Of a stretch of DNA of 64,000 nucleotides, positions 1 through 64,000 are shown piece after piece. The position numbers were made by a program, and so were the translations under genes. Positions within the stretch are counted from its first letter, which is position 1. The number at the start of each line of letters is the position of its first letter. The notes beneath the pieces were generated by a model. That model saw only the letters and a program-made list of their open reading frames with translations. It did not search any database and was not told the origin of the DNA. The DNA comes from Chamaelirium japonicum (Eukaryota; Streptophyta; Magnoliopsida; Liliales; Melanthiaceae): NCBI GenBank assembly GCA_947650365.1, contig OX393549.1:87379703-87443702 (forward strand), in the 5' to 3' direction.

Positions 1-450
1 CGATGACGATCGGATCGAATCCAAACCTATTTCATATCCGAAACACGCTAAGTTATGATTATCCAACACTTAGACTCTAAATCGGTGAACCGGAGCGTAA
101 ATTGGTCAAATATCCAATTAGAACCCGCTCGCAAGTCCGAAATACAGAATAATTCTAACTTCGAATTATCGGATGCCGATCCGATGACGATCGGATCGAA
201 TCCAAACCTATTTCATATCCGAAACACGCTAAGTTATGATTTTCCAACACTTAGACTCTAAATCGGTGAAGCGGAGCGTAAATTGGTCAAATATCCAATT
301 AGAACCCGCTCGCAAGTCCGAAATACGGAATAATTCCAAGTTCGAATTATCGGATGCCGATCCGATGACGATCGGATCGAATCCAAACCTATTTCATATC
401 CGAAACACGCTAACTTATGATTTTTCAACTCTTAGACTCTAAATCGGTGA
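1..450. repeat. 181-bp tandem repeat, about 2.5 copies
   Basis: The motif cgatgacgatcgg recurs at positions 1, 182 and 363, giving a strict 181-bp period. Copies differ by only a few bases. The array probably extends left of the window. It lies just beyond the 3' end of the CACTA transposase gene, so it is likely an internal tandem array of that element. Short open frames inside it repeat with the same period and are not genes. Confidence 0.9.
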
Positions 451-632
451 ATCGATCGGATCGTAAATCGGTGAAACGGTATGATTTACATATGAAACGG
501 TATGATTTATATATGAATCGGTGAAACGGTATGATTTACATATGAAATAATATGATATACATATGAAACAATATGATTTAATTATATATGAAACAATTTG
601 ATTTAAATATGAAACAATTTGATTTACATACG
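451..632. repeat. Degenerate short AT-rich tandem repeat
   Basis: Copies of a roughly 20-30-bp unit built on tatgatttacatatgaaac follow one another, increasingly diverged to the right. It separates the 181-bp array from the stop codon of the transposase gene and would form its 3' flank. Confidence 0.75.
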
Positions 633-634
633 GT

Positions 635-3600
635 TTAGTCATTTTCTGTCTCATCTCTGTCACTCTCATCGCTTCCCTCTTCTATTATTTGATCTGCATT
701 CGCTGTCCAGTTTATATTGTCGACATCTTCATTTTCGTCGTGCACTGCGTCGACAATGATTATCTCATCATTCTGGTATGCATCTAAATCATCATCGACG
801 ACCCCCGCATCCTTGTCTTCCATGTCATAAAAATCTCTGGGTGGTGACCTAACTACAATTTGCCAACCTGAAGAGGTATTATCCGGTGCATAAAATATCT
901 GTTGCGCTTGAGAGGCAAGAATGAATGGATCTTCATATTGGGTATTCAATCTCTTGGCAGTGTTGATGCTGATAAAACCGTATTTGTCGACATTATAACC
1001 AGTCCCGCGATTATTAACATCATACCAATCGCATTTGAATAATACGATCCGATTTTGGCCAAGGAATTTAATCTCGAGAATCTCATTGAGGACGCCGTAG
1101 AAGTCGATATTTTCTAATTCTTCTTGCTCACCGTTGACGACAACCCCACTATTTTGGATTCTTCGTGATTTTTCACTATCTTTTGTCCGAAATCTATAAC
1201 CGTTCACGATATAACCATCGTACGATATTGCGTCTTGCAAAGGACTACAAGATAAGCGCCAAAGATCCTTATTCATCAGCGGATCGTGGTTGTCATGCAG
1301 CTCCTGTGCCTATAATAACCACACGACATTCATGATATGAACACATAATTATTGTTCGGTAATGGATGTCAATGAAATTCAGTAATGATGTGAATACTTA
1401 CGTGTTTCTCGAACCACGATGGGAATTCACGATCATGAATTTGGGGAGCATTTCGAGTACCTCGATTATTAATGATGGCTTTATGCTTCCTGTTTTACCG
1501 GTTATGAATTAGATTATAATTAGCACATATACTTAATGAATAGACTGAAAGAATGAGTAAATGATCGTAAAATGCTTACTCAATGAATGGCCACACTTCA
1601 TCACATTGGCGCAACACATACATATGTGCCTATTGAATCTCATCTATAGACAATCGACGGGTTTTGCCTCCTCCTACAGGTCTACCCATTTCGGCAAATA
1701 TAGACAGACCCCCATCGAAGTCTATTGGACCACCGTCATAGTTCCGCTCAAGTTGATTGAATCGCGTGTCTATACCATGTAGGTATCTTAAGCAGAATGT
1801 TAGACATTCTTCTGCTAGGTATCCTTCAGCAATTGATCCCTCCGGACGACTTTTATTACGAACATATGATTTCAATGTTCGCAAGTACCTAATTTGAGAA
1901 AAAAATATTTGGATGAATATATCAAGAACGATCAAATACATTGTGCGAATGAGACGAGACGATTACCTCTCGATAAAATACATCCACCGGTAATGAACTG
2001 GGCCGCCGAGTTTGGCCTCATTTGCCAAGTGAACGGTCAAATGCACCATGACATCAAAGAAGGAAGGTAGAAATATCATCTCTAACTTGCACAATGTGAG
2101 CGCAATATCCCTTTCCATCTGTTCAAGTTGGTCCACTCTAAGTACCTTCGAGCACAACTGTCTAAAAAAAGTACTGAGCTCAATTAACGGACCGGACACC
2201 TCTTCGGTTAAATTTCCACGTATAGCAAGAGATAACAATCGCTGCATAAGAACATGACAATCGTGGCTCTTTAATCCAGACAACTTCCGGCCGTTCTCTT
2301 GCACGCATCGTGCGATATTCGAAGAATAACCGTCTGGCGTTTTCACAGACCGTAGGAATGCACATAAGGCTGCCTTTTGCTGTGAGCTCATGGTGTAGCA
2401 TGCAACTGGCAACACATACTTATCCCCAATCTCTTGGGGATGAAGTGATTTTCGGATGCCCAACTCCTTAAGATCGAGACGAGATTTAAGATTATCCTTC
2501 GTCTTACCATCGAGATTCAGCAGTGTTCCTATAATGTTGTCACACATATTTTTCTCGATATGCATGACATCCAAGTTATGCCGCAAGAGTAGGCTGCTCC
2601 AGTACGGTAGTTTAAAGAAAATACTCTTCTTCTTCCAGTTATGCTCACGCGTAGAATCTTCATGCGTTATCTTCTTTTTACCTTTTCCAAGTGCCACGGC
2701 ATCAAGCTGATCCAATTCGCACAAGACTTCTACCCCCGAAAGCTGCTCCGGGGCCTTTGCAAGTTCCTTCTTGCCGTTGAAAGCTCTTTTGTTCTGCCTC
2801 CACTTATGGCCGTCAACAAGGAATCTTCGATGGCCCATATAACAGAACTTACCTTCGTTCTTCAACCGTAATGAATCTGTTTCCTTATTGCATGTAGGGC
2901 ACGCCAATTTTCCTTTAGTACTCCACCCGGATAAGTTGGCATATGCAGGAAAATCGTTGATGGTCCATAGAAGTGCCGCATGCATCCGAAAATTCTGGCG
3001 CAACGAGGCATCATACGTATCGGCCCCAACTTCCCATAACTCGTTCAACTCCTCAATCAACAGCTGCAAGTAAACGTCAATATCATTACCAGGCGACCTG
3101 GGTCCGGGAATGAGCAAGGAGAGCATTGTGTATGGCTTTTTTAAGCACATCCAGGGAGGCAAATTGTATGGAACTAGGACAACTGGCCAAATGCTGTACG
3201 ATACACTCATATTCCCAAAGGGATTGAAGCCATCGCTAGCAAGCCCTAACCTGACGTTGCGAACTTCATATGCGAATTCAGGATATGTATGATCAAAATC
3301 TTTCCACGTCAGAGAGTCGGCCGGATGTCTCATAATCCCGTCATCTGTACGTTCTCGTGCATGCCACCTCATGTGCTCAACAGTCTTCGATGACATAAAC
3401 AACCTCTGAAGCCTGTCCCTGAGCGGGAAGTATAGGAGAACCTTTGCAGATACATTTTTCTTCCTTCGACTGGTACTAGACTCGGCATCCGTCTCTTTAT
3501 ATCTCGTTGCTCCGCATATGTGGCATGACCGCGCATGTTCGTACTCTTTCCGGTACAAGATACGATCGTTCACGCATGCATCAATTTTCTCATAACCCAG

Positions 3601-4236
3601 ACCGAGATCTTTAATTGTCTTCTTCGTCTCGTAGAATGATTTCGGTACTGTCTCACCCATAGGAAAAGCCTCTTTCAGCAACTCTACCAACATATTAAAT
3701 GACTTATTACTCCAACCATTGAGGCACTTCAAATGAAGAAGCTTTACAGTGAAAGAGAGTTTTGAAAACTTCTCACACCCCGGGTATAGAGGTTGTTCGG
3801 CATCTTTAAGCAATCTGTAGAACTTGTCCGCTTCGATATTGGCCTGATCACCTGACGGTGTTTCCGTGCCTATTCCACCTTGCAAATCATGTATCATACC
3901 CTGCATGTCATCGTCATCGTCTGTATTAATATTATCATCAGCGATCACTGTGTTTGAAGTTTCACCGTGAGCTGCCATGGGGACTGCATCTAGCTCCTCA
4001 CCGTGCGAGAACCAACGGGTATAGGTAATGTCAATGCCACGCATTACCAGATCAACCTCACATTCCTCTCGAACCTTCCTAATCACCCTTCCGCAGTCTA
4101 TACAGGGACACACAATTTTTCCATCAAGCGGTGCAAGACGCTCAAATGCAAAATCCACAAATTTCCTGACTCCTTCTCTGTACTCTTGGCTCATGCGATT
4201 CGAATTACGCATCCAACTCTTATCTATCGAAGACAT
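635..4236 (-). CDS. CACTA transposase (TNP2 type), four exons, one in-frame stop
   Basis: This encodes the DNA-cutting transposase of the CACTA element. Read on the minus strand, I place exons at 4236-1967, 1888-1580, 1489-1402 and 1303-635. All junctions are GT-AG and phases agree (1,112 codons). The order is a transposase-associated N-terminal domain with CPCIDC, the TNP2 core (around LPPWMCLKKPYTML and ACPTCNKETDS), a DUF4218-like region that continues across the first intron (WMYFIER then YLRTLKSYVRNK), and a C-terminal DUF4216-like domain (FKCDWYDVNNRGTGY). Exon 2 contains a TAG near 1630-1632 shortly before its end; otherwise the frame is open. The start at 4236 is the first ATG of the open frame and fits the family's MxxxWM beginning. 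It could be a pseudogene or be rescued by alternative splicing. Family assignment is secure; activity is not. Confidence 0.85.
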
Positions 4237-4836
4237 CTTCGTCTATCTGGCTATACAACACCTGACATATAATTTCAAACAATGTTATAAGACTCCGCAC
4301 AATTTCAGTTTCGGTTCCCGAGTATGGAACACCGAACCAAAACTTCTACAGACCATCCACATCCCTAATGGATGGGTGTATTATGATGAGTAGACTAGTC
4401 ACATAGTAAACCTAGGGTTGGTGGCCAGCATTTGAACTGCTGATAGTTCGAATGCTAGGCATAGCACCAAAGTTATGCGATAGTAAGTCAACAAGTCAGG
4501 AAGCCTCATCAAGTAAACACTTGGGGTCTGACGGTTCTCTCTGTCACTCGAGTAGATTTATGGCTTTAGCATACCTCATATCACACCGAACCGACAAAAA
4601 CCGACCATTTCGGTTTCGGTTTCGGTTTCGGTTTTGATTTTTTGTAAACCGAAAAAAATATAACCGACAAAACCGACACCGAAACCGACCGACAAAACCG
4701 ACGCTCACCCTAGTCTAAAAACTACATTTTGCCCCCCATTCCCCCATTCAATTCAGTTTTGATAGGATATAAAAAATCAATGTTTTAATTAAAACACAAA
4801 AACTCGACTCGACTCGAAACCTTAATGAGTCGAGTA
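4237..4836. other. Leader region of the CACTA element
   Basis: No gene is seen. It holds an imperfect hairpin near 4433-4462 (agcatttgaac/gttcgaatgct) and, at about 4575-4715, a cluster of accgac/ggtttcggt repeats ending cgctcaccctag, which looks like one end of a small hAT-type element. The segment would be promoter or 5' leader of the transposase gene. Confidence 0.4.
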
Positions 4837-5642
4837 GACACGACAACTCGGCTAAAACCCGACAAAACTCGAGTCGAATCGAAACTCAGCCGAGTCGGAT
4901 CGAAACTCGAGTTTTGGACCGAGTCGAATCGAAACTCAGCCGAGTCGAGTCGACTCGGCCGAGTTTCGAGTGGACTCGGAGGGTGGATCAGCGAACGAAG
5001 AACACCGAATATCACATTCGAAGAACATACCATCACCCAATACATTAAATTCAACTCCAAACATAATCTATTCATGGTAGCAATAACATAATTATACAAA
5101 CTGACACGACAACTCGGCTAAAACTCGACAAAACTCGAGTCGAATCGAAACTCAATTAGCCGAGTCGGATCGAAACTCGAGTTTTGGACCGAGTCGAATC
5201 GAAACTCAGCCGAGTCGAGTCGACTCGGCCGAGTTTCGAGTGGACTCGGAGGGTGGATCAGCGAACGAAGAACACCGAATATCACATTCGAAGAACATAC
5301 CATCACCCAATACATTAAATTCAACTCCAAACATAATCTATTCATGGTAGCAATAACATAATTATACAAACTGACACGACAACTCGGCTAAAACCCGATA
5401 AAACTCGAGTCGAATCGAAACTCAATCAGCCGAGTCGGATCGAAACTCGAGTTTTGGACCGAGTCGAATCGAAACTCAGCCGAGTCGAGTCGACTCGGCC
5501 GAGTTTCGAGTGGACTCGGAGGGTGGATCAGCGAACGAAGAACACCGAATATCACATTCGAAGAACATACCATCACCCAATACATTAAATTCAACTCCAA
5601 ACATAATCTATTCATGGTACCAATAACATAATTATACAAACT
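4837..5642. repeat. About 270-bp tandem repeat, three copies
   Basis: The start motif gacacgacaactcgg recurs at 4837, 5103 and 5373 (spacings 266 and 270). Each unit has a 5' part dense in actcgagtcg-type palindromes and a unique-looking 3' part. The three copies are nearly identical, indicating recent amplification. They lie between the transposase start and the CACTA terminus. Confidence 0.9.
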
Positions 5643-5885
5643 GCAACGACTCCGATAGAATCCGGCTCACCAACATTAAAATAAAAAAAAAATTATAGAA
5701 AACCCTAAAGGGCAAAAACCATTGTCAAACAAGTAAACCCTACAATACATTTTAAGAGAGCATTTACCAATAAATATCGATCGGGTGAAAAGAAAATCCA
5801 TCCATATATGCAAAGTAGCAAACCCTACATTATATGTCTGATCATCATCTAAGCAAGCACTGCATATCCCATTACCAACCATTAT

Positions 5886-5918
<33 letters not shown>

Positions 5919-6204
5919 AATGGGTCGTCTCCCATACCTCGTCAGCGGCCAAGACCAGAAAGGAAGAGGCACCCAGAAGCTTTTTGATTTCTCCCTCGAC
6001 CCAGCAGGAACCCCTCCTCTTTCCCTCGATTCGAGTAATACCGGGGTGGGGGACGGATTTAGAGAGAGAGCGAGAGAGAGGGGCGGGGCAGGATCGAGTA
6101 ATACCGGGGTGGGGGACGGATTTAGAGAGAGCGAGAGAGAGGGGTGGGGCGCGCAGGAAAGATCAAAACAGATCGAACAGAGAAGGGGATCGCGCTGAGT
6201 TTAA
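5643..6204. repeat. GA-rich leader with 62-bp direct repeat
   Basis: A (GA)n tract lies at about 5886-5918. A segment starting gagtaataccggggtgggg occurs twice, about 62 bp apart (near 6032 and 6094), each followed by gagagag. No gene is seen; this is still inside the CACTA element. Confidence 0.7.
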
Positions 6205-7003
6205 ATAGGTTAGGGTTTTTACCAACGGAATGTTTAAGTCCGTCGGTATAAATAATATTTATCCCGACGGACACATAATAGCCGTCGGTACAAATAATCT
6301 TTATACCGACGAAAACATCATATCCGTCGGTAAACCTCTACGACGAAACTCAGGGTTCCATTTTTTCCAGAGGCTCGATTTTTACCCTGAGTTTCGTCGG
6401 GACAATTTTCCCGACGGAAATTTTATTACCGTCGGTATGGTACCGACGGTCATATAATTTCCGTCGGTATAATTATTTATACCGACGGATATATAACTTC
6501 CGTCGGTAAAAACCACCGACGAAACTCAGGGTTCCATTTTTTCCAGAGGCTCGGTTTTTACCCTGAGTTTCGTCGGGACAATTTTCCCGACGGACATTTT
6601 ATTACCGTCGGTATCGTACCGACGGCCATATAATTGCCGTCGGTATAAATATTTATACCGACGGACATATAACCTCCGTCGGTAAAAACCGCCGACGAAA
6701 CTCAGGGTTCCATTTTTTTTTCCAGAGGCTTGGTTTTTACCCTGAGTTTCGTCGTGACATTGTACCGACGGACTTTATGTAGCCGTCGGCATAAAGTATT
6801 TTACCGACGGTACATATATGTACTGTCGGGATAAATAATTTTACCGACGAATAATATTTGACCGTCGGTAATAAATATGCAAAAAAAATTTAAAAATTTG
6901 AAGTTATAATACCGACGAATATTATAGTCACCGTCGGTAAAAAGTGTATTATTACCGACGGTGATAATAATGTCCGTCGGTAAAGACCCTCTTTCTTGTA
7001 GTG
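6205..7003. repeat. CACTA subterminal repeats with nested palindromes
   Basis: Dozens of ccgtcggt/accgacgg motifs in both orientations fill this stretch, as expected for the transposase-binding subterminal region of CACTA elements. Superimposed is a roughly 170-bp repeat (near 6350, 6520 and 6693) whose core is an inverted repeat, gacgaaactcagggt facing accctgagtttcgtc. It ends at the 13-bp terminus at 6991-7003. Confidence 0.85.
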
Positions 7004-9971
7004 GTATTCTAGATTGCCTTCATTTGTAGTTTCTAAATGATATCCATTTGCTCGGATGTCTTTGAAACTCAGTAAATTTCTTCTGGAATTTTCTGAGTAT
7101 AGAGCATCCTTAATTAGCAAATGAGTACCATTAGGTAAAAGTATATGGGCTCTTCCGGACCCTGTAACTATGTCAGTAGGGCCAGCCACTGTAGTAACCA
7201 TACGTGAATTATATTCAAGATTTGTAAAGAATTTTCTGTGTTTCAGTATGGTATGTGTTGTTTCACTATCTATCAGACAAATCTCTTTACAGTTGGTCAT
7301 CGTTTCTAAATGATAAGTTATGAGTCAATAAATACCATAAGAGAAGTATCAATGATAAAACTTACTAACACAATTTCTAAGTAAAATCACCAGAACGACA
7401 ATATAAATTGATAATATCCAACAGAATATAAAAATTACTCAACAATGTCTGACAGAATAAAAACTACTAAGTAATGTCTGACTGGAAATAAAAACTACTT
7501 AGCAATGTTTGACAGAAAATAAAGACTACTTAGCAATGTCTGACGGAATAAATAAAAGAAAAACTAAAGTCTTCAGAGATCCCAAGATTCAGGGATTCAG
7601 TCTGCTTCTGGTAATATTCAGGCCACTCATTATTATCTTCATTCATATTTGTCTCTGCAGGTACCCCTGTACTTTTGTACTTATTCTTCTTATGTTTACT
7701 AGCACGGTAGTTTCTGGACCAGTGTCCTTCCTTTCCACATTCAAAACATATATCCCTCTTATCTTCAGGTTTAGAGGGATTATTCTTTTCTGGATTCTAA
7801 GGAGCAATCCACTTGTTTTTAAAGTGAGTGTCCTTCCTAGGACCATAATAATCATCCCTTCGAGGATGATTCTGACGTCCACCTCTTCCAGGGTGATTTC
7901 TACCTCTTCCAGGGTAGTTATTGCGCCATCCTCTGCCGTGTCTTCCACCTCTCCTTCCTCTGCCTCTACCTCTACCTCTACCTTGGTAGAAATCATTGGC
8001 GTTTGCTTCTGGCAATGCCAATGATCCAGTGGGTCTAGAATTATGATTCTTTACCAGTAGGGTATTATGTTTTTCAACGATCAGGTGGACTTTTATAAGT
8101 TCTGAGTACTTCTGGTACTTCATCCCTTGTATTGCTATTGTAGAATGATTATTTGAGTAGAAGGTAGATAGCGTTTTATCGTTCGCTCTTTGCTGTAGGC
8201 AAAGTGATCATCTTCTGGTGATCATAGCATTTCTTGAGTGCCTTCCAGAGATCTACAGGATCTACTATGCTCATATATTCATTCTTTAAATCTTCGTGTA
8301 TGTGGTGCCTAAGGAAGATGAGGGCTTTAGCTTTTTCATCCGGTTTCAATCCATACTTCTCTTCTAGAGCTTTCTCTAAGTTCTTCGCTTGTAGATGTAA
8401 CAAACTATCTACTCGCCAATTCAGAAAATTGCTTCCATTGACATTTAATGCATGTAAGTCTAATTTTGTAATGTTCGACATCTGAAGATTTAATGAATAT
8501 TAACATTAATTACTATGATTACCATATTCAACATGTGAGTATGTAGAGACATATTATAGAAAACAATTTGACATATCAAGTACAAAGCCTATTAATACTG
8601 GGTATTAATAGGGTCCTTTTAGAAACCACTTGCCAAGGTAGAGTGGGTTCTGTGGAACCGTCATGCGCCTTGCCAAGCTTTTCTAAAAGGTTCTAATTAC
8701 CTAAAGTACATTTAAAAAAGAAAATAACAACTTATGCACATGGAATATGTAAGAAAACACAGGATATATATACAGTATAGAGTCTGTTACAATTAAGGAT
8801 AATTCTGTCCTTATTTGTAAAACAGATATTGCATATTGGTTCTTAGGGGCTAAACAGTTAAAGATATAAACAATATATATGAAATAACAAAATCTGACCG
8901 TACCGATGCGTCCGGAATAGTTCGGATATCCAAGATCCATATATGGATCGTAACAGATAGGCTATGGATCGGTCTTACAATAACAAAATTAAAATGAACG
9001 GTTCACACTAAATCAGGCAGTCAACTATATGTGAATGCGTACAAAGATGGACGGGTCGGATCTGCAATATGCAGTCGGATCGGGCATATACATGCAGTCG
9101 GGTCTGTACTGTATGTAGTCGGGTCTGTATAAATCCAGTCGGGTCGGGTGTGTACTAATAAATATCGGATCTGAGGTTATGGCTCGGGTCGGGTTCAGTT
9201 TTAATCGGGTTTTAAAAAACCCAATAAGGTGAACACTGTTTATCGTCTCCGATTAAACCAGAGAGATAAAAAAAAAAAAACGAATTATGGAACTCGACAC
9301 CGCCACCCCGTGCGCCACCGGCGCTCGAGCATGGCTCCGGCAGTCGCTCGCGCGCAGCTTCCGCAGCACTGCTCCCTCACAGACCGCGGCCGTCAGTCGC
9401 GCAGCCCGCCGGTTGTGCTGGGGTTCGCAGTCCGCCGGTCCCTGCCCGCCAATCGTGCTGGGGTTCGCAGCCCGCCAGTCGTGCTGGGGTTCGCAGCCCG
9501 CCAATCGTCGCTCGCCGGTCGTGCTGGGGTTTGCAGCCGTCGCCGGTTGGTCGATCGAGCAGTTTACAATCGCTGCCGCCGGTCGCACCGTCCAAATCTG
9601 GATACCTTGCCTCCGGCTGAGTTGCCGGACGACCTGGGCACGGTCGGAGAGGTCTCCGACCGGCTACGACAACATACGAGAGAGGGCTCTCCGGGCGTAC
9701 CTGGTTTGCTGTTCGGTCGCTGTTGCAATGGGTCGGAGCAGAAACTCCTCTCTGTGATCTCTCTTCTACGATGGGTTCGGTCGGCCGGGATGTGCAACTC
9801 CGCTCGTGCTGATAACGTGTTGGGAAAAACTCATAATATTATTAACACAAGCCCCCTATATATAGGCATAATTGGAGGTTGGGATAGAGACGGGGAAATC
9901 TCATATCCCATGAATCTAGGGGTATTTATCCGGTGGGCATCCATATCCGATGCAACCACCGTTTCATAACA
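7004..9971 (-). mobile_element. Broken Ty1/copia retrotransposon, 5' half (minus strand)
   Basis: A fossil Copia copy. One LTR of 154 bp occupies 9818-9971 (TG...CA on the minus strand), with a primer-binding-like segment directly inside it. The leader follows, then a gag region (about 8481-7640, with an RG-rich tract before the zinc-knuckle area) and the start of the protease/pre-integrase region (about 7300-7010). The CACTA transposon cuts it at 7003, and the rest would lie left of the window. It carries several breaks and is not whole. A small foldback at about 8610-8695 lies in its leader. Confidence 0.75.
9405..9545. repeat. GC-rich minisatellite in the Copia leader
   Basis: A unit of roughly 20-35 bp, cgtgctggggttcgcagcc plus cgccagt variants, is repeated about five times. 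It causes several overlapping open frames on both strands at 9229-9969 that I do not regard as genes. Confidence 0.75.
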
Positions 9972-10237
9972 ATCTAGTCAGATTGTTCTAATCAGTTTTT
10001 TTGTTCCGTTTTGTTTAGTCAGTACAAAACCGACGTCCCTTGTTGGTTGGGCATGACTGGTGGTGGCTCCTTTCGCATGAACTAATATCTAAATAGAATC
10101 TTTGTCACAATTAATATAATCAAAAATAATTCTGAATAATTTCAAATTATTTGGGTTTTTTTTTTTTTGTGATTTAGAGGAGGGGGTCACAACGACTCCC
10201 AAGGAGGCGCCACATGCCGGAGCAGACATTGAAAATC
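9972..10237. other. Unassigned, with one copy of a dispersed segment
   Basis: At about 10001-10050 lies ttgttccgttttgtttagtcag followed by acaaaaccgacgtcccttg in similar form. The same segment recurs near 18610, 20712 and 23362. The remainder is AT-rich and shows nothing else. Its last nine bases, ttgaaaatc (10229-10237), are the target duplication of the next element. Confidence 0.5.
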
Positions 10238-10433
10238 GAGGTTTTTACCGAAATGGCCACCAACTCTCAACTATTGTTGAGAATGGACCCCGTCAAGAAA
10301 TCTGAACGAAAATGGCCACCGGCACGTGGGAAACAGGTCGCACGGTGACACTAACCAGGTAAAAAGACATATTGACCCTTACCACTGTAAAAACCTATCG
10401 TGGCTGGGTAACTTGGTTTCTTACCCACTGTAA

Positions 10434-11215
10434 ATGGACGAAAAATGGACGAAAAATGGACGAAAAAATGGACGAAAAATGGACGAAAAAATGGACGAAA
10501 AAATGGACGAAAAATGGACGAAAAATGGAACGAAATTGATAAAATTAACAGTACATTTTAGGACGAAAAATGGACGAAAAAAGGACAAAAAAAGGAACAA
10601 AAAATGGACGAAAAATGGACGAAAAAAGGAACGAAATTGATAAAATTGGCTATTCATCATTATGGTTAGGACGAAAAAAGAACGAAAAATGGACGAAAAA
10701 ATGGGCGAAAAATGGACGAAAAATGGACGAAAAAATGGGCGAAAAATGGACAAAAAAGGATGAAAAATGGAACGAAATTGATAAAATTAACAGCACATTT
10801 TAGGACGAAAAATGGACAAAAAATGGACGAAAAAATGACAAAAAAAGGAACGAAAAATGGACGAAAAATGGACGAAAAAAGGAACGAAATTGATAAAATT
10901 GGCTATTCATCATTATGGTTAGGACGAAAAAGGAACGAAAAATGGACGAAAAAATGGACGAAAAATGGACGAAAAAATGGACGAAAAATGGACGAAAAAA
11001 TGGACGAAAAATGGACGAAAAATGGACAAAAAATGGAACGAAATTGATAAAATTAACAGCACGTTTTAGGACGAAAAATGGACGAAAAAGGACAAAAAAA
11101 GGAACAAAAAATGGATAAAAAATGGACGAAAAAAGGAACGAAATTGATAAAATTGGCTATTCATCATTATGGTTAGGACGAAAAAGGAACGAAATCAACA
11201 AAAAGTGGTTGATAG
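10434..11215. repeat. Minisatellite of atggacgaaaa units, forward arm
   Basis: Roughly 11-12-bp units (atggacgaaaa, aaggacaaaaa and similar) are grouped into blocks separated by two kinds of spacer. One spacer is gaacgaaattgataaaattaacag plus acatttt; the other includes ggctattcatcattatggtt. The blocks form a higher-order pattern of about 120-240 bp. Lysine-rich open frames (WTKNGRK-type) arise from the repeat and are not evidence of a protein. Confidence 0.9.
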
Positions 11216-11261
11216 ATTAACAACACATTTTAGGACGAAAAATGGACGAAATTGATAAAAT

Positions 11262-11575
11262 CGGCGACGAAAACTAGATGAAATTTGTTATTTCGTCCGA
11301 TTTTCATCACACAGGCCATAGCCAGTCTCGGCCAGAACTGACTGTGATTTTTCGGCGACGAAAACTAGATGAAATTTGTTATTTCGTTCGATTTTCGTCA
11401 AACAGACCATAGCCAGTCTCTGCCAGAACTGACTGTGATTTTTCGGCGACGAAAACTAGACGAAATTTGTTATTTCGTTCGATTTTCGTCAAACAGACCA
11501 TAGCCAGTCTCTGCCAGAACTGATTGTGATTTTTCGGCAACGAAAACTAGAGACGAAATTTGTTATTTCGTCTGA
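11262..11575. repeat. 91-bp tandem repeat at the centre of the foldback
   Basis: The motif cggcgacgaaaactag recurs at 11262, 11353, 11444 and (slightly changed) 11535, exactly 91 bp apart. Each unit contains a short inverted pair (aatttgttatttcg region) and ends in ctgactgtgattttt. It forms the loop between the two minisatellite arms. Confidence 0.9.
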
Positions 11576-12070
11576 TTTTCGTTCATTTTTCGTCCATTTT
11601 TCGTTCCTTTTTTTGTCCTTTTTTTCGTCCTAAAATGTGCTGTTAATTTTATCAATTTCGTTCCATTTTTCGTCCTTTTTTCGTCCATTTTTCGTCCATT
11701 TTTCGTTCCTTTTTTCGTTCCTTTTTTTGTCCTTTTTTCGTCCATTTTTCGTCCATTTTTCGTTCCTTTTTTTGTCCTTTTTTCGTCCATTTTTTGTCCA
11801 TTTTTTGTCCTAAAATGTGCTGTTAATTTTATCAATTTCGTTCCATTTTTTGTCCATTTTTCGTCCTTTTTTTGTCCATTTTTTGTCCATTTTTTCGTCC
11901 ATTTTTCGTCCATTTTTTCGTCCATTTTTCGTCCATTTTTTCGTCCATTTTTCGTCCATTTTTCGTTCCATTTTTCGTCCTTTTTTTGTCCATTTTTCGT
12001 CCTAAAATGTGCTGTTAATTTTATCAATTTCGTTCCATTTTTCGTCCATTTTTTCGTCCATTTTTTCGAC
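11576..12070. repeat. Minisatellite, reversed arm
   Basis: The same unit as the forward arm, now read ttttcgtccat, with the same ctgttaattttatcaatttcg spacer in reverse complement. Three spacer-bounded blocks are visible. Together with the forward arm it makes an inverted repeat of several hundred base pairs. Confidence 0.9.
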
Positions 12071-12234
12071 CTAAAGTTGCAGTCGAAAGAGGTGGAGGAA
12101 GCTGCCGTCCAAATGAGGGTAGTTTGGTCCCAAAGAGTTTCAGTGGTCATTTTGGTAAAGCCAAAAGCAACCTGGCCCATTCTCAACAATAGTTGAGAGT
12201 TGGTGGCCATTTCGGTAAAAACCTCTTGAAAATC

Positions 12235-13490
12235 CGCACCCGGTGGGAACTACTATGATGGCCACCCGGCTGGAGCGAACACCAATCACCTTCCGGTCAG
12301 ATCAAAACACAGTCCGCCACCTGACGGTACAAAACACCCTGGCCCCTCCGGCGACAAACCCCTGCACGCCGTGGAAACCACCGCACACCGGCGGACTGTA
12401 GCCTACTGAGTGCTCCGTATGACTCCTGGACGACATCTTAGATTCTTGTGTTAGTTTTAAGTGGGAGGCAGGGGGGAAATTTTCAGCACAACCGTTGTAC
12501 AACCACGGGCCCACTGCCCAGGGGGAGGGCATGGGCGGCACTACCCCCATGTGCTGGGGACTGCTACCCATGTCTCTTGAATCACAGTGGGTCCCGTTGT
12601 ATGATAGGATGGATGTACTGAAAATTTCTGCAAATTAGGGTTAGGTCCTTAACTATTTTGCAATTTAGATGTAGGACACCATAGTTTGCTATATTAGCTG
12701 AGATCCCTACAAGCATACATTCGTCTTAAAAAATATATATATATTAGCCTTCAGGAAGAGTACATTTGTTTCAGAAAGAGTATACATTCTTATGGAGAGA
12801 CTTGAGCTATATTATAAAATTAACATGTCCTGCAGTTAAAAGTCATCTCTCAAAAAGGACTTATGTCAAACTTCCCCTGAAAATTTTCCCCACTGCTTTG
12901 TGTTGACGAGAGGCCTAGCTTGGGCCGGAATTTAGAAAGCCGAGGCCCAAGCCTATATAATTTTTGGGAAATTTTATTCACACCCTAAAATTGCTACATC
13001 TTTGCATCCTCCACTTTCCCGAGGGGGGGGATGTGACAATGACTCGGAGGGGGAGTAGGCGACAATGGCTCGGACGAGGAGGAAGGTTGGGGATGCCGTG
13101 GTGGCTCCGACGATAAGGAAGGTGGGATGTGAAGGGGAGGAAGGAGGGCGGAAGCAGGTCAGGGAGGAAAGTGGGGAATCAGGTGGTGATGAGGGATGGC
13201 AAACTTGTCATTAAGGGTCTTTTTTGCATAATCTCACTTTGTGTCATGTTCTTTTGTCCAACGTCACAAGTAAATAAATTTTTTAAATTCATTTTTTTTA
13301 TAGTTTGGTGGCATATTAGAGTTTAAGTAAAATTGGTCGATCATTTATTGCCCACCAAGGGTGAGAAGGCTGGGATGGCGCCCGGTGGCGAAGCAGAGAA
13401 ATTATTTTTTAAAAGATTCGGGTCCCATCACTGTATGGGTGCGAATAGAAGGAACCCCGCCCCCGAGCTCCCAGGGCCTCACACGACGAT
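12235..13490. other. Unassigned intergenic DNA with one small foldback
   Basis: An inverted pair, gaaattttcagcaca near 12476 and tgtactgaaaatttc near 12613, brackets about 150 bp and may be a small inverted-repeat element. The rest has no recognisable gene; the short open frames do not resemble known proteins. Confidence 0.4.
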
Positions 13491-13700
13491 ATGTTTTTTA
13501 TCAGCCACGAAGATATCACTGTAGCTGCTACAATGTGAGTACTTTTACTATAAAATTGAGTACTGTTGCCACAGTGATTTTACTATAGCAACGTGTTTTT
13601 TAGCAGCCACGATGGAATCACTATAGCTGTGACAGTGATTTTACTATAGTTGCTATAGTAAAATCACTGTAGTAGCTATATTGTTCACACACTAAGTCTT
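13490..13700. repeat. Palindromic repeat family, copy 1
   Basis: Motifs gctacagtgattttactatagcaac and their reverse complements alternate over about 200 bp, giving several overlapping hairpins. A related copy lies at 46385-46640. It is probably a non-autonomous foldback element. Confidence 0.6.
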
Positions 13701-13913
13701 GAAACTATACGTTTTGTAGGGATCGAGTGAAGTTATATATAGATAATGATAGTTTGATAAATTCGGTAACTTAACCATGGCTATTTTAGTCTTTTATTAA
13801 CCAAAAGAACCGTTGCAATTAATATGCTGAAATATGGACCTAGGCTTAGAGGAAAAGATTGTCGGAACCTATCCTAAAATGAAACCCTTAAAAAGGACTG
13901 TTTGCAATCCGCC

Positions 13914-13918
<5 letters not shown>

Positions 13919-13987
<69 letters not shown>
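13919..13987. repeat. (GA)n microsatellite
   Basis: About 34 uninterrupted GA dinucleotides. Confidence 0.98.
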
Positions 13988-13988
<1 letters not shown>

Positions 13989-14246
13989 CTAAAATAAATC
14001 AGGCCCCACTATAAATTTTGAACCCCTAGTCTATTTGATCTCTTGCTGCACTCTTTTTTATTTTATATTAGATTTTTATATACTAGTTATTATCACTTAA
14101 AAGGATGGATACAGACATCCACATTGTTGCGGCAAAACTTGCCTCTCTTTTGCAATTATAAATTAAAATGGAAAAAAATAAAATAGAAGTAGGATCAAAT
14201 ATAATTTAGTTGAAGCTAATGCTATGGCTAAAATTGAAATAATTAT

Positions 14247-14614
14247 TACGAAGAACCCAGACCCATGGATACCCGGCTCCTCACAAAATCGGCTTGTAAG
14301 GAAAGGTCCAAGACGGGTATATAAATCGCCCATCACCCGCTCCCATTACCGATGTGGGACTAACCTATGTGAGGCATAACCATCTCAACACCCACTCTCA
14401 CATGGGACACTCGTGGCAAGCGCACTATCAGGAGGATCGGAGCTTCCGGAGCGGGTTTGGCTCTGCTAACATGTGAAGAAGCCAGACCCTTAGATACCCA
14501 CCTCCTCACAAAACCGACTTATAATGGGAGGTCAAGGCGGGTATATAAACGACCGATCACCAGCTTCCATTATCGATGTGGGACTAACCAGTGTGAGGCA
14601 TGACCATCTCAACA
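14247..14614 (-). mobile_element. TRIM-type LTR element, second copy of the family
   Basis: Two direct repeats of about 144 and 143 bp (14247-14390 and 14472-14614) flank 81 bp. On the minus strand each runs tgttgagatgg to ttcaca or a worn form of it, followed by a tRNA-Met-type primer site and preceded by a purine tract. It matches the younger copy at 55885-56244. Non-coding. LTR divergence is clearly higher than in that copy, and I see no clean target duplication. It is a structurally recognisable old fossil. Confidence 0.85.
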
Positions 14615-16190
14615 AATACAAGTAGGGAATCTAATCCATTTGTCAACATATATTACATACATGTATTGCCAATTCTGTCACCGTAGATTACATCACAAAA
14701 TAGCTACGCGCTTGAAACGGTAGACGACTATATGCCATAAATCCAATAAAATGAAAATACTTTATGTATAGCAATCTCAATAAATTATTTGCAGTCTGAA
14801 ATTTTATGAGTCTCTCTGGACCAATCATTTTAGTTTCTTAGGGTTGAAGGAACCAATTTATTTTAATTACATTTTTTTTTTTATATTTGTTAATATGGCA
14901 TGCGATATCGTCAACAGGCGAGCCGAACATGTATGCAGGTTGGGAAGAGGCCTCGCGCTTATTTCGGCTCATCAGCTTGTTGCTCCTCGTTCGATGAAAA
15001 GAACCCCGCTCAAAAGACTAAGATGCCAATTCTGAACAAATGCTTGCAGTGATTGGGTCAGTGTCGAAACCGGTGCGCTAATGATCTCGTGATTAGAATT
15101 TCATTAAGTGACTCAACTTCTAACCTGGTGCCACGATTAGTATGATCGAGAGGTGCCGATCAACTGTTTCGGTCGCTGTAACGATCTTCTCATCTGATGG
15201 AGTGCATCGAGTATGACCTGCCTGTAAAATATTCTTCGCAAATGGGGAAGATGATTTGATTATTCTTGGATGTTATCATTAAATTATACTTAGAAAAATT
15301 GACAATGGTGGTCTTGATGGCTCGAAGAATCCAATTGACGTCTGTTCTTTCATTTTCATCCCTTATGTTTCAGTATGAACGACCTGAAGCTGCTCTCTAG
15401 GAGATGAGAGGTCTATCTTCTGTGTGTTTTTTGTAGATTGGCTAGCTACAGAGATAAAAACCGTTATTTCCGGTCCCAAGCCCGGATGATCGAGAAAGGT
15501 TGAGGGTTGATGTTAGGTTGAAAGCCGGTCGTAAAAAGCCAACTCAAACTATGAAATGGATCTTAATTCGATAAACATTAATGTTACGTCTTCGCCCGGA
15601 CGTAGCACGGAGAAGCTAGGAGCTAGTGGGTTGATGGTTAAAAGGAAGGGTATTTATGTGGGTGATCGGGGTTCAAGTCTTATCTTCGGTAGTTTTTTCT
15701 TTCTTGTGGCGAGAAGGGATTCATAAAGCCGACCTCAAGTAGATAGGACATGGCTTGATAGTTATGGTTATGGCTTGCTAGAGAGAGAATATAAGAAGAA
15801 TCAGATAAGCATTACAAAAACAAATGTCTTTGTCTCTCTAAATTTTGGAATCATTGGTTTCATATGGATTGCGATAACGATCGAAGTCCAAAATCTAGGC
15901 TCCAATCAAGGACTTGCATGCCATACATACGATAAAACGGCCGTTACATGTACCAATTGTAATTTCAGTCCTATAATCATACTTAACCTGCCGTACGTAC
16001 CATAACTTCAATCAATACTAAATTTTTTTCGCACTTGCAGCCAATAATCGAGGTCCCCGTCTCTTTCGTAGATTGCAGCCACATCTTGTTTGATCGAATG
16101 ATTAGATACCCTTTTGGGGCCAGTTTCAAGGAAGTGATTAGGATAAATCTTGCATATTATTTTGTTTTCGGAGTCGATGGTTTTGCAGAG
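14615..16190. other. Unassigned intergenic DNA
   Basis: Nothing recognisable is seen. Open frames up to 81 codons occur (for example 16035-16280) but lack family features. Confidence 0.4.
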
Positions 16191-16500
16191 AGAACGATTT
16201 TGTTCACCGTCCTGATATGTGGTGAAGCATTACCTTCCGATACGAACCACCGAATGCATATGATGATACGAGACTGGTGACGTATGGATGTCACCGATGG
16301 TGTATGATGTTTATCCAATGATGCGCATCCGATGGTTCACATTGGAAGGTAATGCTTCACCACCTATCAGGACAGGGAACAAAATCACTCTCTTCCGTCA
16401 GCCCGATTGATGTGGCAGAGTGCAACTAGTGGTGTAAAAGACTTAAATGTCGCTAGTGGGTTTCAGCAACCAGTTGCACGCTGCCATGTCAATCGGGCCC
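16190..16500. repeat. Pair of foldback repeats
   Basis: Two inverted pairs lie end to end. The first is gattttgttc...gtggtgaagcattacc (16193-16240) against ggtaatgcttcaccacc...gaacaaaatc (16345-16387). The second is cccgattgatgtggcag plus agtgcaact (16402-16428) against agttgcac plus gccatgtcaatcggg (16471-16498). Both look like non-autonomous inverted-repeat elements. Confidence 0.7.
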
Positions 16501-16521
16501 CCCCCCCCCCCCCCCCCCCCC

Positions 16522-16555
<34 letters not shown>

Positions 16556-16556
16556 T
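16499..16556. repeat. Compound microsatellite (C)n(TC)n(AC)n
   Basis: About 22 C residues are followed by (TC)n and then (AC)n. It abuts the foldback on its left. Confidence 0.97.
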
Positions 16557-18119
16557 ATGGATGGATATGCTATAGTTACATTAGAGCCATTCAGAATTTG
16601 AAATATCTCATCAAAGAGCATAGTCCTTTTTTTTTTTTCTTTAATGCAATTAAGAGCACAAAATTGCATTAAAGAAAAATAATACATTCTCAAAAAAAGA
16701 ATACTTACAGTTTGTAGAAAGGGAAAATTTTCTAAGTACCAAATGTATTAGTCGTTACTAATACATATGCATTACTAGTTACTAATGTATAGAGAGATAA
16801 AATATAATGTATAGATAAAGGAAATATGTTACTCCGAACTTTCATTTAACTGCTCTCAACTATTGTATTAGCCGTTACTAATATATGCATTTAAAAAAAA
16901 ATCGGCAGGTGTCCCAAAGCCTTTCGGGCAACGTCCCATTTCAGGCTTGGACTAATCCCTCCGCAAGTGAAGCCCGATCCACTCGGGAAATCCCATTTCA
17001 ATCCTGCGTAAATCAAGGGAAAGGAGGGAGAAAGAATAAAGGGGGACTTAGTAAGAGGTCCATGACCAAGAGATCATTTTAACGGGAAGGACATCAACAA
17101 GATGGTGTTGCATCAGGTCCCTCCAAACCTGGTGCAACCCCCCCGCTGCCCTTCCCTGCCGCCACTGCCGGACCTAATCGAACCCCCCGCCCCCCCCCCC
17201 CGCCGCCGCCGTCGGCGGCGGATCTAACCGAACCCCCTCCCCCTGGCCGGCCGGACCTAATCTACAGGCCATGGGATGAACCCTAGACCTAGGGAGTTCA
17301 ACTGAACCACCTCGCCGCCGCCGCCGGAGCTGCTCCGGGGGTTGTCGAGGTCGGGGGGGGGTCAAGGTCGGGGTCGTCTAGGTCCGAGTCGAGGTCACCC
17401 TCATCGGTGTCGAGGTCGGGGCCGCCGGAGCTGTGGGAAAAAAAGGTCGAGGTCGAGATCGGGTTTACCGCAGGGATCTTAGGCAAAATGAAAGTGATGG
17501 GAGGTCTTGTAGGCGGAATAGATCTGTTTCTAGGGACTTTAGGCACATTAACCAAGAATAAATCTCTTAGCGCACCACTTACGTCATGTATTTCGTGTGG
17601 GCTCTACAAAGGCCTGATAGTTGACACTTTATACTTTATCTCTCGATGAGGCACCCGCTACATGCTATGGTGGTATGTGAGCCCATCTGGCCACCCAAGT
17701 GTAAGAATTTTCAATAGGTCGGCCTATATAGATCATTCATCAGGCGTTGTAGACCGTCGGATTAAGATTGAGCAGTGTCACTCTGGCCAAATAAGATTTG
17801 ATTGTGTCATGTGCATAACCAGGCCTGAGCACATCTCATAGTGCACTTGGGATCGTGTTGGTGTATATATTTAAGTTTAGGTCAGACCTAAGTATATAGA
17901 AGCGATTTATGGGACTCAGTAGGTCTCCTAGTCACGATGGCTGACTAGAGATCAGGGTTTACCTATAAGTATGATTGTAGTTCCCTCTCGACCCAAACGA
18001 CGTCCCACGTACTCCACTTATGCATCCCATCATGTGGGAGATTCGACATGGATCTTATACGGCTTGGAGCAAAAGGCAACAGTTGTAGGCCTCTCCACAT
18101 TAAGGATCTCTCTTGTTCA
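16557..18119. other. Unassigned intergenic DNA
   Basis: A GC-rich, CG-containing stretch at 17130-17430 gives proline- and arginine-rich open frames on the minus strand with no known family signature. The region 17700-17990 resembles LTR-type sequence in composition but has no identifiable ends. No gene is supported. Confidence 0.35.
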
Positions 18120-18350
18120 TTATTAGTGCATGCTAGTGCCTGTTGGCACTGCAGCGGGCCGTCTTCGGTGACAACACACCTGTCGGCACTGCAATGGGCC
18201 GCCTTCGGCGTCAACATATTTGAACGTCTTCGGTAACAAAACACTTTTGATGACAACGCTGACATTCATAGGGACACCCATTTCCTCGCCCGTGCCGATT
18301 GGCACGAAGTGGGCACCTTCGATGCGACCAACTCTCCCTCCCCCTATAAT
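18120..18350. repeat. Composite repeat segment, copy A
   Basis: It contains gcctgttggcactgcagcggg, a run of ttcgg(t/c) motifs and gtgccgattggcac, then a pyrimidine tract. The same order is found at 18604-18925 and 20698-20925. Confidence 0.75.
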
Positions 18351-18603
18351 CGATCAATCACAGTTGTCTCTGTTCGAACGGATTCCTTGAGATCGACCCA
18401 ATGGTTTGGGGTGGCTGAAATTTTAGTATGCGGGTTGATAGCCGTTGATGCGAACAACGATTACGGGATGAACAGTCAGGTTTAGTGCAATTTCAATGGG
18501 CCAGTATTTTAGGGGTTTAGTGCAATTTAAATGGGTTGAGATTTGAAACCAATGAGAGATCGTGCGTTGATTTTTGAACGAATGATTAAATCTATTCGAT
18601 TCA

Positions 18604-18925
18604 TTTTTGTCCAGTCAACTTTTTTGTTCCATTTTGTCTAGTCAGCACAAAACCGACATCCCTTGTTATATAAACTAGTGCATGCCTGTGCCTGTCGGCA
18701 CTACAGCGGGCAGCCTTCGGCAACAACACAACTGTCAGCAATGCAGCGGACAGCCTTTGGCGGCAAGACACCCCCCGGGCATCACCACCCCCACCCCCAC
18801 CGTTGTATGCGACGACAACACACCTGACCGCATTCGGCATGCCCATGCCGATTGGCATGATGCGGGAGCCTTCGGTACGACCAACCAACCCCACCTCCCC
18901 TACCCTCGGGGGGAGAAAGGGAGAG
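18604..18925. repeat. Composite repeat segment, copy B
   Basis: It begins gttccattttgtctagtcag plus acaaaaccgacatccc, followed by the gtcggcactacagcggg block and the gccgattggcatga block. A GA-rich tract follows. It marks the left end of the larger duplicated unit described in the findings. Confidence 0.8.
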
Positions 18926-19056
18926 AGAGAGACCACGGGGAAAAGAGAGAGAGTGGGTAAGAGAGTAGGGCTGTCTCGATAGAAACTGAGGCCTAAGGCG
19001 AAAATTCTAAATGGGGCCTTTTTATATTTATTTTTTCATAATGGGTCGGACCTAAG

Positions 19057-19068
<12 letters not shown>

Positions 19069-19131
<63 letters not shown>
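19069..19131. repeat. (GA)n microsatellite truncating a hAT copy
   Basis: About 31 GA dinucleotides occupy the place where the 5' end of the next hAT-type element should be. Confidence 0.95.
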
Positions 19132-19135
<4 letters not shown>

Positions 19136-19503
19136 CGTTTAACTAATCGTGTCGTGTCTAGACCCTAAACCCGTACCCGACCCGCTTATAAATAGGCAGA
19201 CTCGATAAGACCCGTTTACTACACGGGTCTATTCAGTTGACCCGATCCGACCCAATCCGACACAACCTAACCTGACCCGATAAGACCCGTTGGTACTATA
19301 TACTATAGTATCGGATTGCGGGTAGACCCAACCCGACACGACCCATTGAATTTTAAATGGGCCTTCCCGGGTCTACTGTGTCCAGACCCTAAACTCGGAC
19401 CCGGCCTGTTTATTAAACTGTCTACCGTGATGACCCGAACCCGTTTAACCCAGACCTGCTAACTTCGTGTCAGGTCGTGACGGGTCCAGAATTGCCAGCC
19501 CTA
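19132..19503. mobile_element. hAT-type non-autonomous element, 5' end lost
   Basis: The right end ttgccagcccta is present, followed by gccttagg, the same flank as the copy ending at 22468. The interior is the gggtcgggtc/acccgaccc-rich sequence of the family. The left end is replaced by a GA tract. Confidence 0.75.
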
Positions 19504-19545
19504 GCCTTAGGCGGCTGCCTACAACTGCCTCACTATTAGGCCAGG

Positions 19546-20690
19546 CTTGGAAGAGAGAGAGAGAGAGTGAGATCGTGTGGAAGAGAGAGATTGTAGGGAA
19601 GAGAGAGAGGGAGAGTTAGAGAGAGGGTGCGAGAGACAGATGAGAGAGAGAAGGGCAGCGAGAGCGAGAGACGGGGAGAGAGATCGAAGAGAGAGATACA
19701 GAGAGAGAGAAAGAGATTGTGGGGAAGAGAGATCGGATAGTGAGAAAGAAATCGCGGATAGATAAAGAGAGAAAATCAGGGGGGGTGAGAGAGAGATCGA
19801 GAGAGAGAGAACTGGGAAGAAGGAGAGAGAGAGATTGGGGGGAGAGAGAGATACAGGGGGGAGAGAGAAATAGATCGTGGAGAGAGAAAGATACTGAGAG
19901 AGAGAGTGAAAAAGAGATCGTGGAGAGAGAGAAAGAGAGAGAGAGAGAAAATCGAGGAGAGAGAAAGAGAGAGGGAGAGCCGGGGGGAGAGAGAGACCGA
20001 GAGAGAACGGGAGAGTGAAAAAATCGAGGAGAGAGAAAGAAGAGAGAGAGAGAGGGCCGGGGGAGAGAAAAAGACCGAGAGAGAACAAAGAGAGCGAGGG
20101 AGGGAGAGAGAGAACCAGGGAGAGAGAGGAGAGAGAGAGCTGGGGAGAGAGAGAAAGATACGGAGAGAAAGAAATACGGGGAGAGGGAGAGATCCCGGAA
20201 GAGAGAGAGAGTGCAGGGGGGGAGTGAGAGACCAAGAGAATGGAAAGAGTGAGAGAGGGAGAGAGAGAGAATCGAGGAGAGATAGGAGAGAGAGAGAGCC
20301 GGGGAGAGAGAGATACGGAAAGAGAGAGAGAGAGAGAAATACTGGGAGAGAAAAATCTGGGGAAGAAGAGAGGGAACGACTGGAGAGCGAGAGAGATAGC
20401 CGGGGGGGAGAGAGATACGAAGAGAGAGAAATACAAGAAAAGAGAGAGAGAGAGATCCAGGAAGAGAGAGAGAGAGAGCCAGGGGGAGAGAGAGAGACTA
20501 AGAGAGAATGGAGAGAGCGAGAGAGGGAGAGAGAACGGGGGGGGGGGGGAGAGAGCCGGGGAGAGAGAGATACGGAGAGAGAGAGAGAGAGAAATACGGG
20601 GAGAGAGAGAGATCCGGAAAGAGAGAGAGAGAGAGAGAGGGAAAAATAGGGGGAAGAAGAGAGGGAACGACTGTGATCACGAGAGAATTT
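19546..20690. repeat. 1.1-kb polypurine tract, tract 1
   Basis: The plus strand is almost entirely A and G (gagagaga, gggga, gaaaga mixtures), with rare c or t. Long open frames on both strands (RERERER or SLSLSPS types, up to 305 codons) come from this composition and have no domain features. It ends at gaacgactgtgatcacgagag. Confidence 0.95.
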
Positions 20691-20697
20691 TGTCTGG

Positions 20698-20925
20698 TCA
20701 GCATTTGGTTCCTTTTTGTCTAGTCAACACAAAACCGCCGTCCTATCGGCACTGCAGCGGGCCTCCTTCGACGGTAAGACACTCCCTGAGCATCACCACC
20801 CCCACCTTCACCATCGTATGCGGCGACAACACACCTGATCACCTTCGGCATGCCCGTGCCGATTGGCATGAAACGGGACCAACCAACCCCCCACCCCCTA
20901 ACCCCGAGGGGCAAAGAGAGAGGGA
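20698..20925. repeat. Composite repeat segment, copy C
   Basis: It matches copy B in order: ttttgtctagtca plus acacaaaaccg, atcggcactgcagcggg, then gtgccgattggcatga, then a gggagaga tract. This is the start of the second copy of the large tandem unit. Confidence 0.8.
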
Positions 20926-20936
20926 GAGAGAGAGAG

Positions 20937-21170
<234 letters not shown>

Positions 21171-21268
21171 TGGTGGGTGTGGGCTGAGAGGCTGCCGGGC
21201 GTGAGCAATGCCACCAACTTGCCAGGCCGTTTTGGTAGCCATTTAGCATGGGCACCAACACAGACACG

Positions 21269-21328
<60 letters not shown>

Positions 21329-21420
21329 CTAGATAGGGGCTATGTGCTGAGAGTTGCCGGTCGTCGGATCGTGAGCACAAACTCATCGGGGCAGTCTGGT
21401 CGCCGGTTTGCATGAGCACT

Positions 21421-21495
<75 letters not shown>

Positions 21496-21614
21496 GTATG
21501 GGGGGCTGTGGGCTAAGAGACTGTCATTTGTGAGTGCTGAGTGCTCACCAACTTGCCGGGCCGATTTGGTCGCTGGTTAGCACCATCACACACACACACA
21601 CACACACACACTGC

Positions 21615-21660
<46 letters not shown>

Positions 21661-21735
21661 CCTCGGAGCTGTGGGCGGTCCGCTGAGAGAGAGAGAGAGG
21701 AGCCTCGGAGCTGTGGGCGGTCCGCTGTAGGGTGG
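21171..21735. repeat. Diverged tandem units separated by dinucleotide tracts
   Basis: Three related units of about 95-100 bp begin near 21175, 21328 and 21490 (ggctgtgggctgagag, then ttgccgg and gtttggtcgc-type motifs). They are followed by (GA)n, (GA)n and (CA)n(GA)n respectively. At 21657-21725 a 37-bp segment, gaggagcctcggagctgtgg plus gcggtccgctg, occurs twice. Confidence 0.8.
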
Positions 21736-22015
21736 GTCGTCGCTGCAATGAGGTCGAGTCGATTCATCTAACAATCAGAGAGAGGAGGACGCGACATATA
21801 CGATATTTTTTTTCCTTTTTTAGTAACCCATCAAAATTTAGGGCTGATCGCTCTGACAGCTAAAGTTACAAAAATCGCACGAAATATTTTGGTAGGTGTA
21901 ACAACGTTTTTACACGCAGGCCTGTGCAAGAGTTGCACAGTTGTTGGTGTTTTGGGCCTAAATCAATCAAGAAGGCCCATATTTTGGGGGCCTTCTTCCC
22001 AAGTGGAGCCTTAGG

Positions 22016-22468
22016 TTGGGGTGGCAATGGGTCGGTCAAGTTCGTGTCGTGTCTAGTTTTGGGTCATGTCCAAAACCCCTAGACCCGGGCCCGACCCGTT
22101 TTACTAATCGTGTCTAGACCCTAAACCCGTACTCGACACACTTATAAACGGGTAGGCCCGATAAGACCCATTTACCACAAGGGTCTATTCAGTTGACCCG
22201 ATCCGACCCAATCGACTCGACCCAACCTAACTCGATAAGACCCGCTGATACTACATACTATAGTATCGGATTGCGGGTAGACCCGACCAAACCCAACACG
22301 ACCCGTTGAATTTTAAACGGGTCTTCCTAGGTCTACCATGTCCAAACCCTAAACTTTGACCCGACCCATTTAGTAAACGGGTCTACCGTGTCGAACCGAA
22401 CCCATTTAACCCAGACCCGCTAACTTCGTGTCGGGTCTGCCGTGTTGGGTTAATAATTGCCAGCCCTA
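22016..22468. mobile_element. hAT-type non-autonomous element (453 bp)
   Basis: Ends are ttggggtggcaa and ttgccagcccta. Flanks gccttagg (22008-22015) and gccttaag (22469-22476) match at 7 of 8 bases, the 8-bp duplication typical of hAT. No coding capacity. Confidence 0.85.
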
Positions 22469-22514
22469 GCCTTAAGCGACTGCCTTTAGCTGCCTCACTA
22501 TTTGGCTGGGCCTG

Positions 22515-23325
22515 GAAGAGAGACAGAGAGAGATCATGTGGAAGAGAGATATAAAGAGGGATTGTAGGGAAGAGAGAGAGAGGGAGAGTTAGAGAGAGAT
22601 GAGAGAAAATTGGGGAGAGAGAGATCGGAGAGAGAGATTGTGGGGAAGAGAGAAAGAGATCAGAGAGCGAGAAAGAGATCGTGGAGAGATAGATAGAGAG
22701 AGAGAAAACTGAGAGAGAGAGAGAGAGAGAAAACCGGGAGGGGGAGAGAGAGAAAACCGGGAAGAGAGAGAGTCGGGTGGAGAGAGAGAGATCGAGAGAG
22801 AACGGGAGAGAGAGAGAGAATCGGGGAGAAAGAGAGGGAGAGAGACAAAGAGAGATATCTACGAGAGAGAGAGAGAGATACGGGTAGAGAAAGAGAGATA
22901 TGGGGGAGAGAGAGAAAACTGGGGAGGGAGAGAGATTGGGGCAAGAGAGAGAGGGAGAGCCGGGGAGAGAGAGAGAGACCGAGAGAGAACAGGAGAGAGA
23001 GAGAGAGAGAGAGAGAGAGAACCGGGGAGAGAGCTGGGGGGAGAGAGAGAGACTGAGAGAGAACGGGAGAAAGAGAGAGAACCGGGGAGAGAGAGAGAAA
23101 TACGGGGGGAGAGAGAAAGATCCGGGAAGAGAGAGAGAGAGACGGAGAGAGAGAGAGAAAATAGGGGAGAGAGCCGGGGGGAGAGAGAGAGACTGAGAGA
23201 GAACGAGAGAAAGAGAGAGAACCGGGGTGAGAGAGAGAAATACGGGGGGAGAGAGAAAGATCCGGGAAGAGAGAGAGAGACGGAGAGAGAGAGATCGGGG
23301 GAAGAGAGAGAGAGAGGGAACACTG
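22515..23325. repeat. 0.8-kb polypurine tract, tract 2
   Basis: Same composition as tract 1 and same position relative to a hAT copy and a following gtctagtcag segment (23362-23395). Internal direct repeats of roughly 60-130 bp (gggggagagagaga plus ctgagagagaacg) are visible at 22965-23230. No gene. Confidence 0.95.
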
Positions 23326-23339
23326 TGATAGCGAGAGAG

Positions 23340-23646
23340 TTTTATCTATTCAGCTTTTGATTTCTTTTTGTCTAGTCAGCACAAAACCGACGTCTCTTGC
23401 TATATAGATGTCAAGTAAATTCAATCTTTTTAGTCATCGGTCTACATGAGATCTTTTGGGTGGGTTTAAACAATGATCGAGTAGTATTCTATAAGGTGTC
23501 CCGTATCATAAGGTGTCAGGAATGGTGCATGTACAGCCACCGGTCTTGGGTTGAGTGCCATTTATCTATCATTGGATGGCTATGATGAATCAGACTCGCC
23601 ACCTTGCCGTATTGATCATTTCTCTTAAACTATTACCTGACTGGAA
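23340..23646. other. Segment D of the composite repeat, then unassigned DNA
   Basis: Positions 23345-23400 repeat the ttttgtctagtcagcaca plus aaaccgacgtc segment. From 23401 to 23638 I see no gene or repeat. Confidence 0.5.
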
Positions 23647-24101
23647 TAGGGGTGGCAATGGGTCGGGTCGGGTCGGTCGGTTCAAGTCATAGGCACAAGG
23701 GCAAAACAACCCAATCTGAATCCGACCCGTTTAATAAACTTGTCAAAAACTTAAACCCAAACCCGACTTGCCTAATAAATGGGTTGACCCGACCCGACTC
23801 GTTTAACTTGTTTAATAAATGGGTCGGGTTGGGTTAGGTTAGCTTGGGTTGGGTCAACAGAACCCATGTAAACCAATAGAGTTGGGTGAAGTCAGGTTGA
23901 ATTGGGTCGGGTTGGCTTGGGTTGACACGATCCATTTGGTAAGTGGGTTAGGTTGGGGTAATCGGCCAGGTTATAAGTACAAATCTAAGCCCGATCCATT
24001 AAAAAAACAGGTCAGTCAGCTCAACCCTTTTATGATCCTAACCCGTTTAGGCAAAACCCAAACCCACTAAATTCAGATCAGGTCAAGAATTGCCACCCCG
24101 A
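23647..24101. mobile_element. hAT-type non-autonomous element (455 bp)
   Basis: Ends are taggggtggcaa and ttgccaccccga. Flanks gactggaa (23639-23646) and gactggat (24102-24109) match at 7 of 8. The interior is the gggtcgggt-rich body with a tttaataaa spacer common to the family. Confidence 0.88.
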
Positions 24102-24282
24102 GACTGGATACGGTTACAATTATGGGCAAGTGGTAAATTACACTTCACCCCTCTAAAGTTTACTCTAAAATCACTTAATCACCCTGGCGTTTTATCTCTT
24201 CCACATCAGTCCCTATAGTTTTAAATGTTAGCACATATACCCTTTTGTGAACTACTAAAATTTTCTTTTAGTACCACCAGGG

Positions 24283-24960
24283 GATTAAAGAGTTGGCAAA
24301 GCAACATATTAGGACTGGCAATGGGTCGGGTAGGGTCGTGTCCAGAACCCCTAAACCCAATCTCAACCCGTTTAACTAATAATGTTTAAACCCTAGACTC
24401 ATACCCGACCCGTTTATAAGCGAGTAGCCCTGTTAAGATCTGTTTACATATCCATTATTTGATTTTTTTCTTCTTCTTTATTTTGCTGCAACTCTTCATG
24501 TGTGGGTGTCCACATCACAATCATCCGTTGCACCCAACGCAAACCAGTGAATCGTATAGAACCCGGACAGTAGGCTCATTGGCTAAGTGACACTATGATC
24601 AGATGCCTAGTAGACATGATCAGACATAACCCATTGAATTTTAAACAGGTCGGAGGCAAAACCTAGACCCGAACCATTTACTAAACGGGTTAGTCATTTA
24701 CGACCCAAACCTGTTTAACCCAGACGCACTAATTTTGTGTCAAGTCTGTCGTGTCGGGTCCAAAATTACCAGCCCTACAACAGATGCTTTGGTGAGGAGG
24801 TTGTGGGTTCGACTCCTCCCCTCGATTTACCCAGGAGTGAAGTTAAAATTACCGAGTGGATCGGGCTTCACTCCTAGAGGGATTAGTCCGAGCCTGAAGT
24901 GAGTCATTGTCAGAAAGGTTTCGGAACACCCGCCAATCTCAAAGAAAAAAAGAAAAAGAA
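24283..24960 (+). mobile_element. tRNA-derived SINE split by a hAT element
   Basis: Removing the insertion at 24310-24777, the flanks join as agttggcaaagcaacagatgc then tttggtgaggaggttgtggg and ttcgactcctcc. This has an A-box-like tggcaaagc and a clear B box, ggttcgactcc (about 24808), at tRNA-like spacing. The body continues to an A-rich tail (about 24940-24962). Start and target duplication are not certain, and the SINE family is not identified. Confidence 0.6.
24310..24777. mobile_element. hAT-type element inserted in the SINE, itself interrupted
   Basis: Ends are taggactggcaa and ttaccagcccta. Flanks caacatat (24302-24309) and caacagat (24778-24785) match at 7 of 8. The gggtcgggt-type body is broken by about 165 bp of foreign AT-rich sequence (roughly 24442-24608). 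Confidence 0.8.
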
Positions 24961-24962
24961 AA

Positions 24963-25935
24963 GTCTCTTTGTAATTTCTAGAGGGGGGGGGGGGAATGTA
25001 GTTTATTAACTATAGGGGGGTAAAGTAATTTTGGGCTAAACGATGGATTGAATGTGAAGTTGGTATACATCGGGAACATGGCATCTTTGAGAGAGGGCAA
25101 TGTTCACTTATCAATGGAGAAGAAGCTTGGGTTTGAAGGGTTTGACCCATTTTCTAAACTTGGGTTTCACGCATGGAAGGCGGGTTTGGGGGTGCAAGCC
25201 CAAAGTCAAGGAACAGACAAGAAGAGCTCCGAACGAGGGGCTAGGACTTGGGGAATTCCGCTGTGGTTTGGGGACCTCAACGTGCACTCCCTCTTTAAAT
25301 TGAAGCTTCTTTCTCTTGTTAGATGTTGGGCAGACATGGCTAGAAAATCTTGGTCATAGCATTACTTATAAAGTATGGGGACCCACTCACTCTCTCTCTC
25401 TAGATTGGTTATAAAGAATGGGGACCCATTCTTCTTTTTTTTTCTTTTCTTTTCTTTTCTTTTTCTCTCTCTCTATAATGTATGGGGACTCTCTCTCTCT
25501 CTCAAGATTAGTTATAAAGTATGGGGACCCATTCTTCTTTTCTTTTCTCTTTCTCTCAATTTTGCTCACACGGCTGAAATGGTTAAAAATGTCATTTTCT
25601 TTTTAAAGAGGACATGTATGTCATCGCTAGAACGGTTTCCGTAAGTGCTATTGCACCAGGGACCACAGTTCGAAACCTGACAACCATATGAGTGCAAAGA
25701 CTTTTTTTCTCGCCAAAGGCCGAGCCTTGATTTCGCTCGTAAGAGCACCACATGGTTTATAAACCACATGGCGTTGGACAAACCCAAGATTCGATTCTTC
25801 GACCCCCCCCCAACAGTTGAGATGCAATCGTGGTGGTTCGATTTGTTCGAATAACTCTAATAGAGTTCCTAGAGCTCCTTGTAAGACTTGTTGAAAAACT
25901 CATTGTCGGACCTGATTAATTACTCTTTGTTGTTC
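24963..25935. other. Unassigned DNA with short repeats
   Basis: A worn inverted-repeat element end (agtttattaactatagggggg) lies near 25000 and may pair with ttacacttcacccctctaaag at 24132. At 25365-25545 the phrase ataaagtatggggaccca recurs about four times with CT tracts between. The open frame at 25048-25359 has no recognisable family. Confidence 0.45.
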
Positions 25936-25954
25936 AAAATAAATGGTTGAGGCC

Positions 25955-26469
25955 TAGTGGAGGGGGGGCTAACTCGCCGTAGCCCCAGGCTAGCTAACCG
26001 AGGATCTGAAACGATTGAGGCCAGGGCTTCGCTCCGGGCCAAATCTCGAGCCCTTGAATCTAATGTGCATTGTCGTCCACCACGGCCTAAGATCCCTCTC
26101 TTGCAGGATCTTAAGAATCAGCTGTCTAATCTTGATGGAGCGGATCTGAGTCTACCCATCAACCTGCTGGAGGACAGAACCATCCTTGATTTAGCTTCGG
26201 CTGTCGGCTTCTCCATCAAGGAGAAAGAATCAGGATCACTCCTAGCTCTTTTCCGTGACATGGAAAGATCGAGGGCTTCTGAGCCTTAGGACTTTCGGCT
26301 TGCTGTTTTTTCTCTTGCTTGTTGTGTAGGGCAATTTTGTTAGCCCGTGTTGGAAGGGGGTACGCTTGGGTGTTGATGCCTTTTGTTGCGGTATCCTATC
26401 TTAGTTCGTAATGACTTCTGGTTGGGGTCCGCCAAACCCTCCCTCCAAAGAGGAGGGGTTCTCAAAAAA
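25955..26469 (+). mobile_element. Short LINE-type insertion with long target duplication
   Basis: A 515-bp insert ending in an A tract is flanked by a perfect 19-bp direct repeat (25936-25954 and 26470-26488, aaaataaatggttgaggcc). Allowing for tail ambiguity, at least 15 bp are true duplication. This is the signature of target-primed reverse transcription. The insert opens directly into a reading frame that ends with TAG at 26287-26289 (about 110 codons, TRRSPRLANR near its start), then about 180 bp of 3' sequence. The RRSPRL motif recalls the C-terminal part of plant LINE ORF1 proteins. No reverse transcriptase remains. Confidence 0.75.
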
Positions 26470-26488
26470 AAAATAAATGGTTGAGGCC

Positions 26489-27576
26489 GAAAAAAAGAAG
26501 AAGAGAATACAATTATTCTTTGTATGTTTTTTTTTTATTATTCTCAATATTTTTGACTAATCAAAAGGCGCCACAAAGGAATTGCACCTCTTCCATCATG
26601 TGTGGGCCCAAAGTTGGAGAGCTTTCATTATTACCGGGTCACAATTAAGACTTGGGAGATTCTAAAACTTACAACCTGTTTTGTTGGGGGGAATAAGTAT
26701 TTTTTTGCAACCCATAGGCTTTGGCTAAATCCTAATCAAGCAAAAACTATGTAGTTGAAACTCATTGTAAAGTTTAAACTATAAGATTTCTCAAGATTTT
26801 AGGAGACAAATTACTCGAAAAAGTTGTGTATGCGAACTACATCGGTTATTGACCCTTGTCGAGCCCACCACCCCTCACCACCAACATTACCGCCACAACC
26901 CGTCATCATCGGTTGCCCTCGCCACCGCCCACAGCATGCCATCGTCGATGGCTGTTAGTCACCAACACAACCTTTGCTCCTCACCAACGCCGCCTCCGCT
27001 ATCACCCCCATCTCCCATAACTACTAATTAAACACAAGCAACCAATAGCTTTGCCATTGCATGATAGTTTTAACTCATGCGTTAGAAATGTGGGCTAACT
27101 GTACCCTTTCAACTCTGTTATTCACAATCCTCTTTTTTTTTCTTCCAAAACACCCCGATCGTCAACCTCTGCCCCGATCGTCATCCTCTGCTTACTGTCG
27201 CCCGATTGCCCACAACTGCCCACCCTGAGCAACATCCCATCCTTCGCTCACAGCAACCTGCTAGCTGCGCTCCAAACTGGTGGTCTCTCGTCTCCAGATG
27301 ACCCCACCTCCTTCCTCCTCCTCCTCTTACTCCCTTCTCTGGCACAAGCAGTGGTGATGGTAAGGAGTAAGAGTATGAGGGAAGAATAGGAGTAGTAGGA
27401 GGGAGGGGTTGTAAGGCAACAAGGGTCCATCGACTAGTCCATCATAGGGGCAGGGATGGGGTTGAAGATGCGGTGTAGTTGGGGTGACAGAAAGCAGAGG
27501 ATAACGTATAGCTGGGTCTGGCCGGGTGGTAGTGGGCTGAGGATGGTGTTAGGTATGTGGTTCATATACGTAGATT
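26489..27576. other. Unassigned intergenic DNA
   Basis: Two moderately GC-rich patches (26850-27030 and 27150-27300) give proline- or serine-rich short frames with no family features. Nothing else is seen. Confidence 0.4.
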
Positions 27577-28555
27577 GTTATGATTTGTTTTTCCCATCGG
27601 CTCTAGTGATGTCGAAGAGGGTTCAATGAGCTTTCCAACGCACATGGAATTGTCAAAGTTCGTCAAGAATTGGCCAAGCTATCGTGTTTTGAAGCAAGGT
27701 ATATATGTGCTGATGCTGAAGGCCACTCAAACAAAATTCAAGGCGATCGATGTAGGCACCAAGTGTTGGGCGCTCGGGGGAACTGTTTTGGTGCTTGGAC
27801 AAACCGACAATCTGCATGCGTTTTGACCTGGTTGGGTCATAGTTCGGGCTATTTTCTAGCCGAATTTGGGAATACTAAAGCCATACTTTTTCCCTTATAA
27901 AAGGGGGACATGGTGGTTCTGGGGTTTGTGGTAGAAAACAAAGATGTAGAACTATATCTTGTGACGACTTGAGATTGTCTATGGAGAAGAGAAAGTCACA
28001 GATGGGAAGGAAAGATCTAGGGGGAAGCCGACACGACTGTCCCCTCGGTGCTCTTATCGGTCGGTTCGTTTGAAATATAGAGTATGAAGTTGAAAATGAA
28101 GCCGAAGATCGAAGATTTCGAGTTGTGGGAGTCTCTTGATAGACTTTGTGCCGACATTTATGTGCCTGTGGAGATTGATTTGGGATTGAAGATTACTTGA
28201 TCGTATGAGGATTGAAGGGATTGAAGAACGACAGATCCAGTGGAGGTGGAGCATGCCTTGGCTCTTCTGACCGTGTTCTTGGTGAATTGCCTTAACGTTT
28301 GAGTTCTCCGTGATGCTTTGTATTTCCTGTAAGTATGTTCATATTAGTGTTGCTATAAGAGATCCTCTGCTCCCCCATTTGTAGATTTGTACTGATTTGG
28401 GTGAACCACGTTACATATGTGTATAATCTATCTTTGTGCTGGTTTATTTCATGTATTGAATAATTCATAATTGTTCTGCATGATGTGGTAGATTTTCTGC
28501 ACTAACCCTCTAATCGAAGACCTGCCTCCGCTTTGGGGATCTCAAAATCCCAACA
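27577..28555 (+). mobile_element. Possible lone LTR of an old retroelement
   Basis: The segment begins tgttatgattt and ends aatcccaaca. It contains a promoter-like cccttataaaaggggg at about 27890, and is followed by tgggagcggag, a worn match to the tRNA-Met primer site. No target duplication or partner LTR is visible, so limits are tentative. Confidence 0.35.
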
Positions 28556-29340
28556 GATGGGAGCGGAGTTGTTTTGTATATAAAACAAACCCTGAGAGGC
28601 GTGAATAATATTAAAACCAGGGGCTCTACATTTAGGACCATTTTGCAATTGCATCGTTTTTTAACTTTTGCTTTTCCAAATGCACGAATTGTAGTTCTAC
28701 CAACTCCTCCCAGCCAAATAAACCGTTATAGCAGTAAGATTCATGCAAAGAGAAGGGGGGAGATGATACAAGTGAACATCTCCTTCCCCCACCCTCACCA
28801 ACCCTTTGTAGTCACTATTTTGTAACATTGGCAGTGTACTAAGGGCCTGTTTGGTTGGGAGGAATTGCAACTACTTGGTAAAGTTGCAATTCATGCAATT
28901 ATAAATGCATGATTTATAACTAATGTACTAGGAAAAGCAAGAGTTGCAACTACCATATAGTTGCAGCCCCAATGTTTGGTTGTTTAATTTTATTGTAGTG
29001 GAAAGTGGTGGCCAGCGTAGGCGGTGGCCAAGGGTGGTGATTGTGGCGGTGGCTGGCAGTGGTGGATGGTGGTGGCCGACAATGTGGCGGGTGGTGGTGA
29101 TTGGATCTGGGCGGCGGCCGATGATGGCCGCCAGGGTGACGGGTGGAGGTGCCTTCACACCTTCACCCCAAAAGGAGCAAGTAAATTTTTTTTTTTAAAT
29201 TGGCAAGTTTGTTATCAAGTCATTGTGTTCCCTTAACACCATTCACCCAAAAAGGGGTGCTAATGAAACAGTCACCCTATGTATGCCCAGTTGGTTTGCT
29301 TTTAGCTCAGCATATTTACCAAACAGAATAGCCTGTAATT
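28556..29340. other. Unassigned DNA with a possible inverted-repeat element
   Basis: From about 28842, agggcctgtttggttggg resembles a common MITE end; a weak opposite end, ccaaacagaatagcct, lies near 29319. The interior has a ggtggtggcc-rich stretch (29010-29150). No gene. Confidence 0.35.
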
Positions 29341-29480
29341 AATGGACCCACCAGTCTTGAGTATCTAATGTATCATTTCTCTTTCTTAATTGTTATGGGG
29401 GAATCTCCATGAGATCCCAAGGTTGACAATGACAGGAAGAGGGTATGCATCTGAAAGGGAATAAGGCTTGTAAGCCCACC

Positions 29481-29524
<44 letters not shown>

Positions 29525-30409
29525 ATGGGATGGTATTTTTGGATCAGGAGAGACAAAGGAATGTAGAGATCTCAATGTAAGAAAAGGGATATCAGAGGAA
29601 TTTGAATGTATAAGATATTTCACTTATTCCATTGTGTTGGGAGGAGTTCATTTCTCATGTAATATAAAAATCTAGGAAGAGTATAAAATGGATTAGCCTG
29701 GAAGCTAAGCTTGCCTTGGTTTACATTAATATATGTCTTAGCTTCATTAGGTATGAATATTCTAAGTGTGAAAACAGAAGGATTTGGAAATCCCCATATG
29801 CTGCTAAATTTGGAGTCTTCCATCCTTCACCATGGATTTTTGATCTGTTCAAGAAGGGATTAAAGGGTCTTTTAATTTATTCCATCTTTTTTTTTTCTCC
29901 CCTCCCCCCCTAACGGGCTCCTCGGTAGTCGTTTTGAGCAGCTGGATTGTGCTTATAAGAGCACTGCTTCATCTTCTTCCTCGACCAGAGCGATAATCGA
30001 AGAAGGCCCGAGAGCTAAGCCGGACTTCCGGTGGGGAGAACCCTTATGGGCATTGAGCTGAATCAACTCTGGTCCTGTGGGAATTGGTTTTCCTTGAGTT
30101 CATGGCAGAGGGTTCATGCAGTAGATCAATTTTCTTTTGAGACCATAAGCTTTCCTCTCTCTTTTCTTGGGTAGTTCTTGAGGATTCCTTTAGTGGGTCT
30201 TGCTTAGATTTACAGAAATTTCTAGCAATCATGGGGTTTGAGTCATGCCATTGTTAGCATCTACAGTGAATTTTTCTTGAGATTTTGAAAGCCTGGGATT
30301 CCTTTAGAGTCAGAAACTCCTGGAAATCTACTGGGTGAACATCTGTCCATCTCTCTACAGGTCCTAGTATCTCTCTTGAGTTTGGAAGTAAGAGAGGAGG
30401 GAGAGAGTC
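29341..30409 (+). promoter_or_regulatory. Upstream region of the NAC gene
   Basis: A (GA)n tract lies at 29484-29521. TATA-like sequences occur at about 29677 (gtataaaat) and 29950 (cttataaga). The second would give a leader of about 430 bases. Several ATGs precede 30410 in any such leader. No specific binding site is claimed. Confidence 0.4.
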
Positions 30410-31763
30410 ATGGATGAGAGGAGTGACATGGATAAGGCTGATGAAGTGATGCTCCCAGGTTTCAGGTTCCACCCGACGGACGAAGAACTAGTAGGGTTCT
30501 ATCTGAAGAGGAAGGTCCTGCAGAAGCCTCTCTCCATTGAGCTCATCAGGCAACTGGACATCTACAAGTATGATCCATGGGATCTTCCAAGTAAGCTACT
30601 TTCCTTCTTTTCTTTTTTTTCAGCACTGCATCTTTTAAGCAGTATTTCATGATCAATAACATTGTATTCCATGGTTTTCCTTTCGAGAAGAGCTGGCGAC
30701 AACCGGGGAGAAGGAATGGTACTTCTACTGCCCGAGGGATCGGAAGTACCGGAACAGCGCGAGGCCCAACAGAGTCACCGGAGCTGGATTCTGGAAAGCC
30801 ACCGGTACCGACAGGCCCATCTACTCCTCTGAAGGAACCAAGTGCATAGGCCTGAAGAAGTCCCTTGTCTTCTACAAGGGCAGGGCTGCCAAAGGGACCA
30901 AAACCGACTGGATGATGCATGAGTTCAGGCTGCCGTCGCTCACCGATCCGTCGCTGCCCAAAAGGCCGTCGGACCGAAGCATCCCCGCCAATGTAAGCGA
31001 TCGGTTCCATCCGTCGCCGGATATCGTGCTACTTCTTCAATCAGAGGGATACTAATTGAGTCACTAACCCTTTGTGTTCATCAAACAGGACTCTTGGGCG
31101 ATCTGTAGGATCTTCAAGAAAACCAATTCCATGGCGCAGAGAGCGCTTTCTCACTCCTGGGTGCCTCCATCGTCATCGAACACCGGGTCGGACTTGTTCT
31201 CCGTATCGCAGGCCGCAAACGGAGCACAGTTCGGTTCGGAGAACGTCTCTTGCGCATCGGCCGAAGCTGGAACTGGAATCCAGTTCAGCTGCAGCAATGG
31301 ATTGCGGACTGTCAGCTACTCCCCTCTCGATGTTGCTTCATACAAGCACACCAACCTGATCAACTACAGACCATCTCTGCTCCCCATCATCTCAACCTCA
31401 GAAGTACTTCCCACCAACTTCATATTCTCCCCAGCTGAAATCCCAGCACCATCCATGCGCGGAGATGCCGAGAGAGCTTCTGCGCCTTTCGAATATGGAC
31501 ATCCGGAGAACTTCAATGGGTCGGCCATCGATTTACCAACGGAGATGAGTAGGTACTGGGGAAGTGGAGAGGAGGAGTTGCCGAAGAGCGACGATACATG
31601 CTTTGTTGACAACAATCAGTGGGGCGCTGCGAGGGCGGTCGGGTTCCCGTTCAATCTGCCCCCCAATCTTTCGGGCGAGTGGAAGCCCATCTTGCCATGG
31701 GATTCTCCCTCGCGCCCGAGCGAGATGTCGACGGATTACTCCACAAGCAAATGCTATACTTGA
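30410..31763 (+). CDS. NAC-domain transcription factor, FEZ-like group
   Basis: A plant-specific DNA-binding regulator acting in the nucleus. Exons are 30410-30590, 30688-30992 and 31089-31763, joined at GT-AG introns of 97 and 96 bp, and encode 386 residues. The N-terminal NAC domain (about residues 15-173) is complete. Subdomain A is [21 protein letters not shown] includes [13 protein letters not shown] includes [17 protein letters not shown] and [14 protein letters not shown] includes [17 protein letters not shown] and [10 protein letters not shown], and E is [11 protein letters not shown]. The two intron positions are the canonical NAC ones. After the domain comes [16 protein letters not shown], typical of the FEZ/ANAC009-ANAC094 type, and then a serine- and acid-rich activation-type tail ending [12 protein letters not shown] itself controls root-cap stem-cell divisions; this gene's own role is inferred only at clade level. 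No membrane anchor is seen. Confidence 0.95.
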
Positions 31764-32368
31764 CTGGATAGATAAGTAGTTTAGAGAAAGTTTCCTTCTC
31801 TCTGTTGGCATTTCTGTTAGCATGAAATGAACCAGAGGCTGTTGAGAAACCCCCTTGTCTGTGGAATCAATGTACATCTTAGCACCAATGCTTGTTGTTA
31901 ACAGCAAAGCTAACAGGGTGTGAAGGGGCATTTGGCTAGATGTTTAGGTGTCTGGATGTATAGGGCTGCAGGGTATGATCCCTTTCTGTGACATCAGTTA
32001 TCATATTTTTAATTAGTATTGATCGGTTGGATGATCACCGAAATGTCAACAAATTTTCTACGAAATCACTGGAATGTTTTTTTTAGGAGCTTGACAAAGA
32101 AATTGATCGAATTTTTAATAGTACTAAAATAATTTTATCTTTTTAGTAAAAAAATCTGATCTTTGTCTGTGAGAATTTATATTTTTTTTCTTAATTTTGA
32201 TTTTTTTAATAACAGGCAGCAATTTACTGATATTTGACTTGGAATTGATCAAAATTTGACTCGAATCTATTCTTGAAAAAGACAATTACCACCCACATTT
32301 AAACAAAAACCGATAATTTTTTTTTTTTAACTAACCAAAATCGACATATAGATTGACATTTAAAATAT
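31764..32368. other. NAC 3' region and unassigned AT-rich DNA
   Basis: The first 150-200 bp are presumably the NAC 3' untranslated region. The remainder is AT-rich without recognisable features. Confidence 0.4.
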
Positions 32369-33410
32369 TTTTTTGGGTAAGGCAAAGGTGGTCATTACAT
32401 TATGACCTGCATGTCCTCCAGAAAGAGGGCAGATAGGCCGACGGGAAGATCAGATACCCAATACCCTTCCATGCCATAAACCCGTGCCGCCGTTGCCAGC
32501 CAGTGCGCTGCACGTACGGCTTTTCGTCCTCGGTAACCACCACACCGTCACCCCGTGTAATTGTTGCCATGCCTGTTGACAAGCTATTATGAGGGGGTAG
32601 GGCTCCCCACTGCATCCCCTCCCCAACACTAGAGCATCCCGAGCCTTGGAGGCATTCGTCAATACCACAACATTATTACATCCCCGACTTACCAGGTCGT
32701 CAAAGGCCTCCTTTATGGCCCACAACTTTGCCTGAAGGGCAGATTGCACCTGACACCGAAAGGGAGCTCCGCGCATATATGGCCTCCCTTCGTAGCCAAA
32801 ACCCAAGCTCCACTAGAAAAAAACTCCGGGGATAGGAAGGAACGATACATCCAAACGACGTATTCCAAGTTCGGATCCCATTGCACACCCATCCTGCTCC
32901 CCACTAAGCACTTGACAAACTGCAAATAGAGATCAAGCCCCTTGTGGACCAACTCCCTTATAAAAGTATCTTTGTGATCGAATAGCTTTGTGCATCAAGC
33001 TTTCCACAACTGCCACATTGCGACAACTATAATTTCCCCAGGCACCGGGACCTCTCTTTTCCTCTCCTCCGTGGATCCCAAACGCAACGAGTCGAGATAG
33101 TAAAAATCCAACCCAGTCCACTGTCGAACCCCGAGCCAAAACTCCATAGCAAATGGGCATTGCCAAAAGATATGCTCAATATCTTCCTCTAGCTCCCCAA
33201 ACCACGGACAACTCCCAAAATCGAGGCTTAATCTGTGTCGCAACAAGGACGCTGTTGGTAAGGCACCATGAAATAATTTCAATAGAAATAAATGAGCTCT
33301 TGGTGGGATTCTCAACTGCCATATCGCTATCCCTCCCCAACTCAGTAGATTGGCCTCCCCACCCGATAAGTCTGCACGAAGCACCTTGAGCAACCGAGCA
33401 TAGCCATTCT
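32369..33410 (-). mobile_element. LINE 3' end (zinc-binding RT domain and RNase H)
   Basis: Read on the minus strand from 33410, the first part matches the zf-RVT domain that follows plant LINE reverse transcriptases (IAIWQLRIPPRAHLFLLKL, then CPWFGELEEDIEHIFWQCPF). Next come linker sequence and an RNase H-like region (about 32960-32450: SALQAKLWAIKEAFDDL and CQQAWQQL). It ends in a short A tract at 32369-32376 (T on the plus strand). The reading frame is broken between the two domains, with a stop after WQLWKA and at least one frame change. The 5' side is cut exactly where the satellite array starts. The reverse transcriptase core is absent. Confidence 0.85.
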
Positions 33411-36400
33411 AATTCATTCATATGAATATAGCCATTCTAATTCATTCGAACGAAGGTAGTTATTCTAATTCATTCGTACAAGCCATTCTAATTCATTCGT
33501 ATGGATATAGCCTTTCTAATTCATTCGTACGAGCCATTCTAATTCATTCGTAAGAATGTACCTATTCTAATTCATTTGTACAAAGGTAGCTATTCTAATT
33601 TATTCGCAAGATCCATTGTAATTCATTATTACGAATGTAGGCATACTTATTCATCGTATGAACGAATGTAGCTATTCTAATTCATTCGTACGAATGTAGC
33701 CATTCAAATTCATTCGTACGAAGGTAGCCATTCTAATTCATTCATCCGAGCAATTCTAATTTATTCATACGAATATAGCCATTCTAATACATTCATACGA
33801 ATGAATGTTTCCATTCTAATTCATTCGTACGAATGTAGCCATTCTAATTCATTCGTATAAAGGTAGCTATTCTAATTCATTCGTACAAACCATTATAATT
33901 CATTCGTAGGAATGTAGCCATTCTAACTCATTCGTATGAATGGATATAGCTATTCTATTTCATACGTACGAATATAGCCATTCTAATTCATCCATACGAA
34001 GGTAGCCATTCTAATTCATTCGTACGAATATAGCCATCCTAATTCATTCGTACGAATGAATGTAGCCATTCCAATTCATTCGTACGAATGTACCCATTCT
34101 AATTCATTCATACAAAAGTAGTCATTCTAATTCGTTCATAAGAGCTATTATAATTCATTCATACGAATATAGTCATTCTAATTCATTCGTACAAACGAAC
34201 GTAACCATTCTAATTCATTCGTTCGAATGTAGCCATTCTAATTCATTCGTACGAAGGTAGCCATTCAAATTCATTTGCATGAAGATAGATATTCTAATAC
34301 ATTCGTATGAGCCATTCTAATTCATTCATACAAATGTAGTCATTCCAATTCATTCATACGAATGAATATAGCCATTCTAATTCATTCGTTTGAATATAGC
34401 CATTCTAATTTATTCTTACGAAGATAGTCATTCGAATTCATTTGTATGAGCCATTCTAATTCATTTGTACGGATCTGACATTTCTAATTCATTCATAAGA
34501 TCCATTATAATTCATTTATAAGATCCATTCTAATTCATTCATATGAATGTAGCCATTCTTATTCATTCGTATAAACGAATATAGCCATTCTAATTCATTT
34601 GTACGAATGTAGCTATTCTAACTCATTTGTATGAAGGTAACCATTCTGATTTATTCGTACGTGCTATTAATATTCTAATTCATTTGTATGAATATATCCA
34701 TTTTAATTTATTTATACGAATGAATATTTCCATTAAAATTCATTCGTACGATTGTAGCCATTCTAATTCATTTATATAAAGGTAGCCATTCAAATTCATT
34801 CGTACGAACCATTCTAATTCATTCGTAGGAATGTAGCTATTCTAATTCATTCGTACGAATTAATGTAGATTCTATTTCATTCATACGAATGTAGCCATTC
34901 TAATTTATTTGTACGAAGGTAGCCATTCTAATTCGTTCGTATAAGTCATTCTAATTCATTCGTATTAATGTAGCTATTCTAATTTATTCGTACGAATGAA
35001 TGTAGCCATTCCAATTCATTAATACGAATGTAGCCATTCTAATTTATTCGTACGAAGGTAGCCATTCTAATTCGTTCGTAAGAGCTATTTTAATTCATTC
35101 GTACGAATATAGCTATTTTAATTAATTCGTACGAAGGTAGCCATTATACTTCATTCGTACAAGCTATTTTAATTCATTCGTATGAATCTAGACATTCTAA
35201 TTCATTCATACGAACGAATATAGCCATTCTAATTCATTATTATGAATGTAGCCATTCTAATTCATTTGTACAAAGGTAGGCATTCTAATTTATTCATATA
35301 AGCCATTCTAATTCATTCATATGAATGTGGCCATTCTAATTCATTCGTACGAATGAATATAGCTATTCAAATTCATTCGTACGAATGTAGCCATTCTAAC
35401 TTATTCATATGAATGTAGCCACTATAATTCATTCATACGAATGAATGTAGCTATTCTAATTCATTCGTGCGAATATAACCATTCTAATTCATTCTTACAA
35501 AGGTAACCATTCTATTTCATTCATACGTGTCATTCTAATTCATTCGTAAGAATGTAGCCATTCTAATTAATTTATACAGGCCATTCTAATTCATTCGTAT
35601 GAATGTAGCCATTCTAATTCATTCATACGAACTAAAATAGCTATTCTAATTCATTCGTACGAATGTAACAATTCTAATTCATTCATACGAGTCATTCTAA
35701 TTTATTCGTACGAATGTAGCCATTCAAATTCATTCGTATGAATGCAGCCATTCTATTTCATTCGTATAAATATAGCCATTCTAATTCATTCGTACGAAGG
35801 TAGCTATTTTAATTCATTCGTACAAGGCATTCTAATTCATTCGTACGAATGTAGCTATCCTAATTTATTCGTACTAATGAATGTAGCCATTCCAATTCAT
35901 TCGTATGAATATAGCCATTCTAATTCATTTGCACGAAGCTAGTCATTCTAATTCATTCGTAAGAGTTATTCTAATTCATTCGTACGAATATAGTCATTCT
36001 AATTTGTTTGTAATAGTTATTCTAATTCATTCGTACGAATGTAGCTATTCTAATTCGTTTGTACAAACGAATGTAGTCATTCTAATTCATTCGTACGAAG
36101 GTAGCCATTCTAATTCATTCATGCAAGCCATTTTAATTCATTTGTATGAATCTAGGTATTATAATTTATTCGTATAAACGAATATAGCTATTCTAATTCA
36201 TTCGTACGAATATAGCCATTCTAATTCATTTGTATAAAGGTAGGCATTGTAATTTATTCATGTGAGCCATTCTAATTTATTCGTACGAATGTGGCCATTC
36301 TAATTCAATCGTACGAATAAATATAGTTATTCTAATTCATTCTTACGAATATAACCATTCTAATTAATTTGTACGAAGGTAGCCTTTCTAATTCATTCAT

Positions 36401-36704
36401 ATGAGCCATTCTAATTCATTCGTATAAATATAGTCACTCTAATTCATTCATACGAATGAATACGGCTAGTCTAATTCATTCGTACGAATATAGCCATTCT
36501 AATTTATTCATACAAATATAGTGATTCTAATTCATTCGTACGAGCCATTCTAATTCATTCGTATGAATATAGCCATTCTAATTCATTCGTATGAACAAAT
36601 ATAGCCATTATAATTCATTTGTATAAATATAGTCATTCTAATTCATTTGCACGAAGATAGACATTCTAATTCATTCGTATGAGTCATTCTAATTTATTCA
36701 TACG
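33411..36704. repeat. Satellite array, left part (28-bp units, 139-bp higher-order unit)
   Basis: The core attctaattcattc is repeated throughout, joined by four linker types: gtacgaatgtagcc (28-bp unit), gtacgaaggtagcc (28), gtacgagcc (23) and gtacgaatgaatgtagcc (32). They recur in the order 32-28-28-23-28, giving a higher-order unit near 139 bp. Orientation is constant. Copies differ at many positions, so the array is not newly made. Where core and linker meet, attcattcgtacgaatgaat is a perfect 20-bp palindrome. Open frames here (for example 35742-36177, HSYE repeats) are by-products. Confidence 0.95.
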
Positions 36705-36709
36705 AATGT

Positions 36710-37434
36710 TGTGACGACCAAGATCCAATAGCCAAGAGCCAAGACTTCTGAGGCTGGAATACCAAGATGGATTAGGTGAGGTGTACAAGGCCACGAGTTA
36801 GCTTCACATTGCCTAGAGAGAATGAGATCCAGAGTTACTTATATAATTTCCCCTCCCAAACATAGGAGATTCGTTTTAAAATCGTGTGCTGCTACAGATT
36901 TTGTAAGAACTCCATAGTTAAGTATGCTCGGGTGAGAGTAGTACTAGGATGGGTGACCATCCTGGGAAGTTCTCGTGCGTGCATGAACAAAGCGGATAAT
37001 ATCTTGTGTGTTTGGGGTGGATGTTACTAAATAGTATCAGAGTCGGTTCTCCTCAGGATGGGAGGGTTCTAACTCTACACGAGGACGTGTAGCCCTGAGG
37101 GGGGGTGGATTGTGACGACCAAGATCCAATAGCCAAGAGCCAAGACTCCTGAGTCTAGAATCCCAAGATGGATGAGGTGAGGTGAGGTATACAAGGCCAC
37201 GAGTTAGCCCCACATCGCTTGGAGAGAAGGAGATACTAAGCTACTTATATAATTTTCCCTCCCTAATATAGAAGACGCATTTTAAAACCGTGCGCCGCTA
37301 CGGATTTTGTAAGAACTCCGTAGTTAAGCGTGCTCGAGCGAGAGCAGTACTAGGATGGGTGACCTCCCTGGAAAGTTCTCGTGCGGGCACAGGCAAAGCG
37401 AACAAAATCTTGTGTGTTTGGGGCGGATATTACA
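36710..37434 (+). mobile_element. Cassandra-type TRIM with 5S rRNA-derived LTRs
   Basis: LTRs at 36710-37028 and 37111-37434 (319 and 324 bp, TG start) flank 82 bp that hold a tRNA-Met-type primer site (from about 37032) and a purine tract (ccctgagggggggtggat). A 5-bp duplication, aatgt, lies at 36705-36709 and 37435-37439. Each LTR carries 5S rRNA-like sequence (36907-36978 and 37313-37384) including tactaggatgggtgacc, the defining trait of Cassandra. It has no coding capacity and is structurally whole. LTRs differ by roughly 15 percent by eye, suggesting several million years. It was inserted into the satellite. Confidence 0.93.
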
Positions 37435-37439
37435 AATGT

Positions 37440-39570
37440 AGCCATTCTAATTCATTCGTATAAATATAGCCATTCTAATTCATTCGTACGAATGTAACTA
37501 TTCTAATTTGTATGGATATAACATTTCTAATTCATTCGTACGAAGGTAGCTATTCTAATTCATTCGTAAGATCCATTCTAATTCATTCATACGAATGTAG
37601 CTATTCTTATTCATTCGTATGAACGAATATAGCCATACTAATTCATTCGTACGAATATAGCCATTCTAATTTATTCATACGAAGGTAGCCATTCTAATTC
37701 ATTCGTACGAGCTATTTTAATTCATTCATACGAATATAGCCATTCTATTTCATTCATTCGAATAAATATTTTCATTGTAATTCATTCGCACGAATATAGC
37801 CATTCTAATTCATTCATACACTGGTAGCCATTCTAATTCACTCGTACGAACCATTCTAATTCTTTCAAAGGAATGTAGCCATTCTATTTCATTCGTACGA
37901 ATGTAGCCATTCTAATTCTTTCTTATGAAGATAGCTATTCTAATTCATTTGTACAAGTCATTCTAATTCATTCGTATGAATATAGCCATCATAATTCATT
38001 CGTACGAACGAATATAGTCATTCCAATTTATTCGTATGAATGTAGCCATTCTAATTCATTTGTATGAAGGTAGCCATTCTAATTCATTCGTAAGAGCTAT
38101 TCTAATTCATTCGTACGAATGTAACCATTCTAATTCGTTCGTACAAACGAATGTAGCTATTTTAATTCATTCATACGAATGTTGCCATTCTAATTCACTC
38201 GTACGAAGGTAGCCATTCTAATTCATTTATACGAAGATAGATATTCTAATTCATTCGTATGAAGGTAGCCATTCTAATTCATTCGTACGAATATAGCCAT
38301 TCTAATTCATTCGTATGAATGAATATAGTCATTCTAATTCATTCGTACGAGCTATTCTAATTCATTCATACGCATATAGTCATTCTAATTCATTCATACG
38401 AATGATTATTTTCATTGTAATTTATTCGTACGAATATAGCCATTTTACTCATTCGTACAAAGGTAATCATTTCAATTCATTCATACAAAGATAATCATTT
38501 CAATTCATTTATACGAACCATTCTAATTCATTCGTAGGAATGTAGCCAGTCTAATTCATTCGTACGAATGAATGTAATCATTATATTTTATTTATACAAA
38601 TATAGTCATTCTAATTCATTCGTTTGAAGGTAGCCATTCTAATTCATTAGTACAAGTAATTCCAATTCATTCGTACGAATGTAGCTATTCTAATTTATTC
38701 GTACGAACGAATATAGCCATTGAAATTCATTCGTACGAATGTAGCCATTCTAATTCATTCGTACGAAGGTAATCATTCTAATTCGTTTATAAGAGCTATT
38801 CTAATTCATTAATACAAATGTAGGCATTCTAATTTGTTTGGACAAACGAATATAGACATTCTAATTCATTCGTACGAAAGTAGCCATTCTAATTCATTCG
38901 TATGAAGGTGGCAATTCTTATTCATTCGTACATGCCATTTTAATTCATTCGTATAAATCTAGACATTCTAATTCATTCGTATAAAAGAATATAACTATTC
39001 TAATTCATTCATACGAGTATAGTCATTTTAATTCATTTGTACAAAGGTAAGCATTCTAATTCATTCATACGAGCAATTCTAATTCATTCGTACGAATGTA
39101 GCCATTCTAATTCATTCGTACGAATGAATATAGCTATTCTAATTCATTCGTACGAATGTTGTCATTCTAATTAATTCATACGAAGGTAGCTATTCTAATT
39201 CATTCATAGGAGCCATTCTAATTCATTTGTATGATTGTAGCCACTCTAATTCATTCATACGAATGAATGTAGCCATTCTAATTCATTCATGCGAATGTAG
39301 CCTTTCTAATTCATTCGTACGAAGGTATCCATTCTATTTCATTAATACAAGCCATTCTAATTCATTCATACGCATGTAACCATTCTAATTCATTCATACG
39401 AACTAATATAGCTATTCTAATTCATTCATAAGTGCCATTCTAATTCATTCGTACGAATGTAACCATTCTAATTCATTCGTATGAATGTATAGCCATTCTA
39501 ATTCATTCGTAAAAATATAGCCATTCTAATTTATTTGTACGAAGATAGACATTCTAATTCATTCATATGT
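37440..39570. repeat. Satellite array, right part
   Basis: Continues the same unit, orientation and higher-order order as the left part after the Cassandra insertion. It stops abruptly at about 39570 (attcatatg), where Copia sequence starts. The total array without Cassandra is about 5.4 kb, or near 40 higher-order units. Confidence 0.95.
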
Positions 39571-42500
39571 TCATCCTGAGTTCTCTCCCCTCGTCGGACA
39601 GTTGATCCATAGGAATCCTCTTCCTCGTTTCGATGCTACCGTTGCGGAGCTTTTTACGGAGGAAACCCATCTTCACACCGTTGCATCTTGTCGGACCTCT
39701 ATATTTTTTATTTTTTAGGGTGTTCTTGCTGCTGCTCTACCTCCGAGACCCACTTCCACTGCTCCGCTCTCTCGAGGTCCATCCTGTTCCTCTAGTACAT
39801 TCGGTGGTCTGCCTGACACTCGGCGGTGCACCCACTATGGTAAGTCCAGACACACGGTTAACTCCTGTTTACACCTTTATCTTGAGAAGCATGCCGGACC
39901 ACCTACACGTAGTCGATCTACTGCTGCAGTTGCTGGTGCCCCTACTGCTGATGCTACTACGACGGATCATCTTAAGCACCTTGAGATACGCCTTGAGTAG
40001 CTTTTTCTACAGCCTGCCTTTGGCTCCTCCAAACCCTCAGCCTTCTCTGCCACCTTTGCATCCTGGATTATGGACTCTGGAGCCTCTCACCACATGACCC
40101 AGACCACTCCATCCTTATCGTATGCTCACCTGCCTCACGTATTTCTTTGATCCACACTGTAGATAGCTCTCTTTTAGCCATCTCGCAAATTGGGTCCATC
40201 ACTACTGCCTCAGATCCTACTGTCCTTCTCTTTCTATATTTTGTCTTGCACGCATCTCAGCTTTGTATGAATTTAATTTCTATTAGCAGCCTGTGTGATT
40301 TTGACCTGACAGTCACGTTTTTTTCCTCTTTGTGTGTTGTACAAGATCCACGCTCGGGATAGAGGATTGGTGCTACTCGTAGGGCTGGCGGACTATACCA
40401 CCTAGAGTATCTCCATCTACCTGCTATCTTTCATTCGGTCTTCTATGGTGCTGTCTCTTCTGATGCTGACCTATGACATAGGAAATTAGGTCATGTGTCT
40501 GAATCTCGACTTAAAAGTCTTTTTCAATCCGAAGCTTTAGGTCGAGGTTCCTTTTCTACTCTTTCTTTTTGTACAGGATGTTAGTTGGCTAAGTATTCAG
40601 CTTGCTCCTTTTCTTCTACTTTGTCGAGGTCATATAGTCCTTTCGATCTAGTATACTCTGATATTTGGGATCCTGCACCTTTCTCTTCTTTGAATGATTA
40701 TCTTTATTATATTAGTTTTATTGATGACTATTTTCATTTCACATGGGTTTATCTTCTTCGTCAGCGATCTGGCATTACTGAGGTCTATCAGACCTTCACC
40801 GTTATGGTTCATACTCAGTTCCATGCTCGTATCAAGACTTCTGGTCTGATTACGCCCGTGAGTGCCTATCCTCTTCTATGTATTCTATTCTTCAGCCCCA
40901 TGAGACTCTCTTCCAATAATCTTATCCACACAACTATGAGCAAAACAGCATTGCGGAGCAAAAATATCGTCACATCTTTGAGACAACTCGTGCCCAGCTT
41001 CTCTCCTCATTCGTTTCTTGCACCTTCTGGGTAGAGGCAATTTTCACCTATGTCAACCTTATTAACATCACCCCTTCCTTAGTCCTCTCGGGTGTTTCTC
41101 CTCCTGAGTGTCTCTATGGCACCCCTCTAACTACAGCATGTTGTGTACTTTTGGGTGCATATGCTTTGTCCTTTTTCCTTCCCACGAGTGCACCAAGCTT
41201 TCGGCTAGATCTACTAAGTGTGTGCTCTTGGGGCTCAGCTCTAAGCACAAGGGGTATCGTTGCTATGACCCCTTGGCTCATCGTTTTCGCATCTCTCGAT
41301 ATATTTTCTTTGTCAAGGATGTTTCCTATTACTCTACCGTATCTCAAGATCTCATCGTTTTTGAGATTTCTACCGCTCCTTCCTTCGTGTCTCCTTGGGC
41401 TCCTTCTCCGACACCCTCCCTTCCTACTACTGCTTCCCCTCCTATTTCTGCTCTTGAGCCCTTACCTCCTGTTACAGTAGCAACCTCTCCTCTTTCTTCT
41501 ACTTCCATCTCAGTTGATGTTTCTCCTATGTCTCCTTCCACTCCCTTGGGTCCTTTGTCCCTTTTACCTGTTTCACCCTTTCTTCAGGTGTATTCTCGTC
41601 ATCATCAGTCTGCCCCATTATCTGTTCCATCTTCGTCTGACAGTGACTCCTTTAGTATGCCATCTACTTCGAGTAGCCTTCTTCTATCGAATGTAGATCC
41701 TAGCACTCCTCATCGCTATCCCCAATACGAGCGTCGCCATCCTGACCATTTTGGCTACTCTCCTGATCGTTTTGGATTTACTGCAATTACTTCCTACTCG
41801 TCCTTGTTCATTGCTTACCGTACCTCCCTTCACACTGATAGAGAGCCCAGGTCCTACAAAGAGGCACTAAAGTACTCTGCTTAACAACATGCTATGGCTA
41901 AGGAGTTCCAGGCTTTTGAGCAGACTCAAACATGGGAGGTTATCCCTCTGCATGATGGTATTGAGCCCATTAGCTGCAAGTGGGTTTTCAAGATCAAGTA
42001 TCATCCTGATGGCTCCATTGATCGGTATAAGGCCTGCCTTGTTGCTAGAGGTTTTACTCAGGAGTACGTGATTGATTATGACAAGACTTTTGCTCTGGTG
42101 AGTCAGATGACCACCATTCGGACCCTCATCGATGTTGCTGCTACTAGAGGTTAGCCCCTGCTTCAGATGGATGTGAAAAATATATGTCTTCATGGCGATC
42201 TCTCCGAGGTTATTTATATGCATCCTCCTCCTGGTCTCAGCACGACATCTTAGCATATCTATCGCCTCCGTCAGGCTATTTATGGCCTCAAACAGGCTCC
42301 TCGTGCCTGTTTTGAGCATTCTCATCGTGCAGTTACTGAGATCGGGTTTATGGAAAGCTTCCAGGATCACTTTATGTTTGTGAGAATTCCTCTCAAGGCC
42401 ATGCCATCATTCTTCTCTATGTTGATGATATGATCCTTACCGGTGACGATTACGGTGCCATAGCCTCTCTTCAACAACATCTTCAGAGTTAGTTTCAGAT

Positions 42501-43539
42501 GAAGGATCTTGGTCCCCTACGCTACTTTCTTGGACTGGAGGTTGCTAGAGGTGCTTGAGGGATTCTACTTTTTCAGCAGAAGTATATGGCTGACATCCTG
42601 GATTGTACTGCTCTTTCTAACTGTCATATAGTTGGCACTTATCTTGAGCTTCACGTGAAGGTCCATCCTACTGACGGTGAGCTTCTCTCATATCCCACCA
42701 GGTATCAGGAGATAGTTGATCAGCTCATCTATCTTTGCATCACCAGACCGGATATTGCACATGTAGTCAGTATTCTTAGCTAATTTGTGGATGCACCTCA
42801 CTCGACTCATTAGCTAATTTGTGGAGGCACTATTACCATGTCGCTTCTTTTGTCCTCGACCTCCTCTATGATTCTTCGTGCATATTCTGATGCCGACTGG
42901 GCTGATGATCCGACCACTCGTCGCTCTACTACTGGATATTATCTGTTTTTGGGTGACTCTCTGATCTCTTGGAAGAGTAAGAAGCAGAAGATTGTCTCTC
43001 TCTCCAGCACTGAGACCGAGTTTCGTGCCATGGCTACTACTACTAAGGAGATTGTTTATCTACGACGTCTTCTCCGGGATCTTGGTGTCGCTACTTCTGG
43101 CCCTACAGCTCTTTATTGCGACAACAAGAGTGCTATTTAGATTGTCAACAATTTGGTTTTTCATGAGCGAATAAAGCACATTGAGCTCGATTGTTACTTC
43201 TCTAGAGAGCAGTACAAGGCTGGCACCATCCCTCTGCCATATGTGTCTTCTGCAGAACAGATTACCGATTTTTTCACAAAGTCATACCCCTAGATCTCCT
43301 CGTTTTCGGTTTCTTATTGGCAAACTCTCAGTATTTGATCCACCGTAAGTTTGAGAGGAGGGTGTTAATGTATATTGTAGGTTATACATATGAGTTAGGT
43401 GTATAGGACTCATTCCCTACACATGTATGTGACTATATATTCTTGGCTATTGCCCTAATGAGAATTGTTTGTCATTGTCCCAAACCCTAGCCTCACTCTC
43501 TCTCTCTCTCTCTCTCTCTCTCCTAGGGTTGTGGTAACA
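39571..43539 (+). mobile_element. Broken Ty1/copia retrotransposon
   Basis: In order along the plus strand are parts recognisable as the end of gag with a zinc knuckle (about 39825), protease with its DSGAS-type site (about 40075), the pre-integrase and integrase regions (about 40400-41350), a proline- and serine-rich linker (41350-41720), reverse transcriptase (about 41860-42560) and RNase H (about 42850-43290). A purine tract (gagaggaggg) precedes a 3' LTR at 43363-43539. The 5' LTR and most of gag are missing, replaced by the satellite. It has many breaks, more than ten. An old fossil. Confidence 0.9.
43363..43539 (+). repeat. 3' LTR of the Copia copy
   Basis: A 177-bp segment running tgttaatgta to ggtaaca, directly after the purine tract. 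It contains a (CT)n run at 43494-43522. The following bases, atatc, would be the target copy; no partner is visible. Confidence 0.7.
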
Positions 43540-44562
43540 ATATCAAAACTGGCTGGCTCAGAGACATTTGATTATAAATTTGCAAGTAAGAGAAAGAGAT
43601 AGAGATGTAGTTTTTGGGTTTAGTTTTTTCAAGTCGAGGCGGTGCGACTATCCCTCTCCATCGAGCTGAAGCTGGATTCCAGCTAATTGCTAGTTTTTTG
43701 GGTTTCTTTTTGTTCTCGTGTAGATCCGAGATGTAGTTTTTGGGTTTAGTTTTTTCTTTGCTGGAGTCTGGTGAGTTTGTGGTGTTCTCCTGCTAGAGAG
43801 AGATGGTGTAGATGGTGATTGTGCCCCTCTTGACACTAGGGTGGCCTGATGTTGTCTCCCGTCGGTGCGGCGCCTCCTCCACCGCCTAGTGGCGGTCTCC
43901 TGTAGTGCCGGCATGTGGCACCTCCTGCTTGCATCAGGCTGTGGTGCCACCTGAGATATGTTGAGATCTCCCCTTCAAAGTACCAAAAAAAAACCTTGTA
44001 GATAACGAAGCAACTCTTTTGTTGAATAAGTACACACAAGCTTGCTGGTGGTGCATGAGTTCTTGCTGGAGTTGATGGTAGTATTCAGGCAACGACAACC
44101 TTTACTTGTCATGTTCCATCAGCTCTCTATGCTGAATTATTGGCGATTCGAGCCTTGTTTAAGGAAGTTGCACGAAGAGGATTCGACTCCGTGATTGTCC
44201 TATCTGGTGCCAAACGGGATGTATTTAATCTTGTTGCAGGACGACGACTCTCCGCTGATACAGTGGATCTAGTTGCCGAGTGTCAACGGTGTTGGCAATC
44301 CCTGATTGGCGTTCGTTGGCAGTGGATCATATGGGAAGCTAACTTGGCTGCCAATTGGTTGGCTCGGACGGCTAGAAGGCTTGGTCGGGAGGGATTCTGG
44401 GAGAGTTCCTTTCTGGATCATCTGTATTGCCTTCATGTGGAAGCCTTGCGGGTCTTGACCACTTGACCCATTCCTTGTAACAAAAAAAGAAAATACCATG
44501 ATCTCTCTCTCTCTCACTCGTAAATTTATAGTCAAATGTCCTAGAGCGAGCCAGTTTTGATA
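43540..44562. repeat. Inverted pair of about 65-bp ends around LINE fragments
   Basis: The sequence atatcaaaactggctggctc plus the following 45 bp (43540-43605) is matched in reverse complement at about 44497-44562 (gagcgagccagttttgatac end), with clear similarity through ttataaattt and the GA-rich part. The roughly 900 bp between contain a 30-bp direct repeat (gagatgtagtttttgggttt at 43604 and 43729), an A tract at 43983-43992 and the LINE piece listed next. Confidence 0.65.
44105..44492 (+). mobile_element. LINE 3' fragment (RNase H region)
   Basis: An open frame (in-frame ATG at 44140, stop at 44464-44466) reads as the C-terminal half of a plant LINE RNase H-like domain: LYAELLAIRALFKEVARRGF upstream, then CQRCWQSLIG and ANWLARTARRLG. 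It ends in an A-rich tail at 44481-44495. It shares the general CQxxWQ arrangement with the LINE at 32.4 kb but is clearly another copy. Truncated on the 5' side. Confidence 0.7.
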
Positions 44563-44818
44563 CCATTACTGATGTGGCACTAACCGCTCAACGCCCTTCA
44601 ACGAAACGAAGATTTTCAAAGGATCCTTCAGATAAGCATACAAGGTGATCGAAGTTAGTAGCTTTCTTCAGTGTAAGTAGTGCCTCTGTGGTCGATCCAA
44701 AATCTATGAAGTCTGGCACTGCTCCGAACGTTGATACTCCCAGGTCGACCCTCCTGGGAGTATGCTGCTGGTAAGTACTGCAGATTATATAATAAATAAA
44801 GAGATGCAGAATCATAAG

Positions 44819-44899
44819 GTCAAGATGGCCGAGTTGGTCTAAGGCGCCAGTTTCAGGTACTGGTCCGAAAGGGCATGGGTTCGAATCCCATTCTTGACA
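44819..44899 (+). tRNA. tRNA-Leu (anticodon CAG)
   Basis: The 81-nt sequence folds as a class II tRNA. Acceptor strands gtcaaga and tcttgac pair perfectly, with discriminator A at 44899. The A box is tggccgagttgg. The anticodon stem ccagt/actgg encloses loop ttcaggt, giving anticodon CAG. There is a short variable arm, and the B box is ggttcgaatcc. A tttt run follows at about 44909, suitable for Pol III termination. No mismatches in stems were seen, so it should be functional. It decodes CUG leucine codons in the cytosol. Confidence 0.95.
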
Positions 44900-44930
44900 A
44901 ACCTTTGTTTTAGCTATTTTTTTAAACTCT

Positions 44931-45490
44931 CTCTCTCTCTCTCTCTCTCTCCAGCAACCGATAGTGGAGAGAGCCAGCAATGGTGAGGAGTTGAACCCGA
45001 TGCTAGGTCTATCAAAAGGCCGGCGGCTAGGGTCAAATCGAGCTGAGCCCTTTGTTCTGGGGCTCGACCCTTAGGCTGGCCCGTCAAGTGGGGGTGGCTA
45101 TGGGTCGGGTCTGGTTGAGACATAGGTATAAGGGTAAAACACCCAACCCGAACCCGATCCGTTTAATAAACGGGTCAAAAATATAAACCCAAACCCAACC
45201 CGCCTAATAAATGGGTTGACCCGACCCGACCCGACCAGATCCCTTTAACCAATTTATTAAACGGGTTGGCTCGGGTTGGGTCAACAAAACCCTTGTAAAC
45301 CGGTCGGGTTGGGTCAAGTTAGGCCGGATTGGGCTGGGTTTGGTAGGGTTGGTTCGGGTTAGGTCGGGTCGGTGGTAAACGGGTCAAGTCAGGTCAATCG
45401 AGTTATAAGTACAAACCAGAACCCGGCCCATTAAATAAATAGGTCAGTCGAGTCAACCCTTTTTATGACCGAACCCGTTTAGACCAAACC

Positions 45491-45540
<50 letters not shown>

Positions 45541-45672
45541 ACCGATAGTGGAGAGAACCGTAATGGTGAGGAGTTGAACCCGATGCCTAGGTCTATCAAA
45601 AGTCCGGCTAGGGTCAAATTGAGCTGAGCCCTTTGTTCTGGGGCTCGACCCTTAGCTGGTCCGTCAAGGGCT
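44931..45672. repeat. 135-bp direct repeat flanking a hAT copy
   Basis: The segment caaccgatagtggagag through cgacccttag and ccgtcaag occurs at about 44955-45088 and again at 45539-45667, both preceded by (CT)n tracts (44931-44954 and 45498-45537). Between them lies the hAT-type element. The arrangement suggests duplication by unequal exchange or slippage around the CT tracts. Confidence 0.85.
45089..45497. mobile_element. hAT-type non-autonomous element, 3' end lost
   Basis: The left end, tgggggtggcta, opens a body of gggtcgggt and tttaataaacggg motifs like the copies at 23647 and 57340. The right end is replaced by the (CT)n tract. Confidence 0.75.
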
Positions 45673-46384
45673 AAAGTCGGGACAGTGCCGAACAAGACCC
45701 ATGTTGATGTCATTAAGATAGACCTTTATCAAAAATATCGGTTTGGGACTCAGAGCGCCTGCGACTCTATTTCCCTCTCCACTCTAGGGTTAGGGTATCT
45801 CCACCCCTCTCTTGGCCTCCTCGGACGACGTTGCCGGTGGCTCTGGGGAGACCAGGCCTTGGGTCTAGCTGGGTTCTGGGGTAGGATCGGGCCCCCTTCA
45901 TCATCCCTATAGATAGGAGCGACTCTGGCTACCAGAGTTTTGTTCTCGTCTCGCCAGAGTCGGCGACCCCCGACTCGATTGACGACTTTTGCTCAACGTC
46001 GGGGCTGGATCTTCCACTGGGTGTAGTAGGGAGGTTGGATCTGGCCCCAGCGTCGAGGCTCTTTACCGGTGAGTTCCACTACACCTCTCCCCTAGTCAAT
46101 GGCGGCTCCTTGCGGTGCAACGGAGGTGGCGGGTTGACGGCTGTGCGGCAACAGGGGCTACGACTCCAATTTGATTAGCTTAGCAACTGGATCGGGCGAT
46201 GGTGCGCCGTTTTTTGGTATTTTTTTTGTGGGTGATGTTGTGATCTGTTTGCTTTCTCTCCTCTTTGTTTTCTGGGGTTTCTTCTACCAGTGTGCAATGT
46301 TTGTAGCTGCCGGTGGCGACGTGTTGTTAACCCTAAAGTTAGGGTCTAGTTGTTCGTCTTGGTAGCACGTTGTTTTCTGGGGTT
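45673..46384. other. Unassigned DNA, possibly LINE 5' material
   Basis: A GC-rich stretch with ctctagggttagggt and repeated gtcggcgacccccgac-type phrases resembles the 5' region of plant LINEs, but no protein match is visible. No gene is supported. Confidence 0.3.
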
Positions 46385-46640
46385 TCAATGGAGCTGCACT
46401 ATAGCTGCTATATTGATTTTCACTATAGCAACTGAATTGATACTCCGTTATTTCGAAGTGATATTCCATTCGAGCTACTACTGTGAAATCATTGTAGCAA
46501 CCAAATTTATACTCTGCTAACCTGAATTCATATTATATTTGAGCTGCTACAGTAAAATCACTATAGCAACCAAATTTATACTCCAAAATACTTACTTCTA
46601 CAGTAAAATCACTCTAGCAACTACAATGTTTTGGATCTAC
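46385..46640. repeat. Palindromic repeat family, copy 2
   Basis: Alternating gctacagtaaaatcactatagcaac and gctgctatattgattttcac motifs repeat about four times, related to 13490-13700. It lies 200 bp upstream of the PPR gene and could fall in its promoter. Confidence 0.6.
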
Positions 46641-46839
46641 TATTTTTTTTTTGAAAGGTAAATAGATTTTTTTTTAAAAAAAATGGGAGTGAGGAAGGGA
46701 CTTAAATACTTAATGCCCTACCCAAAAAATATAGGGGGTTTATCAAAAAAACATGATTAGTTAGAGGGCCTTAGATTAATTACCCCTTTCTATTTTCAAC
46801 ATATCAACCCAACTTTTCAAACTCCTGCCTCCATGCGAG

Positions 46840-48744
46840 ATGGCTTTGGCTCGGTTCTCCCACTCCAATCCCCCCCTCACTGCTATCCATCATCACAGAA
46901 CCACCCATTCATTTCCTCATTGCCTTCCCTCTAACCCTCTTCCTCACCTACCCCTGCTCCCCTCCCCCAACCCCCAAGCTCATCACCTCCTCGGCTCAAG
47001 CCCGCCCTCCGCAAACACCTGCATTCCTCTCATAAGATCATGCCCCACCACGGCCCACCTCACCCAAATCCACGCCCGCCTCATCCGCTCCTCCCTCATC
47101 CACGACCCCGCCGTCTCCTCCGCCTTCTTGACCCGCGCCGCCCTCTCCCCGCCGTCCGTCACCGCATATGCCCGCCTCGTCTTTGAGCAAATCGAGAACC
47201 CCAGCATCTTCCACTACAACACCATGATAAGGGGCTACTCACAGAGCGGCTCACCGGAGGACGCCTTCTACTTCTACAGGCGCATGCGGAGTCTCGGTAT
47301 CAATGGTAACCCATTCTCTTCTGCATTCGTTCTCAAGTCGTGCGCTAGGACCTCCTCGTTGGCCGGAGGGAAACAGGTGCATGGCAGGGTTCTGCAGGAT
47401 GGGCACCAATCGGATTCTCTCCTGCTTACTTCTTTGATGGGCGTGTACGCGTCGTGCGGCGACGCCGGCGATGCACGCCGGGTTTTTGATGAAATGCCCG
47501 AGCGAGACACTGTCGCGTGGAATGTCTTGATCTCTTGTTATTCCCGTAATCATAGGACCAGGGATGCATTGCATCTGTTTGATGTGATGCAGGGGCCGGA
47601 CTACAGGTCGGAACCGGATGATGTCACTTGCTTGCTGCTGCTTCAAGCATGCGCGCGCTTGGGTGCAGTTGAGTTTGGGGAGAGAATACATAGGTATGCG
47701 GAGGAACATGGGTATAGTAGTGCTTTGAATATACGGAATTCCCTTATCGCAATGTATTCGAGGTGTGGATGTGTGGATAAGGCCTACAGAGTGTTTTGTG
47801 ATACAACTGAGAGAAATGTGGTAACTTGGACTGCAATGATTTCTGGACTGGCGGTGAATGGATATGGAAGGGATGCTATTGAAGCTTTTAGGGAGATGCA
47901 GAGAGTGGGTGTTAAACCCGATGAGCAGACATTCACGGGCGTGCTCTCAGCTTGTAGTCATAGTGGATTCGTGGATGAGGGATTAGGGTTTTACGATATG
48001 ATGAGATTGGACTACAAACTCATCCCCAATGTTTGTCACTATGGGTGCATCGTTGATCTTCTAGGCCGTGCTGGTTTGCTTGATCAGGCGTACCAACTTA
48101 CAGTAAGCCAGAGGAGAGTTGAGCCAGATGCCATGATTTGGAGGACTTTACTTGGAGCATGCAGAATTCATGGTCACGTTGACCTTGGGGAACGAGTCAT
48201 CGGGCATCTGATTGAGTTGAAAGCACAACAAGCTGGGGATTATGTTTTGTTACTCAATATCTATGCTTCTTCAGGTAATTGGGAGAAGGTAGCAGAAGTG
48301 AGGAGATTGATGAAGGACAAAGAAATTCAAACAACTCCTGGATGTAGCACGGTAGAAATGAATGGAGAGATTCATGAGTTTGTCGTGAACGATGATTCAC
48401 ATCCACAAAAGGTGGAGATTTATAAGATGCTTGATGAGATTGGACAGCAGTTAAAAATTTCTGGTTATGTTGCAAATTTGGCATCTGAGTTGCATGATTT
48501 GGACCTTGAGGAGAAGGAGAGTGCCCTCTCCTACCATAGCGAGAAGCTTGCCATTGCTTTTGCTATTCTTTCAACTCGGCCTGGCACAACTATTAAAATC
48601 GCAAAAAACCTGCGAACTTGTTCTGATTGCCACACTTTTGCGAAGGCAGTATCAAGTGTTTATAATCGAGTGGTAATTTTCAGGGATCGTAGCCGTTTCC
48701 ACCATTTCCGAGAAGGACGGTGTTCATGCAATGATTATTGGTAG
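46840..48744 (+). CDS. PLS-class PPR protein with DYW domain
   Basis: A single-exon gene of 634 residues. PPR proteins bind organelle transcripts in a sequence-specific way, and the DYW domain is the cytidine deaminase of plant C-to-U RNA editing. The N-terminal 55-60 residues are rich in serine, proline and histidine and nearly free of acidic residues, consistent with a chloroplast or mitochondrial targeting peptide. PLS repeats follow, with typical phrases such as HYNTMIRGYSQSG, RDTVAWNVLISCYSR and NVVTWTAMISGLAVNG. Then come the E motifs (PDAMIWRTLLGACRIHG, GDYVLLLNIYAS) and a complete DYW domain. The deaminase HSE motif is at about 566-568, the CxxC zinc ligands at 594 and 597, and the C terminus is CSCNDYW. 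Start chosen as the first in-frame ATG giving a targeting-like peptide. Intact, no frameshift. The editing site is unknown. Confidence 0.96.
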   Translation: MALARFSHSNPPLTAIHHHRTTHSFPHCLPSNPLPHLPLLPSPNPQAHHLLGSSPPSANTCIPLIRSCPTTAHLTQIHARLIRSSLIHDPAVSSAFLTRAALSPPSVTAYARLVFEQIENPSIFHYNTMIRGYSQSGSPEDAFYFYRRMRSLGINGNPFSSAFVLKSCARTSSLAGGKQVHGRVLQDGHQSDSLLLTSLMGVYASCGDAGDARRVFDEMPERDTVAWNVLISCYSRNHRTRDALHLFDVMQGPDYRSEPDDVTCLLLLQACARLGAVEFGERIHRYAEEHGYSSALNIRNSLIAMYSRCGCVDKAYRVFCDTTERNVVTWTAMISGLAVNGYGRDAIEAFREMQRVGVKPDEQTFTGVLSACSHSGFVDEGLGFYDMMRLDYKLIPNVCHYGCIVDLLGRAGLLDQAYQLTVSQRRVEPDAMIWRTLLGACRIHGHVDLGERVIGHLIELKAQQAGDYVLLLNIYASSGNWEKVAEVRRLMKDKEIQTTPGCSTVEMNGEIHEFVVNDDSHPQKVEIYKMLDEIGQQLKISGYVANLASELHDLDLEEKESALSYHSEKLAIAFAILSTRPGTTIKIAKNLRTCSDCHTFAKAVSSVYNRVVIFRDRSRFHHFREGRCSCNDYW

Positions 48745-49652
48745 GATGTCCCAACTATTGGCACCACTAGCTCTGCATAACTATGAGCTTTGTCGCTGAT
48801 CGGTGCAATATTGATACAAATTCAAGGGACATTGATTGAATCAAGGTTCACAGTCATCAATTTATTTACCATAAATGAAGCTGAGAATTTCTTGTTTATG
48901 ATCTCAATTCCGCTTGAGACACTGCTGTCCGTGCATCTTGACCTCGTGATCTTTTCGATCAAGCCTTCAGTACTATTTTGGAATTTGGTTGGGCGATTGT
49001 CACACGAGGGATCTGGTTGACTTTCATCTGATTCCTTGTCAGAAATTGTCTTATCACCCACAATATCCATTCCGTCCTGAGATATCAGTGTCCAAGTCAT
49101 AGCCTCCTATTTTCACCCAGTATATCATTAGCACTGTACAAATCGTTTCTTGCATCCTGATCCGCAACAGGGCATTGAAGAGTCATGCCATACATCTACT
49201 TGAACTGTTAATATATGGATATTGGGGCCTATATCAAATTCATTGTACTATAAAAGAAGAATTTTGGGATCCTATCTTGATTGAACTTTCATTCGATCAA
49301 TCTGAAACCTTGTCCCATGCAATGTCATCTTCATGGGCCTAGATACTCAAGGAAAAGTCTAGCAATACAGGTAAATACTGTGACTGCTTTTTCTATGTCT
49401 AAATGGTTTGTTTTTGATGCTTCATGCAGTTGAGTATTACACTTTATATAAATTTGCTTGTATAAAGGATACTTTGTTAACCAACTTGGTCAATGAAAAT
49501 CACACCGAATAGGTCTATAGTATGGTTTTGTTGTTAACAAACCTTGGGTCAGCTATATAAAAGTGTAAAGGGATTTTTTGTCTGTTATAATAGTGATCCG
49601 AATTCATTTTAGCTGTGCAGAGAAATTCAGTTTGCATTAGCAAAAACCAATG
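48745..49652. other. PPR 3' region and unassigned DNA
   Basis: The first few hundred bases are presumably the 3' untranslated region. No other gene or repeat is recognised. Confidence 0.4.
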
Positions 49653-49922
49653 CTATGGAGTACTAAAAAATTTATTGAGCAATAAACTTTCTGGAACAAT
49701 GACCCAAGGAAGAGCAAAAAAATGGTCCAATTCACCTAGAAATCGAGGACCGTCAAGAATTGAACTGACTTCCATGGAATGGCCTGCGAAATCCACATCC
49801 TTCTCTTTCAGCTTCCTCAGCAACTCGTGCAGCACGCCAGGTAATTGTACCTTGACTCTCTGGATTTTGTTCAGGCTGGGTTTAAGATCCTTCCAATGGT
49901 CACGTTTCCATCTCGAAGAGTT
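49653..49922 (-). pseudogene. Unrecognised exon-like fragment
   Basis: On the minus strand a frame runs from about 49922 (directly after a gtag that could be a splice acceptor) to a stop at 49653, about 89 codons. Its composition looks like a real folded protein: RWKRDHWKDLKPSLNKIQRV, then LHELLRKLKEKDVDFAGHSM and ILDGPRFLGELDHFF. I do not recognise the family. No other exon was found nearby, so it is probably a remnant or captured gene piece; it could be one exon of a real gene. Confidence 0.3.
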
Positions 49923-51173
49923 CTACATTTGTTGGTGCTCCCTCAATCAAGTAATTGTGGAATCTCGAGTGCCACATTCGTACCACATTCTGTTGGAAGT
50001 GGCCTCGTGAGGGCTCTCTGATTCATAAAGGCCTAAAGTCATAACCTCTCACTTGACTCTCCCGTGCTTCGTTCGTGCCATGTGTCAATCCTCCACTTTA
50101 TGTTCCATATTTGTCGCTATGCATCATGCTAAAACATGCACTTATACACATCGAAGCTATACATGCGTCGACCAATGTAGTCAAAGTGCTGCCTAGGCAG
50201 GTGGCTAGGTGTTTTGGAGCCCCATCGCCTAGGCCCCGCTCAAGTCGAGCAGTTTTTCCTGTGCGGCAGCCTTGACTGGCTAGTAGTTTTTTTTCTAGGT
50301 TTTTCGGACATCTTTTATTGGAAAAATATGACCACTCGAGGACCGTGTTTATGATAATGGTTTAACATATGAGGGATGAAGGCAAAGAGGAGGAAGGAAG
50401 CACACAACCACAAACACTTGAAGATGACATACAATCTTTTGATGACTAATAAGATTCATATAAAGAAGAATATGTTGAAGTCGATGGTGTTCTTTCATGG
50501 GGAGTCATATTTCAAATAAAATAGATTGTGGAAATGGTGATGATGATTTTTGATGCATTGATTAATTATGTGTTTTCTGTGATTTTGTGGTGTTCTATAT
50601 ATTGTCAAGCCAATAAACTTACTTAAATTGACAAGTTTTATTTTGATATGTATTTAAATATTTAATAATTTGATCTTCTAGGTACTTAAAAAATATTATT
50701 AAATATTCTTTCATATTGCTAAAATTCATATATATGAAGAATATGAATAAATACAATTTTAAGTAAGAAAAACTTATATATGTGCATATATATGTATATG
50801 TGTATGTATAAATGTATTGTCGAGGCACTACGTAGGAGCCATCTAAACTACACTGGTGTTGACTGTCACTAGTAAGCAATTCCGTACCTACATAAGTCAA
50901 ACATCGTCTCCTTACTAATCTGACAGATGCTTGTCGCTGCCTCTGTCAAGTATTGCATAATATCCGATACTTGAATCTTGTTCCCAATATTGTCTCGAAT
51001 GACACGATTAGATTCCCAAGATAAACCACCAAGGGAACCAAAGACCATAGACTAAAATATGCCAAATAAGTAAACACAATAATCTGCAATCTCCACCGTA
51101 ACTTCGATGTTACATCAACGAGGACAAGTTGTTAATAGATGCCAATATTAGAATTAACACGATATAAACTAAG
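49923..51173. other. Unassigned intergenic DNA
   Basis: A gcctaggcaggtggctagg cluster at about 50185-50240 resembles the end of a worn DNA element. The stretch 50580-50810 is very AT-rich with (ta)(tg) runs. No gene. Confidence 0.4.
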
Positions 51174-51190
51174 GATAACATTAATCCTCA

Positions 51191-51448
51191 CCTCCAACTG
51201 ATAGCCAATTGGTGAGACACATGCAATCCGTGGCCTTGGTCAAGTCTTTGAGTAAGTGCTGCACCATATTTCCTCCCGTTCTGTAGTGGCGGGCCTCCCT
51301 CTCACCTAAGTGGCTAGCCTTTTCAGCTTGTGGCATAATTAAAATTGGGGCATTTCTCTCCCCAGTGTGGCAAGTTTCGATACTTGGTCTATCTTGTGCC
51401 GGCGCACTAACAGTTGATATACCGACTACTTGGTCCCTTCTCAAAAAT
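51191..51448. mobile_element. Short retroposed insertion with 17-bp target duplication
   Basis: A 258-bp insert is flanked by a perfect 17-bp repeat, gataacattaatcctca (51174-51190 and 51449-51465). The insert ends cttctcaaaaat on the plus strand, a short A tail. No Pol III boxes are evident, so it is more likely a 5'-truncated LINE than a SINE; family unknown. Confidence 0.7.
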
Positions 51449-51465
51449 GATAACATTAATCCTCA

Positions 51466-52358
51466 AAACCATAAAATAATACCCCTCTCAGATCAGAGGA
51501 TATTTGCCCGTGCATCCTTTCTACATGGATAAAACCTTAAACCTCCGACATGACACTACACTTGAGCTTCGGGCCACTTGCTGGTTCGTTATTATGTGTT
51601 TCATTCTTCGTGTTATGCACCATGTGCAAACTTGCATTACACCCGCATCACGTATACATATTCCTATGTCAACCATCTGCTATAAGCAATTTCAAACCTT
51701 TGAAAATCCAACATTCCCTTTGCACAAATCCAGCACATCCTCGCCACTTCCTCTGGCATCTGGATTGTGTAATGTCCTATACATGATTCTCTTCCCCAAC
51801 AAGGCCTCGGCCCGCACCATGAGAAAGAGAAATCAAGAAGATGGTATTCAAGAGAACTGATAAAAAGAACTAATTGTTATTTTGAACTCCTTTGAATAAA
51901 ACGGTTTGAAAGGATATCTTTTAAAATAAATATCTTGTTTGATCGATTCTTTGAAAGGCCACTTTCATTTTGTTGGGCAATTGGGATAGCGCCTCTTTAG
52001 TGCCAGTTTCAAGGGGCACGATCTAAATGGGTTTTTGTTTTAAAAAGGAGCCGAGAGATCGAGCAACTACACTCTTCTCTTCGGTATTCTTTCTTTCCTT
52101 GATTTTTACTTGTTTTGATATCTATCATCATTCAAAGGGTGGAAACAAGGGCTTGTTCGAGAACTTATCTTTCTGCACTAGAAAAAAGGCTTAGTGGTTG
52201 ACGTATCTTTGAAGGAGATTGCCAGATTTCCCTGTGCAAAGGGGGCAAATTTCTTTTTTGAGAAGCTTTCCAAACGCACTTCGATAGTTAAGTAGGTTTC
52301 TAACGCAAATTTCCTTTATGAGAAGCCACCTAAATCATGGAAGAACTTTGGTCTTACC
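51466..52358. other. Unassigned DNA, possibly upstream part of a Copia copy
   Basis: No gene is recognised. Because Copia gag sequence resumes directly after the hAT insertion at 53390, the last few hundred bases here may belong to that element, but I cannot show its LTR. Confidence 0.35.
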
Positions 52359-53389
52359 CAGGAGCGGACTTGCACTAGGGCCAGGGGGCTCAAGCCCCCT
52401 TGACTTTTAAAAAAATTATGGACCTGGGCACCCTTTGTTTTCCACGAGCCCCAAAATCCGAGCAGCTTTCTACAAAAAAAAAAAAAAAACCTCAAAGCGG
52501 CCAGTAAACCATAAAGGGTTGCGGCGTTGCATGATCTTCTCTGTCTGAGGCAGCGCAAGCAACACCCCCAGCCCCCTCTTGGTACGTCACGCCCGGAACT
52601 GCCCACGGCCCGCCATCGAGCACCACTGTATCACCAGGTACAAGGTAGGCCCTCCTTCCAATTCCTCTCTCTCTCTCTCTCTCTCTTCCAATTCCTCCTC
52701 ACCCTCTCTTGTTGAAATCATAGTAACAAAGTTTGGATTCAGCACTAAATTCAGTGGTGAGTCAATTCAATTCATTTTGGACAAATTTGGTGAAGATTTG
52801 GGAGTTTTTTCAGTATTACTCAGAAGTTGATGGATTATTTGAATGTTTTAGAAATTTCAATGTGTTTTAAAAAGTTATTCATGAAATTTTGAGATTATTC
52901 GGTAGTTTTTGGGATTATTCAGAGACCTAGCAAATATGATGATTAATTGCTGGTTTATTCGGCAGATCCTTAATGTCCGAATATTCTGAGAGTTTTCAAA
53001 AATTTCGGAGAACTTTGTGACTATGGCTGAAACCCCAATTTATATCCTCGATCTCCTCTCCCTCTTCACAGCACCAGACACCGGCTGATGCCTCTGAGGC
53101 TCCGAATGCGAGCCAATTACTCCCCAGGCCCCAGCCCCATCTTGAATCAACTCTCCTCTCATCGTCACATCATCGGTCGTCGGCCGAAGCCTTGATTGCG
53201 AGAGACATTTTCAATAGCATCGATATGGAGAAGTTTATTCAACGCTTTCAAAATATGAAAACTTGTAGAGGACAATTGCCTTAAGAGAACTTTGTCAGTG
53301 ATCCAAAAGTGTTGATTTTGCAATTGTAAGTGTTACGTTTTGTTATTCATTTTTGCCGTCCCTGTGGAAAAATCCTAGGCCCGCCACTG
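52359..53389. mobile_element. Tip100-like hAT non-autonomous element (1,031 bp)
   Basis: Ends are caggagcggac and gcccgccactg. Flanks gtcttacc (52351-52358) and gtcttatc (53390-53397) match at 7 of 8. Just inside the left end is a gggggctcaagccccc hairpin, a known feature of this group. The interior includes a (CT)n tract and a possible short coding remnant near 53224-53281 (MEKFIQRFQNMKTC), which may be a transposase start; the rest is unrecognised. Confidence 0.85.
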
Positions 53390-53397
53390 GTCTTATC

Positions 53398-54400
53398 CTT
53401 AAACACAAGAAAGAACCATTTCTTTAAATGACCTTGTGTCCCTCAAGATAGAGGAGAAGAGAAAGAGACCATGTCTCTGAGGGGCAGACTTCTAATTTCC
53501 AAGCCAAAGGCAATGTTATGGTAGGTCAGAAACCCAAGTTTAAGAAGAAATCCTTCATTCAAAAATCTAATAGCCTAAAGCCTAAACCTAAGGTTAAGAA
53601 GGACAAGAGCATAATATAGTGCTATGTGTGCCATAAGAATGGCCACTATGCAAGAGAGTGCTTCCAAAATAAAATGAAAAAGGGGAAAGCAGTTATCGAG
53701 GCCCAAGGGAACATGGTGACATGAGATGACTCCACTTCAGGAGAAGGGTACGTATCTTGCTGACCTCAAGCTCATTTGATCTACCAACCAGATGACTGGT
53801 GCAAATATACATGTTTGTACTGACCGTTGTGCATTTGGTGTCATATTAGGAATCTGATGGCAGTTTGACCATGGGGAACTCTACCGCTCCACTAGTGTTT
53901 GGATAAGAACGAGAAGACCTGAAGTTGACTTCAAGAAAAGGTCGTTCAATTACACCATTTGCAGCATGTACCAGAGCTTCGTAAGATCCTGATTAGCGGA
54001 TCCTGTCTAGTCCAAGACGGCTACAGGTTGGTTTTTGAGTCCAATAAAGTAGTCTTGTCTAAGTCCAGTTCTTGTGTTAGTTTGGGTTATATGTATGAAG
54101 ACCGTTTCAAATTATTTATCCTTTCTGCTTTGAATTATAATAAAAGCGCATTTTCTATTACATTATTTGTTGAAGGTTCAAATCGGTGACATGCGAGACT
54201 AGGACATGTTAATGTTGGCACTTTAAAACGTATGATCAATGCAAATCTTATTCCTTCTAGCATAGATTACAAATCTAAATGCCAAATTTGTGTGCGGGTC
54301 AAGCAACGCCACAAACCTTAACCTTTTGGAGAGCGATACTATTTTATTAGAACTAATCCATAGCGACTTTTGTGGTTGTGAGAGTACAACGGTATACTTA
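53398..54400 (+). mobile_element. Broken Ty1/copia fragment
   Basis: A fossil containing a lysine-rich gag tail with a CCHC zinc knuckle (about 53620-53670), a protease-like region and a pre-integrase region (about 54190-54310). No LTR is visible. The left side is interrupted by the Tip100-like element. Several breaks; not whole. Confidence 0.75.
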
Positions 54401-54671
54401 CCCGTGGAGGTAAAAAGTGATATCTACTTGTAAACCAAGTTAAGATCTGGGTAGCCAAGAGTGAGCTCTGTGTGGAGGGGAGCATGAACAAATGGAAGCA
54501 TCCCTACTTCAAAACCTCACATCTCCATTCCATGCTCTCTCACTGTTTGTATTGTTGTTTAGCATATGTTTGTCTTGTTGTTTAGGGTGCATTCTACATG
54601 TCATGAAAATTAATAAGATCCTTTTATATGGGATCCGTAGTAGGAAACATTTGAGTAAGATGCGCGGCCTT
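54401..54671. other. Unassigned intergenic DNA
   Basis: Nothing recognised; possibly continuing retroelement debris. Confidence 0.3.
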
Positions 54672-54914
54672 AGGGGGTGTTTGGCATGAGGAACTGCTGT
54701 TCCGCTTAAACCTCATCCAGAAGAGGGTAATCCTGTCAATTACTATTTCCAATGTAATCCGTAGGTTCAGCGTTCCGGTTAACATAGAAACGGACAGAGT
54801 GAGAAATCGTCGTTCCGAAATCCTACATTCCACCGTAACAAATAGTATCTGTCGAAATTAAAATATGGAACCACGGATAGAAACAGATGGGTCTGGAGCC
54901 ATACCGAACACCCC
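54672..54914. mobile_element. Harbinger-like MITE (about 243 bp)
   Basis: Ends gggggtgtttggca and accgaacaccccc are inverted repeats. Flanking tta and tt(t) fit a 3-bp duplication imperfectly. No coding capacity. Confidence 0.65.
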
Positions 54915-55172
54915 CTTTACCATCCCAACTTGGGATTAGAATCTAATACCTAACCCAACATAAGGTAATGCTTAAACTAAATGCCTATTAGAATAAACCA
55001 ATCAATGTCTAGTTCTTCCAAAAATAGTCACCATTTGTTATTCAAAACATCTGAACCTTGTAGACGCAGTAGCTTCATCAGCCTATTTTTTTAATACTCC
55101 TGATGATTAGTATTGGATTTTCCCTGCTGAACTAATAGCCAAGCAGGGTTAAGGATATACAAAGTTCCGACG

Positions 55173-55290
55173 TGATGTATGATTCGCGCTACGTTCCACT
55201 AGTACTAATCCCGTGCAATGCACGGACGTTTGATTCGCGTTATGTTGCACTAGTACTAATCCCGTGCAATGCACGGACGATTGTGATACC
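55173..55290. repeat. 51-bp direct repeat with hairpins
   Basis: The phrase gcactagtactaatcccgtg followed by caatgcacggacg occurs twice (about 55195-55232 and 55246-55280). Each holds a near-perfect hairpin, ccgtgca/tgcacgg, with a one-base loop. It lies 220-330 bp upstream of the RNase T2 start. Confidence 0.8.
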
Positions 55291-55304
55291 GCTTGATGCA
55301 TTAA

Positions 55305-55308
<4 letters not shown>

Positions 55309-55344
<36 letters not shown>
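55309..55344. repeat. (GA)n microsatellite
   Basis: About 18 GA units about 160 bp upstream of the RNase T2 start codon. Confidence 0.95.
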
Positions 55345-55347
<3 letters not shown>

Positions 55348-55403
55348 TTCCTTTCCCAATTGTAAAAAGGAACATGCCAATCAAAATTCTTTAGTCTTTC
55401 GAC

Positions 55404-55411
55404 TATAAATA
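55404..55411 (+). promoter_or_regulatory. TATA box of the RNase T2 gene
   Basis: The octamer tataaata lies about 95 bp before the ATG. Transcription would start near 55435-55440, giving a leader of about 65-70 bases. Confidence 0.7.
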
Positions 55412-55504
55412 AGGCTCTGCTCGGAAACTCATCTCGGCAACTCATCTCGCCTCTCGGTCGGAACGTCTTCTCGGAAAGACGGAAACATCTCGGAGCAAGC
55501 AAAC

Positions 55505-58500
55505 ATGAGAGCCCACTCGGTGCGTCCCTCACTCGTCGCGCTTCTCCCCCTTCTCTCAGTTCTATCAGCTGCTCAGGACTTCGACTTCTTCTATTTTGTT
55601 CAGCAGGTTTGGTGGCATTTAGAATGTGATTTATCTTTTGAGGTGGTTAGTTGTTTTATCCTGAAACCTACTTATCTTTTGATTTTCCTTGGTGATCATA
55701 GTGGCCCGGATCCTACTGCGACACCCCGCAGACTTGCTGCTACCCCACCGCCGGTAAGCCGGCGGCGAATTTCGGGATCCACGGACTCTGGCCCAACTAC
55801 AACGACGGATCCTATCCGTCGAACTGCGACTCCAGCAACCCGTTTGATGAATCTCAGGTTTGCAACCTTTTTCTTTCCTTTCACTGTTGAGATGGTCATG
55901 CCTCACGGGTTAGTCCCACGTCAGTAATGGGAGCGGATGATGAGCTACTTATATACCTGACTTGGACCTCCCCTTACAAGCCAATTTCGTGAGGAGGTAG
56001 GTATCCAAGGCTCTGGGTTCGTCACATGGTATCAAAGCCAAACCTGCTCCGGGAGCTCCTCCAGATAGTGCCCTTGCCACACGTGTCTCGCGTGAGGGGG
56101 GGTGTTGAGATGGTCATTCCTCACGGGTTAGTCCCACATCGGTAATGGGAGCGGATGATAAGCTGCTTATATACTCGTCTTGGACCTCCCCTTACAAGCC
56201 GATTTCTTGAGGAGGCAGGTATCCAAGGCTCTGGGTTTGTCACATTCACCTTTGAAATTAGGGGTGTGCAGGATCCAAACCAAACCGACCAAACCGACCG
56301 AACCAAACTAAACCGATCGAATTTAATCGGTTTCGACGCACTCAACGGATCGGATTGGATTAGGATTTCTCAAAACCGATATGATTGGATCGGTTATCGG
56401 ATTTATCAATTAAAAACCGACCTAAACCGAACCGAACCGAACCGGACTCCGGTTTATAATTTACTAATTTAGTGGTAACTGTTGTGAACTTTTGTTTAAT
56501 TGTTAAAACTGTACTTTATAGTTTTTAATATTTAATGGATATAAATATTGTGGACATAATGGTATTGTGGTTGATAACTTGGTATTTTGGTAAGTAATGT
56601 AGTATCATTTTATAATTTTTGAAAAAATCATTTTAAAGTTAAAACTATGTCCAAATAAATAAATAAAAAAACTAGTAAGCATGGGCCAAAGCCCAAACCG
56701 AGTCAACCGACCATCCAATCCAATCCAAACCGACTTTAATTGGATTGGATTGGATTGGATTCCAGTCTCAATCGGTTTGGATCGGATTGCAAATTCTCAA
56801 AACCGACCTAGGTTGGATCGGTTTGGGTTTTGCCTAAATAGGTCGGTTTCGAACCGATGCACACCCCTATTTGAAATTTTGATTTTCTGGTTGAACGTAA
56901 TGGTTTGGTACGCAATTGGAGTATGACAGCGTCTGCTGCACTGAAAATAACTGAAAGAGGCTCATAACTGTTAAAGGTGAGGCGGCGTGAATCCCAAAGT
57001 AGTCTGCTAGAGCTGGTGCCTTGTGATTCACGTCATCTGAAAGTAGTCTGTTAGAGCATCTCCAACGGCCTACGAAGAGAGCTCTGAACGAGGACGCGGC
57101 TCTCCAAGCGGACGGATGGTGCTCCAACAGGCTCCGTTTGGTGCTCTGAAGGCTAAGGTGGCGTCCCACGTGGGTCTTGTTTGTTCGGAGCCTCCGAACG
57201 GCTCCACATACAACAGAGGTCCTTCGGAGCCTCACAACGAATAAATTAATATATTTTTTTACAAAAAACTCCTCAGTTTTTACAAATAATTTTTTTATAT
57301 GTCTAACGCTGCATGCAGAGTCCAACGGTTACTTTTTACTGGGGTGGCAATCCTTGACCCGACCCGCCAACATGACCCGAACCCGACCCGAAGTTAGCGG
57401 GTTTGGGTTTGGCCTAAACGGGTTCAGGTCATAAATAGGTCGACCCGATTGACCCGTTTATTTAATGGGTCGGGTTCAGGTTTGTACTTATAACTCGATT
57501 AACCCGACTTGGCACGTTTACCAAATGGGTCGTGTCAACCCAACACGAGCCAACCCGATCAAACCCGGCCAAATCCAACTTGTCTTGGCCCAACCCGGCA
57601 AGCTTACATGGGTTTTGTTGACCCAACCCGAGCCAACCCGACCCGACACGACCTGATCCGTTTAGTAAACGGGTCGGGTCGGGTCAACCCGTTTATTAGG
57701 TAGGTCGGGTTTGGGTTTAAGTTTTTGACCCGTTTATTAAACGGGTCGGGTTCGGGTTGGGTGTTTTTCCCTTATACCTATGTCTCAACCCGACCCGACC
57801 CGACCCATTGCCACCCCTACTTTTTACCTGTTTGATGTAAATTTGAGGGTTTGGATAAGTTACAAATATGGGGGGTTTGGTGTAAAATGGCTAGGATATC
57901 CTAGTTCGGAGGCCCTTGAGGGGACCTTCTCTCAACTAGGATATTTTGATGAGGTGGCAGCCAAAATGGGACCCACAATGCTTAGGAGGTCCTCCTAATT
58001 CGGAGGCCGTTGGAGATGCTCTTAGAGTTGGTGGGACCTTCTCTCAACTAGGATATTTTGATGAGGTGGCAGCCAAAATGGGACCCACAATGCTTAGGAG
58101 GTCCTCCTAATTCGGAGGCCGTTGGAGATGCTCTTAGAGTTGGTGCCTTACTCAGATCTACGAGTTTTTTGAAATTTCACCCATATGTACTAAGAGCATC
58201 ACCAACGGGCTCCTATACAATTCATCCTTCAAAATAAAGTGGGCCCGGGTTTAAAATGCTCTCCAACGAGCTCCCAAACCTTTTCCCAAGGAACCTTTAC
58301 CCTATTCCTCTCATTGGGGCTGGCGAGAGTAGGGAAGAGATTTGATCGTAGGCCCCTCCTGGTTTGAATAAAGCCAATAATTTCATTGTTAATTTTCCGA
58401 ATAGCCCCTATAAAGTTAGAAGTTGCTTGTTGGGCCATTGGTCTTTTCAAGAAATAAGGAGATTTGCTGATCCCGTTGGAGGAGTGCATTTTTTGCTGCC

Positions 58501-61322
58501 GGCTCCATTTACTGCATTTGCTTTTGGCCCAATCGTAGTGTGTCATGTCGTTGTCGTTTATTTAAAGGGGTACAATGGAGACTACACTTGCTATCGGACT
58601 CAGTGGCGGACCCAGGATTTTTCTTTAGGAGGGGCATAATTATTAAATAGTAACTACAGTCGCTGCCTCACAGTCGAAGGCATTGGCAGGCGGCGTGACA
58701 ATGTCTCTACCCTTCATTCGATAGCGCAACAAAAGGCCTATTAGGATTTTGCCTCTAGTGGAGGAGAATTTCGATCCTCAAGAGTCTTTCGAAAATTTGG
58801 AACTATAATTGGCCGACTCGATCGGGGTGCACGGGTTGTAAATAATAGACCAGATTCTTTTTTCTTTTTTTTGCCAGGGGGGATTTCATACATACTCCCA
58901 AAAACCAATAAATAGGTCCTGATGCCCACTTGATTCTTATTCACTAAGGGCTATGGGATGAACTCTACGAAGATGCCACATGCGCAGGAGGTGGCAGAAG
59001 GCGGTAGGTGTTGGCTAGACAGTGGTGGGCGTCGGTGGCCGGTAAACGGCGAGCCGGCCATGGGTCACCAATACAGGCAGCAATGGCGGGTGGTGGCCGG
59101 CGGCGACGGGGTGGTCTATGTGGCGGTGGGGGTGGGGGTCGGTGGCATGACAATGGATATTGACTGACTGGGGATGGTGGCCGGTGGGACGGTGGTGGCC
59201 ACCTCCATGTGAAGTTGGCAACCAAAAGTTTGCTGGAATTTATTTTTTGATAAATTACACTTTGCTCCCCCCTAGTTTAGCTCAAAAACATTTAACCCCC
59301 CTCTAGTTAAAAAATAACATTTTGCCCCCCTTCAATCATGTTTCGATCAGATAATTAATTACCAAATGAGGAAATCAAGTAGTTGACAAAAGGGGTATTG
59401 TGCGAACATTTCAAACTTTAGGGAGTGGTTTGGAACAAAATAAACTATTGGGGGGTTAAGTGTTTTTGACCTAAAATTCAAGGGGGTAAGTGTAACTTAT
59501 CTTTTTTTTTTCCCAAATTGAGGGGGGGCTTGAGCCCCCCCTAGGCCCAATGTAGGTCTGCCCCTGATCGGACTCGCCCATTATACCCCTTTAGATGGAC
59601 GACATGGCACATTGCGATTGGGCCGGAAGCAAACACAACTGGACAGCAAAAATGCACTCCCGTTTGAGCTTTTTTTCAATTCTCATTCCATACTTTGCCT
59701 ATATGGTAGTTAGGAGCATCAAGAATCGGGACGGAACCTGAGGGCTTGTTGGAGTTGCTCTAACATGGTCAAAAAGTAGGGCTGGCAATTTCGGACCCGG
59801 CACGAAAAATCCGACACGAAGTTAGCGAATCTGGGTCAGGGCTAAACAGGTTCGGGTCATAAATGGGTCGACACGATAGACCCACTTAATAAACGGTCCG
59901 GGTCCAGATTTAGGGTCTGGACACGACAGACCCAGGAAGACCCGTTTAAAATTCATCGAGTCGGGTCTACCCGCAATTCGATACTATAATATATAGTATC
60001 ATCGGGTCTATCGGATAATGTCGGGTTGAGTAGGTTCAGGTCAACTGAATAAATCTGTATGGTAAACGGGTCTATCCGGTCTACCCGTTTATAAACGGGT
60101 CGGGTATGGGTTTAGAATCTAGACACGATTAGTTAAACGGGTCAGATCCGGGTCTAGGGTTTTTGGACACAACCCGAAACTAGACACGACACGAACCCGA
60201 CCCGACCCATTGCCACCCCTATCGAAAAGTATCCAATGTGTAAGTTGTGGGAATTGTACTATTAGTTCAAAGATTAAAATGTGAAATTCTTGAGCTATAG
60301 ATATGTTGATTACTTGGCAATTATTCTGAAAACTTGACAATTGTTCAATAATTTAGAGGACATGGTGACTATAAATTTTTCTTGTACTAGGAATGCTATG
60401 CATACATGCAATGGGAGAGCGATTCAACCCCTATCCAGTAATTGTCCCTCCATTTTCCCGCAGTCCATGTGGCACGAACAGGATCATAGTCGTCCAATAG
60501 CAGGCACCTATCCATCAGTAGGTGCCTGCTAATGTCATCACTGCCTGCTCCACTGAGCGGCAGTGATGACATTCGTGCCACATGGCACGCATCAGCCCCC
60601 GACCGTGGGCATCCGAGGGACCTGTTAATGAAGAGGGGTCGAATTCTTCGGAGTCGTGCAGATGCACACACATCTCAATGAGGTGGACATTACTCGCGCT
60701 TCGCCACACATAAACTCCTTGAAGATGAAGCATCAATCAAAATTTTACCATTACACCCGGGAATCCGGGATATTAGTAAGAAGTGCATCTTAGAATTCTG
60801 AGGTACTATGTGCAGATCAGGGACTTGATCAGTGGAATGCAAAAGAATTGGCCGTCCCTCGCTTGCCCGAGCAGCGACGGCCAAACATTCTGGTCGCACG
60901 AATGGGCGAAGCACGGAACATGCTCGGAGTCGGTATTCGACCAACATGGGTACTTCCAGGCAGCACTCGGACTCAAGAAACAAGTCGATATCCTTCAAAT
61001 CCTACAGAATGCAGGTTGAATCTCTGCTCACAGAATACTGTGACCTAATTTATTCTTTCTATTTCCCTTTCCGCTCTCAACATTTGTTTACTTGTCAGGG
61101 ATCAAACCGAATGGCAACCTCTACAGCTCGAGCAGCATCAGTCAGGCCATTAAGGGCGCAACCGGCTACGCGGCAGGGATCGAGTGCAACACAGATGAGT
61201 CGGGGAACAGCCAACTGTACCAGATTTACCTCTGCGTCGACGCTTCGGGGACGGACTTCATCGAGTGCCCCGTGATGCCATCCGGCAAATGCTCCTCCCA
61301 AGTCCAGTTCCCCTCGTTCTAA
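55505..61322 (+). CDS. S-like ribonuclease, RNase T2 family, four exons
   Basis: A secreted or vacuolar endoribonuclease that cleaves single-stranded RNA through 2',3'-cyclic phosphates; in plants such enzymes serve phosphate recycling, senescence and stress. Exons are 55505-55606, 55702-55857, 60816-61014 and 61099-61322, all GT-AG and phase-consistent, encoding 226 residues (usual for the family). The first 23-24 residues form a signal peptide ending SAAQ before DFDFFYFVQQWPGSYCD. Active-site motif CAS I is FGIHGLWP (His61) and CAS II is FWSHEWAKHGTC (His114, Glu115, His119). Paired cysteines typical of the family are present, and the C terminus is SSQVQFPSF. Introns are 95, 4,958 and 84 bp. 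The second is packed with mobile elements, yet both splice sites and all exons are intact. Expression may be lowered by this intron. The sequence is S-like, not a self-incompatibility S-RNase. Confidence 0.95.
55885..56244 (+). mobile_element. TRIM-type LTR element, 360 bp, structurally whole
   Basis: Two 142-bp LTRs (55885-56026 and 56103-56244), each tgttgagatgg to tgggtt(t/c)gtcaca, flank 76 bp. A tRNA-Met primer site (tggtatcaaagcc) begins directly after the first, and a purine tract (gcgtgagggggggg) precedes the second. The 5-bp duplication ttcac lies at 55880-55884 and 56245-56249. LTRs differ by about 8 percent by eye, so it is younger than the copy at 14.2 kb. Non-coding. It lies 27 bp inside intron 2 of the RNase gene. 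Confidence 0.93.
56259..56869. mobile_element. hAT-type element with taggggtgtgca ends (611 bp)
   Basis: Ends taggggtgtgca and tgcacaccccta are perfect 12-bp inverted repeats, flanked by the exact 8-bp duplication tttgaaat (56251-56258 and 56870-56877). The interior is rich in aaaccga/tcggttt motifs. No coding capacity. Inserted 14 bp from the TRIM in RNase intron 2. Confidence 0.93.
57054..58021. mobile_element. Harbinger-like MITE split by a hAT element
   Basis: Ends gagcatctccaacggcct and aggccgttggagatgctc are inverted repeats with TTA on both sides (57051-57053 and 58022-58024), the 3-bp duplication of the PIF/Harbinger group. A hAT copy at 57340-57819 sits inside. Confidence 0.88.
57340..57819. 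mobile_element. hAT-type non-autonomous element (480 bp)
   Basis: Ends are tggggtggcaa and ttgccacccccta-type (reads attgccaccccta). The 8-bp duplication ctttttac is exact (57332-57339 and 57820-57827). It is oriented opposite to the 23647 copy and nested in the Harbinger-like MITE. Confidence 0.9.
57921..58144. repeat. 112-bp tandem duplication over the MITE end
   Basis: The segment gggaccttctctcaactagg through ctcttagagttggtg occurs at 57921-58032 and 58033-58144 with no visible differences. It includes the MITE's right end plus 11 bp of flank, so it arose after the insertion and recently. Confidence 0.93.
58601..59566. mobile_element. Tip100-like hAT element (966 bp) inside the MITE
   Basis: Ends cagtggcggac and tctgcccctg; exact 8-bp duplication atcggact (58593-58600 and 59567-59574). 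A gggggggcttgagcccccc hairpin lies inside the right end. A ggtggcc-rich stretch at 58970-59215 gives short open frames with no family features. Confidence 0.88.
59249..59506. mobile_element. Small inverted-repeat element nested in the Tip100-like copy
   Basis: Ends gataaattacacttt and gtaagtgtaacttatc face each other, with a body of cccccct/agggggg motifs. The target duplication is hidden by flanking T runs. Confidence 0.7.
59777..60221. mobile_element. hAT-type non-autonomous element (445 bp)
   Basis: Ends tagggctggcaa and ttgccaccccta; flanks tcaaaaag (59769-59776) and tcgaaaag (60222-60229) match at 7 of 8. Inserted 9 bp beyond the second Harbinger-like MITE, still in RNase intron 2. Confidence 0.9.
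60222..60815. repeat. End of RNase intron 2 with a nested hairpin
   Basis: At 60467-60586 two nested inverted pairs occur: ccatgtggcacgaa/ttcgtgccacatgg outside and gcaggcaccta/taggtgcctgc inside. They probably form a foldback element. The intron ends at tgtgcag before 60816. Confidence 0.8.
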
Positions 61323-62024
61323 GGACATGCTGTATCAACCTGAGTAGCTGAGCTGAGTTCTATGAGATGTAATTGATTTGGGCACAACTATGGAAGTTCC
61401 AACCAGTAGAAAATGTGGATGATTAAAGGTTTATCGGCAATCATACAGATCTACTATACATCTGAGCAAGTCTTGTGTGTCATGAATTATCACTATGTGT
61501 GCCATCATCATAAGCATCATGAGCCCTAATCGGAAAGATCGTGTGGTGTCCGAAGATTTTAGGTGGAATTATCAAGTCACAAGCATTCAGTGTTCTAAGG
61601 ATTTTCACATATCTTTTACAAGATTAAGGTGGAAGATGAATGAGGGATGGAAGAGGAAGCAAGGGATGGAAGAGAAGGAGGAAGAAGGGGAGGAGGATGG
61701 TCATATTGAAGCGGGGAGAAGGGGCCAAGGGAGGAAGAAAGGGAGAGGAGGGTGGCAATAGAACAGCGCACGAGGGGGAGAAGGAGGGTGCCGGTGAAGA
61801 AAGGGATGGAATAGGAGGAAGAAGAAGGGGAGGAGGATGAGCAGATCGAAGCGGGGAGAAGGGGCCAAGGGAGGAAGAAAGGGAGAGGAGGGGGTGCCCG
61901 ATAACTTGTGGTGCTCGTATCCGATGTAGACTGTATTACATGCTCTTTTGATGAGGACAGGTGTTCAAAGCCTGCCAACTGCAAAAACCTAGCCTTGTTT
62001 CTGCCCACAGGTGCACCACTTTAT
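61323..62024. repeat. Spacer between convergent genes, with a purine-rich direct repeat
   Basis: The RNase 3' region is followed by a purine-rich stretch. A segment of about 78 bp (ggaggaggatg... gaagcggggagaaggggcc) occurs at about 61680-61755 and 61816-61893. The PPR gene on the other strand ends at 62025, so the two genes converge. Confidence 0.8.
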
Positions 62025-64000
62025 CTATAATCCACAAGGCACAAGAGAATCCTGCTGCAGATCTTTGATGATTCTATTGCAACTCTCAATCAATGAAAAA
62101 ATCTCATGAGCAAGAGGATGATTCCGATCCCCTGCAACAAATTTGTGAACACTGTTTTGCAATTCGATCCAGCTGTAACCGGGCTGCTTCATGATCCTAT
62201 TCCTGTCCATCGACTCCCTCATTTCCATCGCATCGCTCCACCTGCCATCATCCATGTGCACATTGTACAACAGCACGTACGGTGCAGAGCTCTCAGGCTC
62301 GATCTCCACCAATGCCTCTGCAGCAACCCGAGCCAATGCCACATTGTTGTGAACCCTAGAGGCACCTAGCAATGCGCCCCAAACCGCTCGATCCGGTGGA
62401 ATTACCATGTCTTTGATCACATCCATTGCATCTTCAAGTTGCCCATGTCGGCCAATGAGGTCGACGAGTGAGGCGTAGTGCTCAATCCTAATCATGATTC
62501 CAAACTCATGAGCCATGGAATCAAACTCTCTCCTCCCTTCATCCACCAACCCAGCATGCCCACAAGCATTCAGCACGGAAACAAAAGTTATGTGGGTCGG
62601 TCTCACCTTCACCCTTTTCATTTCTTTGAAGAGCTCAAGAGCTTCCCTCGCTAACCCGTGCTGCGCATATCCTCCGATCATTGCATTCCATGACACAACA
62701 TCTTTCTGCCCTTTCATTCCATCAAAGACAGCCTTAGCATCCATCACATTCCCGCACCGTGAATACATTGTGATGAGCGAATTGTTTATTGGAATGTCCG
62801 CTACAATTGTCTTCGTTATGAGCAAGTGGATCTGAATCCCTTGGCGGAGAGTCGCAAGCCCTGCACAGGCGCTGAGCACCGACGAAAGAGTATGTCGGTC
62901 CGGTCTCTCACCCGCTGCTTGCATTTGAGAGAAGAACTCGATTGCTCCTTCGGAGTTACCATTCTGCTCGTACCCAGCTATGATTGTATTCCAAGAAACA
63001 AGGCTTTTTCGTGGCATCCTCTCGAAAAATACTCTTGCCTGATCCAACTCACCTTTCTGAGTGAAGCCGCATATCATCGAATTCCACGACCTAGCATCAG
63101 GATCAGGCAACTCCTGAAAAAGGGATTCAGCCTGATCCATCTCCAATGCCTGCACGTATCCGGCGATCATGGTGTTCCATGATACCAAGTCCCGCTCTGG
63201 CATCTCATCAAAGAGTGCCCTCGCTGAGCGAAGGTCTCCAGCTTTTACATAACACATGATCATAGCATTCCATGAGATAATGTTCCGCTGGAACCTTCCA
63301 TTCTTGTGGCCCTTCCCAGCATACCCGTCTACTTCTACATGATTGGGTCGGTTAGGAATCTTATCGAACAATCTCTGTGCTTCCTTGACTCTTCCGCTTT
63401 GGCCATAGCCAGCAATCAGAGTGTTATAAGCATCGACAGCGCCCTCGATCGCATTCACTCTCTCATTACTGAGCAAAACATTCTCTGCCTCTTCCAATCT
63501 ATGATTCCGAATAAGACCTGACACCAGCGTGCTCAGAGACGCCGAATCTCGTATGGGCATCCTATCGAACAAATCGACTGCGCTCGCGACATCCCTAATT
63601 CCAAGAAAGCCAGTGATCATTGTGTTCCAGGAGACAACGTTCCTCTCCGGCATCCTCTCGAAGAGACCCATCGCGTCCTCCATCCTCCCATTCCTCGAGT
63701 ACCCGCCGATCATCGTATTCCAAGAAACCGGGTCCCTCTCCGGCATCATTTCGAAGAGCCTCCGCCCCTCCTCGAGCTCCTCAGCGTATGTCGACGAGGC
63801 GTACCCTGATAGCATGAGGTTCCACGAGACGACGTCTCTGTGGGGCATTTCGTCGAACAGGTCCCTCGCTCGAGCTGTCTCCCGGTGCCGGACGTAGCCT
63901 GCGATCATCGAGTTCCATGTGACGACGTTGCGCTGGGGGAGGCCTTCGAAGATCCGCCGCGCGTCGAGGAGGCGGCCGCTCCGGATGAGCTGGGAGAGGG
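62025..64000 (-). CDS. PLS-class PPR protein, E type, N-terminus outside window
   Basis: An intron-free frame on the minus strand, open from the window edge at 64000 to the stop at 62025 (at least 657 residues; a methionine at 63908 is internal, because the frame upstream reads RLLDARRIFEGLPQRNVVTW). PPR repeats run in series with the phrase DVVSWNxMIxGY many times, including FQRNIISWNAMIMCYVKAG. The end is an E/E+-like region (DRAVWGALLGASRVHNN, then PGYSWIELQNSVHKFVAGDR) without a DYW domain. Such proteins act in mitochondria or plastids as site-recognition factors for RNA editing, recruiting a deaminase in trans. The repeat order and the SWIELQN tail recall the Arabidopsis At1g62260 (MEF9) group; I make that link from memory and it is not proven. 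No break seen. Confidence 0.93.
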   Translation of the reverse strand, partial: LSQLIRSGRLLDARRIFEGLPQRNVVTWNSMIAGYVRHRETARARDLFDEMPHRDVVSWNLMLSGYASSTYAEELEEGRRLFEMMPERDPVSWNTMIGGYSRNGRMEDAMGLFERMPERNVVSWNTMITGFLGIRDVASAVDLFDRMPIRDSASLSTLVSGLIRNHRLEEAENVLLSNERVNAIEGAVDAYNTLIAGYGQSGRVKEAQRLFDKIPNRPNHVEVDGYAGKGHKNGRFQRNIISWNAMIMCYVKAGDLRSARALFDEMPERDLVSWNTMIAGYVQALEMDQAESLFQELPDPDARSWNSMICGFTQKGELDQARVFFERMPRKSLVSWNTIIAGYEQNGNSEGAIEFFSQMQAAGERPDRHTLSSVLSACAGLATLRQGIQIHLLITKTIVADIPINNSLITMYSRCGNVMDAKAVFDGMKGQKDVVSWNAMIGGYAQHGLAREALELFKEMKRVKVRPTHITFVSVLNACGHAGLVDEGRREFDSMAHEFGIMIRIEHYASLVDLIGRHGQLEDAMDVIKDMVIPPDRAVWGALLGASRVHNNVALARVAAEALVEIEPESSAPYVLLYNVHMDDGRWSDAMEMRESMDRNRIMKQPGYSWIELQNSVHKFVAGDRNHPLAHEIFSLIESCNRIIKDLQQDSLVPCGL

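Follow-up and report, generated by a model that had tools for sequence, protein, structure and literature searches.

A probable non-autonomous foldback MULE whose minisatellite arms look like an expanded transposase leader

Introduction

The FARE elements of Arabidopsis (Windsor and Waddell 2000) are reported to comprise FARE1s of ~1 kb with modular inverted repeats and large FARE2s with coding capacity, with 9-bp duplications. FARE elements are foldback elements with a MULE-domain transposase (PMC3169594, PMC4486113), and FARE1, which has long palindromic repeats at both ends, is now classed as a MULE (PMC4486113). The Mutator/Foldback element Tm1 of root-knot nematodes is described as having 9-bp duplications and composite inverted arms with a variable number of 13-15-bp units; MITE-like members and members that encode a transposase occur side by side in the same genome (PMC3169594). 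Tetris of Drosophila virilis is a foldback element assigned to Mutator with internal tandem repeats that vary in number, a repeat unit of 220 bp and 8-10-bp duplications. Its repeats seeded satellite-like arrays, and no autonomous partner is reported for it (PMC4079207).

Two further lines of work are relevant. MULEs bearing ULP genes occur in Arabidopsis, melon, rice and grapevine with the Ulp1 gene in either orientation (PMC2528002). The part that transposable elements play in the dispersal of minisatellites in rice was treated by Inukai 2004 (as cited in PMC4079207 and PMC6947457), and minisatellites borne by plant transposons are therefore not new. The literature that we searched, outside which most subscription journals lie, held no paper uniting the terms Mutator-like, terminal inverted repeat, minisatellite and foldback.

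Here we describe an element of ~2 kb (L001) at positions 10238-12225 of a 64,000-nucleotide window, the whole stretch of DNA that was analysed (C1:87379703-87443702 of a 1.52-Gb assembly with 3253 contigs). Our data indicate that this feature is very probably a non-autonomous foldback MULE derived from a family of 11.5-kb elements. Compared by description only, it resembles FARE in being a foldback MULE and differs in that its inverted arms are an expanded 11-bp minisatellite which we trace to a transposase leader. With Tm1 the family shares 9-bp duplications, arms with a variable number of tandem units, and the presence of small as well as transposase-encoding members. Tm1 differs in its animal host, its Phantom-type transposase and its asymmetric terminal motifs, and the term 'Ulp1' does not occur in the available portion of the Tm1 text (PMC3169594). 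The likeness to Tetris lies in the foldback structure, the variable internal tandem repeats and the Mutator-type duplications. Unlike Tetris, partner elements are present here, and no array lay outside the family among the 41 loci represented by the array matches listed.

Architecture of the element

The element ends in 49-bp terminal inverted repeats (TIRs), GAGGTTTTTACC...GAGAATGG, at 10238-10286 (+) and 12177-12225 (-), which are identical to each other, and the 9-bp target-site duplication TTGAAAATC is found on both flanks, at 10229-10237 and 12226-12234. Both features had been claimed in a preliminary description of this DNA and are borne out by the sequence. That description also held the interior to be made almost wholly of atggacgaaaa units, which proved true in part. 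Two arms of such units are present. The forward arm, at about 10432-11251 (+), consists of ATGGACGAAAA-type units with the spacers ATTGATAAAATTGGCTATTCATCATTATGG and TTAACAGCACATTTTAG and is supported by TRF, tiles and BLAST; the inverted arm, at about 11576-12068 (-), appears to be a reverse complement of the leader discussed below and is supported by TRF and BLAST and by its pairing with the forward arm in a DNA fold. At ≤1 mismatch we counted 32 units in the forward arm and 23 in the inverted arm. However, the spacers recur, 3.5 copies of a 91-bp repeat (11261-11582, +; TRF) form a loop between the two inverted 11-bp minisatellite arms, and subterminal stretches of ~145 and ~108 bp that are free of the array lie inside the TIRs.

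We computed a DNA fold, using DNA energies, for the window copy only. The energy was -658 kcal/mol, and the right arm paired with 58% of the left arm. When the right arm was shuffled the energy was -247 to -276 kcal/mol (three shuffles, 36-40% paired), and when it was flipped the energy was -171 kcal/mol (0.4% paired).

Dispersed copies and target-site duplications

The preliminary description had predicted related copies elsewhere in the genome, and these were found. A search with the TIR at ≤3 mismatches gave 394 forward and 406 reverse matches genome-wide, while the reversed-pattern control gave 0 + 0, an excess that chance does not explain. Among the 100 perfect TIR matches listed (from C1 and part of C2), 58 make up 29 inward pairs less than 30 kb apart, and the sizes of these listed pairs are 1.5-2.1 kb (8 pairs), 11.4-12.4 kb (11 pairs) or other (10 pairs).

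We then examined the flanks of 31 copies with both ends, a non-random first set drawn from the search rankings and the listed pairs, which holds 24 copies of 1.2-2.3 kb and 7 of ~11.5 kb. A perfect 9-bp duplication was found at 25 of the 31, a perfect 10-bp duplication at L013 and L068, and a duplication with one mismatch at L004 and L017. No matching duplication was found at L007 or L061+L062 (2 of the 31). Deliberately wrong pairings, used as a control, gave 0 perfect duplications in 930 and 3 with one mismatch. In a second set, found through the array search, all six complete copies had a perfect 9-bp duplication, which brings the perfect 9- or 10-bp duplications to 33 of 37 complete copies in both sets. 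Two of these copies, L023 and L030, represent a single insertion that occurs twice in the assembly, as two haplotypes or through a recent duplication, so that the count per insertion is 32 of 36. The duplications thus fall within the 9-11 bp by which the Mutator superfamily is recognised.

These results bear on whether the feature is a mobile element at all. It could be a tandem repeat in a region duplicated once, merely resembling a transposon and having no mobility, and the solely two copies without matching duplications (L007, L061+L062) would suit such an account. Against it stand the hundreds of dispersed TIR matches, the site-specific duplications of 9-10 bp that are perfect at 33 of the 37 complete copies, and the transposase-coding elements that share the ends. 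We regard a history without mobility as wildly improbable.

The 49-bp TIRs of the complete copies deviate by 0-1 mismatch, a figure subject to some selection as the copies were found by similarity, whereas the 187-bp ends next to the TIR are as low as 82% identical between copies. Because the TIR is conserved even in copies whose 187-bp ends differ, perfect TIRs alone are no proof of recent movement, and the earlier reasoning from perfect ends to recent movement does not hold on those grounds.

In the first set, three of the 24 small elements, namely L064, L065 and L067, are without the 11-bp array and have instead 4-5 diverged 91-bp cores; the small copies are therefore not all of one kind. 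Some 690-950 bp of the interior of these three has no match in L057 or L053, two of the 11.5-kb elements, and is possibly captured sequence. CT-rich and GC-rich stretches occur inside L065 and L067. At another locus, L077 (C9:43089000-43092900), a third TIR 326 bp past a complete 1645-bp copy is the start of a neighbouring second copy.

Large relatives encode a MULE transposase

Seven copies of ~11.5 kb have the TIRs of the family, and in Pfam searches the MULE domain (PF10551) was found in all seven (L049, L051, L053, L055, L057, L059 and L061; E 2e-22 to 2e-8). MULE-encoding elements that share the ends, for which the preliminary description had proposed to look, are thus present, and with them the MULE/MuDR-type transposase that marks the Mutator superfamily. 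An open exon of 700 aa in L057 has matches to MULE (2e-21), Transposase_mut (8.4e-11), DBD_Tnp_Mut (1e-7) and SWIM (2e-4); PF03108 and PF04434 are present in both L057 and L059. Three of the seven large copies (L049, L057, L059) keep the transposase exon open over 700 aa, and the frame is broken by stops or shifts in L051, L053, L055 and L061. By our reading, an upstream exon of L057 starts at an ATG at L057 1407, and a GT...AG intron at 2063-2152 would link it in frame. In an alignment with 6xg8, a Mutator-family transposase of solved structure, the D, D and E of the domain fall on the corresponding residues, although the match is weak (E = 0.006). We take these to be the catalytic residues.

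On the strand opposite to the transposase, Peptidase_C48 was found in 4 of 4 frames scanned (L053, L055, L057, L059). DUF1985 was found on the same strand in L057 (2.2e-14) and L053 (3.3e-15), with a match below the curated cut-off in L051/L052. When the seven large copies were searched for an exact Ulp1 marker peptide, it was present in five and absent from L049, which holds 5000 N, and L051. An Ulp-like gene that runs opposite to the transposase gene (L053, L055, L057, L059) recalls KI-MULE (Kaonashi) of Arabidopsis, which is described as a non-TIR MULE (PMC2528002). Since the family described here has perfect 49-bp TIRs, it is not a KI-MULE. The MULEs with multiple TIRs described in PMC3310237 represent another kind of repeated end. 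In L053+L054, 91-bp arrays lie immediately upstream of the DUF1985 frame and again mid-element, so that there are repeat-rich upstream regions at both genes of this copy.

Two large copies, L057/58 at C2:25.17 Mb and L059/60 at C2:58.66 Mb, are 99.95% identical over 11653 columns and have different duplications. The remaining pairs among the six N-free large copies are 96.2-98.9% identical. Two such 11.65-kb copies at different sites with different duplications suggest that there has been recent movement in the family, which is better shown by this pair than by perfect ends.

Origin of the minisatellite

We mapped the window element onto L057 and L053 by BLAST and 40-bp tiles. The left end, window 10238-10424 (L001 1-187) with its subterminal segment at 10287-10424 (+), is 97% identical to the Ulp1-gene-side ends of L057/L058 and L053/L054. 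The right end, window 12075-12225 with its subterminal segment at 12075-12176 (-), maps to the transposase-side end (tiles at 97-100% to L053/L054, and 83% identity with L057 over its outermost 110 bp). Between the ends, ~10436-11251 maps in expanded form to the stretch that precedes the transposase start codon, 11261-11582 maps to the 91-bp array of the 11.5-kb elements (95% to positions 10331-10741 of the L057/L058 element), and ~11577-12075 maps to that same transposase-upstream region, inverted. None of 193 control tiles from window 12301-20000, which were not matched in composition, reached 80%.

The evidence for the arms lies in the sequence around the units. Three forward-arm tiles over the spacer GATAAAATTGGCTATTCATCATTATGG match L057 at 93, 97 and 100%. 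The reverse arm of the window copy is without this spacer, and its tie to the L057 leader (minus strand) consists of 53-62-bp BLAST matches of 85-93% that take in the second spacer, TTAACAGCACATTTTAG, or the GATAAAATT junction. Tiles made up of 11-bp units alone reach only ~60-85% to the 11.5-kb relative; the array is therefore tied to the leader through spacers and junctions. Values of 60-85% for such tiles are as would be expected had the units expanded after the split. In L057 the seed consists of 2-3 units of GGACGAAAGAT/GGACGAAAAAT per block, at element positions 467-567 and 776-865, with an ATG downstream at element 1107.

We also searched the genome with a 44-bp array pattern, which gave 215 + 164 matches against 0 + 0 for the control. 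The 100 array matches listed, out of 379, represent 41 loci, and all 41 have a family end within 4.5 kb; none of these 41 held an array that stood apart from the family. Ten of the loci were read separately, and each of them has one or more TIRs with 0-1 mismatch.

The preliminary description had called the minisatellite a cargo. The element does spread a minisatellite, but an acquired origin fits poorly with a seed that lies upstream of the L057 transposase start codon. Were the minisatellite foreign, a genomic tandem array would have been captured between Mutator ends in the fashion of a Pack-MULE. The arrays do make up more than half of the element, MULEs are known to capture sequence (PMC2528002), and the three array-free small copies have interior sequence with no match in L057 or L053. 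Yet a seed with the same spacers, matched by tiles at 93-100%, is found upstream of the transposase start codon of L057, and every one of the 41 loci from the array matches listed belongs to the family, so we consider capture of a foreign array quite unlikely. A Pack-MULE with a captured host gene fragment was likewise rejected for the window element, whose ends, spacers and 91-bp loop all match the 11.5-kb elements. Judged from these alignments, the minisatellite looks home-grown: an expanded and inverted-duplicated transposase leader around the 91-bp repeat, rather than acquired cargo.

The small element then very probably arose by deletion and inverted duplication from the family of 11.5-kb MULEs, which encodes a transposase and, opposite to it, an Ulp1-type protease/DUF1985 gene, with the direction of derivation presumably from large to small. 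The leader may have been duplicated in inverted orientation through interrupted gap repair or template switching, and the 91-bp repeats of the loop match arrays in the 11.5-kb elements. The 11-bp motif of 2-3 units would have grown to 5-119 units per orientation by gains and losses of unit length, if growth was indeed the direction of change, and slippage, unequal exchange or gap repair could have been the cause. The transposase of the 11.5-kb elements probably binds the common TIRs in trans and moves the small element, with 9-bp duplications as the result. The many copies, their 9-10-bp duplications and the MULE-encoding relatives agree with the earlier proposal, in which a minisatellite is spread by a non-autonomous element of the Mutator type.

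The family gives an unusually complete portrait, with large MULEs in open frame, array-free small copies, and foldback copies with a traceable seed of 2-3 units. From it one can see how a VNTR may be created, multiplied and spread by the transposon that bears it. This is otherwise ordinary plant transposon biology.

Variation of the arrays

That repeat number varies among copies had also been foreseen. The 27 complete minisatellite copies (1226-4079 bp) have 5-119 units per orientation at ≤1 mismatch, and TRF gives arms of ~166 and ~124 units for the largest copy, L069 (4079 bp). Long inverted arms built of tandem repeats, by which foldback elements are recognised, were found: the layout is strictly forward-then-reverse in 24 of the 27 copies and mixed in L070, L075 and L076. 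The two versions of the insertion that was assembled twice, L023 on C765 and L030 at C2:104888794-104890229, differ by 3 substitutions over 3152 aligned bases, by a gap of 1 bp in a poly-C run and by a gap of 11 bp, exactly one unit. Since the unplaced contig C765 repeats a locus of C2, alternative haplotypes may be present among the unplaced contigs.

Arms are slightly more alike within copies than between them. In 24 copies the k-mer similarity to a copy's own other arm was 0.250 and that to the arms of other copies 0.231 (permutation p = 0.0026), a difference that is confounded with lineage. Between the left and right arms there is a weak correlation in the number of units (Spearman 0.38, p = 0.07).

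Possible effects on the parent transposase

Mu killer of maize is a single silencing locus. It is an inverted duplication of transposase-gene sequence with TIR sequence, for which small-RNA silencing has been proposed (PMC3440606). The elements described here are like Mu killer in that transposase-gene sequence is inverted together with TIR sequence. Unlike Mu killer they form a dispersed family in which the inversion concerns the upstream leader, and any silencing by them is hypothetical.

The interior of the window element contains 72 distinct 21-mers and 53 distinct 24-mers that occur exactly in the leaders upstream of the transposase in the seven large copies, and a 2-kb window control contains none. 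All 30 small copies compared share at least one leader 21-mer, and 29 of the 30 share at least one 24-mer. Because the arms carry exact leader 21- and 24-mers, small RNAs against the transposase leader are possible. The repeats might then be more than neutral by-products: a transcript of the element would form a long hairpin and yield small RNAs that act on the parent, and the strong hairpin into which the window copy folds would fit this as well as the exact k-mers do. However, common descent alone explains the k-mers, the two nearly identical 11.65-kb copies suggest recent movement of the parent, and the three array-free copies share just 1-11 21-mers yet have multiplied too. On balance we find it improbable that the arms act on the parent. 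By analogy, the family could be a mobile, multi-copy counterpart of Mu killer, at once a parasite of the parent transposase and a hairpin small-RNA silencer, although we hold this to be just as doubtful. If it were true, the number of units in the arms would set how strong a dose of silencing results. A link between foldback structure and self-silencing is in any case testable.

Other features of the window

A PPR-DYW gene lies in the window. At 635-4242 (-) there are tnp2-type transposase frames (Transposase_21, 1.7e-100) with DUF4216 and DUF4218, which we assume to be CACTA-type. The PPR-DYW gene and the tnp2-type transposase are consistent with DNA of plant origin. Arrays of a 270-bp unit together with inverted CCGTCGG-containing repeats at 4837-6877 lie near these frames and may be their subterminal region. 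Two long degenerate GA-rich arrays are found at 19552-20663 and 22571-23316, and the segment 19152-20329 resembles 22108-23294 at 77%, with both in the same orientation. Further along, a 6.2-kb array at 33401-39564 is built of the 28-bp unit TAGCCATTCTAATTCATTCGTACGAATG, which contains the palindrome ATTCGTACGAAT, and shows higher-order periods of 111 and 139. Near this array, at 41108-41884, we found a retroviral-type polymerase SH3-like domain.
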